Under the pieces are notes generated by a model, which was given only the letters and a program-made list of their open reading frames with translations, was not told the origin of the DNA and did not search any database. From contig CALKRK010000163.1 in the NCBI GenBank assembly GCA_937989675.1, forward strand, positions 1 to 43,934: a stretch of DNA of 43,934 nucleotides, in the 5' to 3' direction. Source of the stretch: an uncultured Arenicella sp. (GTDB lineage: Bacteria; Pseudomonadota; Gammaproteobacteria; Arenicellales; Arenicellaceae). Positions 1 to 43,934 of the stretch are shown in pieces. Positions within the stretch are counted from its first letter, which is position 1. Each line of letters begins with the position of its first letter. Position numbers and translations under genes: made by a program.

Positions 1-150
1 ACTCTATAACCTCTACTCGGGGTATTATGATTACTTATTGAACACTCTTCAGTCATAGGCAAATCGGAATGAGAGTAACTTCAAATATGCCCACAGGAAG
101 CTCGGCTATCTTCCAAGCTAATTTCGAGCAAAGCCCGCTGAATTTTTATA

Positions 151-187
151 GTATCAACCAAAACTCGAACTGAGTTTTGGTTGATAC
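151..187 (-). terminator. perfect 16-bp hairpin, possible terminator
   Basis: Two 16-base arms (151-166 and 172-187) are exact reverse complements around a 5-base loop. The hairpin begins 8 bases past the stop of the small secreted protein gene, the place for a terminator. The minus-strand sequence leaving the stem is AT-rich but has no clean T run, so it may instead be a 3' mRNA-stabilising hairpin. Confidence 0.45.
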
Positions 188-194
188 AGGCTGA

Positions 195-590
195 CTAGAG
201 TTGCTCGGGGTTGCCAGGGACTATGCGTTCAATCGTGCCACGAGAGTCACCGCTTTTTGGGTCTACTAAATCGATGCCGTCTTGTGATTTCACGACTTTG
301 GTGCAACTGTTTTTTGGGCCGTTGCTCCAGTCCACGCAATAGTGGTCGCTGTTGATTGACCATGTTCCAACAAGGGTAAGGTCGTCGGATAATCGCACCG
401 ATGCTGTACCGTCAGCACCATACTTGAAGGGTACAATACCGCCTTCTGGTCTTGCAGGGTTGCCAACGGGGATCGAAAGATAAACCGTATTGCCAGCTAA
501 TAAGCCATCTAGTTGTGCTTCGTTTAAAGTGGCTGCACTCGTGGCGCCGGCTGCCGAGGCGAGCATAGTTGCCATAATTAGTTTCCTCAT
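195..590 (-). CDS. small secreted protein of unknown function
   Basis: 131 residues. The N terminus (MRKLIMATMLASAAGATSA) is a signal peptide with a basic start and a likely cut after the SA at residue 19, so the product should be periplasmic or secreted. The mature part has alternating beta-like segments and two cysteines about 12 residues apart (HYCVDW and NSCTKV), which could form a disulfide. I do not recognise the family. A second in-frame ATG at codon 6 has a better-placed AGGA, but starting there removes the basic residues of the signal peptide, so I keep the upstream start. The gene is divergent from the AraC-family regulator with a 148-base shared upstream region, so the regulator may control it. 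A perfect hairpin follows the stop. Confidence 0.7.
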   Translation of the reverse strand: MRKLIMATMLASAAGATSAATLNEAQLDGLLAGNTVYLSIPVGNPARPEGGIVPFKYGADGTASVRLSDDLTLVGTWSINSDHYCVDWSNGPKNSCTKVVKSQDGIDLVDPKSGDSRGTIERIVPGNPEQL

Positions 591-738
591 AATATGATAG
601 AGTTTGGTTGTTGATGGGAATCAAAAGGTTAAAGGGGTTGCTGAGCTGGGTCTTCGCCGCAACGCGCAATTACAAGCTCCAACCGGCCAAACGCCAGCCA
701 CACTAAAACAATATAACTTCGTTGGGTAAGAATTAAGA

Positions 739-1509
739 ATGGATTTAAAGGCCAGCACTCCTAAGGCATATTGCGTTCACCAGCAGTTTGATAAAAGTAA
801 TTCAGGCTCATTGCATTTCGCGAATCACTATCTTGCCTACAGTGCGAAGGGCACGATGAGATTAGAAATTGGATCTCGCTATTTATATCTACACCCAACC
901 AAGGCCGCTTGGGTTCCAGCAGGAACGGACGTGCACATTGATATTCCATCTTCAATAACGTGTTGCTCTATTTTATTTGAACCGCAGTTTTTCTCAGAAC
1001 AACATCCGAGCTTTCAAACTATTGATTTAAATCCTTTAATGCGCAATATGATCTTGCATTGCCGACGCTGGGGGCCTGATCACTTGGATCCAGATAACAC
1101 GGCCCAAACCTTTTTTAGCTCGCTCGCCTCTGTAATCTTAGAACGTATGGACACGCCAACTACCGACTGGATACCTCGTGGAAATACGGCGTTAGTGTCA
1201 CGCGCAATCGATTTGACCATAGAACGCTATACGCAGGCGTTAGAAATCTCAATGGTCGCAAACTCAGTGGCGACCAGCGAACGAACCTTGTCTAGGCGAA
1301 TGGTTGATGAAACCGGCATGACGTGGGCAAGTTTGTTGCGTCGGATCAGAATCATACAAGCAAGAGAATTGCTAAGTACTACTGATGCACAAATCACATC
1401 GATTGCAGGTGATGTTGGTTACACCAGCCAGAGTGCGTTTAACAAGGCGTTTAAAGCAGAGACTGGCTTAACCCCCAGAGAGTTTAGAGCGCGATTACAT
1501 TACGTCTAA
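739..1509 (+). CDS. AraC-family transcriptional regulator
   Basis: 256 residues, a normal length for the family. The first about 130 residues look like a cupin-type effector-sensing domain, including the segment AYSAKGTMRLEIGSRYLYLHP. The last about 95 residues are the double helix-turn-helix, with recognisable segments SERTLSRRMVDETGMTW and DVGYTSQSAFNKAFKAETG and the terminal TPREFRAR. Known family members are cytoplasmic DNA-binding proteins that switch a neighbouring gene on an effector signal. The gene is divergent from the small secreted protein and converges on the efflux operon across a 209-base gap in which I see no strong terminator. The effector cannot be read from the sequence. 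Its target could be the divergent gene, itself or the efflux operon. Confidence 0.88.
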   Translation: MDLKASTPKAYCVHQQFDKSNSGSLHFANHYLAYSAKGTMRLEIGSRYLYLHPTKAAWVPAGTDVHIDIPSSITCCSILFEPQFFSEQHPSFQTIDLNPLMRNMILHCRRWGPDHLDPDNTAQTFFSSLASVILERMDTPTTDWIPRGNTALVSRAIDLTIERYTQALEISMVANSVATSERTLSRRMVDETGMTWASLLRRIRIIQARELLSTTDAQITSIAGDVGYTSQSAFNKAFKAETGLTPREFRARLHYV

Positions 1510-1718
1510 TCTCCATCCCGCTGACTAAGCGAACTTGGCTCAGTAACTACTCTATTCTTTTCAACTCGATCAAGCCTTGATTACGTTGCACCGGTCAAAA
1601 TTTATAAAGTATGAGTGGCTTCAATCGCCGATTTTAAATTGGCAGCGATGTAGGCCTGAACGTGTCGTCACTCGCCTACTCTCTCGGGCAAGTAACCCTT
1701 GGATAATGAATAAAACAA

Positions 1719-4700
1719 CTAGTTTGGCAATAAAGCCTCTCTATCAGGCGTAGCGACTGAATTTTCAAAAAAATCTCGCTCACCTTCAGGCGATTTTTTT
1801 GCTTCTGGAAGCGCCCCCAACACCAGGATCAAACATGGCAAAAGTAACAGAGTGATAAACGTTCCGAACAAAACTCCAATACCTAACGAAATAGCGATGG
1901 GTACCAACCACATGGCTTCTGGATCGGTTTCGAGCATGATTGGCATGATGCCGCAAAACGTGGTGATCGAGGTAATAACAATTGGGCGAAAGCGATTTCG
2001 GCAGGCCCTGCGAAGCCGTTCTTTTAGCTCGCTTGATTTTGCTTTCATCGCCAATTCTCCGCCATTGGTGAACTGATGCACCAGAATTAAGCTGTCATTT
2101 ACTAACACACCCGTTAATGCGATCACGCCAAACAACGAGGGCAAACTAATGGGTAAGCCAAACACACCGTGAGCCAAGATGATAATCGCAATACCAAATG
2201 GCAAAACGGTAAGCACTAAAAATGGTGTTTTAAAGGATCTGAGAGGCAGTGATAACAACGCATAAACACTAACGATGGCGAGTAACGCCGCCACGACTAA
2301 GCTGGCAGAGGTTTCATCCGCCTCGGCGGCTTCACCCTCGATTCGATAACTTAAGTTATCATAGCGTTCTGTCAACGTGCCTAGATACGTATCTTCGAGA
2401 TTGTCCATCACGGCTTCGGCCGAGAGTATTGAATCATCGTTGCTCGCGTAGATATTAATCACTCGAGCGCCGTTCGCGCGGCGGATCACACCTAAACTGT
2501 CGGTGGATTTCATTTCAACTAAGTCACCCAGCGGAATGCTCTCGTGCTCACCTACCCAATAAGGCATTTGCATCAAAGCATTAAAGTCTCGACGCTCCTC
2601 TTCAGGGTACTGAAGGCGAAGCGATACCTCACCGGTTTGCGTTTGCACCTTATTGATTTCCAAACCGAGTAAGCCATCGCGTAATGTGTGACTAACATCG
2701 GCTAGAGCGATGCCTCGATTAACCGCCAAGTCACTCAGAGAAACTTGATTTTCTGGCCTTGAGGAATCCATATTATCTCGAACATCTGTTACACCAGGGT
2801 AAGTGGCTAACACACCTTTTAGTTCATCCGAGGCTGCAATAAGAACGCTCTGATCGTTGCCTTCTAGCTGCACATTGATACCTTCATCTGGCTCCGCGGA
2901 TGACGATAAGTGAAAGTAGTACCCCATTGGGAGGTCGGGTAAGTGGCTACGCCATGTGGCGACGTACTCACCCAGCTTAACGGGGTTGTCATTGCGCGGG
3001 TTGAGCTCAGTGAAAATAGACACTCGAGTTGGGCTCTCACTTACGCTGTACGAGTAGCCAGTAGGGTCGTAGTCGAGTTCATATTCAGCTAAAAAGTGCT
3101 CGTTCGTTACCCGCTGTGCCTGCTCAATGCTACGAACAACAGAGTCCACTTCATCCTTAGCGGCACCAACTGGCACTTGCAGTTCAGCCTCTAACTCAAA
3201 GTCTGCTACTTCTGGAATCATGATGGTTTTGATTGTGTTCGAAGAGACCAGCCCGATCGTCAATATCAAAACAGCACACCCGTATGAAATAAATTGGCCA
3301 GGCGACTCAAGGCAGCGATTAAGCAGCCGCGAATATCGATCCAACAAGCCGTTCATCAATCGCTCACCGACACTCGAGAGATGCCCGGCGCTGTGATGAA
3401 CCGTGGCTTGCTTGCCACTCAGGCTCTTATACAAATGCGCTGGTAATAACAATTTTGATTCAAAAATTGAAACTAAGAGACAAAGAATAATGACCGTTGC
3501 AATCGCGCCGAGTGAATGGCCAAGATCGCCATCCAACATTGTTAATGGGAAAAAAGCGGCGATGGTAGTCAAAACACCAAAAATCGCCGGGGCGGCTACC
3601 CGCTCCACACCCGCATAAACAGAATCCATAACAGACCCAGTTGAGCTGGAAGCTTTGGCTACGGAGTTATGAATACTCTCGCCTACAATCAGCGCATCGT
3701 CGACCAAAATTCCACTCACAATAAGAAACCCGAATAAGGTAACCACGTTGATTGAAAGGTCGAACATCGGGGCACCCATTAAACTTAGGCCACCAAGGTA
3801 AGTTACTGGCAAACCAATGAACACCCACATAGCAACGCGCCAATGTACAAACAAAGCCAATGACAAGAACACCAGAATCATGCCAAGCATTGCATTGTTC
3901 GACAAAAGCCGAGTGCGAGAACTAAGCTCTCGCGATTCATCCAACCAGGTGACGAGTTTGAACCCCGTCGGCAAGTTTTGCTGCAATTGATCAAGTTTGT
4001 TTCGAACATCGTTAGCAACCTTGGTGGGGTTACTTGGTTCCACACGAAAAATTGAGAAGCCAATGGCATTGACTCCTTCGAAGCGGGTAATCGGCTCTCG
4101 TTGCGCATACCCTTGGCCAATAGAAGCGATATCGCCAAGTAATACCGTGTCAGTAGAACCCGGAATCGAAATGGGAATTTGCCCAATTTGCGTCGCGTCG
4201 CTGGTTTGGTTGTTCACCACTACTCGAAAGTCGCGCTCCCGGCCTAGAATTGCACCAGAGTCGATGTCCACGTTATGAGCAGCAACTTGCTCGGCTATGT
4301 CGGCAAATGATAAACCATAGGTTTTTAGTGTCGCGAGGCTCACCTCAATTTCAAGAATTTGCGCGGGCTCGCCTTGAATTTCAACTTTGCCAACCGACGG
4401 AATTGCTTCAATGGCTGGCAAAATCTCCTTGGCGAGGCGAGAGAGCTCAGGTAGTTGGGCCTGATTATCACTAACGAGATTAACTCGCATCACTTGACTA
4501 CGGCGGTCTTCAGCCTGCACCACCAATGTATCCAAATCTTCAGGAAACGTGTCAATGCTATCAACCCGGCTTTTGATAATACCTTGTAGCTCTGGCACCG
4601 ATGCATTGTGGTCAAGCTCTATGAGTACTTCCGCCTCACCATCACGCGCGAACGATTCAATTCGAGTAACGCCCTTTAGACCTTTGACAGACCGCTCGAT

Positions 4701-4901
4701 GGGTACTAACACACTGGGCTCTAGCTGTTTAGCGGTTGTGCCCCGCACCTCCACCACCACTTGAATACGTGGTGGCGCAAAATCTGGAAAAATTTCTCGT
4801 TCAATGGTGAGCAAATGATAGCTGCCTAGCAGAATGATCACGACGGTCAACGCCGTTGCTGCAACCGAGTTCGCCAAAAAAGATTGGTACCACTGTTTCA
4901 T
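1719..4901 (-). CDS. RND-family efflux pump inner-membrane subunit
   Basis: 1060 residues, full length for the AcrB/MexB-type family. The first transmembrane helix is near residues 10-30. A long periplasmic porter loop (about 40-330) is followed by a helix bundle, and the pattern repeats in the second half. The proton-relay pair of transmembrane helix 4 is present as LVDDALIVGE near residue 400. The family exports drugs, detergents, bile-salt-like compounds or other hydrophobic molecules by proton antiport from the inner membrane and periplasm to an outer-membrane channel. Its ATG shares one base with the TAA of the membrane fusion protein (TAATG), so translation is coupled. It is the last gene of the operon. 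The substrate cannot be told from the sequence. Confidence 0.93.
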   Translation of the reverse strand: MKQWYQSFLANSVAATALTVVIILLGSYHLLTIEREIFPDFAPPRIQVVVEVRGTTAKQLEPSVLVPIERSVKGLKGVTRIESFARDGEAEVLIELDHNASVPELQGIIKSRVDSIDTFPEDLDTLVVQAEDRRSQVMRVNLVSDNQAQLPELSRLAKEILPAIEAIPSVGKVEIQGEPAQILEIEVSLATLKTYGLSFADIAEQVAAHNVDIDSGAILGRERDFRVVVNNQTSDATQIGQIPISIPGSTDTVLLGDIASIGQGYAQREPITRFEGVNAIGFSIFRVEPSNPTKVANDVRNKLDQLQQNLPTGFKLVTWLDESRELSSRTRLLSNNAMLGMILVFLSLALFVHWRVAMWVFIGLPVTYLGGLSLMGAPMFDLSINVVTLFGFLIVSGILVDDALIVGESIHNSVAKASSSTGSVMDSVYAGVERVAAPAIFGVLTTIAAFFPLTMLDGDLGHSLGAIATVIILCLLVSIFESKLLLPAHLYKSLSGKQATVHHSAGHLSSVGERLMNGLLDRYSRLLNRCLESPGQFISYGCAVLILTIGLVSSNTIKTIMIPEVADFELEAELQVPVGAAKDEVDSVVRSIEQAQRVTNEHFLAEYELDYDPTGYSYSVSESPTRVSIFTELNPRNDNPVKLGEYVATWRSHLPDLPMGYYFHLSSSAEPDEGINVQLEGNDQSVLIAASDELKGVLATYPGVTDVRDNMDSSRPENQVSLSDLAVNRGIALADVSHTLRDGLLGLEINKVQTQTGEVSLRLQYPEEERRDFNALMQMPYWVGEHESIPLGDLVEMKSTDSLGVIRRANGARVINIYASNDDSILSAEAVMDNLEDTYLGTLTERYDNLSYRIEGEAAEADETSASLVVAALLAIVSVYALLSLPLRSFKTPFLVLTVLPFGIAIIILAHGVFGLPISLPSLFGVIALTGVLVNDSLILVHQFTNGGELAMKAKSSELKERLRRACRNRFRPIVITSITTFCGIMPIMLETDPEAMWLVPIAISLGIGVLFGTFITLLLLPCLILVLGALPEAKKSPEGERDFFENSVATPDREALLPN

Positions 4902-6109
4902 TACAAAGACCCTGTATTCGCTGGTTCGGGTTCACTCGCGCTGAGTTGGTTCTCACCACCCTCGCTGCCCGGTTCAGCCGTAAAATCTGAATTTGAATTA
5001 ATGAGCGGCAACTGGTTGATCGGCATCAATGCCAGATAATCGGCACTGGTTTCAATGGTAACGACAGAATGCGAGTGCGTACGAGACAACACCTCCACAA
5101 GCATCGGTTCGGTTTCACCAGATTGAGAACGCACCGCAACGGTCTGGCCATCAATGTAATCGTTGCCCACGTGGAAAACAGTCTCAACAACCCCTAAATC
5201 AACCTTCATTGATAACAAAGAACCGGGCTTAAGCATCAAGTTCTCGTCATTGCGATTATTAGATACGCGCACAAGCGCCGATTGCGATTGTGTTTTAGGG
5301 TCGCGCACTTCGCCCCAACTCAGCACCTGAGCTTGTATCTCAACGAAATCACCACCGTCTATACTAACGCTAATGCTGGGTTTAACTGCTTTACCCCTTT
5401 GCTGCGCCATCCGTAAAACCTCTAAGTCTTTGCGCGACAACTGAGCCGTAATAAGCATTGAATCACCGGAGAAAATTTCAACTAAGGCCTGGCCATATTC
5501 GGCGAGATCACCAAAACCAACCGACCGCTCGCTTACATAAGCATCATAGGGTGCTTTTACCACCGTCATCGACAATCGTTGATACGCTGTTTTAACTTTG
5601 GCTTTAGCGGCGTCGACCTTTTTACTAGCCGCCTGCAATTGCGGCCCGCGCAGTGCCAAGGGGGATTGCGACGCCTCAGGCAACTCTGATAAATCTTCTC
5701 GAGCTTGCGACGCTAACGCATTCTCTCGTTCATATTGAAAAAGCGCATCGGCCAGCACTTGCTCGGCGGTCGCGAGCATTTCCCTATATTGAATATCGTC
5801 GATCTGTAGCAGCACATCGCCTTTTGAAAACCAAGCACCAGACTCTAAACCGGAAGCGACGTTTGTTACTCGACCGGTCACCTCTGACTTAATTAAGGTC
5901 TCTAACTCTGGCTTCACTTGCCCAAACAAGTTAAGTGAAAGCGAATAACTAGCCGAAGGTACATTAAGCGGCTCTTTTGTCACGGCCGCATCAGGAAACT
6001 CAAGTGGAATAGACTCGCTGTCAGGAGCAAGAAATTGCAGCGCGACAACAACAGCGCAAGCCGCCAACACAGGAATAACAATTTTTATTGGAATGGATTT
6101 GATAAACAC
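4901..6109 (-). CDS. RND efflux membrane fusion protein (periplasmic adaptor)
   Basis: 402 residues from the GTG at 6109. The frame stays open to 6166, but the GTG has a GAGG six bases before it and lies just past the stop of the upstream gene, and it puts a short basic and hydrophobic anchor at the N terminus (FIKSIPIKIVIPVLAAC). An LAAC in that segment could be a lipobox, but it is followed by hydrophobic residues, so a transmembrane anchor is equally likely. The lipoyl/barrel-sandwich half (EVTGRVTNVASGLESGAWF and KGDVLLQIDD) is near residues 70-110, followed by a helical hairpin (about 110-180) and a second half (VVKAPYDAYVSERSVGFGD). It bridges pump and outer-membrane channel. A Gly/Ser/Glu-rich tail of about 30 residues ends it. 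Confidence 0.9.
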   Translation of the reverse strand: MFIKSIPIKIVIPVLAACAVVVALQFLAPDSESIPLEFPDAAVTKEPLNVPSASYSLSLNLFGQVKPELETLIKSEVTGRVTNVASGLESGAWFSKGDVLLQIDDIQYREMLATAEQVLADALFQYERENALASQAREDLSELPEASQSPLALRGPQLQAASKKVDAAKAKVKTAYQRLSMTVVKAPYDAYVSERSVGFGDLAEYGQALVEIFSGDSMLITAQLSRKDLEVLRMAQQRGKAVKPSISVSIDGGDFVEIQAQVLSWGEVRDPKTQSQSALVRVSNNRNDENLMLKPGSLLSMKVDLGVVETVFHVGNDYIDGQTVAVRSQSGETEPMLVEVLSRTHSHSVVTIETSADYLALMPINQLPLINSNSDFTAEPGSEGGENQLSASEPEPANTGSL

Positions 6110-6117
6110 GTCGTACC

Positions 6118-7569
6118 TCAAATAGCGTGTGAAGCTGGTGCGGTAAGAGCCTGGATTGCAACCCAAGTCTCTAACTGTTTTTTACGTAAAGTGATAAGCG
6201 ATTGGCGCAATGTGTACACGGTTCTTTGTGCGTTCAACAAGGCTAAATAATCAAGCACTCCTCGCCGATACGCTGCCATCGAAGCGCCTTCCGCCTTTTG
6301 TGCGGCCAACAACGCTTCTTGCTGCGCTTGTATTTGGCCCTTAATAGTTTGGTTACGCTGCCAAGCCAGTGCCAGTTCATGAAACGACTCCAACAGCACT
6401 GACCGTAAGGCTAAGGCTGATTGATGCGCTTTGTCCTCACGCAAATCTTGATCCAAACGCAGACGGCCGCGCTGAAACAAGGGTAATGTCGCCTCTATAA
6501 GCATATTTTGAACATTAGCGCTGACCGCCAGTGATAGCGAACTATTGTTGCGCTCTCGGCCCAAAAAAGCGGAAAAGCTCAGACGAGGGAAACGCTGCCT
6601 GAACGCTTTTAAAGACTCAAAATCATTGCGCCGAACCTCAATCTGCGAGCGCAATGCTCTGGGTTGATTGAGCAACACATCAATAACGGGTTCGCTTAAC
6701 TCGGGTGGCGAAATGAACGCCACGTTTTCGGCCTCAAACGCTACGTCAAAGTTGGAAACGTAAACACCGAGCACCAATGATGTTTGCCGCTGGACTTCGT
6801 CTAACTTTTGCAGGCGATCCAAATATTCAGATTCCGCTTTCGCTGCTTCTGAGTGCGCACGGTCATAATCAATCTTTGCGGCTAAGCCCTTAACAACCAG
6901 CCCTCGGATCGTACGTTCGCTGGCTAGCAAAGATTGGTACAGCGATTTCGCTAGCTCAACTTGCTCCAAGCTCTCGGCCAGCGCGATGGCCTGATTCACC
7001 GCATCTAGGGCAATGCGCTCTCGTTCGATTTCATGCGAAAGTAGCGCCTGCTGAAGGTTTAGACCTTCAACTTTTTGAGCAATACCCTCCACACCAAAGA
7101 AGTCAGGCGACCAACTTAAGTCCAAACCTAAACTCGATTTAGTTGACGTGTCAGTCGGCGTGTTGGCCGCTTGGCCAACACGTTCACGGCGACTCGATCC
7201 CGCAATGGCTAACTGAGGGTAGCGTAACCATTTTGCTTGATGAGCCCGAGCTCGAGCACTGTCTAGTTCAATCAAGTTACTCGCAAGTTGAGGATTTGAA
7301 GTAAAGGCAGTTTTAACGAGCTGCAGCGTCGCTGGAGGCAAGCATTTACAGCTTAACCAACGCCCTCGACCCTCGGCATACTCGGAGAAGGAGTTTGAGA
7401 GTGCTTGTGCGAGCCGAGGATCGAGGGGTGGCTTAACGGGCTCATGCTCACCATCCAACGTTTGTGGTAAACGCACGGTATTGAGAGGCTTCGAAAACTG
7501 CTTGGGTGCAACGCAAGCGCTGCAAAATACGGCCAGCAATGAAAGCGCCGCAACTCGTGACAACTGCAT
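6118..7569 (-). CDS. TolC-type outer-membrane efflux lipoprotein
   Basis: 483 residues, typical of the NodT/OprM-type outer membrane factors. The signal peptide runs to a cysteine at SAC-VAPK near residue 19. The -3 position is Cys rather than Leu, so lipidation is probable but not certain. The body shows the two long helical repeats of the family, for example QLASNLIELDSARARAHQAK and LLNQPRALRSQIEVRRNDFE. It forms the trimeric channel through the outer membrane for the RND pump downstream. The gene lies between the MipA gene (15-base gap) and the adaptor gene; its TGA ends eight bases before the adaptor GTG, so the three efflux genes are one transcription unit. Confidence 0.9.
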   Translation of the reverse strand: MQLSRVAALSLLAVFCSACVAPKQFSKPLNTVRLPQTLDGEHEPVKPPLDPRLAQALSNSFSEYAEGRGRWLSCKCLPPATLQLVKTAFTSNPQLASNLIELDSARARAHQAKWLRYPQLAIAGSSRRERVGQAANTPTDTSTKSSLGLDLSWSPDFFGVEGIAQKVEGLNLQQALLSHEIERERIALDAVNQAIALAESLEQVELAKSLYQSLLASERTIRGLVVKGLAAKIDYDRAHSEAAKAESEYLDRLQKLDEVQRQTSLVLGVYVSNFDVAFEAENVAFISPPELSEPVIDVLLNQPRALRSQIEVRRNDFESLKAFRQRFPRLSFSAFLGRERNNSSLSLAVSANVQNMLIEATLPLFQRGRLRLDQDLREDKAHQSALALRSVLLESFHELALAWQRNQTIKGQIQAQQEALLAAQKAEGASMAAYRRGVLDYLALLNAQRTVYTLRQSLITLRKKQLETWVAIQALTAPASHAI

Positions 7570-7584
7570 ACATCAAACCCGCCC

Positions 7585-8550
7585 CTAGAAGTTATACCCG
7601 ATGCCAAACGCGACAAAGGTATCACTGCTCTTTTCTACGATCGGGCTATTGGTCACTTCGCTACCGTAGCTCGTGTGCTCAATCTGCAACAAAGAAAACC
7701 AGTTGTCTGAGAGCTGACCAACCAGACCCACTTCAATACTGGTATCGATGTCTGAGTCAGCGACATAGGCCGGCCGATTCTCTAATGCATACTGCGGTTT
7801 AACGCCGTAATAATAGTCGTTATATTTTTTATCGTTGTACGTGACACTGGCACCCACTTCTAAACTCCAGCGATCGGATAATTCGAACTCACGTCCAAAA
7901 CCAAGCTCCGCGATGGTGCCCTTATGAGAGCCGTTCGCGCTGGTATGTACACCGAGCGACAACTCATAATCACCAAATTCTTTTTCGATCGCCAGACCAA
8001 CGTTAATCGCGCCATCCAGTTCAGGCAAATCACTCAATGTTTTATTATCAACTGGGTCATAGCCCTCACCTAGAGCAAGATCAAAATCCAGTGAGACATC
8101 AGCCCAACCTTTGTAGAATCGATAACCGAACGAAGCACCCTGAAAATAGAGCGAGCCATTGTCGTACCAAATCAAAGGGTAGACTTGTGTTTCACTGACC
8201 CCGCCCGTATAAATTGAGTTATCTCCGAAGGCCGCCAATCCAACAATCAAAGTATTGTCATCAAACTCTTCTGAGTTAACTTCAATAATATTGCCGCTGG
8301 CATCAATTACCGCCTCGTAACCAAACTCGCCGAGTTTATAGTCAATTTCGTAGCGTTGTGAATCACCCCGCCCTTTAGTTTTGACATCGGTGATTACCGC
8401 TGTCGGAAATTCATCGTAAATGACACCACGAGCGATGTCTTCACTCCCCATCACTATGGTTGGTGCAAAAAAGACCCCGCCGGTTACCAACGTAGTTAGA
8501 GCTAAGTTAAACTTTCGATAGTAAGCTGACCTATTCACTTTCGTTTTCAT
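7585..8550 (-). CDS. MipA/OmpV-family outer-membrane protein with N-terminal PepSY-like segment
   Basis: 321 residues from the ATG at 8550, chosen because GAGGA lies eight bases upstream; the frame stays open to 8574 through a TTG. After a signal peptide (about residues 1-36) comes a PepSY-like segment (EFPTAVITDVK... to ASGNIIEV, about 45-95) that matches the neighbouring 86-residue protein in length and motif order. The rest is the MipA/OmpV barrel: AAFGDNSIYTGG, SLYFQGASFGYRFYKG and NDKKYNDYYYGV are family-type segments, and the protein ends in Phe as outer-membrane barrels do. MipA was named as a scaffold for murein enzymes in E. coli and has been linked to antibiotic sensing and efflux induction in Pseudomonas. 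Here it sits in the efflux operon, so a sensing role is an inference. Confidence 0.85.
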   Translation of the reverse strand: MKTKVNRSAYYRKFNLALTTLVTGGVFFAPTIVMGSEDIARGVIYDEFPTAVITDVKTKGRGDSQRYEIDYKLGEFGYEAVIDASGNIIEVNSEEFDDNTLIVGLAAFGDNSIYTGGVSETQVYPLIWYDNGSLYFQGASFGYRFYKGWADVSLDFDLALGEGYDPVDNKTLSDLPELDGAINVGLAIEKEFGDYELSLGVHTSANGSHKGTIAELGFGREFELSDRWSLEVGASVTYNDKKYNDYYYGVKPQYALENRPAYVADSDIDTSIEVGLVGQLSDNWFSLLQIEHTSYGSEVTNSPIVEKSSDTFVAFGIGYNF

Positions 8551-8581
8551 CAATTTGTTCCTCATTAATTCCAATCTGGGT

Positions 8582-8842
8582 TTAGTCGTCTAGGCCTAGT
8601 CGTAGGATTTGTCCTTCAGCCGATATAAATGCTTCGTAGTCTTTGTCTTTAAACACAAACTCGTATTCGTAAATGTCTTTGCCCTTATAACGATCCTTTT
8701 CAAACTCGGTGAATTCCGCAGTTGGGAATTTTTCTAACAACATTTTCTTATGCGCAGCAATAATGCTGTCATCGTTTTCATCGGCGCTTGCCAATGTTGT
8801 TGAGGCCGCGAACAGCACGGCTATAAATGCAAATTGCTTCAT
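8582..8842 (-). CDS. small secreted PepSY-domain protein
   Basis: 86 residues. The signal peptide (MKQFAFIAVLFAASTTLASA) predicts export to the periplasm. The mature part is a single PepSY-like unit: KFPTAEFTEFEKD, then YEYEFVFKDKDYEAFIS, then AEGQILRLGLDD. PepSY domains are small alpha/beta modules often found in envelope proteins, some linked to protease inhibition or signalling. The same pattern is fused to the barrel encoded next, 31 bases downstream of this stop, which suggests a shared ligand or partner. AAAGG lies 11 bases before the ATG. The 67-base AT-rich gap before it could hold the promoter of the five-gene efflux operon, or the operon may continue from the glycosyltransferase. 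Confidence 0.82.
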   Translation of the reverse strand: MKQFAFIAVLFAASTTLASADENDDSIIAAHKKMLLEKFPTAEFTEFEKDRYKGKDIYEYEFVFKDKDYEAFISAEGQILRLGLDD

Positions 8843-8909
8843 GGTTTTTATTACCTTTATTTAGAAAATAGTTTTAAATATATTGATTAGATGAAAGTGA
8901 CTAAATGGC

Positions 8910-9983
8910 CTAAGAGACTTTCTCGACAGCACGAACGCCGTGACTCAAAGAGTCAAATGAAAGTGATTCTGGTCGCGATTGCTGCTTAGAAAGTGTGTCA
9001 AGTACAGCGTCAAAAACTCGGTTAACGCTGATACCCTGCTGCCACTTATTTCGTTGTAGGCTGAATGGAAAGCGCGCCACCAATACCTTGTTGTCTGACC
9101 ACGCCGCGCGCCAACCAGGTTTTTTTCGCCAACGGCTGAACATTTGAACAGTTGGTGCACCGGCAGCCGCAGCTAGGTGTGCACCACCCGAATCATTCCC
9201 AACGAAACACGCAACCGAAGCATAGAATTCGTACAGTTTTTCAACTGTTTCAAAATTTGGAACAGGGGCAATATCACCAATAAGAGATTTCCAGTGATAG
9301 CGTTCTCCCGCTGAGACGGTAATCACGGGTTTGAAGCCGGCGCCTTTAAGCCGTTTCGCCAAACTCACGTATTTGTGCTCACTCCAATTTTTCCCTTCGC
9401 GAGAGCTGGTAGGGTGAATCGCAATGAGCTTGCTACTTCGACCTATGTCGGGCAGGCGTAAACCCGGCGTCGCTTCGACAACGTCGAAATCGGTGCGTTC
9501 AACTAGAAACCTCGCAATGTCATCTGCCACAGCAGACCGAATGAAATTTCTTCTGGATGTGCGCAACCGAGTATTTAAATCCAGAAATAGCTCGCTAAAT
9601 TCTCGACAGGCGATGCGTTGTTCGAGTGCAGCTCGGTGTTTATTCTTTGCGCGAAATTTACCTTTACAGACTTGGTAAGCGATGCCATTTCTTTCAAGCC
9701 AAGTTTGGGCGTCATGAGTCAGGCGGCGGACGTAGCTTGACCTGCAATCGAACAGAATAATCTGACTATCTTTAAGCTCAAGGATCAAATCGCTGGCCGC
9801 TGGAAATGGCCTCAACGCCACTTCAGATTGGTACTTACTCAGCTCATGGGCATAGTCGCTATAAAGCGATACGCTAAAGCCATTAGCGGCGATCGAGTTT
9901 GCTAACACCATTTGAATTACGGAGTCACCTAAACCAGCCGCGCACACTATCGCCACGTTTGGAGTGAAAGAGATATTAACCAT
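8910..9983 (-). CDS. glycosyltransferase family 9 (heptosyltransferase-like)
   Basis: 357 residues. The GT-B fold of family 9 is visible. An N-terminal Rossmann start (VAIVCAAGLGDSVIQMVLAN) has the GLGD loop near residues 18-21. The second half carries LIAIHPTSSREGKNWS, SLAKRLKGAGFKPVITV and the donor-site signature FVGNDSGGAHLAAAAGAP near 260-280. Known members transfer heptose or related sugars onto lipopolysaccharide core at the inner face of the inner membrane. The sugar and acceptor here are unknown, and there is no signal peptide. ACAGG lies seven bases before the ATG. It stands upstream of the PepSY/MipA/efflux genes on the same strand with a 67-base gap, so it may be co-transcribed with these envelope genes. 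Confidence 0.85.
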   Translation of the reverse strand: MVNISFTPNVAIVCAAGLGDSVIQMVLANSIAANGFSVSLYSDYAHELSKYQSEVALRPFPAASDLILELKDSQIILFDCRSSYVRRLTHDAQTWLERNGIAYQVCKGKFRAKNKHRAALEQRIACREFSELFLDLNTRLRTSRRNFIRSAVADDIARFLVERTDFDVVEATPGLRLPDIGRSSKLIAIHPTSSREGKNWSEHKYVSLAKRLKGAGFKPVITVSAGERYHWKSLIGDIAPVPNFETVEKLYEFYASVACFVGNDSGGAHLAAAAGAPTVQMFSRWRKKPGWRAAWSDNKVLVARFPFSLQRNKWQQGISVNRVFDAVLDTLSKQQSRPESLSFDSLSHGVRAVEKVS

Positions 9984-10330
9984 GCACTAACCTGTCTATT
10001 CTGTTTTTTGCGTTTTAGTTCGCTGGCCGTTCTTAAATAGATTTTCACGCGCTTGCATGAAGTTCGAATCACATGAGCGGCCGCTCAATTACGCTTGGAA
10101 TAATGCTGATCACTCTCCTAGAAAAGAATCGGACATATGTTATTTGGCTGGAAACGCCTTATTTCATAAGCCATTCAATCTTCACGGAAACGCCCTTCTT
10201 TATTAGCTTTGAGTGCCGTATCTAACAAACGTTAGACGCGTTTGCGTGCTTTTTTATGGGTTAACATCCGTATGCCGTGTAAACTCACCGCTCGTTAGTA
10301 CTCTTCAACACGCCGTATCCGTTTTGCCTT
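9984..10330. other. divergent intergenic region between the GT9 and LuxR genes
   Basis: 347 bases without a convincing ORF. It must hold the promoters of the leftward glycosyltransferase gene and the rightward LuxR-type gene. I see a 14-bp perfect palindrome (10074-10087) and a second inverted repeat, TCTAAC-N4-GTTAGA, at 10221-10236. The latter is followed by a weak four-base stem (10236-10247) and six T, too weak to call a terminator. No clear Shine-Dalgarno sequence precedes the LuxR ATG. Confidence 0.5.
10074..10087. promoter_or_regulatory. perfect 14-bp GC-rich palindrome, possible operator
   Basis: TGAGCGGCCGCTCA is exactly self-complementary. It lies about 90 bases upstream of the GT9 start and 245 bases upstream of the LuxR start, in AT-richer surroundings. 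That is a reasonable place for a dimeric regulator site, but the protein is unknown. It contains the eight-base NotI-type sequence, so part of its symmetry could be chance. Confidence 0.3.
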
Positions 10331-10873
10331 ATGAAAAACTATTCAGGATTTCAATCTAAAGAGCGCTTGGTTATTTCAACCTGCGTCACCATCCTTGGCG
10401 TCCTAACAATTTTTGACGTGATCGAAGACTTAGGCCAAGGCTCTCCTCTGTATAGCGTAATGGGGGATATCGGCTATATGTCGATCATGGGCGGCCTACT
10501 ATTCTACATATGGCGGCACCAACCGCTCACCACACGAATGCGCAACCAAGCTTTGACGGTAAAGCTTAAACGCCGACATACCGACGCACAAAAATGGCGA
10601 GCACGCGCTTCTACACTACTTCATGGGCTAGGAAAGGTCATTGACCAACAATTTCAGGATTGGCAACTTTCTAAGGCCGAACGCGAAGTAGCGCTCTTTC
10701 TACTAAAAGGGCTAAGCCTTAAAGAAATAGCCGCAATCAGGGAAAGTGGGGAACCCACTGTTAGGCAACAGGCGGCGAGTATCTACCAAAAAGCTCATGT
10801 TAGTGGCCGCGCGGAGCTGTCGGCGTTCTTTCTAGAAGACTTATTGCTGCCAAACAATTCTGAAAATAGCTAA
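10331..10873 (+). CDS. membrane-tethered LuxR-type transcriptional regulator
   Basis: 180 residues. Two hydrophobic segments near the N terminus (about 13-34, LVISTCVTILGVLTIFDVI, and about 43-62, GDIGYMSIMGGLLFYIW) look like a transmembrane hairpin. A basic linker (about 65-95) follows. The C-terminal about 65 residues are a GerE/LuxR helix-turn-helix: LSKAEREVALFLLKGLSLKE, then ESGEPTVRQQAASIYQKAHV and SGRAELSAFFLEDLL. There is no receiver or autoinducer domain, so the signal is probably sensed in or at the membrane. The phosphatase-like gene follows 33 bases later and is probably co-transcribed. A role in regulating the downstream G8 protein or the divergent GT9 gene is inference from position. 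Confidence 0.8.
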   Translation: MKNYSGFQSKERLVISTCVTILGVLTIFDVIEDLGQGSPLYSVMGDIGYMSIMGGLLFYIWRHQPLTTRMRNQALTVKLKRRHTDAQKWRARASTLLHGLGKVIDQQFQDWQLSKAEREVALFLLKGLSLKEIAAIRESGEPTVRQQAASIYQKAHVSGRAELSAFFLEDLLLPNNSENS

Positions 10874-10906
10874 ATCTAAGAGGCGTTTTGGTCAAACCAG
10901 TTGGCT

Positions 10907-11230
10907 ATGAATACTGATAACTTACTTTTCATTTGCAGCCGCAATCAATGGAGAAGCCCTACCGCTGAGCGAGTCTACTCGCAGAAGGGGTTTCGCGTTC
11001 GCTCAGCGGGCACGAGCCCTAATGCAAAACGCACAGTCACCGCCAAGGATATTAGCTGGGCCTCGCATATTTTTGTGATGGAGAAAAAGCATAAACAACG
11101 ACTGATCGCTAGGTTCACGCGTTTGGTTGAGCACAAGAAAATAGTCGTGCTGGACATACCCGATGAATACCAGTTTATGGACAAAGAACTAATCGAAGTT
11201 CTCGACGACTGTGTGACACCTTATCTGTAA
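10907..11230 (+). CDS. low-molecular-weight protein tyrosine phosphatase-like protein
   Basis: 107 residues from the ATG at 10907; the frame stays open to a TTG at 10901. The N terminus carries the family P-loop CX5R as FICSRNQWRSPTAE, with Cys near residue 10 and Arg near 16. It is followed by RSAGTSPNA and a late acidic segment (LDIPDEYQFMD) in the place of the catalytic Asp loop. At about 107 residues it is shorter than classical LMW-PTPs (about 150) and fits the short predicted-phosphatase group. Known relatives dephosphorylate phosphotyrosine, and some act on exopolysaccharide kinases, but no such kinase is in the window. It is probably co-transcribed with the LuxR-type gene. Confidence 0.78.
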   Translation: MNTDNLLFICSRNQWRSPTAERVYSQKGFRVRSAGTSPNAKRTVTAKDISWASHIFVMEKKHKQRLIARFTRLVEHKKIVVLDIPDEYQFMDKELIEVLDDCVTPYL

Positions 11231-11840
11231 CGTTGCAAAGCCTCCACACTCATCAATTCAGCGAACATAAGAAATCCACTCTTTTTGTCAACAATTAATT
11301 GTCAAACATTAAGTTGAAATGTAGAGTTGCTAGTGGTACCCCAAAAAGTACTTAACATCAGTACGTATAGATCGGTATTTTTTTCAAGACAAGGTCGAAA
11401 TACAACGATCGGTAGTGTTATGAGATATCGGTAAATGGCTGGAGTATTGAGGAGAGAGTAAACGTGTCAAGCCTAATAGTATTGACTCGCATTTTTGTGG
11501 TTATAACAATAAAAAAATATGAAATTATTGCTCAACCCTATTCTCTTCCAAGACGCCATTATCTTTGTTCATCGCGCGGCTTTCATTCTCGAAAAGTATA
11601 GACAGGGCCTTACTAATATGAAGAACCAAGCTAATTTTGTTTTACATGGCCCAACAACAAAAACCAACTACCTAAAATCCAGCCTTTTACGGAAAACATC
11701 AGCTGAAAATCTGTCTAGACAGGAGAAGGTAGAGTGTTTGTTTACCTGAACTGGGTTTCCGCCTACCCAGATATACCACCCGAAACCTACCGAGGTCTCT
11801 GGGGATGAATTCGTGCAAAACTTACTCTCAAAAAGGCATT
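11231..11840 (+). promoter_or_regulatory. long leader/intergenic region upstream of the G8 protein
   Basis: About 610 bases with no well-supported gene. It holds a possible promoter (TTGTCA at 11299-11304, 17-base spacer, TAGAGT at 11322-11327). ATCGGTA occurs three times on the same strand (11371-11377, 11408-11414, 11427-11433). There is a perfect 12-bp palindrome CTGTCTAGACAG (11711-11722) and a hairpin with six-base arms CTGGGT/ACCCAG (11751-11756 and 11765-11770), about 70 bases before the start of the large gene. A GAGGAGAG at 11449-11456 precedes a 45-codon ORF. The elements suggest regulated transcription or a structured leader. I could not match it to a known riboswitch. Confidence 0.35.
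11464..11601 (+). CDS. possible 45-residue small protein
   Basis: The frame starts with GTG about nine bases after GAGGAG, the best ribosome-binding sequence in this gap. It encodes 45 residues beginning MSSLIVLTRIFVVITIKKYE, a hydrophobic N-terminal half that could be one membrane helix, followed by a basic Arg/His/Ser-rich tail. No family is recognised. It could be a small membrane protein, a leader peptide or chance. A competing ATG frame at 11519-11749 has no ribosome-binding site. Confidence 0.22.
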   Translation: MSSLIVLTRIFVVITIKKYEIIAQPYSLPRRHYLCSSRGFHSRKV

Positions 11841-14800
11841 ATGAATATGAAAGCCTTCATCGTATCTTTTCTCATAGCAATCATTATCGGTGTCACAGGT
11901 ATTACCTACGCAAAAGTTTCAAAAGACAATGATGCCTGGAAACTAGTCAGTGTAGTAATGATGCTTCTTGAAGATAATAGCACTGCACCTTCAGATAGCG
12001 TCCAAATAAAATTATCAGGGTATCGTGATGCCGACGCCCAATCCGTCGACCTAGGCGCCCTGCTTGATGGGCAAGTATTAGACTTGCGAGATATCGGGGT
12101 TGATGAACTGGATTTAGAAATTATCCCACCCTTCGAAACAGACAATTTGATTCAGAGTGTTTCTCTGTCTTTATCCGGCCCCGAGATAGTAAGTAATATT
12201 GACAACACTCAGCCTTACACCTTATTCAACGAAAACAATCGTTTTGATCTCAGTGAAGAAGACTTGGCACCTGGAGAATACTCGCTAACCGTAGTCGGAT
12301 ATTCGGATCTGAATGCCGCAGGTTCAACTCAGTTTACCGAAATTATTCGGTTCAGTGTGATCGACACCACGCCAGATTCCTCGTTGCCAAACATTGATTC
12401 ATTGACTTTGGTGGAGCTGGATAGCAACACTCATAGAGAGGTCCAAAATGGGGACGATCTAGATCTATCAGACATCAGTTCTAGGCTAATTAATTTTCAG
12501 GCCAATCCATTGGATGAGCGTTTGGTGGAAAGCGTTCATTTTGCACTTACCGGTCCAATAGAGTTAGACAGAGCGGAGAACTTCGCTCCTTATTCTTTAA
12601 TTGCCGAAAACATCAACTTTGATTTAAGCAATAATGGATTGCCCGTTGGTCGCTATCAGTTGGTGATCACTCCTTACTCTCAAGATAACTTAGAAGGTAT
12701 TCAAGGGCCCTCTTATTCAATTTCGTTCAGTGTGAGCAAAAGCGATTCACCTCCACCGGTCGTACCTCAGATAGATGGAGTTGAATTGTTGGGTGAATCA
12801 GGTTCGGTGATCCAACGCATTGTTGAAGGAACATCAATAGACTTGAGGCCTCTGTCAGATAACACACTTAGTTTCAAAGCACTGCCCACCGCTAACAGCG
12901 GCACCCTCAGTATTGCTTTTGAACTTGATGGGCCAAGCAATCACAATGAAACACTCAATTCTCCTGAGTTTAGTTCCGCGAGCATCGATATCGGCCCAGG
13001 TGGGCTCGTTCCAGGAAGCTACAATCTATCACTTATCCCCTACTCGGAGCTAGACGCCCAAGGCCAGTCAGGCACAACGGTTAGCATCTCATTTTCGGTA
13101 ACACGTTCAGACGACAATAGCCCTTCACCAGAAGCCTGGTCGAACCCCAGTACGTGGGGTGGCACCCTACCGGCCGAGGGTGACGACGTTACGATTGAGT
13201 CTGGCCGAGAAATTTTTCTAGACATTACCCCACCTAAGCTAGGCAGTTTATCGATATCAGGTAAGCTCAATTTCGCCAATAAAACCTTGAATTTAACGGC
13301 TGAAAACATTCTTGTGCATTCCAGTGGTGAGTTTAATATTGGGTCTATGTCTGAACCATTTGCACATAAGGCCACTATTACAATCACTGGTGGCATTGGG
13401 TCTAACCCGGAAGCGCGAGGCATCATGGTTCACAACGGGGGTGTTATCACCATGATCGGGCAGCCCCCAGAGGCATGGGTGAAATTAAATCGCAATGCGG
13501 CCAAAAACAGTTCTACACTGACGCTCAATTCAACGGTAGATTGGTCTGTTGGAGATAAAGTCATCGTCACGCCCACCGACTTTTACAATCGAGCCAAGAC
13601 TGAGCTACATCACCTTGCAAGCGTATCTGGAACGCAAATTGGTCTCTCTAGCGGTTTGCAAGCGTCACGCTGGGGTGTTTTGCAATATGTCAGTGATAGT
13701 GGCATGTCGCTCGACAGTAGCGATCAAATTTCGGACGCGAGTTCGGCACCTAAGGTGCTCGATGAGCGTGCGGAAGTTGCTAATCTGACACGTAATATTG
13801 TAATCCAGGGCGCAAATGACGACCTATGGCAGACCCAAGGTTTTGGTGTGCACATGATGGTGATGGGAGCAAACTCAAACATCACACTTGATGGTGTGGA
13901 GTTTAATCGAGCCGGGCAAGCTGGCCGGCTAGGGCGTTACCCGATACACTTTCATCGCATCAATTACCCGGATGGAGTTAATTACCTACCCAGCGTGGGT
14001 ACCAAGATCATCCGAAACTCTTCGATTTGGAATTCAAGCAACCGTTGCATCACCATTCACGCTACCAATGACGTAACTTTTGATAATAATATTTGTTACG
14101 ACATAAAAGGGCATGCTGTGTTCTTGGAAGACGCAGTTGAACGAGATAATGTCATTACCAACAACCTAGTTGCTAATGTCGCCACGCCCATACGTGAAAA
14201 TGCGCTGATTGGGTCCGATAAGACATCTGGGTTTGGTGGGTCATCCTGTTATTGGATCACTAATCCCGATAATACAATCATGGGTAACGTAGCCGCAGAC
14301 TGCGCTTTTATTGGTTTTTGGATGGCATTTCCCGAGCGAGCATTGAATGTTAGCTCTGCCGTAAACACCACACCGATTCATATTCCCCTGAAGCGCTTTG
14401 AAAACAATGTGGCTCACTCTGTTGGAGAAAGTGGTTTTCACTGGGATCACCCTCCAGTGAATGCCGATGGCGGTGTTTCACCAAGACTTTATGAGCCGTT
14501 TGTTGGTGAGAAAAAGGAGTCAAATGCCACTTTGGCACTCTCTCACATAAGCGGTAACCTATCCTACAAAAACCGGGCCTGCGTTTGGAACCGGCTACGT
14601 GGCGCGAGGTTTTCATCGGCGGTCAATGCGGATTGTATTGGTAAAACGTTTGCAGGTGGGTCCTACGATTCTCGCATTCAGAACACCCTTATTGTGGCGC
14701 AGAGCTTAAACAATGGAACAAGCTGGCGCGATATAGACAATCAATCCCCCCCCACTGCCATCGCCAGTTACCACAGTCAGTTCGTCATTACCGATAACAC

Positions 14801-15803
14801 CGTCGTAGGCTTCCAAGCCCACCCTGCTCCGCTATTTCGTACTAATATCGGTGGCACACAACACACTCTAGGCTGCATGCTTGGAACAGATGACTACTAT
14901 ATCCGCGCGCTTGAAGTTGGCACATACAACATTAGCAACAATCGCTTGATTGATTCTTGCTTTGCGCAAAGAACGCAAGTACCTAATGGCAATAGCCACT
15001 ACACCTTAGCTGGTGCCCTGTGGGATCCACACGGTTCGCTAGGCCCAGAAGATCAATATTGGGTTTATGACCAACCATTTTTCACCCACGGGCAAAACTG
15101 TACTCAAGTCGACGCAAGCGGCACCAACGGTGTCTCGTGCCCGGGCCCATTTTATGGTGTTGAAAATTATTTTGGTCATGACATTCGCATCTCAGGCCGC
15201 AACACGCGAGGGTTAAATGTTACTCGCTACGATGATAATCAAAACGAAGTTGGCACGTGGTCTGTTAAGGATGGTTTAACCGGGGATGGCTTCTTCACGA
15301 TCATGCGCCATTTCGCGGCGAAAAATGGTGGCCGTTACTCGATAGACTTTTTTGACGATGTTAACGGCAGCGAGGTCTCCTTTTACCCAACTCGAGACTT
15401 AGTCTTTAGTCTCACAAATTTTTATCGTGATACTGACAGTGTATTAATTGGTCTCAATTTTTCAGGACAAGACCAGGCGCGTATGTACGTTAATGCATTC
15501 TATAACCACGACAATGCTTGCTGCGGAGCAAACGTAAATACAATGATCCATGATGCGGTGATCTTGAACTCTTTCTCCGAGGTTGAAAATGCGGCTCAGA
15601 CCTCAATTTATCAAGACAAAGACAACAATCGGGTATGGCTAAAAATATTCAGTCCATCACATGCTTTTAAACCACCGATAGACTATTTAAACGCTCGTGT
15701 AGACGACCTCAGTTACGATTCTCATATACGCGTGTTTACCTGTGAAGGTGCTGTTGCCGATGGCGCGTCAGGCAGAGATTTGAGGTTAAGGCAGTGTAAT
15801 TGA
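11841..15803 (+). CDS. large secreted G8-domain/beta-helix protein, CEMIP/TMEM2-like
   Basis: 1320 residues from the ATG at 11841, which has AAAAAGG four bases upstream and opens a clean signal peptide (MNMKAFIVSFLIAIIIGVTG, cut after TYA). The frame is open to an ATG at 11805 that would spoil the signal. Three tandem beta-sandwich-like repeats follow at about 53-175, 181-303 and 307-428, each ending in a GxY-L-x2-YS...FSV pattern. A G8 domain is at about 432-560 (AWSNPSTWGGTLPAEGDDV, LSISGKLNF, FNIGSMSEPF). A right-handed beta-helix region then contains GRYPIHFH (698-705), NRCITIHATNDV, GHAVFLEDAVERDN and CAFIGFWMAFPE (about 820). These are the hallmark segments of animal CEMIP and TMEM2, which depolymerise or bind hyaluronan. 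The substrate here is unknown; an extracellular glycan is an inference. Confidence 0.82.
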   Translation: MNMKAFIVSFLIAIIIGVTGITYAKVSKDNDAWKLVSVVMMLLEDNSTAPSDSVQIKLSGYRDADAQSVDLGALLDGQVLDLRDIGVDELDLEIIPPFETDNLIQSVSLSLSGPEIVSNIDNTQPYTLFNENNRFDLSEEDLAPGEYSLTVVGYSDLNAAGSTQFTEIIRFSVIDTTPDSSLPNIDSLTLVELDSNTHREVQNGDDLDLSDISSRLINFQANPLDERLVESVHFALTGPIELDRAENFAPYSLIAENINFDLSNNGLPVGRYQLVITPYSQDNLEGIQGPSYSISFSVSKSDSPPPVVPQIDGVELLGESGSVIQRIVEGTSIDLRPLSDNTLSFKALPTANSGTLSIAFELDGPSNHNETLNSPEFSSASIDIGPGGLVPGSYNLSLIPYSELDAQGQSGTTVSISFSVTRSDDNSPSPEAWSNPSTWGGTLPAEGDDVTIESGREIFLDITPPKLGSLSISGKLNFANKTLNLTAENILVHSSGEFNIGSMSEPFAHKATITITGGIGSNPEARGIMVHNGGVITMIGQPPEAWVKLNRNAAKNSSTLTLNSTVDWSVGDKVIVTPTDFYNRAKTELHHLASVSGTQIGLSSGLQASRWGVLQYVSDSGMSLDSSDQISDASSAPKVLDERAEVANLTRNIVIQGANDDLWQTQGFGVHMMVMGANSNITLDGVEFNRAGQAGRLGRYPIHFHRINYPDGVNYLPSVGTKIIRNSSIWNSSNRCITIHATNDVTFDNNICYDIKGHAVFLEDAVERDNVITNNLVANVATPIRENALIGSDKTSGFGGSSCYWITNPDNTIMGNVAADCAFIGFWMAFPERALNVSSAVNTTPIHIPLKRFENNVAHSVGESGFHWDHPPVNADGGVSPRLYEPFVGEKKESNATLALSHISGNLSYKNRACVWNRLRGARFSSAVNADCIGKTFAGGSYDSRIQNTLIVAQSLNNGTSWRDIDNQSPPTAIASYHSQFVITDNTVVGFQAHPAPLFRTNIGGTQHTLGCMLGTDDYYIRALEVGTYNISNNRLIDSCFAQRTQVPNGNSHYTLAGALWDPHGSLGPEDQYWVYDQPFFTHGQNCTQVDASGTNGVSCPGPFYGVENYFGHDIRISGRNTRGLNVTRYDDNQNEVGTWSVKDGLTGDGFFTIMRHFAAKNGGRYSIDFFDDVNGSEVSFYPTRDLVFSLTNFYRDTDSVLIGLNFSGQDQARMYVNAFYNHDNACCGANVNTMIHDAVILNSFSEVENAAQTSIYQDKDNNRVWLKIFSPSHAFKPPIDYLNARVDDLSYDSHIRVFTCEGAVADGASGRDLRLRQCN

Positions 15804-16056
15804 TCGCCGATTTTAGAAGCACCTCGGCCTTTCCTCTTGATTTTATTATGATCGGGAAAAGGGTACCCGCTGGGCTTCAAATACTTTTGTGCTGGTATAT
15901 CCGATATATACCTGTATGGAAGAGGAATCGTTAGAAATCTTGACAGACTCGGTGAAAATTCATCGGTAAAATCGCCGTTGAACCGCCCCAAATCAGTTTG
16001 AGCTGGCTCGATGGATAAATTAAAGGCTCCTATTTAGGGATATGAATCACCAAACA

Positions 16057-16079
16057 GTATTGTTATACTATTACATAAC
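16057..16079. promoter_or_regulatory. Zur-like operator upstream of the MerC-family gene
   Basis: The core TGTTATACTATTACA (16061-16075) differs at one position from the gammaproteobacterial Zur core TGTTATA-N-TATAACA. Over the 23-base site, 17 of 22 defined positions match. It also sits within an inverted repeat, ATTGTTAT/ATAACAAT (16059-16066 and 16075-16082). It ends 25 bases before the MerC-family ATG, the normal place for a repressor site. Zur represses in zinc-replete cells, so the downstream genes may be induced by zinc shortage. Confidence 0.5.
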
Positions 16080-16103
16080 AATTTTTTGACGTTCGTTTCC
16101 TCC

Positions 16104-16523
16104 ATGCTTAAATCCACCTCGCTGGACAAATTTGCGATTCTTTTATCAGGCGTTTGCATGCTGCACTGCCTTGTCACGCCAGTGCTGGTGACCTTGTTGC
16201 CTATTTTTTCATTGACCGCGTTCTTTGAGGATTTACTGTTCCATCAGTTGATGTTATGGATTGTGTTGCCGACGAGTTTAGTCGCCCTCTTTTTGGGTTG
16301 TCGAAAACATAAGAAGCTTTCAATTGCGGCAACTGGGGCAGTTGGTATGGGTATCTTGGTAGTGGTGGCATTTTTTGGACACGATTGGTTCGGTATCACC
16401 GCAGAGAAAGTGGTTACCACCATCGGCGGCTTGGTGCTCGCACTATCTCATTACCTCAATTTTCGCGCCTGCCAAAGCATTACTTGTTCAGACACTAACT
16501 GCTCTAGTACGCATCATCACTGA
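16104..16523 (+). CDS. MerC-family integral membrane protein
   Basis: 139 residues from the ATG at 16104; the frame opens earlier at a TTG at 16086. It has four hydrophobic segments and, in the first, the MerC motif GVCMLHCLVTPVLVTLLP with the Cys/His/Cys set and a proline. The tail is rich in Cys and His (ACQSITCSDTNCSSTHHH), a likely metal-binding end. MerC proteins are inner-membrane carriers first known for mercury. Here there is no merA, merT, merP or merR, and a Zur-like operator lies just upstream, so a zinc or other metal role is more likely. The amidohydrolase gene follows 82 bases later on the same strand. No good Shine-Dalgarno sequence is seen. Confidence 0.82.
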   Translation: MLKSTSLDKFAILLSGVCMLHCLVTPVLVTLLPIFSLTAFFEDLLFHQLMLWIVLPTSLVALFLGCRKHKKLSIAATGAVGMGILVVVAFFGHDWFGITAEKVVTTIGGLVLALSHYLNFRACQSITCSDTNCSSTHHH

Positions 16524-16605
16524 TTGCCCAGCCTGTTCGGCGAATTGCCCAAAACTTGATCTAACGATATAGTGGCTCGAATTACCGCCGATTCGGAGCC
16601 CTACA

Positions 16606-18300
16606 GTGAACAAATTTATCCTGTCTGTTGTTTTACTTTGTACCGCATTTACTCATCAAACAAGCGCAGCTAACGACTCGACCAAAGCTACATCAAAACA
16701 CGATGATGTAACGCTCGTGTTGAACGCCACCATCTATACGGCGGACTCTACCACTCCCAAAGCAGAGGCGTTTGCTTATAAAAACGGCAAAATAATTGCG
16801 GTCGGAAAAGCGTCCAAATTAGACAAAGCCTACTCAGGCGCTAAACGCATTGATGCAAACGGCGCGACCATCGTTCCTGGATTTATTGATGCGCATGGCC
16901 ATCTTTTGGGTCTTGGTCAAAGCCTAATGATTGCCGACCTAATGGGGACTCAGAACAAAGACGAAATATTAACGGCCCTGAAACAACATGAGCAAACTCT
17001 TGCAGAAGGACAATGGCTGCTCGGGCGTGGCTGGGACCAAAACGACTGGCCGATTAAAGAGTTACCCAGCTCTGAGGACTTAAACGAAGCGTTCCCTAAT
17101 CGCCCAGTGTGGTTAGAGCGAGTGGACGGTCATGCGAATTGGGCTAACCAGGCGGCGATGGCGTTTTCCAAACGAGAGTTGTCTGGCTCGTGGCAGCCAG
17201 ATGGCGGCGAAATCGTACGTGACAAAACTGGCAAAGCGACTGGGGTATTTATTGACAACGCCGTTAGCTTGATCGGCAGTCAAGTACCGCAGCCAAGCAA
17301 TAATGAAGTACAAGAAGCGCTAACACGCGCAATGCAAAAAACCGCAAGCGTTGGTCTGACCAGTATGCACGACGCCGGTACCGCACTTGAAACATGGCGC
17401 CTACTGCAGTCACTCAAACAAGAGAACAAGTTGAACATCCGTGTATACGCCATGGCTGACGGCGCGAGTGACATGCTAACTCACCTGTGCGAGAAAGGCG
17501 TAACGATTGACCCGGATGCCCACCTGACCGCCCGCTCTGTCAAACTCTACAGCGATGGTGCCCTTGGTTCTCGAGGGGCAGCATTGCTCGCCGATTACAG
17601 TGATGCCCCTGGTAACACAGGTTTGCTAATAGAGAGCGAAGCAACACTTAAACAACACGCTAAGCGCGCCACAGGCTGCGGCCTACAGGTCAATATTCAC
17701 GCCATTGGTGATCGAGGTAATCGTATTACACTGAATGTGCTCGAAGAGGCATCCAGTAAAGACAATCCAGGTCGGCATCGTATTGAACATTCGCAAGTTG
17801 TGGAGCTTGGAGATTTCCAACGATTTAAGAACCTCGGTCTAATCGCGTCGGTCCAGCCCACTCATGCAACCAGCGATATGTACTGGGCTGAGGATCGAGT
17901 AGGTAAAGAGCGTATTAAAGGTGCTTATGCGTGGCAAAAATTTGCCGAACTTGGCGTACCACTCGCACTTGGTTCAGACTTCCCTGTTGAAAAGCCTGAC
18001 CCATTACTTGGTTTCTACGCCGCCGTTGCACGCCAAGACAGCAAGGGTTGGCCAGATCAAGGCTGGTATGCAAATGAAGCCCTTAGCCGTGAACAAGCAT
18101 TACACGGTTTCACTTTAGGCGCCGCCTACGCCGCCTTTCAGGAAGAGCAACTGGGTTCAATTAGTGTTGGCAAACACGCGGACTTTGTGGTGTTGTCCAA
18201 AGATATTATGACGGTGCCTGTGGACGAAATTTTAGAAACAAAGATTATCAAAACGATCATCGCTGGGAAGCAGGTTTACCCGTCTATTTCTAAGGACTGA
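16606..18300 (+). CDS. exported amidohydrolase, YtcJ type
   Basis: 564 residues. The signal peptide is MNKFILSVVLLCTAFTHQTS, cut near AAN. It is an amidohydrolase superfamily (amidohydrolase_3) enzyme: GFIDAHGH places metal-binding His97 and His99, NIHAIGDRGN near 365 and RIEHSQVV near 396 supply further metal-site residues, and LGSDFPVEKPDPLLGFY gives the catalytic Asp near 458. The C-terminal GKHADFVVLSKDIMTV closes the small beta-sandwich domain. Relatives are metal-dependent hydrolases of amide-like bonds with mostly unknown substrates. It is probably periplasmic and may share the Zur-like promoter of the MerC-family gene. Its last 25 bases overlap the tail of a minus-strand pseudogene. 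Confidence 0.88.
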   Translation: MNKFILSVVLLCTAFTHQTSAANDSTKATSKHDDVTLVLNATIYTADSTTPKAEAFAYKNGKIIAVGKASKLDKAYSGAKRIDANGATIVPGFIDAHGHLLGLGQSLMIADLMGTQNKDEILTALKQHEQTLAEGQWLLGRGWDQNDWPIKELPSSEDLNEAFPNRPVWLERVDGHANWANQAAMAFSKRELSGSWQPDGGEIVRDKTGKATGVFIDNAVSLIGSQVPQPSNNEVQEALTRAMQKTASVGLTSMHDAGTALETWRLLQSLKQENKLNIRVYAMADGASDMLTHLCEKGVTIDPDAHLTARSVKLYSDGALGSRGAALLADYSDAPGNTGLLIESEATLKQHAKRATGCGLQVNIHAIGDRGNRITLNVLEEASSKDNPGRHRIEHSQVVELGDFQRFKNLGLIASVQPTHATSDMYWAEDRVGKERIKGAYAWQKFAELGVPLALGSDFPVEKPDPLLGFYAAVARQDSKGWPDQGWYANEALSREQALHGFTLGAAYAAFQEEQLGSISVGKHADFVVLSKDIMTVPVDEILETKIIKTIIAGKQVYPSISKD

Positions 18301-18796
18301 TTCGGGTATTCTTCTTGCTCAACAACATACCATTGCGTGCCACCCGTTTCTTTCATAGTGCTAATTACGGCATACCAGTCAATCGAGTCGGCACCTACAA
18401 TCGTTAGCTTATTAGGGTCGTCATCGACAACAGCGGCTTTCAAATGCTCTGTTAAGGTGCGCCCCCGGGTACTTTCTCACCACATCTAGCTGGAATTTGA
18501 TCGGCTATCTTCGCCTGTGAGACATCTAGCTGCATCACAAGCGAGTTTGTGGTGCCTTGGGCAATTCGGTCCCACATTGTTTTTCCATCAACACTCGCAA
18601 ACTCTACACCATCAAACCCCATATTGGGCAACTTGCCGATAACGCCTTTGAAATCTTTAGCAATATCTTCTTTTACCGACCAAAGTTGCACACCAACTTC
18701 ATGAATGGCCAAGCCGGGTGGTGAATTTAGAATCTTCGATCTTGTGATCTCGACGCCAGCTATTTTTGCCGGCGCTTCAAACGTAAATTCAACCAA
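18276..18796 (-). pseudogene. decayed sugar phosphate isomerase/epimerase
   Basis: Read on the minus strand, the first piece gives VGVQLWSVKEDIAKDFKG and MGFDGVEFA, the N-terminal strand and helix of the xylose-isomerase-like TIM barrel. It then jumps to TMWDRIAQGTTNSLVMQLDV, which belongs near the C-terminal third, so roughly 120-150 residues are missing in frame. A frameshift follows at a G run near 18463-18467; restoring one base gives KYPGRTLTEHLKAAV. The tail IDWYAVISTMKETGGTQWY and VVEQEEYP then runs to a TAA at 18276-18278. In this family the tail motif is ...GGxxWYVVEQE. Upstream, 18797-18863 holds another degraded reading frame of uncertain origin. The gene lies at the end of the mannan operon and probably once belonged to it. 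Confidence 0.85.
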
Positions 18797-18863
18797 TCTC
18801 CATCACAATGCCGCACTGAGCATCAGTTGCGAACGTAATCGGCCAGATAGCATCTAAACAAGT

Positions 18864-20741
18864 CTAGCGATAGTCGATCTCAGTGCGCACGATATCTACT
18901 TTATCTGTTAGCTTGAATTGAATGAATTCGATATCTTTTAACGTGGCAAGCATTTTCGGTTCAATTGAGTAAAGCCTTGGCACTAAGTAATCGTAATTAT
19001 CTTCACTGGACTTAAACTCTTCAACGTCCATTTTGACTTCGCGGTAATCGATACCATTCTCGGATACCGTAAATACCAAGCTTGGTTTTTCCGATGATTC
19101 ATAAGCAAATAGCCGAAAGGCCTTCAGTTTTCCAGGAATGGTGTAAGAGCCTTGATGCCCTTTTTCACCACTGATTCTGGAAAAAGCCTCTTTGTAAGAA
19201 CGATAATCGCCGCTCTTTATTGTGAGCCCAGAATGGGAGTCTAGCGTCATTAAGTGTCGTGCGTAATCGACTCGTGTAAGATATTCAACGGTAAATGGCC
19301 CCACTGTGTTCGATGGCTCCGATGGCCCAGCCTCGTTTAATGCGACAACCCGATAATAATAGTCATCTCCGATCTTTGCGCTCTCGTCGCTAAAAAGATC
19401 AAATCCAGGTGTATCAACATCATCAATATTGTGAGCAACCACTTTCCATTGACCATCTTCACTCGTGCTACGTTGAATGTCATAACCGCTGGCACCTGCA
19501 GATCCTTGCCAAGAGAACTTTGGTGCTGCAGTAAACGCCAATAACGTAGGTGCTTTAGGGGCCGATATAGGAGGCACCGACTTACCTTGGAACTCAAATG
19601 CTTTTTCACGAAACATGGATAGAAAGTTTCGCTCGTCGTACAGCACCCCATCATCAAAACCTGGCCAATGATAAGCTCGATAGATACCGTGACCAAAGGG
19701 CTCTGTATGTTGATAAAAACCACCTGCAGGATGATGCCGGCGCAAGCTCCAGGCAAGCGCACCGGGTATGGCTTCTTCATCGATCAGGTAATCTATCACT
19801 CGCTCCATTCCGGCCGTGCCAATAAAACCAAACTCACCTAGCAACAGTGGTTTCTTGCCATCAACCATTTTGACCGTAGCTTTCAAGTTATTCACCATAT
19901 CTTTGGAATTGAGTTCGTAATGGTGCGTGCTTATAACATCGATAGCAGGCTCATCAATGGAGTATTGTTGAACAAATATGTGATGGTCCACGCCATGAAT
20001 TGCAAAGAAACCGTCTATAAATAAATGATTTTCATCAATACTTTTTACATAACGCGCGATTTCAATACCCCATTCCGGCGGGTTCTCTAACTCATTGCCA
20101 CTCTCCCAAGCGAATATGGTTTTATCATCTTTATATTTAACTCCGGTGATCGTATTCGTGCGATTTAAGACAAAGTCGATTGTCTTTTTAAAGTCATCAA
20201 TAAGCTGCCGGTCAGTCCAAAATTCGTTTTCAGATTTACCACGAAAGTCCGCATAGTTTGGTCTTCCACCCATCCACTGCCAATTATTAACCAGCGGAAT
20301 AATGACACGAATATCGTATTCGGCAGCAAGTGCTAAGGCTTTATCTAAGGCCTTGAACGCCTCTTCGTTAAACTCACCTGGCCCTTCAACGTAAGTAACC
20401 GACTCTCTAGGAAAATTTTTATTGCGAACTGGGATTGTATAAGTACGGACAACCCGCCCACCCATGCGTTTAACTGTTTCGTATAAATCTCTCAACTCAA
20501 ACTCAGACGGCAAAGCGTATGGGTTTGTCTGCTCAAAGCTCATATTATCTTCGACATAGTTCAACGTGGGCACATTGAACGAGAGGAAGCGAAACTCCTT
20601 ATCGCCATCCATAAACTTACTGCCTTGAGTTGTAATAAAGTGCTCTGGTTCAGCACTTACAGGCGCAGGTAAGTGCGCTATGATTGAAAACCATATTAAA
20701 AAGGTTAAACCCGAACGGGCTCTAAGCTTAAGTTTAAACAT
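18864..20741 (-). CDS. secreted GH5-like glycoside hydrolase, putative beta-mannanase
   Basis: 625 residues. A signal peptide covers about 1-30 (cut after VSA). A GH-A clan TIM barrel runs from about 35 to 390. The acid/base Glu is E217 in AWESGNELEN and the nucleophile is E303 in LLLGEFGF, both in the expected order and spacing. NTITGVKYKDDKTIFAW and STHHY are also family-like. A fibronectin-III-like domain follows (about 400-480, SGYDIQRSTSEDGQWKVVA), then a C-terminal about 140-residue beta-rich domain that may bind carbohydrate. The assignment to mannan comes from the GH130 and epimerase genes of the same operon, not from this sequence alone. It is the last intact gene of the operon, 56 bases after the repressor. 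Confidence 0.8.
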   Translation of the reverse strand: MFKLKLRARSGLTFLIWFSIIAHLPAPVSAEPEHFITTQGSKFMDGDKEFRFLSFNVPTLNYVEDNMSFEQTNPYALPSEFELRDLYETVKRMGGRVVRTYTIPVRNKNFPRESVTYVEGPGEFNEEAFKALDKALALAAEYDIRVIIPLVNNWQWMGGRPNYADFRGKSENEFWTDRQLIDDFKKTIDFVLNRTNTITGVKYKDDKTIFAWESGNELENPPEWGIEIARYVKSIDENHLFIDGFFAIHGVDHHIFVQQYSIDEPAIDVISTHHYELNSKDMVNNLKATVKMVDGKKPLLLGEFGFIGTAGMERVIDYLIDEEAIPGALAWSLRRHHPAGGFYQHTEPFGHGIYRAYHWPGFDDGVLYDERNFLSMFREKAFEFQGKSVPPISAPKAPTLLAFTAAPKFSWQGSAGASGYDIQRSTSEDGQWKVVAHNIDDVDTPGFDLFSDESAKIGDDYYYRVVALNEAGPSEPSNTVGPFTVEYLTRVDYARHLMTLDSHSGLTIKSGDYRSYKEAFSRISGEKGHQGSYTIPGKLKAFRLFAYESSEKPSLVFTVSENGIDYREVKMDVEEFKSSEDNYDYLVPRLYSIEPKMLATLKDIEFIQFKLTDKVDIVRTEIDYR

Positions 20742-20797
20742 GGTATTGTGCCTCTATGTATTATTGTTAAGGCGAGCAATACCGTATCTACATTGGC

Positions 20798-21787
20798 CTA
20801 TGTTAACGAACGAACACTTTCGCGCACGATGAATTCATAAGGCAATACAAAGCGATTTTGTGGTAGCTCACCATCTTCAATGAGTGTAATTAGTTGTTTA
20901 GCCGCCATGCGGCCAATTTCCATTGCAGGCTGATCAATGGTAGTGAGTGGCGGGTCTGTGTATTTTGAGTACTCTATGTTGTCAAAGCCAGCGACCGAAA
21001 TATCTTCAGGCACTCGAACGCCATTGGATTTCAATGTTTGCATAGCGGCGATCGCCATATCATCGTTCATACAGAACAATGCTGTTGGCTTCTCATCCAT
21101 CATTAGAACTTGGTTGGCCGCCATTTGGCCTGAGGCCATAGTAAATTCACCTTCAATCACCAAACTCTTATCAAATTCGATGCCCGCCTCCTCCAAACTT
21201 TGACGATAGCCTCTAAGCCTATCCATCGTATGTCGATTATCTCGCAAGCCACTTATTACTCCTATGCGCCTATGGCCTTGCGAAATCAAATAGTCAGTAA
21301 CCGTTTTTGCAGCTTCAGTGTTATCTATACGAACGGATGGATATGGTGTGCCTTCGCAGCCCGCAGCGCCTACAATTGGTAAATGATCAGGCACTAGAGA
21401 TTCCTCAGGGGAGTAAGGAGTAAGTTGGATAACACCATCTGCCTGCTTCGAGTTAATCAAGTCTAGATAGATACGCTCGTTTTGGACCTCGTCGCGTGTA
21501 TCACCTAATAGCACCGAATAGCCTCGCTTTTGCGCATAATCTTCGAGCCCCCGTATCAACGTTGCAAAAAACGGGTTGGCTAAGTTCGGAACTAATACCA
21601 ATAATTTATAAGAACGCGTTGAACGAAAATTATGCGCCATCATATTAGGGCGATATTCGTACGTCTCCATCGCTTCAATGACTTTTTGTCTTGTCTTTTC
21701 ACTCACCTTATCAGGGTGACGCAAAGATCGAGACACCGTCGCAATTGAAACACCGGCTATTTTTGCAATTTCACGAATATTAGTCAT
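20798..21787 (-). CDS. LacI-family transcriptional repressor
   Basis: 329 residues. The N-terminal helix-turn-helix is classical (MTNIREIAKIAGVSIATVSR with the hinge segment YRPNMMAHNFRS). A periplasmic-binding-protein-like sensor domain follows (about 60-329), with FFATLIRGLEDYAQKRGY, SVAGFDNIEYS and PPLTTIDQPAMEIGRMAA. Family members bind a short CG-centred palindrome and release it on binding a sugar. Three identical copies of such a palindrome (TGTAACCGGTTACA) precede the locus's symporter, AGE and receptor genes, so this is the likely regulator of all three. No copy precedes the repressor gene itself, which lies inside the operon between the two GH5-like genes. The inducer is probably a mannan-derived sugar. 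Confidence 0.9.
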   Translation of the reverse strand: MTNIREIAKIAGVSIATVSRSLRHPDKVSEKTRQKVIEAMETYEYRPNMMAHNFRSTRSYKLLVLVPNLANPFFATLIRGLEDYAQKRGYSVLLGDTRDEVQNERIYLDLINSKQADGVIQLTPYSPEESLVPDHLPIVGAAGCEGTPYPSVRIDNTEAAKTVTDYLISQGHRRIGVISGLRDNRHTMDRLRGYRQSLEEAGIEFDKSLVIEGEFTMASGQMAANQVLMMDEKPTALFCMNDDMAIAAMQTLKSNGVRVPEDISVAGFDNIEYSKYTDPPLTTIDQPAMEIGRMAAKQLITLIEDGELPQNRFVLPYEFIVRESVRSLT

Positions 21788-21893
21788 AGTTTTCTCACAA
21801 CCGAATTAGTGTCAGCTGATCGTTAATCATATTGTTCAACACTTATTCGATTATCCAGAATTTATCCGCGCTTGCCAGTTGAATATTGGTAAA

Positions 21894-23480
21894 TCAATCT
21901 TTTGCACTTTCAGGGCTATACATCTCAATATTTGACGCAGCTGACTCTCCGCTTTCGTTGCTCGCGAAAACACGGTAAAAATACGACTTCCCCTCTTCAA
22001 GGTTGTTGTCAGAAAACAGCCGTCCATCAATAGGGTGAAAGCGATTTTTACCATCCGACACATTATCAATGATGGTTTGCCATGGGCCCGTTAAGGCTTC
22101 AGCACGCTCGACGCGATAGTAACGCCCGACAGGAGCACCCATCCAGCGGATATTAGAAGCGTCTTTAATCGGTCGTAAAATAGGTGCCTCAGGAACTGGT
22201 AGCGGCGGAGCTTTTTCTAGGCCATTCATTCTTGCTTGGGCGTTCCTCACAATATCGACGACAACCTGCTCTTCATTGTGATCACCTTCGGGAAAGCCTG
22301 GGAGGTGATAACTGTAATACCCCTTGTCACCTTCCGCATGCCAATAGAAACCACCGTTGTGACGATGCCCCCTAAAGCCCCAAATTAGCCCACCAACCGC
22401 ACGAGCGCCATCTACCTCGGTATCAACAACCGCGTGCATGATTTCTTGTAATTGATTAGCTGGTAATAAACCGAACTCACCGACCAAGTAGGCTTTTTTC
22501 CCTGCGATGAAACGAAGGTCTTTCTCAATGGTCTCAGGTTTATTATTCCCAACTTCAATGTAAAAGTGATTACTTATGATATCCACGTTGGGATCATCTA
22601 TCGAAGATGGCAATAGATTGACATAAGTACCATCAACCACTAACTGCTTCGGCGCATTGCGCTTAATATGAGCGGCTGTGCGAGCGACGAACTCTGGCGT
22701 ACTACCGACTAATTCGTTACCTGTTTCCCAGGCCAGTATCGCTTTTTCCTGATTATAATAACGGCCCGTCAGCGTGTTCTTTCGATTAGTTACCTGCTCA
22801 ATAATACTCAAATAGGCGGCATAAGATTTGCTATTCAGATCATATAGAGCGTCTTCGCTCTCACCGTAGAAAGCAGCGAGATCTTTGCGGCCTCCCCACC
22901 AACGCCAATGATCCACAAACGGCAAAATTAGGCGCAAGCCGTGTTGACCCGCCAGCGCGATCATCCGGTCATAATGTACAAAGGCTTGTTCATTGAGAAC
23001 TGGCAAGCCGCTTTCAGAGCTAGGTTTCAGAATATGTGTCTCACGGCCACACAAGTGATCGTTCGCTGCCTCAATCGACAACACGTAAACGCGCATGGCT
23101 TTGGTACCCGCTCGCACGTGTGCTTTGATCCAATTTTCTTGCTCCTGTGCGGTGGGCCATTTAAAGTAATTTCCCTGAGGCTCGCCGTTGTGAGAACAGG
23201 TGCCCATCGCATCTTGCTCGATACGATGTAGCTCTGGAGCATGAATTCCAGCAAATCGAAACTCTTTGCCGCCATCCATAAGCTTGTGCTGATCGCGCGT
23301 AACAAAATGTTCAAAGCGACTTTCTTTAGGACCGTTGATGTCGATTAAAGCACTTTGACTATGTTCATTCTTATGCTCACATGCAGCACCAAACACAACA
23401 ATCATTAGCGCCATAATACAACGATAAGAGCCATATATTGAGAACCTAGTTTGCTTTGTCATTACCCTGCTTTTATGCAT
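21894..23480 (-). CDS. GH5-like glycoside hydrolase lipoprotein, putative beta-mannanase
   Basis: 528 residues from the ATG at 23480. The frame is open to 23540, overlapping the upstream gene, and another ATG is at 23462. The hydrophobic stretch IMALMIVVFGAAC has a lipobox (FGAAC), so the enzyme is probably a lipoprotein at the cell surface or periplasm. The TIM barrel shows acid/base E256 in AWETGNEL and nucleophile E335 in LVGEFGLL, with SNHFYIEVG between them. The C-terminal about 100 residues are fibronectin-III-like (RYYRVERAEALTGPWQTI). It is a diverged relative of the other GH5-like protein of this operon; the two share KLMDGGKEFRF/KFMDGDKEFRF starts. It could trim oligosaccharides made by the secreted enzyme. 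Confidence 0.8.
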   Translation of the reverse strand: MHKSRVMTKQTRFSIYGSYRCIMALMIVVFGAACEHKNEHSQSALIDINGPKESRFEHFVTRDQHKLMDGGKEFRFAGIHAPELHRIEQDAMGTCSHNGEPQGNYFKWPTAQEQENWIKAHVRAGTKAMRVYVLSIEAANDHLCGRETHILKPSSESGLPVLNEQAFVHYDRMIALAGQHGLRLILPFVDHWRWWGGRKDLAAFYGESEDALYDLNSKSYAAYLSIIEQVTNRKNTLTGRYYNQEKAILAWETGNELVGSTPEFVARTAAHIKRNAPKQLVVDGTYVNLLPSSIDDPNVDIISNHFYIEVGNNKPETIEKDLRFIAGKKAYLVGEFGLLPANQLQEIMHAVVDTEVDGARAVGGLIWGFRGHRHNGGFYWHAEGDKGYYSYHLPGFPEGDHNEEQVVVDIVRNAQARMNGLEKAPPLPVPEAPILRPIKDASNIRWMGAPVGRYYRVERAEALTGPWQTIIDNVSDGKNRFHPIDGRLFSDNNLEEGKSYFYRVFASNESGESAASNIEMYSPESAKD

Positions 23481-23511
23481 AAATATCTGCCCGCGTTTAA
23501 CAATTTTACGT

Positions 23512-24783
23512 CTACGCTGATTTCTTAGCGGCACTATCATCGTCGCTTAGCAGGCGTTCTAAACGACGAGACATTTCCAACATAGCTCGACCATTATGGT
23601 AAGGCGCTTTCCAAGCACCCGCTTTGTATATTCGCCGAGCTTCTAATGACAGTGAGTCACTAACTGCGAACCATCGCCACTCACCAGCCTCCTTATCTAA
23701 AATCGTAGACTTAACTACGTTCCACAGCGCTGGAATGGTATTTATGAACTCGATTCGCTCAGACAACTCATAAGCATTCATAAACCCAACAAGTGCTTCA
23801 GCCTGCACCCACCAAGGGAACCCGACGCTTACTTTGCCGGATTCAATGTGTCGCTCATCCACCAAAGCTCCTGTTTCAGTGATTGCTTCATTTAAGCAAC
23901 AATGGGCTAACTCAATACAAACTTGATGAAGTTGAGCCTTTACGTCAGAGTCACCCAAAACCTCAGCGGCCTCCCAGAGCAACCAACTCGCCTCAATATC
24001 ATGCCCATAAGAATAATATGGAGAGTGATCATTCCAGTGTTCATCTAAGAACATCTTAAGATGCTTGGTGTCCCAATCAAAAACATGCTCAATCATCACA
24101 TCTAACGAATAACGTAACGCGTCTGCTGTCTGCTCCGAATTCGCCACTCTATGTAAACTAGAATACGCTTCGAGGACGTGCAAATGCGTGTTCATGGTTT
24201 TAGGAAAATTCAGATCTTTCTCACTAAGTCGAAAATCCTGAATCGGTGACCAGTCTTCAGTAAACGCTTCTAAAAACCCCTTTTTATCATGGTCTATTGC
24301 ATGCGCTTGTATGAGCTTAAAAACAGCCATAGAGTATTCGAGCACGCGTTCATTCTTGCTCAACAAGTAATAAGATGAATAAGCGTAGACAATAAAAGCC
24401 TGCCCATAAACTTGCTTACGTGTATTGATAACCGTTCCAGCAGAACTCAGCTCCCACCAGTATCCACCATTCACCTCATCATAAAAGTGAGACTGCAGGT
24501 ACTCATAAGCTCGATTAGCCGCATCGACATACGCGGGCTCCGGCTTAGTCAACGCCAACTCAGAAAAAAACCACAGAATTCTGGCGTTTAGCACTAAGCC
24601 CTTATTCGCGTCAGCAATAGGCATACCACTATAGTCAACCTCACCGTAGAAACCACCATTGGTCTTGTCGACAGTGCGCTCCAACCACCAGCTAGCAATG
24701 TTCTCTAACTCTTGGTTAAACTCACACAAAAGATCTACGCAAAAATCTTTAGGTAAAGTATTTTTTTTAGCCAGCTGAGTCAT
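23512..24783 (-). CDS. cellobiose/mannobiose 2-epimerase (AGE family)
   Basis: 423 residues. An alpha/alpha six-barrel of the AGE family with the segments typical of cellobiose 2-epimerases: TNGGFYGEVDYSG near the start, MNTHLHVLEAY with His200, SYGHDIEASWLL with His261, WWVQAEALVGF, and APYHNGRAMLE with His396. These three histidines correspond in order and spacing to the catalytic histidines of characterised enzymes. The reaction turns the reducing-end mannose of beta-1,4-mannobiose into glucose, making mannosylglucose for the GH130 enzyme encoded just upstream. The ATG overlaps the stop of the GH130 gene by four bases (ATGA). The protein is cytoplasmic, with no signal peptide. Confidence 0.9.
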   Translation of the reverse strand: MTQLAKKNTLPKDFCVDLLCEFNQELENIASWWLERTVDKTNGGFYGEVDYSGMPIADANKGLVLNARILWFFSELALTKPEPAYVDAANRAYEYLQSHFYDEVNGGYWWELSSAGTVINTRKQVYGQAFIVYAYSSYYLLSKNERVLEYSMAVFKLIQAHAIDHDKKGFLEAFTEDWSPIQDFRLSEKDLNFPKTMNTHLHVLEAYSSLHRVANSEQTADALRYSLDVMIEHVFDWDTKHLKMFLDEHWNDHSPYYSYGHDIEASWLLWEAAEVLGDSDVKAQLHQVCIELAHCCLNEAITETGALVDERHIESGKVSVGFPWWVQAEALVGFMNAYELSERIEFINTIPALWNVVKSTILDKEAGEWRWFAVSDSLSLEARRIYKAGAWKAPYHNGRAMLEMSRRLERLLSDDDSAAKKSA

Positions 24784-25961
24784 TCGCTAGAGGCCCTTGC
24801 TTGTTTGTTACTTTCAATTAGACGGTTGATCGTTTGTACACTCGCAGCCGACCGCAAACCATCTTCAGGAGTATTGATAACATAATCCACCAGTTGCGAA
24901 ATAGAGGTAGTAGCAACGTGCAAACGAGTATCAGAAGAAGCATAATAGATAAACACTTCATCATCTTCGTTGTGTATCCAGCCGTTAGAAAAGACAACAT
25001 TTGAGACATCACCAACACGCTCTGACTGTATTGGTGCGATAAAGTGGCCGCCTGGCCGATGTGTCACCAACCACGGCTTGTCTAAGTCAGTTGCAAATAA
25101 ATACAACACATACCTTAATCCAGCTGCTGTATTGCGAACACCATGAGCTAAATGAATCCAACCAACGTCGGTTTTAATCGGCACTGGCCCCTGACCATTT
25201 TTAACTTCTTTTATCGTGTGGTACTCCTTTGAATCAACAATAACTTCTTCGTTTATTACCGCATTAGCAATTTCCTTGCAGGTGCCAAAACCAATTCCGC
25301 CACCGCCACCAACGTCTATGAAACCGTCTTGCGGGCGAGTATATAAAGCATACTCACCATCAATAAAATACGGATGCAGCACCACATTACGTTGCTGGCC
25401 ACTGTTGCTCGTGAGGTCTGGCAAGCGCTCCCAACTAACAAAGTCTATGGTTCTAGCTATTCCACAGTTTGCAATCGCGGCGGAACTGTCATTAGTCCTA
25501 CTATGGTCTTTACGCTCAGTGCAAAACAAGCCATAGATATAGCCATCTTCGTGCTGCGTTAAACGCATGTCGTATACGTTGACATCAGGCTCATCGGTTT
25601 CCGGAATAGTCATAGGCGTATCCCAGAAACTGAAATTATCGATTCCGTTCGGGCTCTCAGCGACCGCGAAATATGATTTTCGATCTGCTCCCTCAACGCG
25701 CACAACTACAATATAACGGCCTTCCCAATGCATGGCGCCCGCATTAAACGCCGCGTTCGGCGCTATGCGTTCCATAAGAAACGGATTTGTTTTCGGGTTG
25801 AGGTCGTACCGCCAATGCAACGGAATATGATCCGCGGTCAATATCGGATTATTCCAACGTGTGTAGATGCCGTTACCCAGTTTTTCGGGGCTATTTTTCA
25901 TCGCCAGAAGCGCATTATGGTGGCTTTCAAGCTTACTTAATCTTTCATTAAAGAGTGTCAT
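24780..25961 (-). CDS. 4-O-beta-mannosyl-glucose phosphorylase (GH130)
   Basis: 393 residues, the usual length of GH130 subfamily 1. Signature segments are NPKTNPFLMERIAPNAAFNA, VVRVEGADRKSYFAVAESPN, GIDNFSFWDTP and YTRPQDGFIDVGGGGGIG. The expected proton donor is Asp131 in NVYDMRLTQ, the same residue number as in the Bacteroides fragilis enzyme. The enzyme splits mannosyl-beta-1,4-glucose with inorganic phosphate into alpha-mannose-1-phosphate and glucose in the cytoplasm. It lies between the SSS symporter gene (67-base gap) and the 2-epimerase gene (four-base overlap), which reconstructs the known mannobiose pathway. It is one of the most confident functional calls in the window. Confidence 0.92.
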   Translation of the reverse strand: MTLFNERLSKLESHHNALLAMKNSPEKLGNGIYTRWNNPILTADHIPLHWRYDLNPKTNPFLMERIAPNAAFNAGAMHWEGRYIVVVRVEGADRKSYFAVAESPNGIDNFSFWDTPMTIPETDEPDVNVYDMRLTQHEDGYIYGLFCTERKDHSRTNDSSAAIANCGIARTIDFVSWERLPDLTSNSGQQRNVVLHPYFIDGEYALYTRPQDGFIDVGGGGGIGFGTCKEIANAVINEEVIVDSKEYHTIKEVKNGQGPVPIKTDVGWIHLAHGVRNTAAGLRYVLYLFATDLDKPWLVTHRPGGHFIAPIQSERVGDVSNVVFSNGWIHNEDDEVFIYYASSDTRLHVATTSISQLVDYVINTPEDGLRSAASVQTINRLIESNKQARASSE

Positions 25962-26028
25962 TTATTTCTACTGAGTTTTTATATTCTATAACTGTTTCAT
26001 TTCATTACGATCAGTTGCCCGCCGCTCT

Positions 26029-27855
26029 CTACTGCGCTTGGACTCCGTCTGGATAATCTTGCAGATTGTTGTACCAAGTCGCTTTGAGAACAAGAGTGGT
26101 AACAACGACACAGGCAATGGACAATCCGAAACCGGACCAGTGCTTCAACACTAAAAATATCGGCATCAACGTCAAGCTCATCTGCCAAATCAAACCGACC
26201 AACACATTAAGCACATCTCGTTTGAAATATTCATTTGCTTTAGCGTTGGGGTCGTCTATCTGGAGTTCTTTCAACACAGGCTGCCATAAACCCCATGGGC
26301 GAGTTTTACGATAAAACTCTTTTAGGACCGCCATATCGTCAGGCTTAGTCATTATAGAACCAAGAACACAGGAAATTAGACAGATGAGGAATAGTAGAGG
26401 AAATGCGTTTAATGCTGAAAAATCGGTAAATGCGAGTGGTACTGCCGCTAAGATTCCGGCCAGCATTCCACAAAAGTAACCGACGCCATTAAAACGCCAC
26501 CAATACCACTTAAGAAGGTTCGAGGCGGTATAACCTCCGTAAAGTGCGCTAACGATCCACAAAATTATTTTGTTTAGTGAAGGCACAAAAAGACCAATAG
26601 CAGTTCCCAATACAATAAAAACAACCGTAACCAAGTAGCTCAAGCGCACATAGGTTATCGGTTTTGCATCGCTATTGATAAATCGCTTATAAATGTCATT
26701 GACTACATAAGCAGGCGCCGCATTCGCGGTCGCTGCAAATGTAGACATGTAGGCCGCGAGCAATCCGGCAAGCAACAAACCCAGCAACCCTTGGGGGATA
26801 AAATCTCTGATAACAAAAGGAAGAATTTGTTCGAAATCCACTTCTTCACCCATCTCGCGCAGCTCATCCATATAGAAAGCTAACGCTAAAATGGTTAAAC
26901 CTGCGATCAACATATAGCGTGGAAAAAGCATCACGACATTAACGATTGCGCTCACTTTAGCCGCTTCTTTAGGAGACTTCGCCGACAGTATGCGCTGCAT
27001 ATCGTAATTCGGTGCAGGGCCAGCTAAGCTCTGCAAGATACCCTTAAACAAAACTAGCATGATAAAAATTGAAAATAAGTCGTACCCATCTTCAGCGATC
27101 TTTTGATTGGCAGCCGATAGTTGAGTTGACCAGTCAATATTTAGAGCCCATCCGAAGAGCAAGGTTGACCATCCCTCCGGTACAACCGCGTATATCATCT
27201 CTGGGCTTACGCTCACCATAGCGATGACACCCACCAAAATACAAGCAACCGTCATAACAAAGAACTGCAATACTTCCGTTAGAACCACTGAATACATACC
27301 GCCCTTCACCACGTAAATACTCGTTATGAAGGTAAAAATAAGCCCGTAATAAACCTCGTTCCAATACGGGTCAGCAGTCAGTTGCCAGGGAAAGAAACCC
27401 GACGCGAATTTGCCAATACCAATAAAACTGTAGGCTAAAAAGCCCAAAACTGATAAGAGAGCAAACGCAACGACAATTAAGTGTGATAATGTCGCACCGG
27501 TGTTGTCACCAAATCGAAAGCGTATCCACTCAGCGCCCGTCATAACGCCTGAACGTCGCAACCAAATCGACAGAAAAACCATCAAAAATATTTGGTTAAA
27601 CGCTGGCCACAACCATGGAATGAATACACTCTTCAGTCCATAAATAAATAACAAGTAGACCATCCACATGGTCCCACTAATATCAAACATCCCCGACGCA
27701 TTAGACAACCCTAACGTCCACCACGGCAGCTTGTTACCACCAAGAAAGTAATCCTGAATACTCGCCGAGGCTAGTTTTGAAATCCAAATACCGGCACTTA
27801 GCATGACGATTATGTAGATCACAATAATTGTTAAATCTAAAGTAGAAAGCAGCAT
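26029..27855 (-). CDS. sodium:solute symporter (SSS family), probable mannobiose transporter
   Basis: 608 residues with about 13-14 hydrophobic segments. The N terminus DLTIIVIYIIVMLSAGIWIS and DYFLGGNKLPWWTLGLSNAS is typical of SSS transporters, and AAYMSTFAATANAAPAYVVN in helix 8 has the Ser/Thr-rich segment associated with sodium binding. Family members import sugars, amino acids or nucleosides with sodium. It is the first gene of the operon with GH130, 2-epimerase, GH5, LacI and GH5, so mannobiose or mannosyl-oligosaccharide is the likely substrate. The ATG has only a weak AAAAAG upstream. A leader of about 250 bases with an operator and a five-codon mini-ORF precedes it. Confidence 0.88.
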   Translation of the reverse strand: MLLSTLDLTIIVIYIIVMLSAGIWISKLASASIQDYFLGGNKLPWWTLGLSNASGMFDISGTMWMVYLLFIYGLKSVFIPWLWPAFNQIFLMVFLSIWLRRSGVMTGAEWIRFRFGDNTGATLSHLIVVAFALLSVLGFLAYSFIGIGKFASGFFPWQLTADPYWNEVYYGLIFTFITSIYVVKGGMYSVVLTEVLQFFVMTVACILVGVIAMVSVSPEMIYAVVPEGWSTLLFGWALNIDWSTQLSAANQKIAEDGYDLFSIFIMLVLFKGILQSLAGPAPNYDMQRILSAKSPKEAAKVSAIVNVVMLFPRYMLIAGLTILALAFYMDELREMGEEVDFEQILPFVIRDFIPQGLLGLLLAGLLAAYMSTFAATANAAPAYVVNDIYKRFINSDAKPITYVRLSYLVTVVFIVLGTAIGLFVPSLNKIILWIVSALYGGYTASNLLKWYWWRFNGVGYFCGMLAGILAAVPLAFTDFSALNAFPLLFLICLISCVLGSIMTKPDDMAVLKEFYRKTRPWGLWQPVLKELQIDDPNAKANEYFKRDVLNVLVGLIWQMSLTLMPIFLVLKHWSGFGLSIACVVVTTLVLKATWYNNLQDYPDGVQAQ

Positions 27856-27983
27856 ATCTTTTTATCGTTGTTATATGAGCACCGCAATAGCACTCATGTA
27901 CTTTAGAGCCATTTAACAAATTAGGTGTAAAGGCCACAAAAGGGCCAATAGCCATACTTGTTTAGACACTTAGCCAGCTTCTT

Positions 27984-28015
27984 CTAACTGAAGCTCAGCA
28001 TCTTAGGCACCTCCT
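27984..28015 (-). promoter_or_regulatory. leader mini-ORF with perfect Shine-Dalgarno sequence
   Basis: On the minus strand AGGAGGT (28015-28009) is followed after seven bases by ATG (28001-27999) and a five-codon frame, MLSFS, ending in TAG (27986-27984). This is the best ribosome-binding sequence near the operon, yet the symporter ATG 130 bases downstream has almost none. It could be a regulatory leader peptide or a relic of a lost gene. Confidence 0.4.
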
Positions 28016-28105
28016 ATTTGATAGAACCTCCAGACATAGAAGTCAGTCCAATCACCCTTCCCGATGAGCCTGAAACGACTTCAAATCTATATATTCCAAC
28101 CATAT

Positions 28106-28119
28106 TGTAACCGGTTACA
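28106..28119. promoter_or_regulatory. LacI-type operator 1 (symporter operon)
   Basis: TGTAACCGGTTACA is a perfect 14-bp palindrome with the CG centre typical of LacI/GalR-family sites. It lies about 250 bases upstream of the symporter ATG and 26 bases downstream of the second AGE gene's stop, in the only gap that can hold the operon promoter. Identical copies occur at 29356 and 32910. Confidence 0.8.
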
Positions 28120-28144
28120 TAAAATACTTCAAAAATTAACTTCT

Positions 28145-29320
28145 CTAAGTTTCATTATTAATTGCCAATCTATTACGCAACCGTGAGGCTTCCAGAGCAG
28201 CAACAACGATATGATACATAGTGCTCGCTGGCATACTGCTTGATATCACCTCATCGTTCTTGCCCAGGTGATCAATATACATACCGGGCTCACGTGCTTT
28301 GAAATAACAACGCATCAAGGTATCTATACATTTCTGAGCCTTTGCCAGCGCTTCTTCATACCCTAATGACACCATAGAGCAATGCGCTTTGATTGCTTCA
28401 GTCATCGGCCAGCAGCGCTTGGTTTCGAGGCGAACACCAGAGATTAGATTAACCGAATCACAAATCAAGTCACCGGCATTTGGCGTTAGACTTTCAGCCC
28501 GGTTATAGACATCTCTAATAATACAGGAAATATCACGATCACTTAGTAGCTGAAATTTTATCAAAAGCCACACCCATTCGTACATGTGCCCAGGCTCTGT
28601 TACCACTAACTCTCTGTCGCATGGAACGCTCCAGTCCTCATCGAAATATTCAAGCAAAGCTCCATATTCAGGACTAAAGAAAACAGATTCAAACAAACTG
28701 TAAATATGCTCTGATCTCAATAACCATGAAGAGTCATTAGAAATTTCATAAAGTGAAAGAAACGCTTCAAATAGGTGCATATGAGGATTTTGACGCCTGC
28801 ATCCGTAATCAAAATTCCCCTCGACCCAACCACCATATTTTGATTTATAAGCTTCATCGATGTATTCAGCAAGCGCATACGCGTGACTAAGCTTCTCTTC
28901 ACTCTCAGTCACTTTATACAACCAACCGTTGGCAAGAATATGAAAGGCGTAGTCGTATACATCTTCTTTTGAATCCAACACTTCGTGATTCGAGTTCATT
29001 AACTGCGAATAGTGAATACCATCTCTTCGGGCAAGGCAAAAATTCCATAAATCGTTAGCGATACCTTCACCTTGGTCAAACCACCCCGCATCCTTCATAT
29101 ATGAGAAGGCAAATATTTGGCGAGATTGAACTCTCATTCTCACATTGACACTTGTATCGGGGGTGCCGTTTGCAGAAAGCTGCTCGACATGACCACCAGT
29201 ATTCGAACAAACACCTAAAGAAGCCCACAAAGGCAGCGCATGAAGCTTAACCCAATTCTCGAGACGCTCAGAGGACTCTGAAAACGCAACGACTATTTCA
29301 TTTTGTTGTTTTTTTTGCAC
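28145..29320 (-). CDS. AGE-family sugar isomerase/epimerase, probable mannose isomerase
   Basis: 391 residues from a GTG at 29320 with AAGGG six bases upstream. An alpha/alpha-barrel of the AGE superfamily, more like mannose isomerase/YihS enzymes than the cellobiose epimerase next door: TGGHVEQLS, VRMRVQSRQIFAFSYMKDAG, NPHMHLFEAFLSLYE, TEPGHMYEWVWLL and PASTMYHIVVAALEASR. The His in these segments are the expected active-site residues. It should convert free mannose to fructose (or epimerise mannose and glucose) in the cytoplasm, feeding mannose released by the glycosidases into glycolysis. It is its own transcription unit: a LacI-type operator within a 78-bp palindrome lies directly upstream and contains its ribosome-binding site. 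The exact reaction is inference. Confidence 0.82.
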   Translation of the reverse strand: MQKKQQNEIVVAFSESSERLENWVKLHALPLWASLGVCSNTGGHVEQLSANGTPDTSVNVRMRVQSRQIFAFSYMKDAGWFDQGEGIANDLWNFCLARRDGIHYSQLMNSNHEVLDSKEDVYDYAFHILANGWLYKVTESEEKLSHAYALAEYIDEAYKSKYGGWVEGNFDYGCRRQNPHMHLFEAFLSLYEISNDSSWLLRSEHIYSLFESVFFSPEYGALLEYFDEDWSVPCDRELVVTEPGHMYEWVWLLIKFQLLSDRDISCIIRDVYNRAESLTPNAGDLICDSVNLISGVRLETKRCWPMTEAIKAHCSMVSLGYEEALAKAQKCIDTLMRCYFKAREPGMYIDHLGKNDEVISSSMPASTMYHIVVAALEASRLRNRLAINNET

Positions 29321-29323
29321 GAA

Positions 29324-29401
29324 TGGCCCTTATTTCTATTTAATTCATGTCATAATGTAACCGGTTACATTATGACATAAATTAAATAGAAATAAGGGCC
29401 A
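29324..29401. repeat. 78-bp near-perfect palindrome over promoter and RBS
   Basis: The 39-base arms (29324-29362 and 29363-29401) are reverse complements with one mismatch (C at 29346 against A at 29379). The centre is the LacI-type operator. The left arm holds the AAGGG ribosome-binding site of the AGE gene (29331-29327, minus strand); the right arm repeats the same AAGGG on the plus strand (29394-29398) with no start codon after it. It looks like an inverted duplication of a whole operator-promoter-RBS unit. As RNA or single-stranded DNA it would fold into a very stable stem. Confidence 0.92.
29356..29369. promoter_or_regulatory. LacI-type operator 2 (AGE gene and possible divergent RNA)
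   Basis: TGTAACCGGTTACA forms the exact centre of the 78-bp palindrome, 36 bases upstream of the AGE gene's GTG start. By symmetry it would control transcription in both directions. It is identical to the sites at 28106 and 32910. Confidence 0.8.
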
Positions 29402-29600
29402 GTTTTAGAAAATAAATCAAGCGTTTCAACACAATAGCTACGTCAAGTTCAAACGAGTTAAAATTTGTATGTTCGATCTTTTATGGAAAAACACATACAA
29501 CAACTGAGCTGAAGCTCAGAACTAGTCGCTTATAAGGGTTAACTCCTTCTCCCCCGGGCGACCTTTAGACCCATAGACAAATTGTCTATGGGTTTTTTTT
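29402..29600 (+). ncRNA. candidate small RNA between the palindrome and a plus-strand terminator
   Basis: No ORF of any length with a ribosome-binding site lies here, yet the stretch is bounded on the left by the mirrored promoter arm of the palindrome and on the right by a strong plus-strand terminator. It contains a hairpin CTGAGC-TGAA-GCTCAG (29504-29519). The 11 bases at 29509-29519 are complementary to the symporter mRNA leader at codons 2-5 of the mini-ORF (27988-27998). A transcript of about 200 nt controlled by the mannan repressor is inferred. It could also be the scar of a deleted divergent gene. Confidence 0.4.
29569..29600 (+). terminator. rho-independent terminator, plus strand, without an annotated gene
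   Basis: Arms ACCCATAGACAA (29569-29580) and TTGTCTATGGGT (29582-29593) form a stem; with a five-base loop the stem is ten pairs. Eight T end the unit at 29600. On the minus strand no T run follows the stem, so it works only for plus-strand transcription, for which no protein gene exists here. Confidence 0.85.
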
Positions 29601-29614
29601 CCCCTACAGATCAC

Positions 29615-29639
29615 AAAAAGGGGCGACTAACGTCGCCCC
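29615..29639 (-). terminator. rho-independent terminator of the TonB-dependent receptor gene
   Basis: On the minus strand GGGGCGAC (29639-29632), a four-base loop and GTCGCCCC (29627-29620) form a GC-rich eight-pair stem followed by five T (29619-29615). It lies 27 bases past the receptor stop. It stands back to back with the plus-strand terminator ending at 29600. Confidence 0.88.
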
Positions 29640-29665
29640 CTCTCATCAGATCTAGTACTTATCAA

Positions 29666-32600
29666 CTAAAACTTACCTCTAAGACCAACTCGGAAGCTAC
29701 GACCTAATTCTTGGAAATTTAGCTTTCTTTCCTCAATAGTAGTATAGGATTCCAAGCTTTCCTCTGTCAGATTAATACCATCAAACGTCAACTCAACATT
29801 GTCGTTAACATTATAAGAAACAGAAAAATCAAGAGTACCGAAGTCCTTTATAAACTCGGGATTATTACCAAAACCATTTGCTCTAAAAAGACGTTCGTCT
29901 CGGAAGTTATAAGCTATTCTTGAAGAGAATTTTTCATTCTCATAAAAGAAAATTGCGTTATAGCTGTTCTCAGAAAGCTCAGGCAATTGGAAACCAGATG
30001 GTGTTTCACTATCAGCGTATGTGTAGTTAAACAACAAACCGAAACCCGGCGTTGGCAATACCTTATCTAATGAAGTTTGGAAGGTAAACTCAAGCCCCTG
30101 TACCTCAGCACTGTCGTTTACCGGCGAAATAACAGTAAATGGCGTGAGGTTACCGAAACCATCGTTCAAATCCTGAGTATCAATCTCGGTTGTGATAAAT
30201 GTATCAATATCCTTGTAGAAGGCGGCTAATGCAACTAGACCATAGCCATCACCCAAATACTTCTCAAATGACAAGTCAACCTGAGTTGCACGAAACGGAT
30301 CTAAACCGGGATCACCAGCAACCGCCGTTCGGTCTACCAAGCTACGAATAAACAAGCCCGGCGCCAAATTGGTAAGGTCCGGTCTTGAAATAACCCGTGC
30401 AGCACCAAAGCGAACAACTGTATCATCATTGACATTATATCGTACATTCAAGCTTGGCAGGATATCCCAATAGTCATCGGATACAGTAATACGGTCATAC
30501 CGATCAAAAATCTGACTAAACAAGAACTGCTGCTGCGCACCAGCCGCTACACGAAACGCAGAACTTCGAGTTTTAGTGTTAACCGCTCTGATACCAAAAT
30601 TACCAGTAAATGCACTGTCGGCACCGCCAAAGTTCAATTTACCATACACAGAAAAAACGTCTTCTTCGATATCGTAATCATTTACTGGATCGGATTCAGG
30701 GCGAATACCCCAAATTCTTTGCAAGTTACCAATTGGGTCACCCGCATAAGCGGTTGGATCACCACTCAAAAAATTGCGAACGAAATCTCCATTTTGACTT
30801 GAAAACAAACCATCAGCAACAGAAATAGAGTCAGCGATAAGGCCAGTCACAGCGAATTGAGTCGCGGTTGAATCCTGAAGCTCTCGGAATGGGTCAACAC
30901 CAAGACGATCAGCAGTCAGGAAGGTTCCACCAAACTCATTAATACAACGATTTAGGTCGGTTACATTTTGAAAGTTTGAATCCTGAGCTCGCTGATTACA
31001 GGCGGCTTCGAAGTTTTGACCAACTCCCCTTTCAACACGGCGACTATTCTCACGCGCAGAGAAACGTGTACCGAACTCAAATTTGTTAAAAGTACCTTCG
31101 CCTAGATCGTAATCAAAATCCAACGATAGATTTGCATCTTCTGTGGTAAAGACATCATCAAACAAAGACACGAACGACAGGATAAAGTTATCTCGATCTA
31201 GCACGTCATACTGCGTGACGAGGTCACCAATAGCGCCACTACTAATATCGTAGTACCAGCCACCAGCTGGCCTTGCCGCGGGACGATTACCATCGGCGTC
31301 GGGAGTGCGAAAACCGCCATTAAACGCGCCATTAGTGTTACCGCTACCAGACCTCAACTCTTGCTGCAAAAACAAGCTATCGAAGGTATTTTCACCATAA
31401 CTGAGATTGATATTCGCATTTAAACGATCACTAATTTGCCAATTAGTATTAAGACGCAAGTTCAAAGTTTCGGCGTCGCGAAAGCCAACTACACCGGCAT
31501 TGCGCTGAGGGAAACCACTGTTAGAGAACTGCTCATGTGGCCGCCAACCTCCACGCAGCAGTGAGAAATTTTGAGACACAAGCGGGTCTAATTGATTGCC
31601 AGCAGAATTAACAATTTGTGCCGGGTCGAAATAGACTTCATCTTGAAACTGCCCTTCTGTTGACAAACGTAATTCATTCGCTGCGTTAGTTTCTTCAAAT
31701 GCGGTATAAAGAGCATCTAACGTGACCTCGACATTGTCGCTTGGTCGCCATTGGAAGGAGCCATTTAAGCCGGCCGTTTCACGCTCAACTTCAACACGCC
31801 GCGCCTCAACTTGACGAGGGGCTTGAACCTCTCCCACTTCAGAACCGTTATTAAAGAACAAGGTTGGATCAAAGCTCGAAGGGGAAGACCAACAAAATGG
31901 GTTACAGTCATCAGGATTCGGTGTCGAACCAGTTTGATTAGGATTAAATGGGTTACCTGGTGTAAAAACATTAAGTCGAACATCATCCCAATCTAGCCAG
32001 TTGATATTATCAAAACGCGAGTTAGTCTCGTCGTAAGTAGCGTTAATATAGTAAGCAAAAGCGTCGCTTTTATTCTCACCAAACAGCACCGAGACACTCG
32101 GGTCTGTTGACGACGCTAAGTCGTCGTAGTTCGCTTCGACAGATAGCGCCAAGGTGCGCTCGTCCAAATCAAAAGGCTTGCGCGTTTTGATATTAACTGA
32201 GCCGCCAATACCACCCTCAATGTCATCCGCACTAGGCGTTTTAATGACGTCAAAACCAGCAAACAATTCAGATGGAATATCCTCTAGAGCCACATTGCGA
32301 CGTACGGCATTACGCGCGCTTTGCTGTGATGGTGTCCCAACAAATGTAGTTCCGTTTAACGAAACGAACACTTGAGATAAGCCACGCAATTGAATTTCAG
32401 ATCCAACTCCACCGCGTTGAGTAATTTGCACACCTGGCACCCGTTGAAGCGCTCGAGCTACATTGTCGTCTGGTAACTTACCAATATCCTCGGCCGAAAT
32501 CGAGTCTATAATTTGGTTTGAATTTCTTTTTATATCCAACGCATTTCGCAATGAACCGCGAATGCCATAGACGGTAATCTCTTCAAGCACTTCGGCCTCT

Positions 32601-32740
32601 ACACCGACATCTACACTTGTTGTTTCTTCGGTAGTTTGAGCGAATACCGCCCCCGAAGTAGCACCAAGGCTAGCAAGCGCGATCCCTAGGGAAACAGCCT
32701 TCGCTATAGTTGTCCTCTCGAACCTTTTCAGCTTTCTCAT
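29666..32740 (-). CDS. TonB-dependent outer-membrane receptor, probable manno-oligosaccharide importer
   Basis: 1024 residues from the ATG at 32740; the frame opens at a TTG at 32758. A long signal peptide ends near GAVFAQ (about residue 35). The plug domain has EEITVYGIRGSLRNALDIKR, ISAEDIGKLPDDNVARALQR, VPGVQI and SEIQLRGLSQVFVSLNG (about 50-200). A 22-stranded barrel follows, with a C-terminal TonB-receptor box ending in ...VGLRGKF. This receptor style is common in marine gammaproteobacteria and Caulobacter-type bacteria for plant-glycan uptake. It has its own operator (32910-32923) and terminator, so it is a single-gene unit in the mannan regulon. There is no SusD-like partner, as expected outside Bacteroidota. 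The ligand is inferred from the neighbours. Confidence 0.93.
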   Translation of the reverse strand: MRKLKRFERTTIAKAVSLGIALASLGATSGAVFAQTTEETTSVDVGVEAEVLEEITVYGIRGSLRNALDIKRNSNQIIDSISAEDIGKLPDDNVARALQRVPGVQITQRGGVGSEIQLRGLSQVFVSLNGTTFVGTPSQQSARNAVRRNVALEDIPSELFAGFDVIKTPSADDIEGGIGGSVNIKTRKPFDLDERTLALSVEANYDDLASSTDPSVSVLFGENKSDAFAYYINATYDETNSRFDNINWLDWDDVRLNVFTPGNPFNPNQTGSTPNPDDCNPFCWSSPSSFDPTLFFNNGSEVGEVQAPRQVEARRVEVERETAGLNGSFQWRPSDNVEVTLDALYTAFEETNAANELRLSTEGQFQDEVYFDPAQIVNSAGNQLDPLVSQNFSLLRGGWRPHEQFSNSGFPQRNAGVVGFRDAETLNLRLNTNWQISDRLNANINLSYGENTFDSLFLQQELRSGSGNTNGAFNGGFRTPDADGNRPAARPAGGWYYDISSGAIGDLVTQYDVLDRDNFILSFVSLFDDVFTTEDANLSLDFDYDLGEGTFNKFEFGTRFSARENSRRVERGVGQNFEAACNQRAQDSNFQNVTDLNRCINEFGGTFLTADRLGVDPFRELQDSTATQFAVTGLIADSISVADGLFSSQNGDFVRNFLSGDPTAYAGDPIGNLQRIWGIRPESDPVNDYDIEEDVFSVYGKLNFGGADSAFTGNFGIRAVNTKTRSSAFRVAAGAQQQFLFSQIFDRYDRITVSDDYWDILPSLNVRYNVNDDTVVRFGAARVISRPDLTNLAPGLFIRSLVDRTAVAGDPGLDPFRATQVDLSFEKYLGDGYGLVALAAFYKDIDTFITTEIDTQDLNDGFGNLTPFTVISPVNDSAEVQGLEFTFQTSLDKVLPTPGFGLLFNYTYADSETPSGFQLPELSENSYNAIFFYENEKFSSRIAYNFRDERLFRANGFGNNPEFIKDFGTLDFSVSYNVNDNVELTFDGINLTEESLESYTTIEERKLNFQELGRSFRVGLRGKF

Positions 32741-32909
32741 TTTATCCACAATCCTCAATTATGTAAGTCGTCGCGACAAAATGCCCCTTTACAGTGGAGC
32801 TCTCTATATATTAATTGCTTGTCGAGACACGTCTTATAGTTAATTTCACCGGAAAAATCGTAGTCAATTTCTTAGGGATCTGACTTTAAATCATTTCGGC
32901 TTTCAATAA

Positions 32910-32923
32910 TGTAACCGGTTACA
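32910..32923. promoter_or_regulatory. LacI-type operator 3 (TonB-dependent receptor)
   Basis: TGTAACCGGTTACA, identical to the sites at 28106 and 29356, lies 170 bases upstream of the receptor ATG. A loose promoter match follows downstream on the minus strand (TTGACT at 32867-32862). The phosphomannomutase remnant on the other strand begins about 50 bases away, so the site may once have served a divergent pair. Confidence 0.78.
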
Positions 32924-32971
32924 CTATGTTTTACAAGTCCAGAAATATAAAACGGCAGCACTGCTATTTAG

Positions 32972-33545
32972 GCAAAACCTTACCCAGATCCAAGTCAGGC
33001 AAAAAACCTACAAGATCTAAGAAGAGTCGTTAGTGAACATAACGCGGATCTGGGCCTAGCATTTGATGGAGACTGAGACAGGCTAAGCATCATCACTGCA
33101 AACGGAAAAATTGTTTAGCCAGACCGTCAAATGATTCTGTTCGCCTGCGACATTCTGATTCGTAGTCCGAGATAATGCCGTTTAGGCTGGTGCTCGCTTA
33201 ATTGAACTATTATCCACATTTCCTGCCCCCCCTCAGCAAGTGCTCGAAAGCCTACCGAACAGCATCAATACGCCCGAGCTAAGAATAGAATTTAAAGAAG
33301 GTGATCATCACAAATTTATGGATAAGTTCAAAAAATTAGTTAGCTTTGATGACGCGACAATCAGTACAATAGATGACCTGCGCGCCGACTTTAAAGATGG
33401 TTTTGGCCTTATTCGCCTCTTGAACACCACCCCGATTTTAGTGCTACGGTTTGAAGCAAGCACTCAGGAAGTGCTTACTCGAATTCAAGCCATGTTTGCG
33501 AAGAGCATTCATAAGGTTGACCCGGAGCTATTACTGCCATTCTAG
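32972..33545 (+). pseudogene. decayed phosphomannomutase/phosphoglucomutase (AlgC/ManB type)
   Basis: Only the second half remains. The first frame reads PYPDPSQAKNLQDLRRVVSE and ADLGLAFDGD, then TGA at 33074-33076 where the family has Gly in the metal loop DGDGDR, then DRLSIITANGKIV, TAG (33116-33118) in place of the Trp, and PDRQMILFACDILIRS. A frameshift and a deletion of about 55-60 codons near 33165-33172 follow. The second frame resumes with DNAV, TAG (33183-33185) in place of Tyr, then AGARLIELL, LPNSINTPELRIEFKEGDHH and FGLIRLLNTTPILVLRFEA to the natural end. The last 101 codons form an open frame from a GTG at 33240 but should not be read as a gene. The intact enzyme would convert mannose-1-phosphate, the GH130 product, to mannose-6-phosphate. 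Confidence 0.93.
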
Positions 33546-33585
33546 ACGCCTAGTAATTCAGACTTCGAATAAGTAACTAGACAAG

Positions 33586-33618
33586 CTCATTTGAATAATT
33601 GTACACTATTCAAATGAG
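33586..33618. promoter_or_regulatory. 12-bp-arm inverted repeat over the umuD start
   Basis: CTCATTTGAATA (33586-33597) and TATTCAAATGAG (33607-33618) are exact reverse complements around a nine-base spacer that contains TGTACA. The right arm covers the probable ATG (33614). It is not the usual gammaproteobacterial LexA box (CTGT-N8-ACAG), so it may be a divergent SOS operator or a site for another repressor. As RNA it could hide the start codon. Confidence 0.6.
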
Positions 33619-34225
33619 TATGAAAAAATCAACTCATGGAGGAGCACGAAGCGGCGCAGGACGGCCCAAGGGGAGCGGCAAATACAAAGAGCCGACCAAA
33701 GCTATTCGTGTGCCTGAAGGCAGCATTACCTACATCAAGGAGTTTCTTGAAAGCTACCCTGAAGTAACCGAACTAGGCCCAATTACCACGTCTGAAAGTG
33801 TCAGCGCTAGTAGCAATGACAATATAGTGAAACTGGAAATCCCTTTGTTCAGCTCAACCGTCGCAGCCGGCTTTCCATCTCCAGCCGAAGATCACGTTGA
33901 AGAAACACTCGATTTAAACGATTACATGGTTCAACGGCCCGACAGCACTTTCATGCTGCGCGTTGAAGGTGAATCGATGAAAAATGCAGGCATACTGCCT
34001 AACGACATATTAATTGTAGATCGCTCTTTAAAAGCCACACATAATAAAATAGTCATTGCAGCCATTGATGGCGAGCTCACCGTTAAACGCCTTTTTCATC
34101 GAGGCGGCTTAGTGAAACTGTTGCCGGAAAACCCGGCCTACCCCGAAATTGAACTCGAGTCAGAAGCCGAGTTGAAAATCTGGGGCGTGGTCATCGGCAG
34201 CTTTCGTCGTTTTCAAACCTTTTAA
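33614..34225 (+). CDS. UmuD-like S24 peptidase, self-cleaving SOS protein
   Basis: 203 residues from the ATG at 33614 (others: TTG 33599, ATG 33620). An N-terminal basic stretch (THGGARSGAGRPKGSGKY) is seen in many UmuD proteins. The self-cleavage site is Ala85-Gly86 in TVAAGFPSPAED. The catalytic dyad is Ser121 in VEGESMKNAG and Lys158 in DGELTVKRL, and LPENPAYPEIELES is also UmuD-like. After RecA-stimulated cleavage UmuD' forms DNA polymerase V with UmuC. No umuC follows: the next gene encodes a 66-residue protein and then transcription converges with pbpC. The partner must be elsewhere or the gene acts alone. A LexA-like regulator is less likely because there is no N-terminal winged helix. 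Confidence 0.88.
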   Translation: MSMKKSTHGGARSGAGRPKGSGKYKEPTKAIRVPEGSITYIKEFLESYPEVTELGPITTSESVSASSNDNIVKLEIPLFSSTVAAGFPSPAEDHVEETLDLNDYMVQRPDSTFMLRVEGESMKNAGILPNDILIVDRSLKATHNKIVIAAIDGELTVKRLFHRGGLVKLLPENPAYPEIELESEAELKIWGVVIGSFRRFQTF

Positions 34226-34246
34226 GCCCTTACACTCAGTAAACTC

Positions 34247-34447
34247 ATGAAAACCATTGACCTAAACTCCTTAATTGGCGATAGCGGCCTAAGCACTCAA
34301 GCCGCGCTTGCGAAAACCATGCGCCAAGTTTGTGAGACCGATGCTCCCCTAGCTATCGATGGAGCAGGCAAAGACCAAGTGGTGATGGTACCACTGAAGA
34401 GTTTTAAAGAATTAGGCGCTAAGCTGGACGCTTTGAAAGCTCGCTAA
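34247..34447 (+). CDS. small protein of unknown function downstream of umuD
   Basis: 66 residues, starting 21 bases after the umuD stop and therefore probably co-transcribed. It is soluble with no signal peptide. The pattern, an N-terminal helix-forming half and a strand-helix VVMVPLKSFKELGAKLDALK, recalls Phd/YefM-type antitoxins, but the similarity is weak and no toxin gene follows. The place is normally taken by umuC. The stop is 37 bases from the convergent pbpC stop; a weak imperfect stem with five T near 34448-34476 may end transcription. Confidence 0.6.
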   Translation: MKTIDLNSLIGDSGLSTQAALAKTMRQVCETDAPLAIDGAGKDQVVMVPLKSFKELGAKLDALKAR

Positions 34448-34484
34448 ACAAAGCTTCTTTTCAGAGAAACTTTTTAGTCAGCGG

Positions 34485-36647
34485 CTACTTAACAATAAAC
34501 GAGACTACCTGCGTGCTTCGCGGTGAAAGCTTATCGGTGGCAAAAACTTTTGCTGTTACAGTATGTGTGCCAGCCTGCAAAGGCCATAAATAGCTCAACG
34601 ATTGGGTAGAGGCGATAAGACTATTATTCACAAACCAATCTACCCGCGCGACCTCACCACTGCCATCGAGCTTGAACTCTAGCGCTTCACTTTCGTCTGG
34701 AATTCTTGGGTCACGCGCTACATGCATCTGATCCACTGGCTGAGCTATTCGGTAACCCCGCTTCGGCTCACTCGTTGCCTGCGAATTAGGACGGCGAGCA
34801 GGCAAAAACCATTCCTTGCGTGTTGCGCACAGACCATTGCTTAGCAAGCCCGAATCAATGCATACCTCTTCTTGGACCAATTTTCGGCTAAGGAACAATG
34901 GCTTGGTTTCTTTATGCCGATTAAGTTCAGAAAACATGGCGCGCATTACTAACGCCGGGCCGACTGAACCGGTCACGCGGTCCATGGGCTGGTTATCCAA
35001 GTTTCCTAGCCAAACGCCAACCACATAACGATGATTAAACCCGACTACCCAGGCATCTCGATAGTCATTTGATGTACCTGTTTTCACGGCAGTTTGCACT
35101 GGCAATTGTAACGCGCCACCTCGGCCAAACTCACGCGCACGAGCTTCTGGGTCTGACAAAATATGAGCCACCAACGAGCTTACCTCAGGGCTGAATACGC
35201 GAGCCTCGCGATCGGCTTTCGGCCTGTTTGTTTCTCGTAAACCACGAGCTAAGCCACCGCGAGCGATACTTGCATAAGCACCCACCAATGAATACAAGCT
35301 GATCTCTCCATTGCCCAAAGCAATGCCATTTCCATAGTCAACCGACCTTAGGTTTAAATCATGAATACCGAGCGCGCTGAGTTTTTTGAGTAACGGTTCT
35401 ACACCAACATATTGAGCCGCCTTAATCGCAGGAATATTCAATGAATTGCCTAAGGCCTCTCGCAACGGCAATTCACCATAAAACGTATTGCTGTAGTTAC
35501 GGTAGCTGTGCATCCCTTGACCAACGCCCTCTTTCAACGGGCTATCATCAATCATGGTTGCGGCGGTCCAGCCCTTCTCCAGCGCAGACGCATACACAAA
35601 CGGTTTAAGGGTCGAACCTGGTTGTCGTTTAACTTTAACCGTATCGTAAGCCGCGCCCTCCTGAGCATCAGCCACCGCCCACGCCAGGATCTCGTCTGTT
35701 TGGTGGTCAACAACCAACAGCCCTCCATGTTGAACATCTCGCGATTGCAGATCGGCAATTCGTTCATTGAGCAGGGTTTGTGCCGTGCTTTGCAAGCGAC
35801 TATCCAACGTAGTCTGAATTTTGTTTAAGTCTGAACCACTCTGCTGATAAACATGATTAGCAAAATGACGTACGTTCAGCATTGGCTTAGGCTTTGTCAC
35901 CACTAAAGGGCGATCTGCGATTTGTTCTGCCATGACTAACTCAGCATCAATCGCGCGCTCAGCTAGAATCGCTAAACGGCCTTCCAGTCTTTGCGTACTC
36001 TTATACAAGTCAAAACGTGATGGTGCTCTGACCAGAACAGCAAGTGCCAGTATCTCCTTGTGGCTCAGGGTACCAACGTCTCTATCAAAGTAATAGCTAG
36101 CGGCTTGTTGCACACCTCTGCGCTGGGCTGCATAGGGGACCTGATTTAGATAGAACTCAAGAATCGTGGCTTTATCAAACTTAGCTTCCAGCTCTTGGGC
36201 TTCCCAACCTTCCAACCATCGCGCCCAAATAGAACGAGGCCTTTGGTGAATCATCCGCACAACTTGTTCAGATATGGTACTGGCTCCTCTCACGCCCTCC
36301 AACGCTAATATGTTTTGCGCCAATGCCATAAGCCGTGCTTTCCAATCAATACCTGCATGCGAGTAGAAACGTTTATCTTCCGCTAGGATAAACGCCTGTT
36401 GTAAAAACTCGGGCACACCGTGCAGATCGACCACGTCATGCGCATTCCAATGATTTTGGTATGTGACTGTTAAGGGGTAGCCATCACGGTCCAGCAATTG
36501 CGGCTTTACACGTGCTTGCGTAAGGCTAGTCAAATCATCAGGCAAAAGCAGCATGTCACGCTGCGTCGCCAAATAGAGAAGTCCCAGCCCAAGCACCATG
36601 GCACCTATGCCAGCGGTTAGAACACGACGCCACCATCGCTTAAACAT
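34485..36647 (-). CDS. pbpC: penicillin-binding protein 1C
   Basis: 720 residues. An N-terminal membrane anchor (about 8-27) precedes the glycosyltransferase domain with catalytic Glu in LAEDKRFYSHAGID and the second motif GVRGASTISEQVVRM. The transpeptidase domain follows with the SxxK serine in KRQPGSTLKPFVYA, the SxN motif in LGNSLNIPA and the KTG motif in VQTAVKTGTSNDYRDAW. The last about 90 residues are the beta-rich domain typical of PBP1C (GEVARVDWFVNN...). It polymerises peptidoglycan in the periplasm. It is encoded eight bases after the alpha-2-macroglobulin gene, the conserved pair known from E. coli (yfhM-pbpC), where the two are thought to cooperate in defence and repair of the envelope. 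Confidence 0.93.
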   Translation of the reverse strand: MFKRWWRRVLTAGIGAMVLGLGLLYLATQRDMLLLPDDLTSLTQARVKPQLLDRDGYPLTVTYQNHWNAHDVVDLHGVPEFLQQAFILAEDKRFYSHAGIDWKARLMALAQNILALEGVRGASTISEQVVRMIHQRPRSIWARWLEGWEAQELEAKFDKATILEFYLNQVPYAAQRRGVQQAASYYFDRDVGTLSHKEILALAVLVRAPSRFDLYKSTQRLEGRLAILAERAIDAELVMAEQIADRPLVVTKPKPMLNVRHFANHVYQQSGSDLNKIQTTLDSRLQSTAQTLLNERIADLQSRDVQHGGLLVVDHQTDEILAWAVADAQEGAAYDTVKVKRQPGSTLKPFVYASALEKGWTAATMIDDSPLKEGVGQGMHSYRNYSNTFYGELPLREALGNSLNIPAIKAAQYVGVEPLLKKLSALGIHDLNLRSVDYGNGIALGNGEISLYSLVGAYASIARGGLARGLRETNRPKADREARVFSPEVSSLVAHILSDPEARAREFGRGGALQLPVQTAVKTGTSNDYRDAWVVGFNHRYVVGVWLGNLDNQPMDRVTGSVGPALVMRAMFSELNRHKETKPLFLSRKLVQEEVCIDSGLLSNGLCATRKEWFLPARRPNSQATSEPKRGYRIAQPVDQMHVARDPRIPDESEALEFKLDGSGEVARVDWFVNNSLIASTQSLSYLWPLQAGTHTVTAKVFATDKLSPRSTQVVSFIVK

Positions 36648-36655
36648 AACGCCTC

Positions 36656-39600
36656 CTACTGCCCAACATGCTCGACTTGCAGCTCAACCGGCACGCCTAG
36701 GCCATAAACATCTGGGTCGTACATCTCTTCGGCCTTAACAGGCATGGCAGAGAATGTGCCACCGGCAATCGCCTGCGCTGTATAACTCAAGTGGTAGTTG
36801 CCACGGGGCAGGTATTCGGAATAAAAACGCGCGGAGTCATGCCTTAGTTCTTTGTGATAAAAGCTGTAGCCATAGCGCCCATAAGGCACCCAACGGCTGA
36901 CCTGACGCGCCCAGGAGTTAGACGGAGCGGCATACTCTGGTTCGCCCGCATCAATACTTGATGAGGTTGCCAAATCTCGGTTAACTGGTTCCAAACCGCC
37001 TGGTATCGGGTCATCAATCACCACAAAGTTACGCACGGTTGGTACTGAGACAAACAAGTCAACTCGCAACAGCTCACCCTTTTTCAGTTGCAATGGGCTA
37101 CTTAGAATCTGCCACTCTCCGCCTCTTTGCACGGAGTACTCTCGGCGAATTTCAATACCAGCATTAACCCGTTCAGCGCTGTCTGCGGTTTCGGCGTACT
37201 GCATCCGTACATTGTAGTACATGCGGCCAGAACCCTGCTTGCTCAGCTCGACTTCGCCACTAAGAGATGACTCAACGGGCAGTTCGGGGTTCCTTAATAG
37301 CTCACTAGGGTCTCGTAAATCTGTGAACTCAGTTTCACCGATTAGCTGTACTCCGTATTTTTGTGTTTTGAACGACGCCGCAATCTGCATATGCGGCTCT
37401 TCACTCTCATACACTTCACTAAAATCTAGTAACGCATTCATACAAAAAATATTTTCTTGCGTATTCGCCCAATAGTCGCGCGCACCTCGAGTCTGTGTAA
37501 TCGCACGAACTTGTTTGAATGGCACATCGCCGATTACCGCCAGGCCTGCTTGAGATTTTTCTGTTACCGCCATAAAGCTCGACAATATCGCGCAGTTACT
37601 ACGCATCGGGCTATGCAACATGCGTTGATGGCCGGAGAACTCGGTATCGTTAAAATGAAACTTTCCACCCGACTGCACGCTGTAGGACAACAGTGTGCGA
37701 CTCTGCTCCAGCAGCTGATCATCATCAATATCAAGAGCGGCCGCGGCCTGTAGAAAATGCGCCTTGCCGAATAAGTCCATCTCGGGTACATGCGAGCGAT
37801 AGCGTTCAAGATCAGCTTTGTTTAACTTACCTCGAGCGGCCAACGCTGCAAGTGCTACCGCACGTACCGAAGATCGCATTCCGTTCATTGACTTTTCTTG
37901 TAGAGAATCTCCAACATCATCCCGGCGCAACAGCGTTAACAAATAACTGTGCAGGCGCTCCTCCACCTGTTCCGGAATGATATAACCTTGTTCACGCAGC
38001 CAAACAAACCCGATTGCGGTATAAGCACTGAGGTACGGGCTCACATAGGCGTCATTATTCACCCAGTACGTCATTCCGCCGTTTGGTGCCTGAAAAGCAG
38101 CGGCGTCATTTAAGGTTGTGTCAGGTAACTTGGCACTGCCTTCCCAGGTAAGCTCATCTGGCAAATACTTTTTGAGCCGTCCAAACTGCGCGGCCGCTAA
38201 GCCTTTACTCAAACGTTGCTCCCAGCAAAAATAAGGATAGTCACGCAGATAACGGAACGCACCTGCAATGTTGCCAATCACCGACGGTGAAACCGACACA
38301 CTCAAGCCCCCGACATCATTGTAAATACCGTCAGGAAACGCCACCTTTTCAGAAACCGTTGTTTGCGTTGTCGTTCCATAGCTAGCAGCCGTGAGCAGTG
38401 AACGCCGTTTGTTTACTGGCAAATGATGTTCAACCGCATCGATATCCACCTCGTCACCAGCCTTTGCCAAGAATGCCAACTCGCCAGCCTGATCTGCGGT
38501 TACATCTAACCACACACGTTTGCGCTCGTAGGGCTCAAGGCTGACTTGCTCAATTTTACTAAGCGGCGTTTTCAGCGCATCTCCGGCGGCACGAATCTCA
38601 ACAGAAACGGTGCGCGCTTTATTGGTACGATTCATCACTGAAAAACCGGCTTGTGCCTGGTCGCCCTCGGTCAGTTGGTTTGGCATAACTGGTCTTAGCT
38701 CAGTTGGCCGATTCACCTTGAACGTTGCGTCCCCTAAGCCCATCCGTTCTTCTTTGGTAACAGCCAAGGCAAACACTCGCCAACCAGTGAGATTATCCGG
38801 AAGATCAAACTCGAGCTTGGTTCGACCACGCTTATCCAAGTCAACTGACGGGTTCCAATAGGCGACAAACTTCATTAGATTACGTAAATCGCTGCCCTCT
38901 TCGCCACCTCCTCCACCGCCAGCGTTTGCGCCTTTCTTTTCGAACTTCTGGCGACCGACGAGTTGTTTAAGCAAGTTATAATTGGCAACACCAAGGTCCT
39001 CCAAGCGATTGAAACCTTGGTAAGGGTCATAGTAACTTTTGCCGCTTTTATTTAAATCGAACACCGCTTCATCAATAACCACAACCGCGACTTCCATCGG
39101 TTCTCGCTTACCTGAGACAGGCTTTGCCTTGAGCCGCAACTTCACGGTTTCTCGAGGCTTATACACTTCTTTGTCAGCCTTAATTTCAACCTTTAACTGT
39201 TTTTGAACATCAACGACCGGGACACTAACGTAGCCCATCTTAAACGCTGGCTTACCTAAATCTACGTTTCCATCGCCGAGCGGTTTTGCTACTCGCGGTG
39301 ACGCAACAACAACTGATACATACACACCAGGGTAATCATCTTGTTTGATTGGCACTTCGATAATCGGTGTACTGCCCTCGAGCTTTTTACGCCAGTGGCG
39401 CAGTACTCCGTAACGCTCAACGGTAATCAATGCTTCAGCATCAGGGTAAGGATTCTTAATTAGAAACTTTGCCACATCGCCTATTTTATAACTCTCGGCA
39501 TCGGGAATAATTTCTATTTGATGTTGGTTTCCGTCATCCCAAACAACAGCACCTTCACCAACAACCCAAGTGGATATTTGACTTTGATTCTCACGCCCTT

Positions 39601-42600
39601 TCGAATCTTGAATTGTGGCTAGTACTCGATGCGCGCCCGGATGCTCCGGCGTAAATTCGCATGGCTGGGCAGTTAGAGCGGACTCCAACTCACACGTAGC
39701 CACAGACACCCATTCAGAAGAGTACTGTGTTAGGTAAGCGTTGCCGGCACCTTTTACCCTAGCCGCGCGGGTTACATGGCGTTCAATATTGAACGCCACA
39801 CTAACGCCTGCAACAGGTTCACCTTTAGCGTCGACCACAATAGAATCAACCGCCGACGCCTTACCAACGTCATGAACCCAAGCTGTGTTGCGCAAACCAA
39901 TAAAGCGGTCGCGACCTAAATAGTCAACAGTGGCACTACTCGCAACGTATTTCCCTCGATCATCACGCACGGCGCTTTCAATAAACAAACGCCCAAAGTG
40001 GGTATCATAATCCCCTAGTTTTACTTCAGACTTGAGTTCGCCCTGCTTATCTACGGTGCCAGAACTTTGATGCACCGTGGTGTTATTAGCATGGCGATAC
40101 GATCCAAAATTGAACCCTTTGGCTTGCGGATGAGAGCTTCTAAACTGGGTTGGGCGCAGGATTACGGATGTTCTGACCTCAGCATCTGCATATGGCCCAC
40201 CGGCATGCATATTGGCAAGCGTTGTAACACTTAAGGTTTCGTTGGCGGAAAATTGATCACCGTTAACGTCGGTAGTCACGCGAAACGGGGCGGGCGTAAA
40301 ATCGCTCACCAATACCTGCATTGGCGACAGATAGAACTCTTTACCGCTGGCACGATAACGTAAACGAAATTGATACCATCCCACGGCGGCTGTGTTTGCA
40401 GTCGTCAATTCTCCGGCGTAAGAACCGAATTCAGACAAACTCAAATTTTCGACTTTCTGCACGACCTGACCTTTCGGGTCGATCACCTCTAACTGGTACC
40501 CGTCCGAATCCGCCGCCACCCAATGCTTGTTGCTTTGGTTACGCACATAAAATTTGTATTGAATGGTGCCACCGGCTTTATAGATTCCCTGAGCCGTGGT
40601 GCCCCATGCATGCGCATAGCCATCCTTTACCTTCAAACGGTTTCTCACCTTTGACCACGCCGCGTAAGGACCATCCAGCGGTAGAACCGCCAAATCGTCA
40701 CCTTTAGCAACTTTCAGCATTAAGCGCTGGTCTTCAAATCGGTAGTTGTCGATTAGATCTAGTTGAGGGTCTATCTCAACCAACCCTGGTAGCATAGCAA
40801 GCCCATTCTTATCCGTTTTAACAGCATCATCTGTTTCGTCAAACGCTTTAATCAATGCGTAGTAGTCTGTATCTAAACGCACCGATGCTCCTGCCACGGG
40901 CTTACCGGTAGCTAAATCCGTCACCCAAGCAAGCGAATTAAAATGGCCAAACTTAAAATGCACTTGATAAGGCGTAACCTGCGATACAAACCGGTAGTAT
41001 TCGCTATCATATCCCGGCGGCAGAGGTTCACTGCGTAGCGTACCAACGATTACACCTGATTGCCCATCCAACATTTCTCGTACCCCCAAAGGTACCGCGT
41101 AGGCAATGTCCTGAGCGTCGGCTAAGTCTTTTGAATAGTCCAGCCCATGTTCACGTTCTGATGCGGTCGTTCGAGAGTAGCCTGAAACCATGAGCCTATT
41201 TAAATTAGTCACCATGATTGGCACTTCAGTATCGAGATTTTTTTCGAGAACTGAGTGACGATGATCAAACCAAAGCCTTGGTGCTCGGTGCGCGGTGAGA
41301 AACGCCATATCAATCGGCGACTCGATGATTCGACCTACTTCGTCTATCAAATTTTCATCTGACTTTAACGCGTATTGTTCATATGCCTTTAACGACTCGG
41401 GCAGAATAAGCGTATATGGCGAATTGTCTCCGTAATTAAACCGGCGCTCAAAAAAATAGGTGAGTTGGTAATTGTCGTAGCGCGCCGACCATGGGTCGTA
41501 GTCTGTCAAGCCACCAGCCAAATCAGGCGATACGGTCAGGTGTTGTTTTGCGCTTGCGTAACTAACCGGTGTTGAAAACTTCAACGACACTCGGTTTAGT
41601 GGGTCACATTCAAACAGCGCCGCTGACGATTGGCCCTCTAGGCCGAGCGTTCGCAGATCGTCAGCAGTTGAGTACGTTGGCGGTAAATTGAACTCATCGT
41701 ATGAACCAGCCTCATAACATTCCACACCCAGAAATTTAAACTCTGGCAAGCTTCTAAAAGTATGTACCGCATCGGTTGCGAGCCCCGTTTCGTCCCCTGA
41801 TATTGATACCAGCCCAGCCATCACTTTCAGCGTTACTTCCGCGTCGGCAGGAAGGTCACGGCTTGGTGTAGCAATCCACTGTGTTCGAGCCTGCTCATGG
41901 GCTTGACGGCGCATAGCTAACTCTTGTTTTAGTTCCTCGCTAAGCTCTTGCTCTTCGTCTGTCAAATTCAATCGAGTAAGCAATTTAAACTCATCACCGG
42001 GTGTAGCTTGACTATAATGAGATTGGTTAACTGGATTGTCTTGCGGGCGCAACTCAACCGCAATCGCTCCTAAGTTACTCGCTTTATAGCGAATCTTTTT
42101 CTCCACCGTACTTTTGGTGACAGGCTGGTTGAACATAAGCGTAACTTGCGGGCGCCCCGCATCAACCCATTGATGTAAGCGAACCCAGGCAAGCTTTGGC
42201 CGTTGCGTGACGAAACGATGCTTATATTCCGCCGCCATCACAGCCCCGCCGCTGGTTTTAATTCCTGGCTCTACGGTTATGTCGTATTTAGTTGCGGCTT
42301 TTAACTGGGTTGCCTTAGCCAACTGACACGATAAGGAACTGGTATCCAACCAAAGCCATTCACATTGAACAGAAGGCGTTATCGATATGGGTATCTCGGC
42401 CGCCTCACGCCGCATATTGCCAATCGGAACAACAGGCTGATTAAACTTGAAGACTATTTGACGATTCCCCTCTGGTACATCCTTACCGGTTGGCGTAATA
42501 CGCAATATCTCTAGCTTCTTTTCATTCGCGTTATTAAACAGGGCTGAGTCAAATGCGCCCTGAGCCAACACAGGTAAATTCGCGCTCCCCAGAAAGATAA

Positions 42601-42643
42601 GTAAAACCACGCGCCACGCAATTCTTTCAATACCAGACTTCAT
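36656..42643 (-). CDS. bacterial alpha-2-macroglobulin with thioester motif
   Basis: 1995 residues from the ATG at 42643, which has GGGTGG eight bases upstream; the frame opens at a GTG at 42655. A signal peptide (to about VLAQG) has no lipobox, unlike the E. coli lipoprotein. The long series of beta-sandwich (MG) domains ends in the helical thioester domain with CWEQ near residue 1473 (DYPYFCWEQRLSKGLAAAQ), so the thioester can form. A Gly-rich insert (KKGANAGGGGGGEEGSDLR) near 1240 lies in the bait or linker region. Known members trap proteases that have entered the periplasm. The pairing with pbpC supports this. At nearly 2000 residues it is longer than the 1650-residue E. coli protein. 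Confidence 0.93.
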   Translation of the reverse strand: MKSGIERIAWRVVLLIFLGSANLPVLAQGAFDSALFNNANEKKLEILRITPTGKDVPEGNRQIVFKFNQPVVPIGNMRREAAEIPISITPSVQCEWLWLDTSSLSCQLAKATQLKAATKYDITVEPGIKTSGGAVMAAEYKHRFVTQRPKLAWVRLHQWVDAGRPQVTLMFNQPVTKSTVEKKIRYKASNLGAIAVELRPQDNPVNQSHYSQATPGDEFKLLTRLNLTDEEQELSEELKQELAMRRQAHEQARTQWIATPSRDLPADAEVTLKVMAGLVSISGDETGLATDAVHTFRSLPEFKFLGVECYEAGSYDEFNLPPTYSTADDLRTLGLEGQSSAALFECDPLNRVSLKFSTPVSYASAKQHLTVSPDLAGGLTDYDPWSARYDNYQLTYFFERRFNYGDNSPYTLILPESLKAYEQYALKSDENLIDEVGRIIESPIDMAFLTAHRAPRLWFDHRHSVLEKNLDTEVPIMVTNLNRLMVSGYSRTTASEREHGLDYSKDLADAQDIAYAVPLGVREMLDGQSGVIVGTLRSEPLPPGYDSEYYRFVSQVTPYQVHFKFGHFNSLAWVTDLATGKPVAGASVRLDTDYYALIKAFDETDDAVKTDKNGLAMLPGLVEIDPQLDLIDNYRFEDQRLMLKVAKGDDLAVLPLDGPYAAWSKVRNRLKVKDGYAHAWGTTAQGIYKAGGTIQYKFYVRNQSNKHWVAADSDGYQLEVIDPKGQVVQKVENLSLSEFGSYAGELTTANTAAVGWYQFRLRYRASGKEFYLSPMQVLVSDFTPAPFRVTTDVNGDQFSANETLSVTTLANMHAGGPYADAEVRTSVILRPTQFRSSHPQAKGFNFGSYRHANNTTVHQSSGTVDKQGELKSEVKLGDYDTHFGRLFIESAVRDDRGKYVASSATVDYLGRDRFIGLRNTAWVHDVGKASAVDSIVVDAKGEPVAGVSVAFNIERHVTRAARVKGAGNAYLTQYSSEWVSVATCELESALTAQPCEFTPEHPGAHRVLATIQDSKGRENQSQISTWVVGEGAVVWDDGNQHQIEIIPDAESYKIGDVAKFLIKNPYPDAEALITVERYGVLRHWRKKLEGSTPIIEVPIKQDDYPGVYVSVVVASPRVAKPLGDGNVDLGKPAFKMGYVSVPVVDVQKQLKVEIKADKEVYKPRETVKLRLKAKPVSGKREPMEVAVVVIDEAVFDLNKSGKSYYDPYQGFNRLEDLGVANYNLLKQLVGRQKFEKKGANAGGGGGGEEGSDLRNLMKFVAYWNPSVDLDKRGRTKLEFDLPDNLTGWRVFALAVTKEERMGLGDATFKVNRPTELRPVMPNQLTEGDQAQAGFSVMNRTNKARTVSVEIRAAGDALKTPLSKIEQVSLEPYERKRVWLDVTADQAGELAFLAKAGDEVDIDAVEHHLPVNKRRSLLTAASYGTTTQTTVSEKVAFPDGIYNDVGGLSVSVSPSVIGNIAGAFRYLRDYPYFCWEQRLSKGLAAAQFGRLKKYLPDELTWEGSAKLPDTTLNDAAAFQAPNGGMTYWVNNDAYVSPYLSAYTAIGFVWLREQGYIIPEQVEERLHSYLLTLLRRDDVGDSLQEKSMNGMRSSVRAVALAALAARGKLNKADLERYRSHVPEMDLFGKAHFLQAAAALDIDDDQLLEQSRTLLSYSVQSGGKFHFNDTEFSGHQRMLHSPMRSNCAILSSFMAVTEKSQAGLAVIGDVPFKQVRAITQTRGARDYWANTQENIFCMNALLDFSEVYESEEPHMQIAASFKTQKYGVQLIGETEFTDLRDPSELLRNPELPVESSLSGEVELSKQGSGRMYYNVRMQYAETADSAERVNAGIEIRREYSVQRGGEWQILSSPLQLKKGELLRVDLFVSVPTVRNFVVIDDPIPGGLEPVNRDLATSSSIDAGEPEYAAPSNSWARQVSRWVPYGRYGYSFYHKELRHDSARFYSEYLPRGNYHLSYTAQAIAGGTFSAMPVKAEEMYDPDVYGLGVPVELQVEHVGQ

Positions 42644-42814
42644 TAAAGAAACCACCCATTAGTTAAATCGAGGAACTAGGATTATGCCCCTAAGCTAGAT
42701 TTAGGATCATGGGGATTCTGTGTTATTTCTGTGTATTCCTACTCGGCCGGAACCGCCAGACTGCTATTGCTATTCTATATAAGCCGAAAAACAAACCAGT
42801 TGCCAGACCATCGC

Positions 42815-43934
42815 CTATTTTATTAGTCGTGTTTCTGGGTAAGCCGCATGCCACCCGAACCAAAATGCCCGATGGTATGGCAGGCGAGCCAGGCGAGCAT
42901 TGTCGCTACCAACCAGTGCTTGCTCAGTTACTCGCCAGCGTTTGCCCTGTGAATCGATTACAGTATCTTTGCGGTCGTACTGTTCGAATTTGACTGAGCC
43001 GGGATCATACACACGATTGGCGCCAGTATGATCGGTCAGCACTACAAATTCTTGTTGTGCTACGCGTTCGTAAAAAATCGGGTGCTTTTCAAGATAGGCG
43101 GTATCGATCGCGAGTTGAGAATCCGGCGCCCCAGGGAATCGAAGCGCTAATACCTCTTGCTTATTCTTTAGGCGCTCATCGTTAAACGGCGTATTAAACA
43201 TTAAGCGGTCGTCGCTAAAGTAATTCTGATACGCCACACCTTCTCCATAGTCTCTAAGGTGCCCAGTTTGTAACGAAAGCACAGTAGTGTTCGGGTGGCG
43301 ACGACGCCACTCTTTCCATGTTGTAGTCACAACGGATAAATGCTCTAACGCAATACCCTTATCGCTAAGCGGGCCCACCACTGGTTCACCGCGGACTGTA
43401 TTCCACAACGAACTGGTGGCTTTGTCGTACATCAATTTGTTGGAACGATAAAGAAAACCGCTGGTACCTAACTGATGATCAACATCATTGTGCTTCGTTT
43501 TGTAAATGACCACTGTGCCGCATAATGTGCAATAGACACCGGCAATCGGCTCAGCGTTTTCACCCTCACCAAACACATCGGTGAACATCTCATGCCAGGC
43601 TAATATGCGTTTCGGGTAAGCCCGCGCCACGCCATTGATTTCAACACCGAAAACCACATTGTCGTCGTCAAGATAATCTGCCGCGCCCGCTGAAATCATC
43701 TTCGGGTTGCGCAAAGGCGGTATGCCATCTTGCAGAACCCCTCCCCAGCGGATTTCATCTAAGCGAATTTTTGCGGACTCTTGGCGGCCTGCGAAGTAAG
43801 CTTCAAAGCGCGGGTCGATCTGTTTATAAAACCCGGCTTTGAACTCGGCATAGTCGCTGGGTATTGTCTCTGGCTGGTTCCAAATCCATTGGTACCAATC
43901 GTTGTGGGTATACGCGCTAATTGAAGACTTTTTA
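42815..43934 (-). CDS. DUF3179 protein, 5' end outside the window
   Basis: At least 373 residues; the frame stays open to the window edge (codon ends at 43933), so a start at the internal TTG 43714 is wrong. Upstream of that point the frame reads NDWYQWIWNQPETIPSDYAE and RLDEIRWGGVLQDGIPPLRN, which belong to the family. DUF3179 features are DDDNVVFGVEINGVARAYPK, ILAWHEMFTD, GVYCTLCGTVVIYKT with a CxxC, SGFLYRSNKLMYDKATSSLW, and VLTDHTGANRVYDPGSVKF. The function of the family is unknown; the Cys pair and His suggest redox or metal work. It converges on nothing and precedes the alpha-2-macroglobulin gene on the same strand with a 171-base gap. Confidence 0.9.
   Translation of the reverse strand, partial: KKSSISAYTHNDWYQWIWNQPETIPSDYAEFKAGFYKQIDPRFEAYFAGRQESAKIRLDEIRWGGVLQDGIPPLRNPKMISAGAADYLDDDNVVFGVEINGVARAYPKRILAWHEMFTDVFGEGENAEPIAGVYCTLCGTVVIYKTKHNDVDHQLGTSGFLYRSNKLMYDKATSSLWNTVRGEPVVGPLSDKGIALEHLSVVTTTWKEWRRRHPNTTVLSLQTGHLRDYGEGVAYQNYFSDDRLMFNTPFNDERLKNKQEVLALRFPGAPDSQLAIDTAYLEKHPIFYERVAQQEFVVLTDHTGANRVYDPGSVKFEQYDRKDTVIDSQGKRWRVTEQALVGSDNARLARLPYHRAFWFGWHAAYPETRLIK

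Follow-up and report, generated by a model that had tools for sequence, protein, structure and literature searches.

A CEMIP/TMEM2-type core in a probably secreted bacterial beta-helix protein, a candidate metal-dependent polysaccharide depolymerase

The gene and its domain layout

The window analysed here, a stretch of 43,934 nucleotides from an uncultured Arenicella sp., carries on its forward strand an open reading frame that starts with the ATG at 11841, ends with the stop codon at 15803 and encodes a protein of 1,320 amino acids, P0001. An alternative in-frame ATG stands at 11805, but the start at 11841 is favoured because a Shine-Dalgarno-like AAAAAGG precedes it and a signal-peptide-like stretch begins directly there. 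From this stretch, read by eye, P0001 is probably secreted. The features of the gene are as follows.

11841..15803, + strand: G8/CEMIP-type beta-helix protein P0001 (1,320 aa ORF, Pfam matches)
11830..11836, + strand: Shine-Dalgarno-like AAAAAGG 5' of the start codon (sequence)
11841..11912, + strand: signal-peptide-like N-terminus, residues 1-24 (read by eye)
11994..12362, + strand: N-terminal repeat 1, residues 52-174 (repeat comparison)
12384..12746, + strand: N-terminal repeat 2, residues 182-302 (repeat comparison)
12759..13112, + strand: N-terminal repeat 3, residues 307-424 (repeat comparison)
13152..13490, + strand: G8 domain, residues 438-550, forming the initial beta-helix turns (Pfam PF10162, E 1.6e-27)
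13839..14438, + strand: CEMIP-type beta-helix, residues 667-866 (Pfam PF24606, E 2.7e-59)
13932..13955, + strand: GRYPIHFH (698-705), whose H703 and H705 align with TMEM2 H550 and H552 and are proposed to bind the metal (alignment; PMC11043200, in part, for H552)
14040..14075, + strand: NRCITIHATNDV (734-745), H740 equivalent to TMEM2 H585, proposed metal ligand (alignment)
14109..14150, + strand: GHAVFLEDAVERDN (757-770), whose E763 and E767 align with TMEM2 E608 and E612 and are proposed as ligand or acid-base (alignment)
14313..14336, + strand: GFWMAFPE (825-832), conserved helix turn (alignment)
14601..15650, + strand: end of the beta-helix and domain X-like part, about residues 921-1270 (profile alignment; no Pfam family of its own)

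The three tandem N-terminal repeats of about 120 residues, already noticed in a preliminary description of this DNA, match each other with phmmer E-values of about 1e-7 to 2e-12, against about 0.02 for the best of 5,000 shuffled sequences. No fold was assigned to them, as their single-sequence model was unusable (pLDDT 33.8), and Pfam gave one sub-threshold match only (Ig_J, E 0.19) while a profile search of the PDB gave none. When a model of the three repeats was compared with the ORFs of loci L001-L111, some of which are cut by contig ends, only copies of the window gene matched, the next E-value being 4.2. The G8 domain, previously placed at about residues 432-560, is located by Pfam at 438-550 with a score of 96.3 bits against a curated cut-off of 22.9. 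The CEMIP_beta-hel family (PF24606) reaches 200.9 bits against a cut-off of 27.3, with model positions 1-212 of 212 covered. All four beta-helix motifs pointed out earlier are present, in the order found in TMEM2 by alignment.

Upstream of the gene lie a LuxR-type regulator (10331-10873, GerE E 3e-5) and a short phosphatase-like gene (10901-11230) whose LMW-phosphatase match is partial (E 1.8e-5), both as first described. A gap of about 600 bp separates this pair from the P0001 gene, so that a common operon is not established. No phage structural genes were found among the window neighbours scanned with Pfam, and scans for promoters (14 against 13.3 in shuffles) and terminators (8 against 9.1) performed no better than chance. 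A mannan-type locus also occurs in the window; its connection with the P0001 gene was rejected, as it stands on the opposite strand beyond two unrelated genes.

A shared core with TMEM2

The resemblance between P0001 and TMEM2 is, at the level of sequence, far beyond chance. A single-sequence phmmer search with P0001 matches TMEM2 (8c6i) with an E-value of 4e-28, and the family profile does so at 9.8e-165, covering G8 and chain residues 339-1055, that is, the beta-helix and the part after it. The strong match in residues 600-850, through both PF24606 and TMEM2, bears out the homology proposed in the preliminary description. The AlphaFold2 model of P0001 (mean pLDDT 87.5, pTM 0.88) is a right-handed beta-helix, as had been anticipated, and its best PDB match is again TMEM2 (Foldseek E 1.7e-37, TMq 0.67, TMt 0.49, rmsd 6.3). 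The runner-up, a beta-helix capsule lyase of Klebsiella K1, follows 28 orders of magnitude behind (E 4e-9). Among the rows listed, the matches below TMEM2 are largely capsule lyases, phage tailspikes or depolymerases and glycoside hydrolases, all of them weak (TM-scores about 0.1-0.2, rmsd mostly 15-24 A), and a search of BFVD structures likewise returned tailspikes and depolymerases. Proteins of this type, such as the K1 lyase 7w1c and the phi297 tailspike 4ru5, have the general right-handed beta-helix fold in common with P0001 but only about 10% identity, E-values of 4e-9 and worse and TM-scores below about 0.3.

The TMEM2/CEMIP2 ectodomain (8C6I) displays the same continuous G8, right-handed beta-helix and domain X, with the motifs in the same order, and its R482, Q541, R546, Y547, H550, H552, H585, E608, E612, W666 and D803 all have identical equivalents in P0001. 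The E767-W805 stretch counts 38 residues in P0001 against 54 in TMEM2, within a span of 31-64 over 55 rows of alignment A3. CEMIP/KIAA1199 is likened to P0001 through TMEM2 and the Pfam family rather than by direct comparison.

The architecture differs from that of the animal proteins, as stated from the outset. P0001 has a signal-peptide-like start and three N-terminal repeats, whereas both lectin-like domains of TMEM2 are missing from it. The first, inserted in the helix of TMEM2, corresponds to 8c6i chain residues 167-338 (172 residues) that fall between profile positions 129 and 137; by the alignment offset this is TMEM2 249-420, including R265, D273 and D286. The second, C-terminal one is missing as the profile match stops at chain residue 1055 of 1301 and P0001 has only 50 residues beyond residue 1270. 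Thus, of the "CEMIP/TMEM2 hyaluronidase core" named in the preliminary description, the core stands by profile and fold, whereas the name hyaluronidase does not follow. P0001 is, judged by these alignments, the core of CEMIP/TMEM2 and not an animal-type CEMIP/TMEM2.

Relatives in bacteria and phages

Homology to the G8/CEMIP core is neither rare nor unique to P0001, and relatives are widespread in bacteria: 312 were found in one genome scan. G8 and CEMIP_beta-hel are both present in all 40 members of alignment A6 (P0001 and 39 relatives). Bacterial "G8 domain-containing proteins" such as WP_089418387.1 of Vitreoscilla filiformis and WP_053833714.1 of Croceibacterium atlanticum have the same core, and the C-terminal part of P0001 is also matched by Vitreoscilla (to residue 1268) and by L028-L038 (to 1268-1304; L035 to 1143). 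The label "G8 domain-containing protein" is already carried by four of six plasmid matches; the homology of such genes has been annotated before, and P0001 joins, on its domain matches, an existing superfamily. A search of the open-access literature, judged by titles and abstract openings, turned up no paper on CEMIP-type proteins from bacteria or phages and no bacterial member that had been assayed for enzyme activity.

Beta-helices carried by virions are often depolymerases. Three viral contigs from IMG/VR (L107-L109) encode relatives spanning the whole core, located among terminase, portal, head and tailspike genes. They keep all 13 residues checked but differ from P0001 in their genomic setting and in having no evident signal peptide (by eye). 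An extra helix stretch is common to L107 and L108, and that of L107 is similar to short stretches of tail proteins from Leptospira and Rhizobium phages. A viral scan with P0001 as single sequence gave no relatives, whereas an alignment-based scan gave four loci, three of whose contigs were recovered by a later scan; L110, a fragment at a contig edge, is excluded from the phage genes. Among 50,697 records of isolated phages the whole core is absent: neither P0001 nor the L109 protein has a match, and the L107 protein matches only briefly, in its extra stretch.

Clustering the ORFs of loci L026-L110 gave 13 clusters common to at least three loci, one of which is the G8 gene and some of which are antisense ORFs. 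None of the nine clusters scanned with Pfam is carbohydrate-active, and a conserved operon or sugar-utilisation locus was rejected on this ground.

A candidate metal site and the function it suggests

Conservation was counted on the ORFs of the fetched loci, 123 distinct ones in all, of which 115 cover the motif region. In this alignment, H740 and E763 are kept in 115/115, H703 and H705 in 114/115 and E767 in 112/115. The lone exception for H703 and H705, L009, does contain GRYPIHFH, so its gap looks like a misalignment. R643 (107/111), Q693 (106/114) and R699 (110/115) are also largely kept, and D931, Y977 and D1062 of the domain X-like part are each found in 107/107. Weak same-genus relatives (L003-L006) retain the five histidines and glutamates but not R643 and Q693. 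The set maps to TMEM2 H550, H552, H585, E608 and E612, with the offset verified on Cys940 and Cys554. A His-x-His/His/Glu/Glu set is thus, by alignment, near-invariant among the relatives from bacteria and phages, and TMEM2 has it too. We propose it here as a mark shared with TMEM2, His552 alone having a published basis. PMC11043200, in the part available, places a nickel site at His552 and writes that it "might mediate catalytic functions", although this nickel could have been picked up in the HisTrap step described by Niu et al.

These residues likely form the candidate active site of P0001. From strand register rather than measured distances, they would cluster in space: the G8 and PF24606 regions make up a single long right-handed beta-helix with the equivalent of domain X after it, and H703, H705, H740 and E763 each fall on a strand, or directly behind one, in successive turns, E767 following closely. 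By analogy with the nickel site at the equivalent His552, P0001 may bind a metal ion, held by these five residues near R643, Q693, R699, Y700, W805 and D931, and this site would cleave an extracellular polysaccharide, the N-terminal repeats serving as spacers or binding modules. We therefore lean, with moderate confidence, towards P0001, a member of the G8/CEMIP beta-helix superfamily, being secreted and depolymerising a polysaccharide, predictably with the help of a metal. Both catalysis and substrate are read from homology, and the substrate is probably not hyaluronan. Against the depolymerase reading stand the dispute over TMEM2's own activity, the weakness of the structural matches below TMEM2, the missing R643 and Q693 in L003-L006, the lack of the core among isolated phage records and the lack of a carbohydrate-active neighbour common to the relatives in the clusters scanned.

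P0001 might instead be a non-catalytic surface or matrix glycan binder, its helix acting as a lectin-like scaffold and its metal site being structural. With its three extra N-terminal domains P0001 is built like an adhesin, an S-layer homology domain occurs in 1/40 and PA14 in 2/40 members of alignment A6, and one study could not detect hyaluronidase activity of the TMEM2 ectodomain (PMC10206443, available portion). This reading is nevertheless unlikely, as R643, Q693, R699, H703/H705, H740, E763, E767 and D931, charged or polar, are kept across divergent proteins beyond what a scaffold appears to need, and the structural matches after TMEM2, though weak, fall largely among capsule lyases, tailspikes and glycoside hydrolases in the rows listed.

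A genuine hyaluronidase in a bacterium, with hyaluronan as its substrate as for CEMIP/TMEM2, would fit the common core and the sharing of all candidate active-site residues. The trees are divided on this point. In a first tree TMEM2 was joined by one of two long rows, L008 and L009; the tree was rebuilt without this pair and without the two Croceibacterium rows, under a stricter column filter. The window clade with the phages is supported at 84 in the first and 100 in the rebuilt tree, TMEM2 being outside. A tree constrained to place TMEM2 beside this group is not rejected (AU p 0.64, 7.6 log units above the free quick tree), whereas a grouping of TMEM2 with only the bacterial rows of this clade, phages left out, is (AU p 1e-4), and by path TMEM2's nearest rows sit in the other clade. 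Moreover, P0001 is devoid of lectin-like domain 1, the home of R265, D273 and D286, whose substitutions are listed by Niu et al. as abolishing TMEM2 activity (PMC10206443, available portion), and many relatives come from Chloroflexota, Gemmatimonadota and similar phyla that we would not expect to meet hyaluronan. This possibility is accordingly considered improbable, and a hyaluronan lyase by analogy alone was rejected as a conclusion, lectin-like domain 1 being missing. TMEM2's own hyaluronidase activity is itself disputed (PMC10206443, PMC10474455): on whether it cuts hyaluronan, and by which residues, three 2023 papers disagree according to the part of PMC12254123 available, and Niu et al. 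were unable to assign its active site, as far as the available text of PMC10206443 goes.

Equally doubtful is a redox metalloenzyme whose histidines would bind Cu or Fe for oxidative polymer breakage, supplied by periplasmic electron carriers: relatives from Pseudomonadota and Acidobacteriota do neighbour cytochrome c (L083, L084, L096, L100), PQQ dehydrogenase (L070, L089, L091), a PSD/PSCyt protein (L086) or Cu/Zn SOD (L091), L028 has a sub-threshold cupredoxin-like stretch before G8 and a cytochrome c maturation cluster occurs a few genes away from the Vitreoscilla relative, which shares the clade of the window gene, but no redox gene was found by Pfam among P0001's own window neighbours, only L091 and L100 of the redox-neighbour loci were in the trees, and the reported TMEM2 activity is calcium dependent (PMC11043200, available part, citing Yamamoto 2017). 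CxxCH ORFs are enriched near the G8 gene (10/192 within two ORFs against 2/246 further off, Fisher p 0.007), a p-value that is soft because the loci are related and the ORFs were called mechanically. The ten include a transposase (L068), one ORF without a Pfam match (L070:10007-10525) and one unscanned (L078), and none comes from the window's clade, for which the count covered 7 of 11 genome loci with neighbours not scanned by Pfam.

Returning to the depolymerase, we offer as a tentative idea, somewhat short of an even chance, that the CEMIP/TMEM2 fold arose as a bacterial and phage metal-dependent polysaccharide depolymerase, with the HxH/H/E/E set of the helix, and not the lectin-like domain, being catalytic; phages would have used it in tailspikes, and animals would later have gained lectin-like inserts directing it to hyaluronan. 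If so, the disputed activity of TMEM2 could be approached on a lectin-free bacterial core. With the helix residues that it shares with TMEM2, and together with relatives in virion modules, such a core reduces the candidate active site to a few named residues; it may also prove simpler to produce when these residues are to be tested. The same position recurs in PKHD1L1, whose His2479 is equivalent to TMEM2 His552 (PMC11043200, available part) and hence to H705. PKHD1L1 and fibrocystin, likened here by description, differ as giant IPT-domain membrane proteins (PMC13424714, in part, for fibrocystin). His2479Gln, a candidate deafness variant in a patient whose MYO7A variant may instead be responsible according to the authors, falls on this very site (PMC11043200, available part).

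Domain layout and relation to TMEM2

The window gene is an uninterrupted open reading frame (11841-15803, + strand) encoding P0001, a protein of 1,320 residues that begins with a signal-peptide-like stretch. The following parts are then recognized:

Residues 52-174, 182-302 and 307-424: three N-terminal repeats
Residues 438-550: G8 domain (Pfam, E 1.6e-27)
Residues 667-866: CEMIP beta-helix (Pfam, E 2.7e-59)

The C-terminal part, of about 400 residues, has no match in the Pfam search, and none of the NCBIfam models match the protein. The three repeats match each other with E values of about 1e-7 to 2e-12, versus about 0.02 for the best of 5,000 shuffled sequences. Apart from the window gene, this type of repeat is found in one of 60 related genomes, where it precedes a DUF5060 domain. 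Repeats of such sort are frequently found with secreted glycan-active enzymes.

P0001 is a member of the G8/CEMIP beta-helix superfamily. In a single-sequence search, TMEM2 (8c6i) is its sole strong PDB match (E 4e-28, the next being at 0.35). A family profile of 55 sequences, including the window protein, 51 genome-scan ORFs and three viral-contig ORFs (these 54 drawn from 83 eligible ORFs), matches 8c6i with an E value of 9.8e-165. As it covers chain residues 48-166 (the G8 part) and 339-1055, the homology spans the helix and reaches domain X. In TMEM2, the G8 domain is described as a portion of the continuous helix by Niu et al. (PMC10206443). The AlphaFold2 model of residues 419-1320 (pLDDT 87.5, pTM 0.88) also retrieves TMEM2 first with Foldseek (E 1.7e-37, TMq 0.67), followed by the Klebsiella K1 capsule lyase (4e-9) and then phage tailspikes, all with low TM-scores.

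P0001 falls outside the animal hyaluronidase subfamily when the latter is defined by its lectin-like domains. The 172 chain residues of TMEM2 lying between the two profile matches, which correspond to lectin-like domain 1 with its small beta-sandwich, have no counterpart in the bacterial family and are absent from P0001, as is the C-terminal lectin-like domain 2. According to Niu et al. (PMC10206443), the substitutions reported to abolish TMEM2 activity, R265C, D273N and D286N, are all within lectin-like domain 1, and the location of the active site is an open question.

Candidate active site and predicted function

Conservation was assessed on the window ORF together with those of the fetched loci, 123 distinct sequences in all with a few overlaps (e.g., L008 and L011); 115 of them have letters at the motif. 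H740 and E763 are found in all 115, H703 and H705 in 114, W805 in 114, E767 in 112 and R699 in 110. R643 (107/111) and Q693 (106/114) are also frequent, and D931, Y977 and D1062 are each invariant (107/107). The lone exception for H703 and H705, L009, looks misaligned because GRYPIHFH, the motif carrying both residues, is present in it. The N-terminus of this distant G8/CEMIP protein (L009:145-3366, - strand) carries a long acidic stretch rich in Asp, Glu, Gly and Ser. In L003-L006, weak relatives from the same genus, H703, H705, H740, E763 and E767 are retained whereas both R643 and Q693 are lacking.

Judged from the strand register of the model (strands 285-287, 319-322 and 340-344, numbered in the folded piece), H705, H740 and E763 sit at equivalent positions of consecutive turns, with H703 two residues ahead of H705. 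The TMEM2 equivalents of H703, H705, H740, E763 and E767 are H550, H552, H585, E608 and E612, the numbering offset being verified on Cys940 and Cys554, named in the paper. In PMC11043200, His552 of 8C6I is presented as a nickel site with a possible part in catalysis. The paper equates it with His2479 of PKHD1L1, which is replaced by Gln in a patient with deafness; the authors warn that the deafness may instead be due to a MYO7A variant that this patient also carries. The conserved residue set was derived independently of this account. The nickel may be a carry-over from purification, a HisTrap column having been used by Niu et al. (PMC10206443).

The predicted function of P0001 is most likely the metal-dependent cleavage of an extracellular polysaccharide. 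A redox mechanism is a less likely possibility, as some relatives from Pseudomonadota and Acidobacteriota have cytochrome c and PQQ-dehydrogenase genes near the G8 gene, CxxCH ORFs are in excess near it (10/192 vs 2/246 far from it, p 0.007; the ten include one transposase, one ORF without Pfam match and one outside the Pfam scan), and a cytochrome c maturation cluster lies a few genes away from the Vitreoscilla relative. However, none of the window gene's own neighbours is redox-related by Pfam; MerC-type and amidohydrolase genes come after it.

In L070, L083, L084, L086, L089, L091, L096 and L100, the G8/CEMIP genes have a gene for cytochrome c, PQQ dehydrogenase, a PSD/PSCyt protein or Cu/Zn SOD nearby. 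A sub-threshold cupredoxin-like stretch (E 1.2e-4) stands ahead of the G8 domain at L028:4104-4589.

Distribution, viral relatives and phylogeny

The window gene is present as a single copy in its own genome, which is about 80% complete. Counting this genome, PF24606 occurs in 4 of the 61 near-relative genomes and in 7 of the 369 scanned for the class, and a phylum-level protein search is positive for 3 of 398. Three of 17 congeners match, with only 39-41 bits versus 205. Among 14 control genomes, only Deinobacterium chartae is positive. A scan of a named genome collection yields 312 relatives, and the 80 best matches, from 79 distinct loci, were retained; by title, these 80 include Chloroflexota, Gemmatimonadota, Deinococcota, Actinomycetota, Acidobacteriota, Bacteroidota, Myxococcota, Pseudomonadota and others. 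Six plasmid records also match, and both G8 and CEMIP_beta-hel are present in all 40 aligned proteins (P0001 and 39 relatives, three of them viral). The family is therefore broad and patchy rather than unique to the window, and, as far as searches show, unstudied in bacteria. Four of the six plasmid records are already labelled 'G8 domain-containing protein'; the novelty lies not in the existence of a bacterial homologue but in the conservation argument for the candidate active site and in the virion-module relatives. More than one G8/CEMIP ORF per locus is observed in L064, L070, L073, L074, L080, L089, L091, L094 and L104.

Relatives covering the core are carried by three IMG/VR contigs, with neighbours matching PHROGs head-tail adaptor and major head protein (L107), terminase and portal (L108), or major head protein, tail spike and head closure (L109). 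None of the three relatives has itself a match to a PHROGs family with a known function; the one in L108 has a single match to a family of unknown function (E 0.008). In all three, the core starts almost at the N-terminus, no signal peptide is evident and 13 of 13 checked residues are kept. L107 and L108 share an extra helix stretch, which in L107 (residues 212-286, protein at 4938-7985) resembles short segments of phage proteins annotated as tail (Rhizobium phage) or tail-fibre (Leptospira phage). The virion-module relatives, on three contigs, support the view that the core has long served to cleave or bind glycans. The core was absent from 50,697 phage records at the sensitivity used.

In a 58-row tree, P0001, 12 other bacterial rows and the three viral rows split off with a support of 100, TMEM2 standing outside; the same split has a support of 84 in a 62-row tree. 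Constraining TMEM2 beside this group is not rejected (AU p 0.64), the constrained tree being 7.6 log units above the free quick search, and joining it to the bacterial rows minus the viral ones is rejected (p 1e-4). The two trees place the viral rows differently, either next to the 13 bacterial rows or among them. In the 62-row tree, the G8 gene of L064, a record titled Klebsiella pneumoniae MAG, groups with that of the Gammaproteobacteria MAG L068, which may reflect an error of labelling or binning.

Other genes in the window

A mannan-type utilisation locus (18864-32758, - strand) comprises the following genes:

Weak GH5-like enzyme (E 6e-4)
LacI regulator
GH130 phosphorylase
Two GlcNAc 2-epimerase family genes
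SSF symporter
TonB receptor
548-aa protein without Pfam match

At 34485-42655 (- strand), a bacterial alpha-2-macroglobulin of 1,999 aa adjoins a penicillin-binding protein with a BiPBP_C domain. A tripartite RND efflux set (1719-7569, - strand) is composed of an AcrB-type pump, an HlyD-type adaptor and an outer membrane channel, and adjoins an AraC-type regulator (739-1509).
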